Shown: positions 1 through 33,149 of the stretch, piece by piece | Numbering within the stretch: the first letter of the stretch is position 1 | How the letters are laid out: each line of letters starts with the position of its first letter | NCBI GenBank assembly: GCA_022824405.1 | Contig: JAJDZZ010000083.1 | Coordinates: 1-33,149 of the forward strand | Source of the DNA: Opitutales bacterium | Lineage (GTDB): Bacteria > Verrucomicrobiota > Verrucomicrobiia > Opitutales > UBA2995 | Length of the DNA: 33,149 nucleotides | Direction of reading: 5' to 3' | Translations under genes and position numbers: made by a program | The notes under the pieces: model-generated | The model's input: the letters and a program-made list of their open reading frames with translations, nothing else | Told to the model about the DNA's origin: nothing | Database searches by the model: none

Positions 1-88
1 AAAGAAAAGCGCCTGGCAGGCATCACCACAAACATCAACAACCTAACTCAATCAACCTATCAACAACCGTGATCTCTCTGCCTAAGGG

Positions 89-140
89 TGGGTCAATTTT
101 AAACCGCCCGTACTGGGTCAATTTTAAACCGCCATTGACA
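89..140. mobile_element. IS21-family-like element end (remnant)
   Basis: Two identical 20-bp direct copies, TGGGTCAATTTTAAACCGCC, lie at 89-108 and 114-133, separated by 5 bp and followed by ATTGACA ending at 140. Read on the minus strand the block begins TGTCAAT and then shows the repeats. Tandem terminal repeats behind a 5' TGT are the usual form of IS21-family ends. The element body would lie to the left, outside the window. A reading frame running in from base 1 stops at 70-72 and could be the tail of its last gene, but 23 residues are too few to identify. Family assignment is by pattern memory only. Confidence 0.5.
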
Positions 141-398
141 AGCTCGCCAAGAACGCAAATGAGGGGGAAGAGCGCCGTTGGTGCCAAACCGTGCTTCGCA
201 ACGCTACCATGCTTCGCAAAGGTACTTCAGGTCAAGAGGCTGCGGCAGGACAAGTAACACGGATGGATAGGGATTCGATAGCCACAAAGTTTTATCCTGA
301 TCTTGATCGTGACATCGCGCCGTTCCCCTTCTCTCCACTAACCACTCTTCACTCTCCACCGGGCGCCAACCCTCTCCGTGCCTTTCCATTCCTAATTC
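141..398. other. intergenic stretch, no gene seen
   Basis: This stretch lies between the IS-like end and the stop of the first beta-propeller gene. Short frames are present on both strands but have no recognisable domain, start signal or neighbour logic. It holds a TGCTTCGCAA-type short duplication (about 191-220) and a GATCTTGATCGTGA patch near 299-312, which is related to the GATCAAGATCACGATC patch near 2963. Its end merges into the AATTCCTAATT repeat. Confidence 0.5.
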
Positions 399-417
399 CT
401 AATTCCTAATTGGCGCC
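388..417. repeat. AATTCCT tandem plus GGCGCC intergenic repeat, copy 1
   Basis: Three tandem units of ATTCCTA run into ATTGGCGCC. The same module occurs inverted at 2813-2837 and in a short form at 3023-3040, always outside genes. This copy abuts the stop codon of the beta-propeller gene, so it could act at the RNA level, but no clear terminator is visible. Confidence 0.6.
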
Positions 418-1883
418 CTTGGGCGCCTGAGGTCGTAGCAAATGAACCGGGTTGAGCTGCCATCCAGGCCTGGGTCGTTTTGACCGACGTAGAGAAGGCC
501 CCTGCTCAATGTGGGCATGGCCCAGGTCTGCCGAGCCAGAAAGAGGTGGCTCAGAGCGAGTTCCCGGTACCCCTCCGGGTTGAGGTCCAACCAGGCCAAG
601 TGGCCGTACTGGCCCAATACCAGGCATCGGCCATCTACCCGTAAAAGGGAGGCCAGGGCGGGCCCGAGCGGGTAGGATTGCGAACCGCCGGCAGTGGTCA
701 CCTCGGCCAACCAGGTCGGTTCGTGGCGCCACATCTGTTTGCCGGTTTTCAATTCGACGCAGACGAGCGGGGCGTTGCGAGGGCCGTGGCCGTCTATCCC
801 GTAGAGATAACCGTTTTTGTGCACGGCGGTCATAAAATGGGTATTGAGGAATTCGTTGCTCCAGACCTCCCGGCAGGAACCATCCTCCCGGATTTCCAAC
901 AGCGCCGACCCCGCGCCATAGCATTCGGAAATGAATACCCGATTGTCCACGATCACGGGAGATGATGCATTGACCGATTCATAACGACGGCCACGCCAGG
1001 GGAAACGACATTCCACTTGCCCGGTTTCCGGATCGATGATCATCAAACCCCCGGTGGGAGGCCTGCTTTCCCCGCCCGCGAAGACGAATATTCGCCGGCC
1101 CGCTCCGGTATGGGCCGGGACGGGGGAGGCATAGCTGGGGCCCCATTCGTCCCCCGCGCCCCACACCATTTTCCCGCTGTGCTTGTCGAAAGCGGCCACG
1201 CAAGGACCTCCGGGTGATCCGAGGTTGACGACGAGGAGGTTATTTTCCAACAGGGGAGCGCCGCCGACGCCGAAGAAATCGAGGGTGAGGTCGAACTCGG
1301 TTCTTAGATTTCGTTTCCAGAGCACCCGTCCGGTGGTCAGTTCAAGACAGTGGAGCCGACCCTCGACTCCCAGGGTGTAGACGTAACGGCCATCCGAAAT
1401 GGGTTGGCAGCGCGGCCCATTGTCGAACCCGTAACGGTCCACGTAGTTGGAAGGGTAGGCAAATTTCCAATACCTTTGCCCAAATTCGGCCTGCAGGCAC
1501 TCCACCACTTCTTCCCCGCCGGTTCGGTGAAAAATGATCAGTCGTTCCCCTACCACGGCGGCTGAGGCGTAACCGGCGCCGCGCCGCACTTCCCAAACCT
1601 TGGCCGGACCGTCGGGGCCAAAGGTCTTCAATATATGGGTTTCGGGTGAATGAGCGTTATGGGTGGGCCCCAGGAAATCCCTCCAGTCCGCAGTTTGGGC
1701 GTCAGGAGAAAGCGGTTTGGGAGGTTGGTAGAAGGTCAGTTCGCTTTGAACTTGGGGACTGGGCGGGGTGATGTCCGCCAGAATATTGACTTGCGGCGGC
1801 GCCGGATCTTCAAAGCCGGAAAACAACGGGATGGTTGAGAACCAGCATACCGAAAGCTGGAGGCAGAAAAGGGCGTTACGCAT
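399..1883 (-). CDS. secreted PQQ-like beta-propeller protein
   Basis: This 494-residue protein has a hydrophobic N-terminus (about 1-22) that looks like a signal peptide. It opens with W-R-D-F-L-G-P near residue 67, the degenerate WxxWRGP entry motif of PVC-type PQQ-like propellers. Several blades follow with recurring G-x-x-L-W and A-x-D-x-x-S/T-G-K-x-x-W patterns (for example LTTGRVLWKRNL, FDKHSGKMVWGAG, LKTGKQMWRHE). Such proteins fold as BamB/YncE-like propellers outside the cytoplasm; most do not bind PQQ and have no known reaction. It lies 42 bp after the DUF1080 gene on the same strand and is probably co-transcribed with it. The fold is well supported, the role unknown. Confidence 0.85.
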   Translation of the reverse strand: MRNALFCLQLSVCWFSTIPLFSGFEDPAPPQVNILADITPPSPQVQSELTFYQPPKPLSPDAQTADWRDFLGPTHNAHSPETHILKTFGPDGPAKVWEVRRGAGYASAAVVGERLIIFHRTGGEEVVECLQAEFGQRYWKFAYPSNYVDRYGFDNGPRCQPISDGRYVYTLGVEGRLHCLELTTGRVLWKRNLRTEFDLTLDFFGVGGAPLLENNLLVVNLGSPGGPCVAAFDKHSGKMVWGAGDEWGPSYASPVPAHTGAGRRIFVFAGGESRPPTGGLMIIDPETGQVECRFPWRGRRYESVNASSPVIVDNRVFISECYGAGSALLEIREDGSCREVWSNEFLNTHFMTAVHKNGYLYGIDGHGPRNAPLVCVELKTGKQMWRHEPTWLAEVTTAGGSQSYPLGPALASLLRVDGRCLVLGQYGHLAWLDLNPEGYRELALSHLFLARQTWAMPTLSRGLLYVGQNDPGLDGSSTRFICYDLRRPRAPIRN

Positions 1884-1925
1884 GGGCCTGGTTTCGAAAA
1901 GCTCTCCCGATCGGTTTGTCTCCTG

Positions 1926-2696
1926 TCAAAGCTCCCTGATGAAGATGTCTTTGAATTGAATCCTCAATTCATCTTTACTGTGGAGCTGTAAGGCGATGAA
2001 TCCCGAAACCCCCACCCCGTATTTCCTATGGCTGGCGTCGTCTAATATCCCATCTCCATTGAATTCGGAGATACGCATGCGGTTCACGGTTGTGACGATA
2101 CGGTTACCCTGGCAACGAATGACCATTTCGTTCCAGGGATTGGGATCGTCTGCGTAATAAAACAACCATTTCTCCGGCCCCTCCGAGGGTTGAATCCTCC
2201 AATCGGGTAAACTCGGGCTGATCCACCGCTGCACCTCTTTCGTTTCATCGTAGATCAAACCGGTGCGCCAGGGGCCCGGAGGGTGTATATCCACCTGCGG
2301 TCCGTGCATCCGCCCCTTTTCGGGAGCTCCCTCAGCAGACTCCCAACGGCTGCGCACCTGGACCCCGCTGTTCCCCGGTGAGTCGCGGAAGGCTTTGAAC
2401 TTGAGTTTCAGCTCGAAATCACCGAATTCGTGCAGTTGCTGCAACCAGATGGAGCCGTGATCCCCATGGCCCATCGAATCACAGAGGATGGTCCCATTTT
2501 CAACCCTCCAGAAGTTCTTCCCCCTGTCTCTTTCGAGGCAACGCACGGTCCAACCCGACAAATCCTCCCCGTTGAACAAGGGCAGCCACACGGGATCCCG
2601 TTCCATGGCCCACCAAAGACCGGCAAAGGCGCCGAGGAACATCAGCGTACCTCCGACCAAAAGGCGGTTGATGATGGATTTAGCAGCCGGATTCAC
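1926..2696 (-). CDS. DUF1080 / 3-keto-disaccharide hydrolase-domain protein
   Basis: This 256-residue protein has one N-terminal membrane segment or uncleaved signal (about 12-30). A single DUF1080 domain follows, starting with PLFNGEDLSGW (about 39-49) and continuing through GDFELKLKF and the N-S-G-V-Q-V-R-S strand; it ends in the usual I-x-F-K-D-I-x-I-R-E-L. The domain is a concanavalin-like jelly roll. Some members hydrolyse 3-keto-glycosides, and many in Verrucomicrobiota and Planctomycetota are uncharacterised. The start is a GTG at 2696 without a clear ribosome site; a later ATG (residue 19) would shorten the N-terminus but keep the helix. The next gene downstream is a beta-propeller protein, so the pair may act on an extracytoplasmic sugar derivative (inference). 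Confidence 0.85.
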   Translation of the reverse strand: MNPAAKSIINRLLVGGTLMFLGAFAGLWWAMERDPVWLPLFNGEDLSGWTVRCLERDRGKNFWRVENGTILCDSMGHGDHGSIWLQQLHEFGDFELKLKFKAFRDSPGNSGVQVRSRWESAEGAPEKGRMHGPQVDIHPPGPWRTGLIYDETKEVQRWISPSLPDWRIQPSEGPEKWLFYYADDPNPWNEMVIRCQGNRIVTTVNRMRISEFNGDGILDDASHRKYGVGVSGFIALQLHSKDELRIQFKDIFIREL

Positions 2697-2812
2697 AGTT
2701 GAAAAGGGGTTGGGTCACCCCAGCGAAGAAATGGGCCAAACGGTAACCCGGTTGCGCGGCCATGGCAAGCCGCAGGATAATGGAAGAAGAAACCACAGAG
2801 GTAGGCGCCGGA

Positions 2813-2837
2813 GGCGCCAATTAGGAATTAGGAATTG
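2813..2837. repeat. GGCGCC plus AATTAGG intergenic repeat, copy 2 (inverted)
   Basis: This is the reverse complement of the module at 388-417, with two and a half AATTAGG units after GGCGCCA. Another GGCGCC lies immediately before it at about 2804-2809. Confidence 0.6.
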
Positions 2838-2897
2838 ACTCTCGCAAAGCTCGCTGAGAGGGCAAAGGAATTAACCAATTCATAGATCTGGTTTTTA

Positions 2898-2932
2898 CGC
2901 CAACGGGGTTCCACAAGAGGAGCCCGTTGGCG
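2898..2932. repeat. 10-bp perfect inverted repeat (hairpin)
   Basis: CGCCAACGGG at 2898-2907 pairs perfectly with CCCGTTGGCG at 2923-2932 across a 15-nt loop. Flanking CTGGTTTTT and CCAGTTTTCAG are partly complementary, so the stem may extend. There is no T-run directly after either arm, so a simple intrinsic terminator is not supported. Confidence 0.6.
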
Positions 2933-3022
2933 CCAGTTTTCAGTAGAGAGTGGTTTATTTTCGATCAAGATCACGATCACGATCAAGATTTACTTCGTGC
3001 CCCTTCGTGTCCTTCGTGGATC

Positions 3023-3040
3023 CAATTCCTAATTGGCGCC
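3023..3040. repeat. AATTCCTAATTGGCGCC intergenic repeat, copy 3
   Basis: Single-unit copy in the same orientation as copy 1, placed just after the CTTCGTG tandem patch and before the ATCCGTG tandem patch. Confidence 0.5.
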
Positions 3041-3112
3041 TCCGGGGCCATATTTGGTTCCCTCCTCCTTATCCGTGCCAATCCGTGTAATCCGTGGTAA
3101 GTTATCGATCAC

Positions 3113-3149
3113 GATTGAAAAATTCTCAGGCCCGTCCAATTTTTCAATC
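3113..3149. promoter_or_regulatory. 12-bp perfect inverted repeat upstream of the MFS-PlsC start
   Basis: GATTGAAAAATT (3113-3124) is exactly mirrored by AATTTTTCAATC (3138-3149) with a 13-nt spacer, ending 3 bp before the preferred ATG at 3153. It could be a dimeric repressor operator, or an mRNA hairpin masking the start codon. No Shine-Dalgarno is visible between the right arm and the ATG. Confidence 0.45.
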
Positions 3150-3152
3150 TCC

Positions 3153-4997
3153 ATGGAGCCCATGCCCGAAACGACCCCATCAGGACCGCCCAAAGATTGG
3201 TTGAAAGGATTTTGGAGTTTGTGGGTCACCCAATGCCAGGGTGCGTTTTCTGATAACGTATTTAAATTCGTGGTGATTTTTTCGGCCATGAGCCTTTATC
3301 CGAACGAGTCGGACCAGGACAGGTTGGTATCGCTCATCGGGGCATTATTTGCCGTTCCTTTCATCCTCTTTACCATGGCGGGGGGCTTCTGTGCGGACCG
3401 GTTCAGCAAAAGGTCGGTGGCGATGGGAATCAAATGCGGGGAGGTCCTGATCATGTCCCTGGGGGCGGTCGGCCTCTATTTGGGACAACTCAATCTGTTG
3501 ATGGGGGTCATTTTTCTGATGAGCGCCCAGAGCGCATTCTTCGGCCCGGTCAAATACGGCCTTCTTCCCGAACTTCTGGCTGAAAAGCGATTATCTTGGG
3601 GCAACGGCATCGTAGGGCTGGGAACCTTCATTTCCATCATTCTCGGCACCATTGCCGGGGGGCTTTTGTTTGACGCCTTTGACAATCAGGTCAACACCGG
3701 CTTCATCCTTATCGCCCTGGCCGCTACCGGCCTGACGGTCAGTCGGGGAATCAGCCGGGTGCCGCCTGCCGATCCGGCAAAAAAATACCGCCTGAATTTC
3801 CTGGGGGAATTCTGGAAACAGTTCTCCTATGCGCGGAAAGACTTCGTCTTGCTCATTTCCGTTCTGGGGAGCACTTATTTCTGGTTTTTGGGCGCCTTGG
3901 TTCAGCAGGCGGTAATGATTTACGGCCGCAACGAACTGCAATTGAGCTTTTTCAACACCAGTATTCTGTTCGCCATGATGGCGGTGGGCATCGGTCTGGG
4001 AAGTTTGGCTGCCGGGTATATCTCAAAGCGAAAAATTGAAACCGGACTTATTCCTTTGGGAGCAATCGGGGTATCGGTATTCAGCTTTCTCATGGGCCAG
4101 TCAGGACTTCCCACACACCAATTCGGCCTCTTCCTCGGATGCGTGGGATTCTTCGGAGGGTTTTATATCGTTCCCATCAATGCCCTGGTTCAGCACCGGC
4201 CCGATAGAAGGAGAAAAGGTTCCATAATCGCCATGCAGGCTTTGCTCTCGTGGATGGGTATCCTGTTGGCCGCCGGGGTCTACTTCGGGCTGAAAACCCT
4301 CGGGTTGAGCACTTCGAATATCTTCACCGTGGTAGGATTCGTCACCCTCGCCGCCACCGCCTACGTACTATGGCTGCTGCCCGATTCTTTCCTTCGCCTC
4401 CTGCTGGTCTTGCTGACCAATACCATTTACCGCATTCGCATCCGGGGGCGGGACCATATCCCCGACAAGGGAGGTGTGTTGTTCGTCTGCAATCACCTAT
4501 CCTACGTCGATGCTTTACTCTTGTTCGCCTCCATCGACCGTCCCGTCCGGTTCATCATGTCGAACGAGGTCTACAGGACCTGGTATATCAGACCTTTCGC
4601 CAAAATTTTAAAAGTCATTCCCATGCCCACCGGACAACGGCCCCGCGGGATCGTCCAAGCCCTCCGGGAAGCATCGGCGCGGATCAAGGCTGGTGAAGTT
4701 GTCTGCATCTTTGCCGAGGGACAGGTTTCACGCACCGGAAATCTGCTGCCGTTCCGAAGGGGATTTGTCAGGATCATGCGGGGTCTCGACAACCCGATAA
4801 TCCCGGTGAATCTGGGCGGTGTTTGGGGAAGTATTTTCAGCTACGAGCGCGGCAAGTTCCTCTGGAAAATGCCCAAGCGAATTCCCTATCCCATATCGGT
4901 CGACTTCGGCCAACCAATGGCGGCGAACTCCCAACCGGAGGAGGTCCGCCAAGCCGTCCGGGATCTGGCCCGACGATTTGAAGGTTCGACAAAGTGA
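3153..4997 (+). CDS. MFS transporter fused to PlsC-type acyltransferase (LplT-PlsC-like)
   Basis: The N-terminal 16-410 of this 614-residue protein is a 12-helix MFS domain resembling the lysophospholipid flippase LplT (FWSLWVTQCQGAFSDNVFKF near the start; G-x-x-A-D-R-F-S-K-R loop). The C-terminal part is a 1-acylglycerol-phosphate acyltransferase domain with the catalytic HxxxxD (N-H-L-S-Y-V-D, H448 and D453) and the substrate motif EGQVSR (522-527). The expected role is bringing 2-acyl-lysophospholipids to the inner leaflet and re-acylating them. Many homologues carry a third acyl-ACP synthetase (Aas) domain, absent here. The start at 3153 is chosen because the 40 residues upstream read through repeat DNA; 3162 is an alternative, preceded by GGAG. 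Confidence 0.85.
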   Translation: MEPMPETTPSGPPKDWLKGFWSLWVTQCQGAFSDNVFKFVVIFSAMSLYPNESDQDRLVSLIGALFAVPFILFTMAGGFCADRFSKRSVAMGIKCGEVLIMSLGAVGLYLGQLNLLMGVIFLMSAQSAFFGPVKYGLLPELLAEKRLSWGNGIVGLGTFISIILGTIAGGLLFDAFDNQVNTGFILIALAATGLTVSRGISRVPPADPAKKYRLNFLGEFWKQFSYARKDFVLLISVLGSTYFWFLGALVQQAVMIYGRNELQLSFFNTSILFAMMAVGIGLGSLAAGYISKRKIETGLIPLGAIGVSVFSFLMGQSGLPTHQFGLFLGCVGFFGGFYIVPINALVQHRPDRRRKGSIIAMQALLSWMGILLAAGVYFGLKTLGLSTSNIFTVVGFVTLAATAYVLWLLPDSFLRLLLVLLTNTIYRIRIRGRDHIPDKGGVLFVCNHLSYVDALLLFASIDRPVRFIMSNEVYRTWYIRPFAKILKVIPMPTGQRPRGIVQALREASARIKAGEVVCIFAEGQVSRTGNLLPFRRGFVRIMRGLDNPIIPVNLGGVWGSIFSYERGKFLWKMPKRIPYPISVDFGQPMAANSQPEEVRQAVRDLARRFEGSTK

Positions 4998-5029
4998 ACC
5001 TCTTTATTCTACTCATTAACCTTTTAACC

Positions 5030-5320
5030 ATGAGTCTGACAGAATTCATTCAAACCATCTCCGACAACGACGCTCCGGATACGACCCTGTCCGCCAGCCT
5101 TCAAGCCCTTTGGTGGGACGCCAAGGGTGATTGGGACAAGGCGCACGAGCTTTGTCAGCGGGCCGCATCCGCGGAAGGCGATTGGGTGCATGCCTACCTT
5201 CACCGCAAGGAAGGGGATTTGAGCAACGCTTCCTATTGGTACAACCGGGCTGGAAAACCACGGCATAATGGAACCTTGCAGGAAGAGTGGCGATCGCTTG
5301 CGACGGCCTTCCTTTCCTGA
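5030..5320 (+). CDS. small conserved hypothetical protein
   Basis: This soluble protein of 96 residues has the pattern A-L-W-W-D-A-K-G-D-W-D-K-A-H (about 24-37), then a second helical pair ending in A-S-Y-W-Y-N-R-A-G. It resembles a single TPR-like helical hairpin repeated once. I recall this as a widespread small family without assigned function. The ATG at 5030 is preferred over a GTG at 4994, which would overlap the previous stop and add a spurious hydrophobic leader. It sits 33 bp after the MFS-PlsC gene and probably shares its transcript. Confidence 0.7.
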   Translation: MSLTEFIQTISDNDAPDTTLSASLQALWWDAKGDWDKAHELCQRAASAEGDWVHAYLHRKEGDLSNASYWYNRAGKPRHNGTLQEEWRSLATAFLS

Positions 5321-5327
5321 CCTCGGC

Positions 5328-5606
5328 ATGTATCGTCTGCTTTGGAGGGGTTACCTCATCATCAGCATCCTGACCCTGGTGCTGTTCGGCTTGGACAAGT
5401 TCCTGGCTAAGGTACAGTGGAAACGCATCCCCGAACGGTGGTTTCACACCCTGGCCCTCCTGGGAGGATTCCCAGGCGGATTCATCGGCATTTGGCTGTT
5501 CGACCACAAAACGGAAAACCAGAAATTCCGCTACATCCTGATCGCTTCCCTCATCATCCACGCCATCCTGCTGGTAGCCATCATCGCCCGCCTGAAATGG
5601 TTTTAG
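5328..5606 (+). CDS. DUF1294 family inner-membrane protein
   Basis: This 92-residue protein has three hydrophobic segments and the DUF1294 hallmark: D-K-x-x-A near residue 23, W-K-R-I-P-E, then L-L-G-G-F-P-G-G-x-I-G and D-H-K-T-E-N-Q-K-F. Function is unknown across the family. The ATG at 5328 lies 7 bp after the preceding stop; the longer frame upstream overlaps the previous gene and does not match the family. It is the last gene of the short plus-strand group and converges on the gene at 5622 with only 15 bp between stops. Confidence 0.85.
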   Translation: MYRLLWRGYLIISILTLVLFGLDKFLAKVQWKRIPERWFHTLALLGGFPGGFIGIWLFDHKTENQKFRYILIASLIIHAILLVAIIARLKWF

Positions 5607-5621
5607 ACGCAGTGTGGGTGA

Positions 5622-6173
5622 TCAGTATATTCCGGGGATGATTTCCATGATCCAGGCCAGGGTCTGACCGGTCGGTTTGGCCAATACATTGAACCTTCCG
5701 TAATATTCGGGTTGACCGAATCCGGCCACCGGATTCCGGGCAACGGCGTCTTGGTTGAGAGAGAAGAAGCAGAGGGGGGCGCTGGTGAATTCGATCTCAA
5801 ATCGGTGCAAAAGCCCTCCCAGGGGTTCCCGGTCCTGCTCGATCGGCTCCCTCTGTTGGGGTTCGAAACCCTGCAGGAGAATGGCGATTACCCCATACTC
5901 GACAATTATTCCCCCATCCCTCGTTCGCAAATAGACCTCGCGGATGTAGGTTCCCTTCCGGTTCTTCTTCTGCAGCGCTTCCACCTGCAAGACGCCGCCA
6001 TGAAATTCGGACAGGGTCGAAGTCATGTCACCATCGTGACACAGGAGTTTTCGCTGGGGTTGGGGCATTTCCGCCGGCTCGATCGGACGGAAGGACTCCA
6101 TGGACAAGGCGCAGTTGTTTTCGATGAACTCACGCAAATCCACGGGCATTTTCTGAAAAACAGTTTCGACCAT
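5622..6173 (-). CDS. hypothetical protein, possible chorismate-lyase-like fold
   Basis: This soluble protein of 183 residues has a core with G-T-Y-I-R-E-V-Y-L-R-T (about 74-84), V-E-Y-G-V-I-A-I-x-L and R-E-P-I-E-Q-x-x-E-P-L-G-G-L-L. The RE-V-x-L strand followed by a PLG turn resembles the UbiC/DUF98/UTRA chorismate-lyase-type fold, but similarity is pattern-level only and no catalytic claim is made. It starts 24 bp after the radical SAM gene and is the last gene of the long minus-strand run. It could be an accessory or ligand-binding protein for that enzyme. Confidence 0.6.
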   Translation of the reverse strand: MVETVFQKMPVDLREFIENNCALSMESFRPIEPAEMPQPQRKLLCHDGDMTSTLSEFHGGVLQVEALQKKNRKGTYIREVYLRTRDGGIIVEYGVIAILLQGFEPQQREPIEQDREPLGGLLHRFEIEFTSAPLCFFSLNQDAVARNPVAGFGQPEYYGRFNVLAKPTGQTLAWIMEIIPGIY

Positions 6174-6197
6174 GGCGAGGGTGTGGGGATAACCGGA

Positions 6198-7532
6198 TTA
6201 AACGATCCTGGAGGTGCGGTGCTCCTGCAGGAAGAATTGGTGCAGGATGCTATCCACGCAAAGCAGGCCGTCACGGCTCAGTCGTATTTCATCGTCCTCA
6301 ACCCTGAGAAATCCGTTCTCGGTCAGGTTGCCGAGTTGGGCGGCAAACCGTAGACCCACGTCCTGGCCGAACTTTTCCCGGAAATAGCCCAAATCCACCC
6401 GGCCCAGTTTCATCTGCAGAATGAACTCCCGTATCATGCGTTCTTCAGCCGTAGTGCGGAAGGACCGTTTGATCGGCAGAACCCCTTTCCCGATTGCCTC
6501 CAGATAGGGTTCCATTTCAGTTAAATTTTGATAATGGACACCGGCCGCGTGGGAAAATGAGGCTACCCCCAGGCCTATCAAGTCTGCTCCACTCCACAAT
6601 TCGTCCCGATAGATGAACTTTGTCCGGTCCGGATTGAGCACGGCGGTATAACCGCTGGCTATAGTGTAACCGGCCTCTTCCAGAGCGGCAAACGCTTCCT
6701 TTACCCAACGCCGTTTGGTTTCCCAGTCCGCCACGGGCGCCTCCAGGGTGCCACTGGCGACCATCTCCTTGTAAATCCCCGTGTTGTAGGGAATCTCCAT
6801 CTGGTATATGGTGACGCTGTCGGGTTCGAGATCGATGGTTTGCTCGATGTTACGCTGCCAGTTCTCTTCGGTCTCCTCCAACATGCCGGCAATGAGATCG
6901 ATATTGATTTGGTCGAATTGCTCTGCCCGGGCCCGTTCGTAGGCCCGGAATACTTCGGGCGAGCGGTGGGCCCGTCCGTTGATGACCAGAATATGGTCGT
7001 CGAAGTTTTCCACTCCCAGGCTCAGACGGGTCACCCCGATATCTTTGACTGCGGTCAATTTACCGGGTGTCAAGGTGCCGGGTTCACACTCGAAGGCCAC
7101 CTCTTCGGCCTCATCCCAGGGCAGGTAGGCTTTCATCCGGTCCGTCAGTTCCCTCAGTTGCCTGACCGACAGATACGATGGCGTTCCACCGCCGAAGTAG
7201 ACGAAGTGAGGTTTGCGCCCCCGGATCAGCGGCCGTTCAGCCATCGCCTTCAGTTCCGCAATGGTGGCGTCCAGGTATTCCTTGATCTGCCTGGCGTTCT
7301 TATCGGTATAAACCCGAAAATAACAGAAATGGCACCGCTTGCGGCAAAACGGTATGTGGTGGTAGAGCCCCAACTTGACTTCCGGGCCCGGCTTGGAGTT
7401 CAAGGCCATCTCCGCTTCCACGTTCTGGCCCTCCGACCAGAACGAAAAAGGCGGATAGTTGGAAATAAAATAATTTCCCGCCAAGGTGGAGGTCTTCGCG
7501 CTTTTGGCCGGTTGCGGTTGTTCAATTTCCAT
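6198..7532 (-). CDS. HemN/HemW-like radical SAM protein
   Basis: This 444-residue protein carries the radical SAM cluster motif F-C-R-K-R-C-H-F-C-Y-F (C63, C67, C70; CxxxCxxC) followed by the GGGTPS SAM-binding turn (about 114-119). The E-C-E-P-G-T-L strand and the N-I-D-L-I-A-G-M region are typical of the coproporphyrinogen-III-oxidase-like superfamily. Members include HemN, the haem chaperone HemW and haem-degrading HutW/ChuW types; the sequence does not decide between them. The N-terminal 50 residues are longer than in HemW. The ATG at 7532 lies 23 bp after the preceding propeller gene. The context (TonB receptor, symporter, ligase, dehydrogenase) argues against a housekeeping haem gene, though that is inference. 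Confidence 0.85.
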   Translation of the reverse strand: MEIEQPQPAKSAKTSTLAGNYFISNYPPFSFWSEGQNVEAEMALNSKPGPEVKLGLYHHIPFCRKRCHFCYFRVYTDKNARQIKEYLDATIAELKAMAERPLIRGRKPHFVYFGGGTPSYLSVRQLRELTDRMKAYLPWDEAEEVAFECEPGTLTPGKLTAVKDIGVTRLSLGVENFDDHILVINGRAHRSPEVFRAYERARAEQFDQINIDLIAGMLEETEENWQRNIEQTIDLEPDSVTIYQMEIPYNTGIYKEMVASGTLEAPVADWETKRRWVKEAFAALEEAGYTIASGYTAVLNPDRTKFIYRDELWSGADLIGLGVASFSHAAGVHYQNLTEMEPYLEAIGKGVLPIKRSFRTTAEERMIREFILQMKLGRVDLGYFREKFGQDVGLRFAAQLGNLTENGFLRVEDDEIRLSRDGLLCVDSILHQFFLQEHRTSRIV

Positions 7533-7555
7533 GGTGTCAGATGGTAATGGGTTGC

Positions 7556-8737
7556 TTATCCGGACTCCCCCAGGGCAAAAACGGTTCCATCTTCTCCGCT
7601 AATGACGATGTTGCCGTAACCGAAAGCAGGGGAGGCGGAAAGCCCCTCACCGAGATCGAGCTTCCATATCTCTTCCCCACTGTCGAGATTTAAGGCGTAA
7701 ACGCGGCCATCATCGGATCCGAAGACTACCGCGTCATCGAATACGATGGGCGATCCTTCCACCCGGGCCCCGGTCCGGTATTTCCAGGCCGCCATTCCCG
7801 AATCCTGGTCGATGGCGTGAAGGTGTTTGTCTCTCGAACCAATGAAGAGCAGTTCTTCGCTCACACCGGGTGAACTGTAAAAAGGCAGGTTCCTGTCTTG
7901 GTAAACCCAGGTTACCTTACCCTCGGCGATGTCGAATCCCACGGTTTGGTTGGCATAATTTCCACAATAGGCCATGGCGCCCCTGGTCGCGATGGAATTT
8001 ATTACCTGCGCCTCGGTCGGGATCATGCGGACCAAAGAACCATCCGCCAGATTTACTACGTGTAGTTGGGCGTCACACCCTCCGAATACCACAAATCGCC
8101 CATCCACCACGGCGGGAGATCCGTTAATGAAGTCCATCGTTTCATATACCCAAACCACGTTGCCGGTTTCGGCATCCAGGCAGCGAGTGGCGCCATCGTA
8201 GCCATTGACCAAAACCCAGGCATCCCCGCTCTCCGGATCATTTACCAATACCGGGGATGCGCTGATCTTGTCCTCAGTGGAAAATTGCCAGATCCCGGTT
8301 CCCGAATCGGGGTCGAGGGCGTAAAGCGTTCCGTCGTTGGAGGGAAGAAAAAGAGCCGTGTCACTCACCGCCGGGGCCGCCGTAATGGCATCCTCGGTGG
8401 CAAACCTCCAAACCTGCTTGCCCGTATCATTATCGATGGCAAAGAGTACGCCGTATTCATTGCCCACGTAGACGCGACCGTGGGCTATGGCAGCTTCCGC
8501 GCTAACCATTTCCCCGGCATCGAACGTCCATTTCATAGTCGGATTTCTGGGAACCGGGGCCTGTATTCTTCCGCCCAGGTCCGGTCCGCCCCGCGTCATG
8601 GACCAAGAGGTGGAGGCAGTGGCCGACACCGGTTGCGCATCCTCACTGGAAGCGGTTTTCGTTTTGCCGCAACCGGCGGACAGAATCAGGCCAATCCCAA
8701 TCAATCCTCGCGATAGCATTCCTGAAAAATTCCCCAT
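7556..8737 (-). CDS. PQQ-like beta-propeller lipoprotein
   Basis: This protein of 393 residues begins with a lipoprotein signal ending in the lipobox L-S-A-G-C (Cys23). At least seven regular blades follow, each with A-I/L-D-x-D-x-G-x-x-x-W and Y-A/V-G-S/N-D/E repeats (for example AIDNDTGKQVWRF, ALDPDSGTGIWQF, ALNLDSGEEIWKL). This very regular form is close to BamB and to WD40-like PQQ proteins; the protein is probably anchored to a membrane facing the periplasm. The ATG at 8737 fits the lipoprotein signal. A TTG at 8752 overlaps the upstream stop by 4 bp and is a possible alternative. It follows the alcohol dehydrogenase gene closely, so co-expression is likely. Confidence 0.88.
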   Translation of the reverse strand: MGNFSGMLSRGLIGIGLILSAGCGKTKTASSEDAQPVSATASTSWSMTRGGPDLGGRIQAPVPRNPTMKWTFDAGEMVSAEAAIAHGRVYVGNEYGVLFAIDNDTGKQVWRFATEDAITAAPAVSDTALFLPSNDGTLYALDPDSGTGIWQFSTEDKISASPVLVNDPESGDAWVLVNGYDGATRCLDAETGNVVWVYETMDFINGSPAVVDGRFVVFGGCDAQLHVVNLADGSLVRMIPTEAQVINSIATRGAMAYCGNYANQTVGFDIAEGKVTWVYQDRNLPFYSSPGVSEELLFIGSRDKHLHAIDQDSGMAAWKYRTGARVEGSPIVFDDAVVFGSDDGRVYALNLDSGEEIWKLDLGEGLSASPAFGYGNIVISGEDGTVFALGESG

Positions 8738-8748
8738 GGCAAATCGGG

Positions 8749-9897
8749 TCAAGCAGGTTCCAGCATGGCGAAGGCGGAGCGATACAGGTCGGCAAAGCCT
8801 TTCACTGTGAGAGGAATGGGATTAAACCGACCCGTCCATTGAGTGGCCGCGGCCGAGGCCAATATCCGTATCTCCGACTCATCGGCGGCAAATTCGGGCT
8901 GTTCGATTCTGCCAACCAGATCGGCCACCCAATCGATCAAGGTTTGGGAGCAGATCCCCGTCTCTTTGAGGATTTGGGAGTAACGGTCATAAATCCGGGC
9001 CGCGGGCGGGTCGGCTGCATTCAGCCGCATGACGTGGGGCAACATAAAGGCCACCGCCCTCCCGTGAATCACCCCGTGCCGCGCTGTCAGAGGATTGGCG
9101 CAAGCATGGGCCGCGCCCAACATGCTGTTTTCGATGGCTCGGCCGCTCAAAGCGGCGCCCAACAACATATGCCCCCGATCGTCACCCTTGACCTGTCCGT
9201 CGACGATATCGCCGATGGCCCGGGAAATGTGTCGAAAGGCCGCTTCCGCATATAAAGACGATAACTCGGTTCTTCGGATGGATACGGCCGATTCCAGGGC
9301 GTGGGCCAAGGCGTCGATACCGGTTTGAACGGCAACCTGCTGGGGTTGGGTATCCGAAATATCCGGATCGAGAATGGCGGTTTTGGCCAGGGCCTTGGGG
9401 TCTCCACAGGCCATCTTCTCCTCGGTGTCATCCCGACTGACCAGGGCGTAGGATTGGCATTCGCTTCCCGTGCCGGCGGTGGTGGGAATGGCAATCAAGG
9501 GAAGCATGGGCTCGGCCGCTTTCCCGTAGCCCTGGTAATCGCTCATCCTCCCTCCGTTGGTGAGAAGAAAATTACAGGCCTTGGCGGTATCCAAACTGCT
9601 TCCTCCGCCGAGGGCCACGAAACAATTGAAGTCCACTGCCCGGGCCATTTCACAACATTCAGCCGCATCGGACTCGGTCGGGTTTTCCTGAACGGCATCG
9701 TAAACCGAAACGGGAATGCCGTTGGCTTCCAACAAGGATCGAGCCGTTTCCGCGTGCCCGGCACGGACAATACCCTGGTCGGTAACCAACAGCACGGAAG
9801 AAACCCCCAACTCCTCTGCGCAGGCGGGGAGTTCCCGCAATACACCATTGCCAAAAACAAGTTTGGGGGAGGGCCTGGACACAAAGGGATCGACCAT
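8749..9897 (-). CDS. iron-containing alcohol dehydrogenase
   Basis: This 382-residue protein matches the length and motifs of group III (Fe-type) dehydrogenases. G-G-G-S (97-100) and the P-T-T-A-G-T-G-S-E motif (138-146) bind NAD(P). The predicted metal ligands are D195 and H199 in G-I-D-A-L-A-H-A-L-E, then H264 and H278 in the A-H-A-C-A-N-P-L-T-A-R-H-G-V-I-H-G stretch. It should interconvert an alcohol and an aldehyde in the cytoplasm; the substrate cannot be read from sequence. Placed directly after the adenylate-forming enzyme gene (77 bp gap), it could act on an aldehyde or alcohol related to an activated carboxylate made there. Confidence 0.93.
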   Translation of the reverse strand: MVDPFVSRPSPKLVFGNGVLRELPACAEELGVSSVLLVTDQGIVRAGHAETARSLLEANGIPVSVYDAVQENPTESDAAECCEMARAVDFNCFVALGGGSSLDTAKACNFLLTNGGRMSDYQGYGKAAEPMLPLIAIPTTAGTGSECQSYALVSRDDTEEKMACGDPKALAKTAILDPDISDTQPQQVAVQTGIDALAHALESAVSIRRTELSSLYAEAAFRHISRAIGDIVDGQVKGDDRGHMLLGAALSGRAIENSMLGAAHACANPLTARHGVIHGRAVAFMLPHVMRLNAADPPAARIYDRYSQILKETGICSQTLIDWVADLVGRIEQPEFAADESEIRILASAAATQWTGRFNPIPLTVKGFADLYRSAFAMLEPA

Positions 9898-9974
9898 TTT
9901 GCTTCGCCTTGGCCAAACAATCTACCCGAAAGGTAAAACCCGATCGGGGAATGGCCGTTGTTCAGGACTCTTCA

Positions 9975-11048
9975 TCAATAGACACCTTCGATGACCGCTT
10001 TCGAACCCGACCGGAAGGGACGCACGTCCCCAACACCATCCCAGGCGAATTCGGAACACGGCTTACGTCGAATAGCCTCATCCCTTTCGAGGAATCGCGG
10101 CACAAAAAATTCCCGGGTCATGGTGGTCAATTCCACCCTGCCATATTCCCCGTAGTCGACGAGTCGGTCGGGTTTGTCCGGATCGACCACCCGCAGAACC
10201 GCCCGCGGTTGGGGGGCATAGTAGGTCAGGCTGTAGTTGTCCTCCGGTTTCAGCTTTCGGCTTATGGCAAGCCCCATGAGCGTATTGCCATAGGTTGGGG
10301 CGAAATTGATCTGATCTTCCAGAACCTCCTCGGTGAGAAAGCGCACGTATTGAGGAGTCATGGTCGTTCCACCGGCAAAACAGGCCTTTAACCCGGCTTT
10401 GACCAGGGACATCCGCTCGGCCAGGCTTTCCAATAATTTCGGCGTGGTGAAGAGGCATTGGATGTTGCGGTGCCGCAGAATGACCGATGCCTGATCGATA
10501 ACGTGCTCCTGGTAGCGCCGGGCGGCCTGGATCTCCCCTCTCGATATGAGGCGTTTCACCCACCGCGGATCGAGATCGACAAAGTAACAGGCGCCGCCCC
10601 GGTAGTTGGCCAGGTGTTCGATAGCCAAACGCAAACGACGGGGTCCCGTCGGCCCCACCATGAGCCAGTTCGCCCCCATGGGGAAAAACGAATCGCCGTA
10701 GTGGTCGCTGAATTCTTCGTAGTCCTTTTTGTAATCGTCCCACCCTATGCGCTGTTTAGGCATCCCGGTGGTTCCACCGGTCTCAAAAACATTGTAGGGA
10801 CGGTCCCGGTAGAACCGCGGTATGAAACGCTCCGGCTTTTCCTTGCGCAGGGTTTCGTCATCGAAGTGATCGAATTTCCGGATGTCTTGAAAGGATTGAA
10901 CCTCTTCGATGGGATTCCAGCCGGCCGAGGCGACCCAATCCAGCCAATAGGGGCAGCCCGTCTCGGCTGAAAAGTGCCAGACCATCATGGCTCGGGTATG
11001 CGCATCCAGGGTCTCCCGGGCAGCTTCAATTTTACGTTGGAGGATCAT
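9975..11048 (-). CDS. PaaK/LuxE-like adenylate-forming enzyme, short form
   Basis: This protein of 357 residues shows the adenylation P-loop E-T-G-G-T-T-G-M-P-K (89-98), a Y-G-N-T-L-M-G motif (about residue 245) and a D-G-V-G-D-V-R-P-F motif near 338. These are the ATP and acyl-adenylate binding elements of the phenylacetate-CoA ligase / LuxE group. It stops shortly after the last motif, so the mobile C-terminal domain that completes thioester formation in CoA ligases is missing, as in LuxE acyl-protein synthetases. The start codon overlaps the symporter stop by 4 bp (ATGA), implying translational coupling. It likely activates a carboxylic acid imported or produced with its neighbours; substrate unknown. 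Confidence 0.8.
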   Translation of the reverse strand: MILQRKIEAARETLDAHTRAMMVWHFSAETGCPYWLDWVASAGWNPIEEVQSFQDIRKFDHFDDETLRKEKPERFIPRFYRDRPYNVFETGGTTGMPKQRIGWDDYKKDYEEFSDHYGDSFFPMGANWLMVGPTGPRRLRLAIEHLANYRGGACYFVDLDPRWVKRLISRGEIQAARRYQEHVIDQASVILRHRNIQCLFTTPKLLESLAERMSLVKAGLKACFAGGTTMTPQYVRFLTEEVLEDQINFAPTYGNTLMGLAISRKLKPEDNYSLTYYAPQPRAVLRVVDPDKPDRLVDYGEYGRVELTTMTREFFVPRFLERDEAIRRKPCSEFAWDGVGDVRPFRSGSKAVIEGVY

Positions 11049-12562
11049 ACCTTGCTAGCGGGAAAAAATTTAACCAGTGTACGACGGGAAGGGGCCTTGG
11101 TTATCAGCGATACGAGGATCAAAGTCAACACACAGGCGGCAAACATGAAAACGACCGGCATCATACCCCCCACCAGGTAAGAGGTGTTGGCTCCGTAGTC
11201 CGAAGCGCGAAAAAGGAGAAACCATACCACCGCGGTCGCCACCACGGCGGCATAGGCTCCCGCCTTGGTGGCGCGCTTCCAGTAAATGGCGGCGAAGACG
11301 AGCGGGAAAAGACTGGCGTAACCGCTAAAACACCAAATGCCCAGGGTAAACACCTGCCGGGGCTCGGCCAGGCTGAAGAGGAAAGTTACCAATACGATGA
11401 ACGATATGAATCCCCGGGCCAACCACACCATGGCCTTGTCCGAAAAGCGGTCCTTGCCCATCAAATGGACCACGATATCTCGCGTGAACATGGTTCCCAC
11501 CGATACGAACTGGGAGTCCAGAGACGACATGATGGCCGCCAATATCCCGGCTGTGACCAACCCGGAAATTACGGGTGTAGCCAGCTTGCCCACGGCAATG
11601 CCCAGAACCGCGTTGGGGCTGGCCGCTTCCGGAATAATGCGCGCTTCCGTCCCCGGCATAATCGCTCCGGTCATCCAGAAACCGATCAGGATACAGGGAA
11701 TCCAGGTGATCATGATGCTGATGGGATGAGCCACCAGCATGAACTTGAAATTCCTGGAGGATTTTGAGGTGAGACAATTCTGAAAAAGGTGGGGAAACAT
11801 GCCGACGGAGAGGGGTATCAGGCAATAGGTCAGGAATTGGAGTTCTGAAATATTGCCCCCGCGTACAGCTTTGCCGGGATCGCCCATTTGGGAGGCTGCG
11901 GAAAGCCCTCCCAGTTTTGACGAAATCAGGATGAAAGCCAAAAGGCCCATCAACATGAAGACAAGGGTTTGAAAGGTGTTGGCCCAGGCCGCGCTGCGCA
12001 CCCCACCCATAAAAATGTAGGACAATACCACTGCCGATATCACCGCCGAGGTAAGAGCGGGTGGAATGGCGCCACCGGTGGAAGCAAAAACTTCCGGGAA
12101 TGCCCCCCGCGTCACTCCGCTCAGCACTGTCCCAGCGCCCAGTAGACCTACCAACAAATAGGGGATCAATAATCCAACCAATATGGGAAATAACAAATAT
12201 CCCAGGCCGCGGCTTTCGAACCTGTCGCGGAAAAATTCGATCTGGGTCATGTAACCGTGTTTTTTGCCCAAGGCCCACAGCCGAAGTCCGACCAGGAAGA
12301 AACAGGCCGAATGAATCAGGGCGGAGGCGGAGGCGATCTTGCCGTAAGTGCCCACACCCACGCGGTAGGATTCACCCGTACTGCCGACCATGGCAAACGC
12401 GGTCATGGTGGTGCCGAATACCGTCATGAACAATACGAACGGACCCATGGATCGGCTCGCCACAAAATAATCCGAGGGACTGCCGCGGAAGAAACGATTG
12501 CTGACCACTCCGAGAATGATCAGCAAACCCAGGTAGAGACATACGATTATGACCGGTGTCAT
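11045..12562 (-). CDS. sodium:solute symporter (SSS family)
   Basis: This integral membrane protein of 505 residues has about thirteen hydrophobic segments. It has the SSS opening (M-T-P-V-I-I-V-C-L-Y-L-G-L-L-I-I-L-G), S-D-Y-F-V-A-S-R-S-M-G-P near 27-38, then the T-A-F-A-M-V-G-S-T-G-E-S-Y-R stretch that lines the sodium/substrate site. It couples sodium entry to uptake of an organic solute, possibly a carboxylate given the ligase that follows. The ATG at 12562 overlaps the stop of the DUF3311 gene by 4 bp; a longer frame upstream lacks any family similarity and crosses that gene. DUF3311 followed by SSS is a recurring pair. Confidence 0.92.
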   Translation of the reverse strand: MTPVIIVCLYLGLLIILGVVSNRFFRGSPSDYFVASRSMGPFVLFMTVFGTTMTAFAMVGSTGESYRVGVGTYGKIASASALIHSACFFLVGLRLWALGKKHGYMTQIEFFRDRFESRGLGYLLFPILVGLLIPYLLVGLLGAGTVLSGVTRGAFPEVFASTGGAIPPALTSAVISAVVLSYIFMGGVRSAAWANTFQTLVFMLMGLLAFILISSKLGGLSAASQMGDPGKAVRGGNISELQFLTYCLIPLSVGMFPHLFQNCLTSKSSRNFKFMLVAHPISIMITWIPCILIGFWMTGAIMPGTEARIIPEAASPNAVLGIAVGKLATPVISGLVTAGILAAIMSSLDSQFVSVGTMFTRDIVVHLMGKDRFSDKAMVWLARGFISFIVLVTFLFSLAEPRQVFTLGIWCFSGYASLFPLVFAAIYWKRATKAGAYAAVVATAVVWFLLFRASDYGANTSYLVGGMMPVVFMFAACVLTLILVSLITKAPSRRTLVKFFPASKV

Positions 12563-12810
12563 TCCTCGGCCCCCCCTTCCTTGGGAAGCGAAGCGGAGGG
12601 TGCGGAGTCTCTTTCCTCGAACTCCGGCGGCCAGGCAAATCTGACCAGGCACCACCAGCCAAAGGCTGCCGCCACCGTCCAAAACATGTGATAGGCCAGC
12701 GTGGCGGGCAGAAAGCCAAAAATCAGGGACGGGTTGTCTTTTAGCCAAAAGTCCTGATGGAGAAAGAAAAGCAGGATCAGGAAGCCGATTATTAACGATT
12801 TTTTGCTCAT
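12559..12810 (-). CDS. DUF3311 small membrane protein, symporter partner
   Basis: This protein of 83 residues has two or three membrane segments (about 5-20, 28-42, 43-56) and the pattern L-P-A-T-L-A-Y-H-M-F-W-T, followed by W-C-L-V-R-F-A-W-P. This is the DUF3311 layout found just upstream of SSS symporters such as actP-like and pantothenate-like carriers. The C-terminal 25 residues are charged and cytoplasmic. Its stop overlaps the symporter start (ATGA), so the two should be made in equal amounts. It is presumably a small accessory subunit. Confidence 0.85.
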   Translation of the reverse strand: MSKKSLIIGFLILLFFLHQDFWLKDNPSLIFGFLPATLAYHMFWTVAAAFGWWCLVRFAWPPEFEERDSAPSASLPKEGGAEE

Positions 12811-12848
12811 GAAGAAAACGGGTTCGGATCAGGTCGAGGAGCCTGCTT

Positions 12849-14375
12849 TTAACGGCCGATGGCGTAAAGATGGGTTTGCGTCGATAAATAAAGGGTGTCG
12901 TTGGCCACCACCGGACTGCAATAAATCGGCGTAAAAAAATCGATGAGAGCAATTTCTTCCTTTTCGCGACCGGCTTTCAGAATGACCAGTTCACCGTCTT
13001 CGTTGCCGATAAAAACCTTTCCGTCGGCCACAAGGGTGGAGGACCAGATCCGGCTGTTGGTTTCGTGCACCCATAGGTGTTCCCCGGTATCGGCGTCGAA
13101 ACAGTGGATGTCTCCATCGTATTCGGCTTGGTAAATCAACCCGTCCTTGGCGCTGGCAGTAGAAATGGTTCGTCCAATTTCCGGGCTGGTCCAGATGGCT
13201 TGGCCGGAAATGTCTCCCGTAAGGGTCGGATCGATACAACTGAGAAGCCCTACTCCATCGCCATGCTCGGGGTCCTGCCCGATGGCGACATATACCTTAT
13301 CCCGGTAGAGGACGGCGGTGGAGATGATTTCGCTGGGGCCATCGTAGGTGGCGTACTTGATCGGTTCTCCGTCCTTGGTCCGGTATTGGGGAAGATTGGC
13401 GTCGTAGCGGAACAACTCCTTCAATGCCGCAAATCCGTCTTCATGCTGGTAGGGGTCCACGTCGTAGCCATAGCAGAAACCGTCCCCTCCGCCCCATACC
13501 AGTATGGGTTTTCCCTTTACCATCGCCGCTGCCGCCGAACTCCAACTGGCGTGCAATACTCTTTCCGACACGCCCGAAACCTCTTCGCCCAAAAGTTGGC
13601 CGGTATTCTTGTCGATAGCCACCAGGGAAGGGGCATATGGCGCGGGTATGTTCTTGTGCGACCAATCCACCCCATTCGAAGTGGCGACATAGATGTAGTC
13701 CCCAAATACGAGCGGAGAACAACTGGATACATTGTGGGGGAATACTCCCAAATCCTCCCGCGCCTGGTAAATCCAAAGGATATCGGCGTATTTGTCGGTC
13801 AATTCAACCGGCTCTCCAGTGGTGGAATAAAAGGTGGCCTCGTCCTGAAATTCCCCATCGTTGCCGTTGGCCAGACCTTCCGTATCGAAGCACAGGATTT
13901 CCCCGCGATTGGTCACGACCCAGCCGCGATTGCCTTCGATAGCCGGCGATGAGCACAGCCCCACGTACTCCCAGTCGCTCACTTTGCCGGCCCCGACTTT
14001 GGGAACGATCAATTGCCAGAGGAATTCTCCGCTGGCTTCATCGAAACACATCATCACCCCGCGGTCGCCCAATTGGGCCGGGTCGCGCGGAGACTCATTA
14101 TTGGTTCCCGAGTAAACTTTTCCGCCGGCCACTACCGGAGATCCATAGGCCTGGGAACCCAATTTGGCCACCCACCTGACCCCTTTGGTCGTTTCCATGT
14201 TTATTTCCTCGCTCTTGGGCAGGAAATCTCCACTGACAATGTCGACGGGGATACCGGAAGCCTGGCCCACCATGTTGCGATCGGCCGCCCGGCCCCACAT
14301 GGGCCAGTCGGATGCCTGAGCCACCGACAAGGGGCCGATTGAAATCAAAAGGGGAAGGATAGAACGTAAATTCAT
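12849..14375 (-). CDS. secreted PQQ-like beta-propeller protein
   Basis: This 508-residue protein has a signal peptide ending near A-Q-A-S (residue 22), then the mature start D-W-P-M-W-G-R-A-A-D-R-N, a variant of the WPxWRGPxxxG entry motif. It contains several propeller blades with F-D-E-A-S-G-E-F-L-W, I-D-K-N-T-G-Q-L-L-G and F-D-A-D-T-G-E-H-L-W. Long loops between blades carry acidic stretches. It probably sits in the periplasm or cell envelope. It lies 12 bp after the larger propeller gene and 38 bp before DUF3311, inside the long minus-strand run. No catalytic residues can be assigned. Confidence 0.87.
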   Translation of the reverse strand: MNLRSILPLLISIGPLSVAQASDWPMWGRAADRNMVGQASGIPVDIVSGDFLPKSEEINMETTKGVRWVAKLGSQAYGSPVVAGGKVYSGTNNESPRDPAQLGDRGVMMCFDEASGEFLWQLIVPKVGAGKVSDWEYVGLCSSPAIEGNRGWVVTNRGEILCFDTEGLANGNDGEFQDEATFYSTTGEPVELTDKYADILWIYQAREDLGVFPHNVSSCSPLVFGDYIYVATSNGVDWSHKNIPAPYAPSLVAIDKNTGQLLGEEVSGVSERVLHASWSSAAAAMVKGKPILVWGGGDGFCYGYDVDPYQHEDGFAALKELFRYDANLPQYRTKDGEPIKYATYDGPSEIISTAVLYRDKVYVAIGQDPEHGDGVGLLSCIDPTLTGDISGQAIWTSPEIGRTISTASAKDGLIYQAEYDGDIHCFDADTGEHLWVHETNSRIWSSTLVADGKVFIGNEDGELVILKAGREKEEIALIDFFTPIYCSPVVANDTLYLSTQTHLYAIGR

Positions 14376-14387
14376 TTTGGGTGCTGC

Positions 14388-16658
14388 TCAGGGGTTGGCG
14401 GTCAAGGAGAGATTATCGATAAAAACGCGTTTCAAACTTTGGGGAGAAAAGGCGTAAACGGCGGGCGCTCCCTTCCGGTGAACCTTGTCCACTTCGACCT
14501 GGATGGTCCAATCGGAGGGTTCATCGATTCCTTTCTCCCAAACCCTGGCCCGCACCACCCCGCTCCCGTCGGGATGGGTGTCGACCCGGGTCTTCAGACG
14601 ATACCAGGTCTTGGGTTTGACCGGGAAGGGAACCGATTCCTTGAGGCGTTCGTGGTTGCTGGAAATTTCCAGGATGCGGCGATTGGCCGCAAGTGTGACC
14701 AGGTAGCGCTGGTTGACCAGCCCCACCGTGGACATGACCCGGCGGGTTCCGTCCGTCATGACATCGGCGGAAAAGGTGTAGCTGCTCAAGGTAGGCTTCC
14801 CCATGAAATTCATGGTCCGCTGCCACAACACGACCTCCAGGCGATTGGCGATGGCTTGGCCGTCTCCCATTTTCATAATGTGCCACTTCGGGCCTGCTCC
14901 CAGCCATATGGGGGGAGGCGGGGCCACGGCCACTCCGTCCCTGTCCTTCAGGGGAAGCGGAAAAGCATCGAAATTTTCCTCGTAACCGTACCCGACCACG
15001 ATCCGTCCCCGGCTCGCGCTGGTATGGCCCTCCCACGATGCCTGGACGTGGCCGACGGAAATTTTGGCATCCGCATCGGTCTCCAGAACATTGCCGGAAA
15101 TGGCGGCGTCCACCGTGGATGGTTTGCCACCCGGAGGCGACCAATGGGACAGTTCGGCTTCATCGGTCACCAACCTTACCCTACGACCGCTGGCATCAAG
15201 CCCGTAAACCTGAAAAACCTGTCGCTCATTCGGAGCAAGGGCAAATTCGGCTGGAACGAGTTGAATCTGGGCGATGGGTCCAGGCTTTTCCCTTTGGTAG
15301 GGGGAGCCTTCGGGCGGAGCCGCGGCCTCCTCCCGGCCGAAACAATGCAGGGCCTGCTTGGTAAAAACATAAGCGCGATTGCGGTAAAAGGCGGGGCCTC
15401 CCAAACAGGGTGCGCCCATTTCCTCGACACTCAGGATTTCCGCACCATCATCGGACGGCTTCAGCACGTGAACGAGCCCATCCAGCATGGGCGCGAAAAT
15501 TTTTCCGTCCGCGTAGGCGGGCGATGCATGCAATTGATCCGGCCCCAGTTTTTCGCTCCAGAGGGTTTCCCCGGAATCGGCGTCAACGCATTCCAGCGTA
15601 CCCGTGGCAATGGTGGTGTAAACGCGATTTCCCACCAGAATGGGGGAACTGGTGAAGGCTACGTGATGGTTGTTGCGCCAAGCCTCTATTTCCGGACCCA
15701 GCACCAAGGGCAATGGACCACTCGGATACTCGGTGGGAATTTTCAGACTGACCAGCCGACCCTTGGCCGTCGTATCCACATTCTCCTTCCCGTGCACAGC
15801 GATGAGGCGGTCTTCGCCATAAAGCAGCATGCTGGAATTAACCCCTCCCACCGCCAGTTGAAACCGCCATACCGGTTCACCGGTGCGGGCGTTTATGCAC
15901 ACCACATTTCCACATCCGGTTCCGGCATAAAATACGCGCTGGTCGCCCAGGTTGCCAAAGACGGGAGTGGAGAAGGAACTATCGATGGGCCTTACCCCGG
16001 GAGTACTGTACCAGACCAGGTCACCCGTGATCTTGTCGAAAGCATAAAATCGATTGCGGGCCGGTCCATTGGCGGACCAGTTGGCCGTGATCCCGTGAAC
16101 GATGACCAGGTCTTCCTCCACCACCGGCGCGCCGGTTCTCCCGTTGGGGAAGGTAAGCATCCCGAACTCTTCCATCATGGAGCGTTCCCACAGGGCAGTC
16201 CCATCCGCCGTAAACCCCATGACCAACCCGTTGGTGGATTTTACATAGACGTTTCCGGTCTCTTCATCGATGGCGGGGGCCCCGATCCCATAACGGTTGT
16301 AAATGATGTCGCTGATAAAATCCGAGAAGCGGTGTTCCCAGAGTTTTTGGCCGCTTTCCGCATCCAGGCAAAGCAGGGTTTCCTCCACGACCCCGGTTTC
16401 TCCATAATAGCCGAAGGCGTACAACCGACCATCGGCAATAACCGGAGTTCCACCACCTCGAACCGGGTAGGACCAACGGTGATCCGAACCTTCCAGATCG
16501 AGTTCCTCGGGAAGGCCCACGCCGGCATGGTAAGTCCCATTCTGTTCCGGCCCTCGCCAGTTCAGCCATCCTGTGGCGGCGGCGGAAACCCCCGGGCCGC
16601 TCAACCAAAACACGAAAATCAGGAGAGATAAATGAGGGAAATAAGACTTGAATTTCAT
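14388..16658 (-). CDS. large secreted PQQ-like propeller protein with C-terminal jelly-roll-like region
   Basis: This protein of 756 residues has a signal peptide (about 1-28) and then W-L-N-W-R-G-P-E-Q-N-G-T, the classic entry motif. A propeller occupies about 30-440 (L-D-A-E-S-G-Q-K-L-W, F-D-K-I-T-G-D-L-V-W, V-D-A-D-S-G-E-T-L-W). After a proline-rich linker near 450-460 there is an Ig-like segment (about 463-565). A further region begins Y-E-E-N-F-D-A-F-P-L and ends in V-F-I-D-N-L-S-L, which looks like a concanavalin-type sandwich. The architecture suggests a cell-surface or periplasmic binding or polymer-acting protein. It follows the TonB receptor gene by 65 bp and is its most likely partner. 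Confidence 0.85.
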   Translation of the reverse strand: MKFKSYFPHLSLLIFVFWLSGPGVSAAATGWLNWRGPEQNGTYHAGVGLPEELDLEGSDHRWSYPVRGGGTPVIADGRLYAFGYYGETGVVEETLLCLDAESGQKLWEHRFSDFISDIIYNRYGIGAPAIDEETGNVYVKSTNGLVMGFTADGTALWERSMMEEFGMLTFPNGRTGAPVVEEDLVIVHGITANWSANGPARNRFYAFDKITGDLVWYSTPGVRPIDSSFSTPVFGNLGDQRVFYAGTGCGNVVCINARTGEPVWRFQLAVGGVNSSMLLYGEDRLIAVHGKENVDTTAKGRLVSLKIPTEYPSGPLPLVLGPEIEAWRNNHHVAFTSSPILVGNRVYTTIATGTLECVDADSGETLWSEKLGPDQLHASPAYADGKIFAPMLDGLVHVLKPSDDGAEILSVEEMGAPCLGGPAFYRNRAYVFTKQALHCFGREEAAAPPEGSPYQREKPGPIAQIQLVPAEFALAPNERQVFQVYGLDASGRRVRLVTDEAELSHWSPPGGKPSTVDAAISGNVLETDADAKISVGHVQASWEGHTSASRGRIVVGYGYEENFDAFPLPLKDRDGVAVAPPPPIWLGAGPKWHIMKMGDGQAIANRLEVVLWQRTMNFMGKPTLSSYTFSADVMTDGTRRVMSTVGLVNQRYLVTLAANRRILEISSNHERLKESVPFPVKPKTWYRLKTRVDTHPDGSGVVRARVWEKGIDEPSDWTIQVEVDKVHRKGAPAVYAFSPQSLKRVFIDNLSLTANP

Positions 16659-16723
16659 GGCTCGCTTCTACTGTCGGAAAGACGGACATACCCTTCTTTC
16701 CAAGGAAAAATCGCCATAAACAA

Positions 16724-18820
16724 CTAGTAGATATAATTAATCCGCAAGCCAAATCGCTGAGGCGCTCCGGGGCTTCCCGCATATATATCCCGGTTTATGA
16801 ACTGATAATAGAACTCGTCGGTTATATTATGCCCAAACAGGGTAAATGAGAAGCGTCCCATACGATATCCCAATTGAGCGCTCAACAGGTAATAGGAGGA
16901 TTGGCTGAAATTTTTGCTGTTTTGTTCGTCGTAATAGGTATCCCCGAACCCGGTATAGGTAATGCTGGAAAAAATCCCGTTGTCCAATTCCCAACGCGCT
17001 CCCGTTCTGAAGGTGTACTCGGGGATGAAGGGCACGTGATTTCCACGCACGTCCGTACCGTAGCCATCGGTGTGCCGGGTGAAAGTCACGTCGTTATAAC
17101 CCATTTGCACGTCCACGTAAAAATTGTCCAGAGGGCTGAACACCAGTTTGGCTTCCAAACCCTGGGCCGTGACCTCTTCCGCGTTGATAACGAGAAAATC
17201 GGTTGTCATCGGGATCGTTCTCTCGAACTGGTAATCGTCCGTCCGGTTGTAAAAAACCAATATGCTTCCACCCGTCTCCCCGTCTTGACCGGTAAAATCA
17301 AGGCCTATCTCATTGGCCCAGATATCGGCGGATTCAAAGCTCAGCAAATCCGGACTGCCGGCAAAGCTGCTGAATCCATGGTGTTGGTGGGCCAGGGAAG
17401 AGCGAAGGACGACGTCCATGTTTTCATTGAGGGCGAATGACGCGCCACCGCTTACCGAACCATTCAATTCCTTTCTCGATCGGTCCACATCCGGTTCGGG
17501 GGGAAATAGGGGAATCATGAAATTGTTGGAGTTTTCCGCGGTCCTGAACACACCGGCATCGAAATGGTCCACCCGAACCCCCAGGTTTAGGGATGTCTTA
17601 TCCGAAACGGCAAAGTTGGCATCGCCGTAGGCCGCCAGGTTGAGCTGCACAAGTTCAAAATCCGTTCGCTCCATTTGTATTATTCCCGGCGGTAAAAACT
17701 GACTGGGCGGAATGGCGAATTCGCGGGAGAAATCCACCTTGTACTCCGAATCGAAGTATAACAACCCGGACTTCCAGGTAATGGGGCTGCCGTCGTCGAG
17801 CGATTCCACCCAGATCTCCTGGCTGAAGGTTTCTTCCTCCCCCACAATCAAGGAAGTGGAGGCCGGAGCCGGGCTGAAGTCCAGATCGAGACTGGAAGGA
17901 TCCAGCTCCCAGCGCTGGAAGGAGGTGGTCGCAACCAGTCTTCCCCAATCGTAAAGCTTGCGGTACTGGGAATTGACCTGGCTGCGGTCGACCACGGTCT
18001 GACTATTGAAGTCCGAGGCAATTTCATAGGGATCTTCACTGAAAAGCGAACTCAGCCGGGTGGCATCGTCATCTGCGCTTTCCACAAAAAACCCGAGTCG
18101 CAACTGAACGTCTTCATTGGGCCGAAAAAATAGATTGCCTCGCGCGCTGAGGGCTTGGCGGTCATCCGCCGTGCGATCCAGAAAAGTATTGTGCAAATAC
18201 CCTTCCCGTTGAAGGTAGCCAAAACTGAAATTGTAGCCGAGGCCTTCGTTTATCGGCCCGTCGATAGCTCCCTTCACGGTCAGAGCGTCATAGGACCCGG
18301 AATCGATTTGAAAATGAGTGAAATGTTTCTGAGTGGGTTCGCGCGAACGGATCTCGATGACTCCCGCAGGCGCATTGCGCCCGTACCGCGTCATCTGGGG
18401 ACCGGAATGCACCGTCAGATTGGCGATACTCAACAGGTCGCTCGGATAGGTAGATACCGAACTGGCCGGAATGTCATCGATATAAAGAGCAACCGCCGGT
18501 GAACTGAAAAACATGGTATTGGCGCTTCCCCGCATGGATATGATGTCGCCAAAACCCCGCGTGTCGGAGTTGCTGGAATACAGGTTCGGGGCCAACCCGG
18601 ATAGGTCCTGCAACTGGGTGGCGCCATAAATGGCCAGCAGGTTTTCCTCTATCACCGACCTGGAAAGGTCGATTTTCAGGTCGGTTGCTTGATAATCGCC
18701 CTGAATTTCAAAGGTGTCCAAGTCGACCGTTTCCAAATCCTCCTGGCCGGAAAGCACGATGCCCGTCGACCCAAAAACCAGAAAAAAGACAATGCAGGGA
18801 AGGATTTTGGTTATTTGCAT
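16724..18820 (-). CDS. TonB-dependent outer-membrane receptor
   Basis: This 698-residue protein has a signal peptide (about 1-24). A putative TonB box lies around T-V-D-L-D-T-F-E-I-Q-G, and a plug domain (about 55-165) contains M-R-G-S, Y-I-D-D-I-P and Y-G-R-N-A-P-A-G-V-I-E-I. A 22-strand-type barrel follows and ends in the aromatic-final strand P-Q-R-F-G-L-R-I-N-Y-I-Y. It should import a scarce or bulky ligand across the outer membrane using the proton motive force; the ligand is unknown. It heads the long minus-strand run and is divergent from the propeller gene at 18919, with a 98-bp shared upstream region. Confidence 0.92.
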   Translation of the reverse strand: MQITKILPCIVFFLVFGSTGIVLSGQEDLETVDLDTFEIQGDYQATDLKIDLSRSVIEENLLAIYGATQLQDLSGLAPNLYSSNSDTRGFGDIISMRGSANTMFFSSPAVALYIDDIPASSVSTYPSDLLSIANLTVHSGPQMTRYGRNAPAGVIEIRSREPTQKHFTHFQIDSGSYDALTVKGAIDGPINEGLGYNFSFGYLQREGYLHNTFLDRTADDRQALSARGNLFFRPNEDVQLRLGFFVESADDDATRLSSLFSEDPYEIASDFNSQTVVDRSQVNSQYRKLYDWGRLVATTSFQRWELDPSSLDLDFSPAPASTSLIVGEEETFSQEIWVESLDDGSPITWKSGLLYFDSEYKVDFSREFAIPPSQFLPPGIIQMERTDFELVQLNLAAYGDANFAVSDKTSLNLGVRVDHFDAGVFRTAENSNNFMIPLFPPEPDVDRSRKELNGSVSGGASFALNENMDVVLRSSLAHQHHGFSSFAGSPDLLSFESADIWANEIGLDFTGQDGETGGSILVFYNRTDDYQFERTIPMTTDFLVINAEEVTAQGLEAKLVFSPLDNFYVDVQMGYNDVTFTRHTDGYGTDVRGNHVPFIPEYTFRTGARWELDNGIFSSITYTGFGDTYYDEQNSKNFSQSSYYLLSAQLGYRMGRFSFTLFGHNITDEFYYQFINRDIYAGSPGAPQRFGLRINYIY

Positions 18821-18918
18821 AAAAAAAGATGGTTAGAAAAGGATCTCCATGCAATCCAAGGTTGAAAATCTGTCAATCAGACAATTTCCTGAATCGAAAC
18901 AAGAATTCGGTAACTATC

Positions 18919-20193
18919 ATGCGCCATAACCATATCATCCTCATAATCTGTCTGGCATCTCCTTCCCTCTTCGCCAACTGGACCAATTGGAGGGGCCCCA
19001 ACTTCAATCTTTCCACCGAGGATCAGGCTTTCCCCAGCCGGTTTTCGGATTCCGAGAACGTGGTTTGGTCCGTCCCCGTTCCCGGTGAAGGCACGTCCAC
19101 ACCCGCCATCTGGGGAAATTCCATATACCTGACCTGTTTTTATGACGGTCTCGACTTGGCCATTGCTTTGGATAACCGGGGCCAAAAACTATGGGAAACG
19201 GAAATCGGAACGGGGGTTGAAGGCAGCCACCGCGCCGGTACCGGAGCCAATTCCAGCCCGGTAGTCGACGACAGTGGCGTTTATGTTTACTTCAAGTCCG
19301 GAAATCTGGCCAAACTTTCTCACAGCGGTGAGCAAATATGGAAAACCAATCTGAAAAAGGAGTACAGCATCGACGGCCACTGGTGGGATGAGGGAACCTC
19401 CCCCGTGCTGGTAGACGATTTTCTCATTGTCGCCGTGATGCAGCAAAACCAACGCAGGGATGGAAAAAAGGCCAATGCCTACGTCGTGGCCTTCGATAAG
19501 ACCTCGGGGAAGGAAGCTTGGATGGCTGACCGCAACCTCAACGCGCCGGTCGAATCCAACGATTCCTATTCCACTCCCCTGGTGGCAACCGTCGACGGGG
19601 AAAAACAACTGGTAATCTGGGGGGCCGACCAATTGACCGGACACTCCTTGAAAAACGGAAAAATTATCTGGAGGTGCAAGGACTTCAACCCAAGCGAGAA
19701 CAAGAATTGGAGGACCATCGCTTCCCATGCCATAGCGGACAATGTGGCCATCGTCCCTTACGGCCGCGGCGCTGTGGTGGCCGGCATTCAAATGGGGGGC
19801 GAGGGGGACATCACCAAACAATCCAGGCTTTGGGAGATCGAACGGATCGGATCCGACGTGCCGACTCCGGCCATCTACCGCGACACCGCCATCGTATTGA
19901 CCGATCGCGGCATGCTGACCGCTGTGGAAGTAAAATCGGGCGAAATCAAATGGCAGAGCAATCTTCCGAGGAAGCCCACCCGCTTCTACGCCTCCCCCAT
20001 TGTAGCGGGCGACCGGCTTATTTGCAGCCGGGAAGACGGTACGGTTTTCGTCTGCCGATTGAGCGACGACGGCATGGAAATCCTGGCCGAAAACAGTTTG
20101 CCGGGTAGCGCCATCGCCTCTCCCGTTGCTCACGACGACCGGCTTTACATTCGCACCGCAAACCGGTTGTACTGCATCGGCCGGCAAAGTTGA
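18919..20193 (+). CDS. secreted PQQ-like beta-propeller protein, divergent from the TonB receptor
   Basis: This protein of 424 residues has a signal peptide (about 1-18, ending S-L-F-A) and the entry motif N-W-T-N-W-R-G-P-N-F-N. Blades include A-L-D-N-R-G-Q-K-L-W, F-D-K-T-S-G-K-E-A-W and V-E-V-K-S-G-E-I-K-W. The ATG at 18919 is chosen because it begins the signal peptide; the frame upstream is not signal-like. It is the fifth propeller of the window and the only one of them on the plus strand. It likely works with the TonB receptor region rather than with the sterol genes, which begin 85 bp downstream on the same strand; read-through is possible. Confidence 0.87.
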   Translation: MRHNHIILIICLASPSLFANWTNWRGPNFNLSTEDQAFPSRFSDSENVVWSVPVPGEGTSTPAIWGNSIYLTCFYDGLDLAIALDNRGQKLWETEIGTGVEGSHRAGTGANSSPVVDDSGVYVYFKSGNLAKLSHSGEQIWKTNLKKEYSIDGHWWDEGTSPVLVDDFLIVAVMQQNQRRDGKKANAYVVAFDKTSGKEAWMADRNLNAPVESNDSYSTPLVATVDGEKQLVIWGADQLTGHSLKNGKIIWRCKDFNPSENKNWRTIASHAIADNVAIVPYGRGAVVAGIQMGGEGDITKQSRLWEIERIGSDVPTPAIYRDTAIVLTDRGMLTAVEVKSGEIKWQSNLPRKPTRFYASPIVAGDRLICSREDGTVFVCRLSDDGMEILAENSLPGSAIASPVAHDDRLYIRTANRLYCIGRQS

Positions 20194-20278
20194 CGGAACC
20201 GATTCAAAACTCAGCGGAAGGTTTGTCCCGTGGACATACCGTAATTCCCAATTATAAACGGACCCACTCAGGGACGAG

Positions 20279-21349
20279 ATGCCCTTACCATCAGACACCC
20301 CCTCCGGCTTATCCGCACCGCCCGTTTTCGTCACCGGCTCGGCTGGGCATGTAGGCGCCAATCTCGTGCGTCGACTGCTCAGCAACGGTACTCCGGTCCG
20401 GGTGTTGCTGAGAAATGAGGACAATAATAAAGCATTGGAAGGCCTCGAAGTTGAACGCTCCTATGGTGACATTCGCGATTTGGATGCCACCAGGCGCGCG
20501 CTCTCAGGCTGTCGAGGGGTATATCACTGCGCCGCCATGGTTTCGACCATTGAAGGCAACCGCGCCCATCGCCGGAAATTGTTCGAATGCAATGTTCTGG
20601 GTACCCGCAACGTGCTTCGAGCAGCCCGGGAGGCCGAGGCTGGCCGAGTGGTTGTAACGGGCTCTTTCAGCGCGGTAGGTTACAATTTGGATGATCCATC
20701 CGCTCCTAGCGACGAAACCATGCAGTTTTATCCCATGGAACGCACCATGCCCTACGAGCGCAGCAAGTCCCTCGTCGAGCACGAGTGTTGGCGCGCAGCC
20801 GCCGCCGGGCAGGATGTGGTGGTCGCAACTTGTTGTGCCGTGGTGGGAGGCGCTGATTTCTTTCCATCGCGATTGGGAAGGACCTTGTGCGACTATGCCA
20901 ATCGAAAACTCCATGCTTACGTAGATGGCGGTTTCGAGTTTGTCTGCGCGCGGGACATCGTAGAAGGACATCTCTTGTGCATGCGCCGTGGCCGCTCGGG
21001 CCAAAAGTATATTTTCAGCAGCGGGTACAAAACCATATCCGAGATTCTGAACCTGTTCGCGGAGGTCTCGGGCCTCCCCCGGCCGCGGCGGCGGATACCG
21101 GTCCGCCTGATGCTCCTCTTTTCCGAAGTGGCCAGCTTTTATCTGAGCCGGTTTCACCCCAGCTTTCCCCAGCGCTTCACCCCTGGCGCCATCCGCCTGT
21201 TACAAAAGCGCCGTCACGCCGACATCGGCAAAGCGAAACGTGAACTCGGGTATCGGCCCACCCCTATTCGAAACGCGGTTCAGGAGGCCTATGCCTTTCA
21301 CTACCAGCGCAATGCCATCACCAATCCCCAGGCTAAACGCCCCAACTAA
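20279..21349 (+). CDS. sdmB: SdmB-like NAD(P)-dependent 3beta-hydroxysteroid dehydrogenase/SDR
   Basis: This extended SDR of 356 residues has the Rossmann motif V-T-G-S-A-G-H-V-G (18-26), the acidic strand end G-D-I-R-D, H-C-A-A-M-V-S (83-89) and the catalytic Y-E-R-S-K (Y159, K163). The substrate half is of the 3beta-HSD/dihydroflavonol-reductase type. In bacterial sterol C-4 demethylation an SDR of this class (SdmB) acts after a Rieske oxygenase (SdmA), oxidising the 3-hydroxyl and allowing loss of the oxidised C-4 methyl. An SdmA-like gene is in the same locus (28987-30084), which favours this reading over the related HpnA-type epimerases. An AGGGA lies shortly before the ATG. First gene of the plus-strand sterol operon. 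Confidence 0.78.
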   Translation: MPLPSDTPSGLSAPPVFVTGSAGHVGANLVRRLLSNGTPVRVLLRNEDNNKALEGLEVERSYGDIRDLDATRRALSGCRGVYHCAAMVSTIEGNRAHRRKLFECNVLGTRNVLRAAREAEAGRVVVTGSFSAVGYNLDDPSAPSDETMQFYPMERTMPYERSKSLVEHECWRAAAAGQDVVVATCCAVVGGADFFPSRLGRTLCDYANRKLHAYVDGGFEFVCARDIVEGHLLCMRRGRSGQKYIFSSGYKTISEILNLFAEVSGLPRPRRRIPVRLMLLFSEVASFYLSRFHPSFPQRFTPGAIRLLQKRRHADIGKAKRELGYRPTPIRNAVQEAYAFHYQRNAITNPQAKRPN

Positions 21350-21462
21350 AATGGCACGGAATGGTCTTATTCCTGATTTCTAATAATCTCTGGACAAAAT
21401 AAACCCTTAAGGAAATAACCGGAAGCTAATTTATGGGTCCTTTCTATCCTTAAGCGTCTCAC

Positions 21463-22485
21463 ATGCCCTCAAAACGATCGAATTCCAGTTACCTTGCAGA
21501 CCTCACCCCGGATGAAATAAAATCCGTGGTCGATCAATATACCGGGCTCCACGAGGCCGGGTCGGACCGCAAAAAGGAGCGTTATGAGTCGCTGGTCAAT
21601 CACTACTACGACTTGGTGACCGACTTCTACGAGTTTGGATGGGGTTCGTCCTTTCACTTTGCTCCCCGGCGGCGAGGTGAGAGCTTCAAGGCCTCACAGC
21701 TCAGGCACCAGCTATTTCTCGCCGAACGGCTTTCCTTGCAACCGGGAATGCAAGTGCTCGACGTGGGGTGCGGGGTTGGGGGTCCGATGGCCGCTCTGGC
21801 CAGCCATTCCGGGGCCAACTTTGTCGGCATTAACAATAACGCCTACCAGATCGAGCGCGCCAATAAGCACACCCGGAATGTCAAGTCCTTGTGCCGGTTT
21901 ATCCATGGCGACTACATGCGCATTCCCGAGGAAGACGACCGCTACGATGCCGCCTTCGCCATCGAGTCCATGCCCCACGCGCCGGACAAGGCCGCAGCCT
22001 TCCTGGAGGTCTTCCGCGTTCTGCGTCCGGGCGCTTGTTTCGCCGCCTACGATTGGTGTCTCACCGATATTTTCGATCCGGAAAATGCGGATCACCAACG
22101 GATCAGGAACGATATTATAGTGGGAGATGCCCTACCGGATATTGCCCTCACTGGGGAGGTTTGCCATGCATTGCGCACGGCCGGATTCGAGATCCTGGAA
22201 GCCCGCGATCTCGCCCCCGAGTCGCATCCTGAAACGCCATGGTACCGTGCCTTGCAGGGTCGCGACTTCACCCTCAAAAGTATTCCGCGCACACCTTTGG
22301 GGCGCGCCATGACCAATTTGGTGTTGAGAGCAGGGGAGAGGCTCCGGATGGTTCCCCAAGGCACCAGGGCGGTCAGCACGATATTGAATACAGGAGCGGA
22401 TGCGCTGGTCGAAGGTGGCGAGTCCGGGGTTTTTACTCCCATGTTCTTCTTTCTTGCCCGTAAACCTCTGTCCTCGGGAGACTGA
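21463..22485 (+). CDS. sterol C-24 methyltransferase (Erg6/SMT type)
   Basis: This protein of 340 residues carries the diagnostic SMT regions: Y-Y-D-L-V-T-D-F-Y-E-F-G-W-G-S-S-F-H-F (48-66), the SAM site L-D-V-G-C-G-V-G-G-P (99-108), A-I-E-S-M-P-H-A-P (167-175), and G-D-A-L-P-D-I (221-227). A C-terminal SMT domain follows (about 270-335). The first region matches the sterol-binding YEYGW segment of yeast Erg6 almost residue for residue and separates it from generic methyltransferases. It transfers a methyl from SAM to C-24 of a delta24 sterol. It follows sdmB by 113 bp; its stop is directly followed by the next ATG with no gap. Bacterial SMTs are rare. Confidence 0.92.
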   Translation: MPSKRSNSSYLADLTPDEIKSVVDQYTGLHEAGSDRKKERYESLVNHYYDLVTDFYEFGWGSSFHFAPRRRGESFKASQLRHQLFLAERLSLQPGMQVLDVGCGVGGPMAALASHSGANFVGINNNAYQIERANKHTRNVKSLCRFIHGDYMRIPEEDDRYDAAFAIESMPHAPDKAAAFLEVFRVLRPGACFAAYDWCLTDIFDPENADHQRIRNDIIVGDALPDIALTGEVCHALRTAGFEILEARDLAPESHPETPWYRALQGRDFTLKSIPRTPLGRAMTNLVLRAGERLRMVPQGTRAVSTILNTGADALVEGGESGVFTPMFFFLARKPLSSGD

Positions 22486-23064
22486 ATGAAATACGTTTTC
22501 GATCCCGAGGTCCTGCGCGATGTCGCCCGTTCACATCTCGATATGCCGCTGGAGAAGATGCTTCCCTCCATCACTCAAGACTTGGCCCAACGGTATCCCG
22601 GCCTGATCGAGACCAAACCCGAGTGGTTTCTATCCAACGCCGGCGGCACCATGGGGCAACTCACCATTCTCTATGCCTCGCTTCGGGAGTACGTCATCTT
22701 TTTCGGAAGCCCCATTGGCAGTGGTGGACACACCGGTCGTTATCACTTTGCCGAAGATTTCCATGTTCTTCTGGATGGGGAAATGTGGTACTTTGGCGAA
22801 GGGGACCTTCAACGGGAGGTCTACCGCCCTGGGGCCTTCGTGTATTTGCCCAAAGGTCAAGCAATGGGCTTTCGCATCGTCGAACGTGCCTGGATTCTCG
22901 AATACGCCCGCGGAGCCATACCGACCATGCTGCCCTTCGGTCTGGCCGATACCCTGTTCAGCACCCTAGATTTCATCACCTTTTACCGCACCTTTAGGAT
23001 TTATATCAGGCACGTCTTGCGTTCCGCGCGAAGGCGATCTCGCACCATCCGGGCAAGTCGTTGA
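22486..23064 (+). CDS. ERG2/sigma-1 receptor-family sterol C-8 isomerase
   Basis: This 192-residue protein matches the ERG2/sigma-1 family along its whole length. It begins Y-V-F-D-P-E-V-L; N-A-G-G-T-M-G (51-57), the cupin-like core with G-S-P-I-G-S-G-G-H-T-G-R-Y (74-86), E-V-Y-R-P-G (111-116), L-E-Y-A-R-G-A-I-P (138-146) and L-A-D-T-L-F-S-T-L-D-F (153-163) follow. E139 lies where sigma-1 E172 and the yeast acid sit. The N-terminal membrane anchor of the eukaryotic proteins is missing, while the C-terminal amphipathic helices remain. It should move the double bond from delta8 to delta7. The ATG directly abuts the SMT stop, so the two are tightly coupled. Confidence 0.9.
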   Translation: MKYVFDPEVLRDVARSHLDMPLEKMLPSITQDLAQRYPGLIETKPEWFLSNAGGTMGQLTILYASLREYVIFFGSPIGSGGHTGRYHFAEDFHVLLDGEMWYFGEGDLQREVYRPGAFVYLPKGQAMGFRIVERAWILEYARGAIPTMLPFGLADTLFSTLDFITFYRTFRIYIRHVLRSARRRSRTIRASR

Positions 23065-23107
23065 CTCGCTTTCGCTCGGTTAGTGAGAAATGCGGGTTAA
23101 CTTGTCC

Positions 23108-26100
23108 TCATGTTGAAAGTTTGACCTCTCTCCGCCTTGGGCGCCTCGCCCGCTGTCGCTGCTCGTATAGACCGAGCGCGCGTAGGGGAAAATACTGCCG
23201 ATACAGGGTGTAGTCCAACAGCGCCGTGCGGAAGAAGACCCCGGCCATGTCTTGCCTGGGCCATCCCCCCTCCGCATCCTGAGTGTCGACCAAAAATCGC
23301 ACCCCCTGGGAAATTGCCGTCCAGCTCGAATTTCTCGCCTCGAGGAGAGCAATCAATGCCCAAGCCGTTTGGATGACTTGGCTTTTCTCATGCGAAATGT
23401 ATCGGCCGGTCAAGCAACCGCTGTGGTGCTCACCCCATCCGCCGTCTTCTCGTTGGCGGTCCAACAACCACTGACAGGCCAAACGAACCGCCGGATCGCC
23501 GGGACGAACTCCACCAGCAAGCAGACCTCTGATTCCGAAAAAAGTGCCATAGATGAACTGAACGCCCCATGCGCCGCGCCACGACCCATCGCTGGCCTGG
23601 GTCCGGCGCAGCCAGTCATCCCCACGTGAGATGGCTCTCCTCACTTCCCCATTCACGATTTGGGGAAAGCGCTCCTCGCAAGCGGCCAGCGCGGCGAGGC
23701 AGGACGCGGTGCACTCGACGTGGGAATGCTCCGTCATCGAGTCGCCAAACATCTCGGCCGGATTCAGCCACTCCAGTCCAACCACGGAGCGTTGCGCTTC
23801 ATAGGTGCCAAACCCGCCATCGCGGTTCTGCCCCCTCAACATGAAACGAACCGCGTCGGACAGCATGGTGGTGCTCGTGGCCTCCCCCTCAGCCGCAATT
23901 ATCCCGAGAACCGCTTCCGCCGTGCAGTCTGTCACCGGCCATCCATGCCAGTCCCCGGCAAAACACCAGCCGCCTTTGGGATCGATCCGATAAGCCTCGC
24001 GAAATCCTTCGAAGCTGGTAGCGATTTGTTGTCTGCGCAGGAAGTCAGCTCCCCCTCGAAGAGCCTTTCGAACCCCGTCGATCTGGGGCGCCGTGGCCAG
24101 CGCTTGCAGGGAGAATCCGGTATCCCAGGAGGCGCTTCTCGCTCCGGTGACCCTGGCTCCACACTCCTCGTCCTCCCAGAACCAGCCTTCCAGTTGCGCC
24201 AACGCCTTTTGGCAGTCGGGGTCGTTTTTATCATCCAACCATAAGGCAAGGATGTTGAGGAGACCGCTGACCGGAGAAATGCTCGTATGGTCCGTGGTTT
24301 GCAACTCCCACTTGATGCGCCGGATTAATACTTCCATACATCGGGCACGCATGCCCTTGCCGTGGAAACGTTCGAATAACCGCGCCAACCCGTAACCGAT
24401 CCGTAGCCATGCGCTGGGCCGGGCGTAGAGGTCGCCGTCTCGCAAGTGATTGCGCGCAGCGGAAAAATCGACCTTGCCATACCCCTGTGGAAACAACTCC
24501 TCCCGTAGCGACGCGATCAAGGGCGTGACAGGCGTCTGGAACCGATGCGGGTAAACCGCCGCCATCGCCATGTAGATGAGCCGGGTATGGCAGTACCAAT
24601 TGGAAGGATGTAACGGGATCCAGCGAGGCAGGATCCACAACTCCGGCAGAATGGCGTTCACCCCGCGCCAGTCGTAGAGATTGAGAAGCGCCAGCCAGAA
24701 CTTTCCCCAACTCGGGATTTGGAGAACCTTCTCTTTTTGCAGGAATCGCAGGGCTGGATCGAGGAGCGGATCATCCCGCTCCAGACCCAGTAATCTCGCA
24801 GCCACGTATACCAGGGTCGTGACAAACAGATGGGGTGGCGAATGGTCGTGCATACCCCACGAGCCTCCTTCCAGCCGGGTTCTTTCGAAGGAACGCAGAA
24901 CGCGCCGCCGCCGTCCCGGTTCGAGGGGCCTTTCCATCATGTGATGCAACAGCACGTATTGCGCGGTCAGCATGGGACACCAAACCATCTCACCTTCCCA
25001 TGCGCCATTCTCGTCCTGGAGACTTGACAGGCGCTGACACGCCCTCCTCAACGCCGAATCGGCATCGAGCGAGTTGACCGCCCTTGGGCGTATGCTCTGT
25101 TGGTCGTTTTTGCCGGAGGGCATTGAAATGAGAAATGTGCGGTCCCAGTATTTCCTGACTCGCTCGTCCTTTTTCAGGCCCGCGTTTCTTCGCTTGTGCA
25201 GTTGCTGAACGCCCCGCACCAGCCACCAAAGGCGAACGGAGAGGGCATGGACGATGTCGCGGGTTCGACGCCATGCCAGCTTGTTCCAGGATAGGGGAAT
25301 CTCCCCTGCCACGGTCTGGATCACCGTCGCGGAAAACTCGCGCCCCAGATAGGCTTGCGAGGTATTTTGACAAGCCAGTAAACGCATGGTCCGGTCGCGC
25401 ACGGCGGATTTTGCCCGCCAGCGCCGGTAAACCGCCTGTCTGATCGCCACCACCTCGGCTCGATGATCGGCAAAGACATCGTAGAGCCCCAAGGCGAGCA
25501 ACTCGGGCACCCGGACTGCCTGAATCCGTTTGTTGGTAAAGTCGCGAAAATCCCCGACTTCGGCCAGGGTAAGCGCATCACCGAAACCGAGGGTCATTCC
25601 CACCGCCGTCATGGGATGGTAGTGCCCGGCCGCGTCCCCGATAAGCACTCGATGCGGATTGCCGTAACTGGCCCGCAACCTCGTCCCGTTGGACGCTACA
25701 TGGAAATTCCTGGCCCGCAGCGCCGCGACGAAGGCAGGCCTGAGGGTTTCCGGTAATAATCTGGAATACGAGTCCGATACGAAGGCAATCCAGTCCCGGC
25801 GTGTCCAGCAGTGCATGGGGATGTCGACCAGTAACCGGACGCTGTCTGTTCCCAGGCGGTATATGAGGATTGGACCGGGGCCACCGCACAACACGTGCCC
25901 ATAACCTTCCAGCGGTAGCTTCACCCTCTCCAGTTTAATCCCCATCATTCGGGAGCAGGTTACCGGGCTCGTCGATAATCCCAACGAGCGCCGCACCACT
26001 GAGGCCCGGCCGTCGGCGCCGACGATCCGCGCCGCCGTCAAGGATTCATCAACCCCGTTACGGGTAAAGGTGAGCCGCTCGTCCTCGACCTCCCTTACCC

Positions 26101-26485
26101 GCGCGTGGAGAAAAAAGTCGATGCCCGCCTCCTTTTCGATAACTTCCCGCAGACACGAGACCAGTTCCGAATGCTCGCATGCCAAACCGTGAGAACCGTC
26201 CAGATAGGGAAGGACTATCGCCTCCGAACCATCTTCCGGGAACACTACGAATCCTTTTCCCCTGGCGCTGGGGGATTGCTTGTCGAGATCTATCCCGAAT
26301 TCGTTTAATATCTGCACTGAAGGCGGGTGCAGCCATTCGCCCGCAAGCCGTGTGGAAGCTTTGGGATTTGCTTCCAGCAGAACCACCCTGGCGCCTTTTC
26401 GCGCGTGAGCCAGAGCGCACAAGCTGCCCACCGGACCCGCCCCGACCACGGCCACGTCGTAACGCCCAACCGCGGCTCCCGTCAT
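23108..26485 (-). CDS. fused squalene-epoxidase-like flavoprotein and oxidosqualene cyclase
   Basis: One uninterrupted frame of 1125 residues. Residues 8-430 are an FAD monooxygenase: G-A-G-P-V-G (15-20), R-L-A-G-E-W-L-H-P (46-54, like the RxxGExLxP of squalene epoxidases) and I-G-D-A-A-G-H-Y-H-P-M-T (282-293). From about 474 it is a triterpene cyclase: N-W-Y-C-H-T-R (629-635), the catalytic V-T-D-C-T-A-E (851-857, acid D853), Q-x-x-D-G-G/S-W/F repeats near 886, 963 and 1011, and F-G-D-S-M-T-E-H-S-H-V-E-C-T-A. DCTAE rather than DxDD marks an oxidosqualene, not squalene-hopene, cyclase. It would convert squalene to oxidosqualene and then to a protosterol. The ATG at 26485 overlaps the CYP51 stop (ATGA); a TTG at 26554 is less likely. 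Confidence 0.92.
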   Translation of the reverse strand: MTGAAVGRYDVAVVGAGPVGSLCALAHARKGARVVLLEANPKASTRLAGEWLHPPSVQILNEFGIDLDKQSPSARGKGFVVFPEDGSEAIVLPYLDGSHGLACEHSELVSCLREVIEKEAGIDFFLHARVREVEDERLTFTRNGVDESLTAARIVGADGRASVVRRSLGLSTSPVTCSRMMGIKLERVKLPLEGYGHVLCGGPGPILIYRLGTDSVRLLVDIPMHCWTRRDWIAFVSDSYSRLLPETLRPAFVAALRARNFHVASNGTRLRASYGNPHRVLIGDAAGHYHPMTAVGMTLGFGDALTLAEVGDFRDFTNKRIQAVRVPELLALGLYDVFADHRAEVVAIRQAVYRRWRAKSAVRDRTMRLLACQNTSQAYLGREFSATVIQTVAGEIPLSWNKLAWRRTRDIVHALSVRLWWLVRGVQQLHKRRNAGLKKDERVRKYWDRTFLISMPSGKNDQQSIRPRAVNSLDADSALRRACQRLSSLQDENGAWEGEMVWCPMLTAQYVLLHHMMERPLEPGRRRRVLRSFERTRLEGGSWGMHDHSPPHLFVTTLVYVAARLLGLERDDPLLDPALRFLQKEKVLQIPSWGKFWLALLNLYDWRGVNAILPELWILPRWIPLHPSNWYCHTRLIYMAMAAVYPHRFQTPVTPLIASLREELFPQGYGKVDFSAARNHLRDGDLYARPSAWLRIGYGLARLFERFHGKGMRARCMEVLIRRIKWELQTTDHTSISPVSGLLNILALWLDDKNDPDCQKALAQLEGWFWEDEECGARVTGARSASWDTGFSLQALATAPQIDGVRKALRGGADFLRRQQIATSFEGFREAYRIDPKGGWCFAGDWHGWPVTDCTAEAVLGIIAAEGEATSTTMLSDAVRFMLRGQNRDGGFGTYEAQRSVVGLEWLNPAEMFGDSMTEHSHVECTASCLAALAACEERFPQIVNGEVRRAISRGDDWLRRTQASDGSWRGAWGVQFIYGTFFGIRGLLAGGVRPGDPAVRLACQWLLDRQREDGGWGEHHSGCLTGRYISHEKSQVIQTAWALIALLEARNSSWTAISQGVRFLVDTQDAEGGWPRQDMAGVFFRTALLDYTLYRQYFPLRALGLYEQRQRARRPRRREVKLST

Positions 26486-27891
26486 CGGAAAACGCTCGAA
26501 CCCGGGCGGCGGCGGTAGCGGAACCGGCAAGGTTCTTTTGGGCCCGTCACCCAACTGCCGTAATTCGGGGCCGGGAACCCATTGATCCGTTCAAAATCGA
26601 AACGATCGAGCAGCACGGTCCAGATCGCTTTCAGTTGCATGTAAGCGAAATGTTTCCCCATGCAACGGTGTTTGCCCCCACCGAAACCGATCAAAGCGTA
26701 ACTGTGCTGCTTATCCTCGCAAGCGGGCTCCGCAAAGCGGTCCGGAAAAAACTGATCCGGGTCCGCAAACAAATGGGGTAACCGGTGAGAGACGGCCGGG
26801 GACACCATGGCCATAGCCCCGGCTGGCACCACGAAATCCTTGTAACGCATGGGTTTTAATATTTTGCGGATCAGCATTATCAACGGCGGATGCAGCCGCT
26901 CGCACTCGCGTACGGCGTGCTCCATCGTCACTTGTTCTTTGAGACTCTCCAGGCTCATGCTTCCCGCTTCGCCGTAGACGTCTCGCGCCTCCTCCCTCAC
27001 CCGTGCCAGGTATGACGGCGCCCTCGTAAGTTCCAGACCAATCCAGGTTGCCAGAACCGCGCTGGTGTGTTGGCCCGCGAACAACACGGTCAGAAGGATC
27101 CCGGTGATCTCATCATCGCTCAAAGCCCGGCCATCCTTGTAACGGGCCTGTATCAGGGTCTGCATGAAATCGTCCGGACGAGCTCCGGAATCCCGCCGCG
27201 CCGTCATGATCCGGCTGAAGAGTTCGGCCACTCTTTCCCGGGCCCGGTCGCGGGTTCGATGTGCCTTTGTGGGAAGCCTGGGGAGAAAAAACCCCAAAGT
27301 GTTGATGCCCTTTTGCAGATCGTGATAGGCATCGGCAAATCCCGTGTCCACCTGTTCCCGGACTTCCTCCCCAATGAGGCAACGACTGGCGATCTTGACC
27401 GTGAGTTCGTTCATGGCGTGCGGCAGATCGATTTCCCCATTCTCCCCCAGGGCCTCGGCGAATTCCCTGGCCTCCTTGAACATGATCCGGGCAAATTTCT
27501 CCAACGCCGCCTTGCGGAGCGCCGGAAACAGAAACATGAGCTGCTCGTCCATTATCTCCGTCGCCACGTCGTAAGCCACCCCGCGCCCGAAGATCGGAAC
27601 CGTAAACTGATAGACCGCTTTGGCATTCAGTTGATCCTCCGGCGCTCTGAAGAAAAAGTCGTGGGCCTCCGGTCCGGTAAAGAGAAAGAAATCGCGCGGA
27701 CCGAGCCGAAACTGGAACAACTCTCCTCGTTCGCGCCAACCCCGGCTCAACAGGGAGATCGGATCCTTTTGAAAATCCCTTAGATGACCGATCAACGGCC
27801 ACCCACCCGATAACGCGGGGACGGCCTTTTCCGCCCGCGGCGGAAGCGGAGCTTGAGGCAGGGTTGCTACACTGTCAGTCCGGTTTTCCAT
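26482..27891 (-). CDS. cyp51: CYP51 sterol 14alpha-demethylase
   Basis: This P450 of 469 residues has the CYP51 B'-helix signature Y-Q-F-T-V-P-I-F-G-R-G-V-A-Y-D (94-108), the I-helix A-G-Q-H-T-S (272-277, matching the CYP51 GQHTS), E-C-E-R (329-332) and the haem loop F-G-G-G-K-H-R-C-M-G (Cys410). It removes the 14alpha-methyl in three oxygen-dependent steps, giving a delta14 sterol for the reductase encoded just upstream. F96 is at the position where plant, mycobacterial and T. brucei CYP51 have Phe and animals and fungi have Leu. The ATG at 27891 is supported by a strong AGGAGGGGA site; a longer frame upstream overlaps the reductase gene. Redox partners are not in the window. Confidence 0.95.
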   Translation of the reverse strand: MENRTDSVATLPQAPLPPRAEKAVPALSGGWPLIGHLRDFQKDPISLLSRGWRERGELFQFRLGPRDFFLFTGPEAHDFFFRAPEDQLNAKAVYQFTVPIFGRGVAYDVATEIMDEQLMFLFPALRKAALEKFARIMFKEAREFAEALGENGEIDLPHAMNELTVKIASRCLIGEEVREQVDTGFADAYHDLQKGINTLGFFLPRLPTKAHRTRDRARERVAELFSRIMTARRDSGARPDDFMQTLIQARYKDGRALSDDEITGILLTVLFAGQHTSAVLATWIGLELTRAPSYLARVREEARDVYGEAGSMSLESLKEQVTMEHAVRECERLHPPLIMLIRKILKPMRYKDFVVPAGAMAMVSPAVSHRLPHLFADPDQFFPDRFAEPACEDKQHSYALIGFGGGKHRCMGKHFAYMQLKAIWTVLLDRFDFERINGFPAPNYGSWVTGPKEPCRFRYRRRPGSSVFR

Positions 27892-27900
27892 TCCCCTCCT
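27892..27900 (-). promoter_or_regulatory. strong ribosome binding site for cyp51
   Basis: On the minus strand AGGAGGGGA lies directly before the ATG at 27891 and follows the stop of the reductase gene. It fixes the cyp51 start against the longer frame. Confidence 0.6.
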
Positions 27901-29000
27901 CAATAAACGTATGGCACCATGGAATAACGGACTCGGCGCGTGTAGCGTTTCCACAACTCCCCGTACTTGGCCCGACAGCGGCGTTCGTCACGTCTCGACC
28001 GATGCCACAACAGACCCGCCAGCCACGCCGGCAACAGAAAAGGCGCCCAGGATTCGAATCCAGTGGTGAGGGCGAAGGCGAGGTAGACGCAAATTTCGCC
28101 GGTATAATTTAGATGCCGTCCAATTCCCCAAAATCCGGAAATCAGCAGGCGCCCCTCCAAAGACCGGGCCGGACTCCCCCAAATCGTAGTCTCGGGGTCG
28201 CGTTTGAAGCGGTGCTTCTGCCCGTTGGCCCCGCGGAAAACCCAGAAGCCCAATGTGAACAACAGAACGATGGCGGCGGCGGCAAGGGGAGAAAGCGGTT
28301 CTCTCGGGTGGATCAGCCACCAGCCCGCCAAGCTGTAAAAGAAGGGTACCAGCACGTAGTCTCCCCAGATCAACATCCATCCGAAACGCTCGCTGACCAT
28401 GTCCCAGGTGTGAATCATTCCCTGTTCGAAATGGAAATAGTTGAGCACGTACAATAATGTGAATGCCTGATAGAGCCCCATCGCCAGGGTGAGCCGACCG
28501 TAGATTTCGTACTGCGCCAGGGCGAACGATACGTTGAACAAGGCCAAGCCGATCAGGGAAGGGCGGTAGCTGAAAAGTTTCAGGTCCACTCCCAGGCAAG
28601 TCGGACTGGGATCCACTCCAAAAAAGAACCCTCGCCATTTTCCCGGCGACGCCTCCCGGGTCCGGCCCCCTCGAAAATACAACCAGCCGGATAGGGCGAA
28701 GGCCCATACGTTTGCCACCGCGAACAAAGCGGTAAAATGAGTGTGCAACGCTGAAAATGAAAACCAGCCGGAGACCTGGGCCAGGCATCCCACCATCATC
28801 ACGATCAGGAACAAGGTCAGGCCATTGAGCTTATAGGTCCGTAAATTTCCATCGGGATCCGGTCCTTCAATCCGGCGCCCGGGCAGGAGTATCGAACCCA
28901 GAAACAAAACGCCGACAAACGCCGTTATCATCGCCGCCGCCTCCAAAACGTTGCCGGGCGATGGGGTGGACAAGGGGAATCCCAGGTCAGGCCCTGGCAT
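27900..29000 (-). CDS. ERG24/LBR-type sterol C-14 reductase
   Basis: This protein of 366 residues has eight to ten membrane segments. It has the sterol-reductase family marks: Y-K-L-N-G-L (56-61), G-W-M-L-I-W-G-D-Y-V-L-V-P-F-F-Y-S (207-223), L-L-I-S-G-F-W-G-I-G-R-H-L-N-Y-T-G-E (285-302), and the NADPH-site tail H-R-S-R-R-D-E-R-R-C-R-A-K-Y-G-E-L-W (333-350). The G-W-M-L-x-x-G-D stretch is closer to ERG24/LBR (GFMLxxGD) than to DHCR7 or ERG4, and the CYP51 neighbour supplies the delta14 substrate. It should reduce the 14-15 double bond. The ATG at 29000 has GGAGGG 5 nt before it; the gene overlaps the end of sdmA by 14 bp. Confidence 0.9.
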   Translation of the reverse strand: MPGPDLGFPLSTPSPGNVLEAAAMITAFVGVLFLGSILLPGRRIEGPDPDGNLRTYKLNGLTLFLIVMMVGCLAQVSGWFSFSALHTHFTALFAVANVWAFALSGWLYFRGGRTREASPGKWRGFFFGVDPSPTCLGVDLKLFSYRPSLIGLALFNVSFALAQYEIYGRLTLAMGLYQAFTLLYVLNYFHFEQGMIHTWDMVSERFGWMLIWGDYVLVPFFYSLAGWWLIHPREPLSPLAAAAIVLLFTLGFWVFRGANGQKHRFKRDPETTIWGSPARSLEGRLLISGFWGIGRHLNYTGEICVYLAFALTTGFESWAPFLLPAWLAGLLWHRSRRDERRCRAKYGELWKRYTRRVRYSMVPYVY

Positions 29001-30084
29001 CGGCACCCTCCGTCTCGCGCGCCAAATGCTCCCGCCACTTGCGCACGGTCACTTTTTGAAAGGCCCGAACCACCGGATTGACCTCGATGGGAGGTGCGTC
29101 CCAATGTTTCTCGTAACCTTCCTGCTCAGCTTCCACCGCAACCCGATCCTCCGAAAGCAGCGGGCCGATGAGGGTCCGGTTCGCGATCTTCAACACCGTG
29201 ACCATGGCGAAACGGGGAATGCGAATGGGCAGCAAGGGTATCTTCAGGGACTTGAAGTAGAACAGGAAGAACGCCCGTGTCGTTCGCTCGTCCATCGGCA
29301 ACACGAAAAGCCAGTGTTTTATTTCATCATCCGTGTTGGACCTCTGGTAGGGGTATTGATAGCAAAGCTCCATGTAATTGGTGTCGACCTTTTCGTGATC
29401 GACAAACAGGCCCGAAATCCGACCGCGCCCCACCCGCGTATTGTAGGCCAGGTGGACATCGTCGCCGATGGTCTCGCAACGGGTCAGGTTGGCCTCGTCG
29501 AAGGGTCGGTACCGACGGTGCAAGTAGGCGTGGGAAAAATCGCTTACATTGTCGATCACCATGGAGTGATGGGCCGAGCAGGTGAAGCTCAGGGGCACGC
29601 AGGCCCACCTCCCGGGTCCCTCCAACTCGGGGATGTCCGGGATCTGCCGCCGCTCCGCCAACTCCGGGTCCCCGGGGAACAACCATACCAGACCGTAACG
29701 GACCTGCACGGGATAGCTCCTCACCGAGAGTTTCGGGACGCCCTTTCGTCCGAACAGATCCGGCATCCCCACCACGCGCCCGTTTTCATCATACTCCCAG
29801 CCATGGTAGGCGCAGACCAGCCGGCAACCTTCCACCTCGCCCAGGGAGAGTTTGAGCTGGCGGTGCAGACAGCGATTCTCCACCGCGTGAAACGAGCCGG
29901 CCTCCCCTCGAAACAGGGCAATGGAACGCTTCCAGAAAACCACCTCGACCACCGAGCCCGGTTTTACCCGCTTCACTTCTTCAACCGCGTACCAGTAATC
30001 CGGATCCATTCCCGCCGCGCGGGCCTGTTGACGCAAATTGCCGGCCTCCTCGAAATTGGGTGGAGGACTTGGCACAGGGCTCAT
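28987..30084 (-). CDS. sdmA: SdmA-like Rieske oxygenase (sterol C-4 demethylation)
   Basis: This protein of 365 residues has a Rieske [2Fe-2S] domain with C-L-H (C72, H74) and C-A-Y-H (C91, H94). The mononuclear iron motif is D-N-V-S-D-F-S-H-A-Y-L-H (D178, D182, H185, H189). The C-terminal half is of the terminal-oxygenase type. In bacteria that demethylate sterols at C-4, a Rieske oxygenase (SdmA) replaces the eukaryotic ERG25 step. The location upstream of the C-14 reductase and CYP51, with an SdmB-like SDR in the same locus, supports this. 3-ketosteroid 9alpha-hydroxylase (KshA) is an alternative by fold but fits the context poorly. The histidine spacing HxxxH is one shorter than the usual HxxxxH. 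The start at 30084 has only a weak GGGGAAA upstream; a longer frame exists. Confidence 0.83.
   Translation of the reverse strand: MSPVPSPPPNFEEAGNLRQQARAAGMDPDYWYAVEEVKRVKPGSVVEVVFWKRSIALFRGEAGSFHAVENRCLHRQLKLSLGEVEGCRLVCAYHGWEYDENGRVVGMPDLFGRKGVPKLSVRSYPVQVRYGLVWLFPGDPELAERRQIPDIPELEGPGRWACVPLSFTCSAHHSMVIDNVSDFSHAYLHRRYRPFDEANLTRCETIGDDVHLAYNTRVGRGRISGLFVDHEKVDTNYMELCYQYPYQRSNTDDEIKHWLFVLPMDERTTRAFFLFYFKSLKIPLLPIRIPRFAMVTVLKIANRTLIGPLLSEDRVAVEAEQEGYEKHWDAPPIEVNPVVRAFQKVTVRKWREHLARETEGADARA
29006..29011 (-). promoter_or_regulatory. ribosome binding site for the sterol C-14 reductase
   Basis: GGAGGG on the minus strand, 5 nt before the ATG at 29000 and inside the last codons of the Rieske gene. 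It supports ATG 29000 over the GTG at 29006. Confidence 0.5.
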
Positions 30085-30512
30085 TTCACGGCCATTTCGG
30101 GAATTTCCCCTGTGCTTTGACTCGGAAAGAGGTCTCTCCTTCCTCTCCCAACGCTCACTATCTGATAGCGGGGGCAATCGGTTCCTTCCTATGGTTGACA
30201 TGCCCCCAGATAATCTCCCGGTGGAGGCCGGGTCAATGTCATATTGGGCCGCCTCGATGGGGCCCGTTGCGCCGCACGCATGCTCTTGGGAGGGGGATAG
30301 GAACTGTGCACTGCCGGGTCCGATGGCTCTCCCTATGAAATCCATCCCCGATGAAGAGTTCCATGCGTTCCTCAGCGCATTGGCGTGGTCGCCCGACCTT
30401 GTTCCAATTGAAAATATGACTTGCCCGCCCAGGTCCGAGCATTACATTAACTACCTGTACAACTAGGGCAATTGGCCGATAGTTTAGAGATATAGGAGGG
30501 AGACAAAGGTTG
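30085..30512. other. 428-bp divergent intergenic region
   Basis: This region lies between the starts of the minus-strand sterol operon and the plus-strand GPP34-P450 gene, so it must hold both promoters. On the minus strand TTGACC (about 30231-30236) with GATTAT 15 bp further on is a poor promoter candidate. A TGACAT/ATGTCA pair (about 30196-30201 and 30236-30241) forms a 6-bp inverted repeat around it. A plus frame ending at 30466 has no recognisable protein features. AGGAGGG at 30494-30500 belongs to the P450 gene. Confidence 0.45.
30494..30500 (+). promoter_or_regulatory. Shine-Dalgarno-like AGGAGGG before the GPP34-P450 gene
   Basis: AGGAGGG lies 12 nt before the ATG at 30513, which is somewhat far; an AAAGG at 30505-30509 is nearer. 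Both support a start at 30513 or the adjoining TTG at 30510. Confidence 0.45.
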
Positions 30513-32540
30513 ATGGCTAAATCTACAGGTGCATTGAAGACCCAACCGTTAACTTTGACCCAAGAGTTCATCCTGATGCTTCTCAACGAGGAGACCGGCT
30601 ACTTTCATCAGGTGGCGGGCTGGAATTTGAACTGTGCTGTGGTCGGCGCGGCCCTCGGGGAACTTTCGCTGAGATCGCGCATCGACACGGACATGGAGTC
30701 CCTTTTCCTGGTGGATCGGACGGAAACGGGCAACTCCGCCCTGGACCCCATACTGAAAGAAATTGCCGACGAACCGGTTCAACGCAACACCCAGTACTGG
30801 ATCGAAAAACTCGCTCCCCGTGCGGAATCGATCCTGGATTCGGTGCTGGATAACCTGGTTGACCAAAGGATCCTGGAACACCACGAAGGGGACTTCTGGA
30901 CACTGGCTCCTTCTGTCTGGCACACGGACCAGACCAGCGACTCCCAGGAAGGTGCTCCAGGAGAATTCATCAAAACGCGCATCAATAAGGCGATCTTCCT
31001 GAACGAGATTCCCGATCCCAGAGACATCATCATTATTTGTCTGGTCAATACCTGCGATGTCTTGCGCTTCATTTTCCAACTGGATGAGGCGGCGGAAAAG
31101 CGCATTGAGTTTCTCTGCAAAATGGACCTGATCGGGCGAGCGATTGCGGAAGCGGTGGGCCAGAGCATCGTCGCGCCCTCGCTTCGCCGGCCCTCGCTGA
31201 CCAAGCCGATTCCAGCCGTGTCCCTGCGTGATCTGGTGTTCAACCGCGAGCTACGAGAGGGCAGGCTGCCGGCCGGGTTCGCCAATTTGGCCAAAAAGTA
31301 CGGTCCGGTTTTCGAGCTTCGGCTCCCGTTCCGCCAGAACATAATCTTCCTGGTAGGTTTGAAGACGAATGAATGGGCTCAACGCATGGGGCGAGTGTTC
31401 TTGCGGTCGAAGGAGTACTTCGAGGAGGTCGACAGGGCGTATGGCGTGTCGCGCTCAATGCACTCGGTTGACGGCGCCGATCACTTTCGCTTTCGCAAAT
31501 CGTTGAAACCTGCCTACTCTCCCAAGACTTTGACCAACCGTCTGGACGACGTCTATGACCTGACCCGCGCGCACATGGCGAGTTGGGACGTTGGCAGCAC
31601 GATGCCGGCGCAGGTGATGCTGCGACCATTGCTGAACGCGCAGTCATCGCCGCTCCTGGCCAGCATTGACACTCAGGATGAGATCGTCGACGCGCTCAAA
31701 TACAAGGTGCGGGTGCTCAATGTAGGCATCATGAAGATGATGCCACGTTTCATGCTCAAGACCCCGGGAATGAGGCGCTGGGCGAAGGTCACACAAAAGA
31801 TCGTAGACCGTATGCAAAGCACACATACGGCCGCGCAGCGGGTCGGGATGCATGAGGACGTGGTGGACGCATATCTGGCCCTGCACGCGACCGATCCCCA
31901 ATTCCTGCCCGAATCGGACCTGTCGCTGCCGCTAGGGGCGATCTTGATGACCGCCATGTACATGGGCGATCAGGTTGGCTTTGCCCTTTACTGGTTGCTG
32001 CAGAATCCCGAGCTCTACGAGCGAGTCACGGCCGAAGCGGACGCGCTGTGGGCCGAGGGCGATCCCAGGGAGGATGACTTAAGTCTGGACCGGATCGACG
32101 TGACCCACCGGGTGTTGATGGAGGCTCTGCGGATGTCGCCGATCGCGCCCTTTTCGATGCGCACGGTGATGAATACCTGCGTGGTGGAGGGTTTCGAATT
32201 ACCGGTCGGGGCGCAACTCGTGATTGCGCAGACTGCCACGCACTACTCGGAAGAGGTGTTTCCCGATCCGTGGACGTTCGACATAGAACGCTACGCGCCC
32301 CCGCGAAACGAGCACCTCAGCAGAGGCTACGCGCCCTTCGGGCTGGGCACGCACTCCTGTCTCGGGAGCCGCTGGGCCAACCTGCACATGGCGATCAACC
32401 TGCTGATGCTCACGCATCACTTCAAGATCGAGCTGGCCCGCCCCTACAAGCGGTTGCCGATGGACCCGTATCCCTCACAATCGCCCAGCAACAAACTTAA
32501 GTTCAGGCTCGCTGAGCTGCGGCACGAAATTCGAGTCTGA
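30513..32540 (+). CDS. GPP34 (GOLPH3-like) domain fused to a cytochrome P450
   Basis: This protein of 675 residues has an N-terminal GPP34 domain (about 12-225): L-T-L-T-Q-E-F-I-L-M-L-L-N-E-E-T-G opening, A-A-L-G-E-L-S-L-R-S-R-I, a helical W-I-E-K-L stretch, and I-P-D-P-R-D-I-I-I-I-C-L-V. In eukaryotes this fold binds PI4P on Golgi membranes; the bacterial role is unknown. From about 235 it is a P450: C-helix H-F-R-F-R-K, E-A-L-R (537-540) and the haem loop F-G-L-G-T-H-S-C-L-G (Cys616). The I-helix reads Y-M-G-D-Q-V-G, lacking the usual acid-threonine pair. The GPP34 part may tether the P450 to membrane; its substrate could be a sterol made by the neighbouring operon (inference). The DNA looks richer in G+C than the 17 kb region. 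Confidence 0.85.
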   Translation: MAKSTGALKTQPLTLTQEFILMLLNEETGYFHQVAGWNLNCAVVGAALGELSLRSRIDTDMESLFLVDRTETGNSALDPILKEIADEPVQRNTQYWIEKLAPRAESILDSVLDNLVDQRILEHHEGDFWTLAPSVWHTDQTSDSQEGAPGEFIKTRINKAIFLNEIPDPRDIIIICLVNTCDVLRFIFQLDEAAEKRIEFLCKMDLIGRAIAEAVGQSIVAPSLRRPSLTKPIPAVSLRDLVFNRELREGRLPAGFANLAKKYGPVFELRLPFRQNIIFLVGLKTNEWAQRMGRVFLRSKEYFEEVDRAYGVSRSMHSVDGADHFRFRKSLKPAYSPKTLTNRLDDVYDLTRAHMASWDVGSTMPAQVMLRPLLNAQSSPLLASIDTQDEIVDALKYKVRVLNVGIMKMMPRFMLKTPGMRRWAKVTQKIVDRMQSTHTAAQRVGMHEDVVDAYLALHATDPQFLPESDLSLPLGAILMTAMYMGDQVGFALYWLLQNPELYERVTAEADALWAEGDPREDDLSLDRIDVTHRVLMEALRMSPIAPFSMRTVMNTCVVEGFELPVGAQLVIAQTATHYSEEVFPDPWTFDIERYAPPRNEHLSRGYAPFGLGTHSCLGSRWANLHMAINLLMLTHHFKIELARPYKRLPMDPYPSQSPSNKLKFRLAELRHEIRV

Positions 32541-32589
32541 GTTCGCTACGACCACTCTTCCGGCGTCTGGTCCGATCTACGATTCGCGA

Positions 32590-33149
32590 ATGGAACCTTT
32601 GGCAATGAAGTCATTTGGCGGCGGACGACCAAACACCGTACGGGCGATCACGGGGGCGAGCGGGCAGATCGGTGGGGTGTTGACGCGGGCTTTGGCCGAG
32701 AAGTACGGGCCCTGTCAGGTTCGTGCGATCTTTCGGAAGCGTCGAGGGACGGCGGCGGATCTCGACATCGCATGGGTCAATGGCGACATTCTCGACAAGA
32801 AGTCGCTGATCGCAGCCTTCGTGGGCGCGGAAACCGTGTTCCATTTGGCTGCGTTGGTCTCGATCGGTAGCGTCAGGGCGCGGGAATTCCATCGCACGAA
32901 TGTCCTGGGCACCCGCAATGTCGTGGAAGCGGCCCTCGAATGTGGGGTGAGACGCTTGATTCATGTTTCCTCGGTCCACGCTTACGACCAACACCCGCTG
33001 GAAGAAGTGCTGGACGAGAGCCGCCGTCCTGCGGACAGCCCGCGCGAAGCGCCCTACGACCGTTCGAAAGCCGCCGGCGAAGTGGAAGTCCGCCGCGGCA
33101 TCGACCGCGGCCTGGACGCCGTGATCCTGAATCCGACCAGCGTGATCGG
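32590..33149 (+). CDS. NAD-dependent epimerase/3beta-HSD-like SDR, cut by the window end
   Basis: An open frame of 186 residues runs off the right edge. It has the Rossmann motif I-T-G-A-S-G-Q-I-G-G, the strand end N-G-D-I-L-D, H-L-A-A-L-V-S, N-V-L-G-T-R-N-V and the catalytic Y-D-R-S-K. It is the same extended-SDR class as the SdmB-like protein at 20279, sharing H-x-A-A-x-V-S and N-V-L-G-T-R-N-V. It begins 49 bp after the GPP34-P450 stop and is probably co-transcribed. It may be a second sterol 3-dehydrogenase or a dehydrogenase for the P450 product. The ATG at 32605 is an alternative start. Confidence 0.8.
   Translation, partial: MEPLAMKSFGGGRPNTVRAITGASGQIGGVLTRALAEKYGPCQVRAIFRKRRGTAADLDIAWVNGDILDKKSLIAAFVGAETVFHLAALVSIGSVRAREFHRTNVLGTRNVVEAALECGVRRLIHVSSVHAYDQHPLEEVLDESRRPADSPREAPYDRSKAAGEVEVRRGIDRGLDAVILNPTSVI

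Follow-up and report, generated by a model that had tools for sequence, protein, structure and literature searches.

A GPP34 (GOLPH3-like) domain is joined to a cytochrome P450 in a single gene of the Opitutales DNA analysed here (the window, meaning the whole stretch of 33,149 nucleotides), and this fusion has turned out to be a recurrent bacterial protein that is usually encoded beside sterol genes, in lineage after lineage. The fusion is real: neither chance nor a misassembly at this spot can account for it, since the same protein is present in a second genome of the genus (L015) and at 54 further loci. Its GPP34 half lacks the lipid-contacting residues of GOLPH3 and its P450 half lacks the usual I-helix motif. 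Our assessment, evenly balanced between belief and doubt, is that it is a P450 that tailors sterols and uses its GPP34 domain for docking.

The Fusion Gene and Its Distribution

The reading frame begins at a TTG (676 aa), and the ATG one codon later, which we used for numbering, is also the start in several relatives (Table 1). Pfam GPP34 (PF05719) matched residues 16-217 with an E-value of 1.4e-30, spanning profile positions 1-199 of 201, and Pfam p450 (PF00067) matched residues 257-651 with an E-value of 1.3e-34 and 120.3 bits against a cut-off of 22.8. AlphaFold2 models of the whole protein (pLDDT 84.4) and of the N-terminal domain alone (pLDDT 86.3) agreed with these assignments. The earlier note had read the same two domains from the sequence, and had named two ways in which that reading could fail, namely an N-terminal part without a match to the GPP34 profile or a fusion absent from related genomes; the former scored 107.3 bits where 29.1 would have sufficed, and L015 and the 54 loci answer the latter. 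It also knew of no characterised protein with this layout, and a literature search, with most subscription journals outside it, gave no published description of GPP34 and P450 together. Both domains are known; what the literature searched did not describe is their combination in one protein, the altered residues and the place of the gene in these clusters.

Table 1. Features of the window that bear on the fusion and its neighbourhood
Feature	Positions	Strand	Remarks
Sterol C24-methyltransferase (SMT)	21463..22485	+	
ERG2/sigma1-receptor-type sterol isomerase	22486..23064	+	
Squalene epoxidase-oxidosqualene cyclase fusion	23108..26554	-	
CYP51-like P450	26482..27954	-	normal I-helix (AGQHTS)
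ERG24-type sterol Delta14-reductase	27900..29006	-	237 bits
SdmA-type Rieske 4beta-methylsterol monooxygenase	28987..30345	-	divergent neighbour; NF052579 408.8 bits, below 600 cut-off
GPP34-P450 fusion CDS	30513..32540	+	675 aa from ATG; TTG at 30510; stop at 32540
GPP34 (GOLPH3-like) domain	30555..31160	+	PF05719, 107-110 bits
Linker	31161..31277	+	similarity to relatives shifts abruptly at linker start
Cytochrome P450 domain	31278..32462	+	PF00067, 120 bits
Invariant Tyr483 (ATG numbering), I-helix	31959..31961	+	35/35 sequences
Haem-binding loop FGLGTHSCLG with Cys616	32337..32366	+	Cys invariant 35/35
3beta-HSD/SdmB-like SDR	32590..33147	+	directly downstream of fusion; cut by contig end

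A scan of one genome per species in GTDB 220 returned 55 loci, and the 54 numbered L032-L085 have the fusion, whole or truncated, with 38-90% identity across the region matched. Every complete copy among the 55 homologous loci examined is the same fusion, at 38-87% identity; a few copies are broken or run off a contig end. The record titles of the metagenome-assembled genomes (MAGs) involved name Latescibacterota, Gemmatimonadota, Acidobacteriota, Alpha- and Gammaproteobacteria, Chloroflexota, Binatia, Dadabacteria, Poribacteria and Rhodothermales, labels amounting to about nine phyla. Single short contigs may be misbinned, but some copies lie on contigs of 4.2, 2.9 and 2.5 Mb and several on contigs of 0.2-0.5 Mb, and such lengths rule out faulty binning as the cause of the whole spread. 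The L015 copy is 62% identical to that of the window, and the nearest fusion relatives of the window copy are from Latescibacterota MAGs; because of transfer, such relatives are an unreliable guide to phylum. Nearly all of the MAGs are presumably from sponges, as we recognised them by their isolate prefixes and from published sponge clusters, and the hosts are thus apparently mostly sponge symbionts. Those published MAG steroid clusters contain ERG24, CYP51, LSS, SMT and ERG2 and come with evidence of transfer between phyla (PMC9531527; SMT clusters in PMC10070321).

Within the phylum of the window, 21 other genomes of a 388-genome sample had a GPP34 match to the fusion profile at E <= 1e-30, and in none of the 21 did the match cover the P450 part. 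These stand-alone GPP34 copies had no P450 reading frame within ~1.5 kb by blastp with the fusion and CYP51. Such stand-alone bacterial proteins, among them Streptomyces SCO4440 (PMC12402492), belong to the same Pfam family as the fusion but are not joined to a P450, and some are joined to STAS instead; STAS-GPP34 fusions of the window's phylum (L109 1408-2487; L101 1078-2151) are another architecture of the domain.

The Sterol Neighbourhood

The earlier note placed the fusion gene divergent from a sterol operon, and the adjoining minus-strand sterol genes bear this out. The window also provided an exact 141-bp overlap (33009-33149) with the end of contig C51 (L123) of the same genome (G000), which is an assembly k-mer join of the two contig ends. 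On C51 the truncated SDR is completed to 347 aa in all, and beyond it are a 5alpha-reductase, a divergent KshA-type Rieske gene, a TPR-like conserved gene and an RND-HlyD-OMF set. By virtue of this join, the window's genome has the same cassette as the other fusion loci.

Sterol-type genes, counted as 3beta-HSD-like SDR, steroid 5alpha-reductase, KshA-type Rieske, SMT and squalene epoxidase-oxidosqualene cyclase, lie within 8 kb of the fusion in 48 of 55 fusion loci, and RND or MMPL exporter genes are near it in 35. Most of the seven loci lacking sterol-type genes have short flanks, and for one of them, L015, a longer flank adds RND genes and a KshA-type Rieske. In 27 loci the next gene downstream of the fusion is an SDR, of one family throughout, and the gap between the two is often 68 bp. 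The largest group (38 loci) has a matched SDR of the 3beta-HSD/SdmB kind in 31, a steroid 5alpha-reductase (PF02544) in 21, an RND pump in 13, and a KshA-type (KshA_C) Rieske in 15, a count that includes loci matched by the antisense frame C10. That frame (375 aa, no Pfam hit, 18 loci) was dropped as an unknown neighbour gene, since to judge by where it lies and how it reads it is the Rieske gene in antisense. Recurrent neighbours in the other groups are SMT, squalene epoxidase-oxidosqualene cyclase, a gene resembling flavin amine oxidases, and MMPL proteins that match the sterol-sensing domain. The earlier note had proposed checking whether the pairing with sterol genes is kept elsewhere, and with 48 of 55 loci over so many phyla the link is stronger than it had claimed.

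Several other features of these loci deserve mention. The window's squalene epoxidase and oxidosqualene cyclase are one protein of 1148 aa; fused SMO/OSC homologues are mentioned in PMC10070321, and the two enzymes are separate reading frames in two Dehalococcoidia loci (L064, L066). MMPL genes with the sterol-sensing-domain match are close to the fusion at L042 (10013-12340), L062 (7605-10085) and L073 (4945-7365), and two of them also match Patched. The window itself contains five genes for PQQ-like beta-propeller proteins (402-1883, 7559-8752, 12852-14375, 14391-16658 and 18829-20190).

A GOLPH3 Fold with a Different Surface

The N-terminal half shares the fold of GOLPH3 and is detectably similar to it in sequence. 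Its model matched GOLPH3/Vps74 chains (9qpq, 3kn1, 2zih) at Z 16-19, the best being 9qpq_B (Z 19.1, 2.7 A over 196 residues), and the next unrelated fold had a Z of 4.7. A profile search matched 3kn1 (E 3.9e-7), though phmmer with the N-terminal half alone found nothing in the PDB.

The residues tell of a different surface. The PI4P-contacting residues of human GOLPH3, which we take to be W81, R90, R171 and R174 (numbering confirmed by alignment), are all replaced in the fusions. The W81 column is never W but of P/A/D type, with a Trp 2-3 residues later in most copies, and among 18 fusions aligned with human GOLPH3, R90 has become V/A/I, R171 nearly always Glu, and R174 I/V/L. The half has a net charge of -11 to -24 and a pI of 4.1-4.9 (mean 4.4), against +2 for GOLPH3 over the same span and a mean of -8 for stand-alone bacterial GPP34; the P450 half averages about +5. 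In the hairpin a Phe is invariant and a Trp/Tyr is retained, and the basic RRYP-like segment after it, kept in most sampled stand-alone proteins, is missing in the fusions. Bacterial, joined to a P450, strongly acidic and stripped of its PI4P residues, the domain differs from GOLPH3 and Vps74, and the lipid binding in the GOLPH3 sense that the earlier note had suggested is not supported at residue level.

A P450 with an Altered I-Helix

The C-terminal half is a P450: its model matched CYP51-fx (Z 34.9) and CYP46A1 (Z 34.8) with BM3 close behind, and Cys616 of the haem-binding loop and E537 and R540 (ExxR) are invariant in all 35 sequences compared, with a PERF-like segment also kept. What sets it apart is the I-helix, in which the acid-alcohol pair is absent family-wide: in place of the (A/G)Gx(D/E/H)T motif of canonical O2-activating P450s there is [TA][AGS][MVIL]Y[ML][GA], with the Tyr invariant. 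If residues are counted back from the PE motif that follows (+16), Tyr483 occupies the catalytic Thr site, whereas three MAFFT modes open one I-helix gap and put Tyr483 on the acid position and Met/Leu on the Thr. Three P450s were seen in the window's genome, and the other two, the CYP51-like protein and a third P450, keep AGQHT and AGNET, respectively.

Without this pair, the haem probably supports something other than ordinary O2-dependent hydroxylation. Some P450s without the I-helix Thr, such as P450eryF, still hydroxylate, so unusual chemistry is not proven by the change. Nothing relevant to a Thr-to-Tyr change was found in the literature, most subscription journals being outside the search. 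No flavodoxin-type reductase was found in the window's own genome, and no CPR-like partner was identified for that reason.

Sterol P450s (CYP51 of Methylococcus capsulatus, CYP46A1) are among the best sequence and fold matches to this half, but identity is ~16-23% and the I-helix motif is not shared. The assignment of the half to CYP51 was considered and rejected, with ~20-23% identity versus the ~40% or more of a CYP family and the AGxHT-type motif missing; unlike the fusion P450, the separate CYP51-like P450 of the same genome has the normal motif. The fold matches to CYP51, CYP46A1 and BM3 are nearly tied and name no substrate.

Separate Histories of the Two Halves

Comparison of the copies indicated that the halves have not always travelled together. 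Between the window and L015 the GPP34 half is ~80% alike and most of the P450 half ~50%, and between the window and a Gemmatimonadota/Alphaproteobacteria group the values are ~50% and ~85%, with the switch at about residues 215-225, the domain boundary. Trees of the halves disagree: with clades picked after seeing the data, the penalty is 325 log units (AU 1e-32) for forcing the GPP34 clade (window, L032, L033, L015) onto the P450 tree and 38 (AU 0.0018) for forcing the P450 clade onto the GPP34 tree. Recombination at the domain boundary is the simplest account of these sequences, and would mean that the halves act as modules. The L015 copy (127-2196, also L126 13647-15716) returns to resembling the window-type P450 over residues ~525-600, and a second exchange inside its P450 half is possible.

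Proposed Function

In the reading that we favour, the P450 half would act late in a bacterial sterol pathway, alongside the 3beta-HSD-like SDR, the steroid 5alpha-reductase and the KshA-type Rieske oxygenase, or SMT in other lineages. Its substrate would be a late sterol intermediate, either 3-keto or 5alpha-reduced, or C24-alkylated, and candidate chemistries are desaturation, isomerisation or a peroxide-driven reaction. The acidic GPP34 half may hold the soluble P450 at the inner membrane by gripping basic cytoplasmic segments, whether tails or loops, of sterol enzymes embedded there, instead of by binding PI4P; an acidic patch of GOLPH3 has been proposed to catch the short basic tails of Golgi enzymes in this manner (PMC8421267), and the co-encoded RND/MMPL pumps could export the product. 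By analogy, an acidic GPP34 domain without a PI4P site fits such a protein-docking role; charge alone is no proof of client binding, because stand-alone bacterial GPP34 is acidic too. We infer the substrate, reaction, docking partner and export, and the link to sterols is one of guilt by association drawn from the neighbourhood.

Other accounts of the GPP34 half must be set against this one. It could be a lipid-binding anchor for anionic lipids or sterols that recruits the P450 to the membrane or supplies its substrate, an idea for which the fold and the aromatic residues of the hairpin speak and which we hold to be possible though doubtful, given that no PI4P contact survives in this strongly acidic domain, with Glu at one of the four positions in almost every copy, and that, to our knowledge, bacteria generally lack PI4P. 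In our view the GPP34 half more likely localises the P450 than supplies it with lipid. The opposite charges of the halves raise the thought that GPP34 contacts the basic P450 half of its own chain or of a dimer mate, aiding folding or regulation and having no part in docking; the swapping of halves between lineages argues against a tightly co-evolved interface, and we regard this as very unlikely. A further alternative concerns the P450 half, which might be a non-catalytic, haem-containing module that binds, carries or senses sterols and hands them to RND/MMPL exporters. The family-wide loss of the acid-alcohol pair and the exporter genes near 35 loci would suit it, but the retention of the Cys ligand, ExxR and PERF-like segment in sequences only 38% identical suggests catalysis, or at least a haem that is needed, and makes it an unlikely explanation.

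Returning to the docked, sterol-tailoring P450, its boldest version is one we would call rather improbable as a whole: a Golgi-adaptor fold without its PI4P site would be a tail-capturing dock for a membrane sterol metabolon centred on a P450 whose haem chemistry is non-canonical, and sponge symbionts of nine or more phyla would have reshuffled and passed on both the cassette and its halves and would make an undescribed steroid.

Relation to Known Sterol Systems

The published sponge-symbiont steroid clusters (PMC9531527, PMC10070321) are of the same type as those of the fusion loci, but the passages covered here do not mention a GPP34-P450 fusion, and genes outside the KEGG steroid pathway appear there only as 'Others'. 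The BstA/B/C sterol transport system, a proposed export tied to sterol synthesis, offers an analogy only for the pumps near the fusion, and its abstract describes no GPP34 or P450 part (PMC10942540). The origin of the unusual sponge sterols used as molecular fossils is disputed (PMC10070321), and the fusion offers a definite enzyme to consider where bacterial sterol pathways in sponges lack tailoring steps. It is also a case of the GOLPH3 fold working away from the Golgi after losing its PI4P site, and with that fold contained in one soluble protein, the role of bacterial GPP34 becomes testable.
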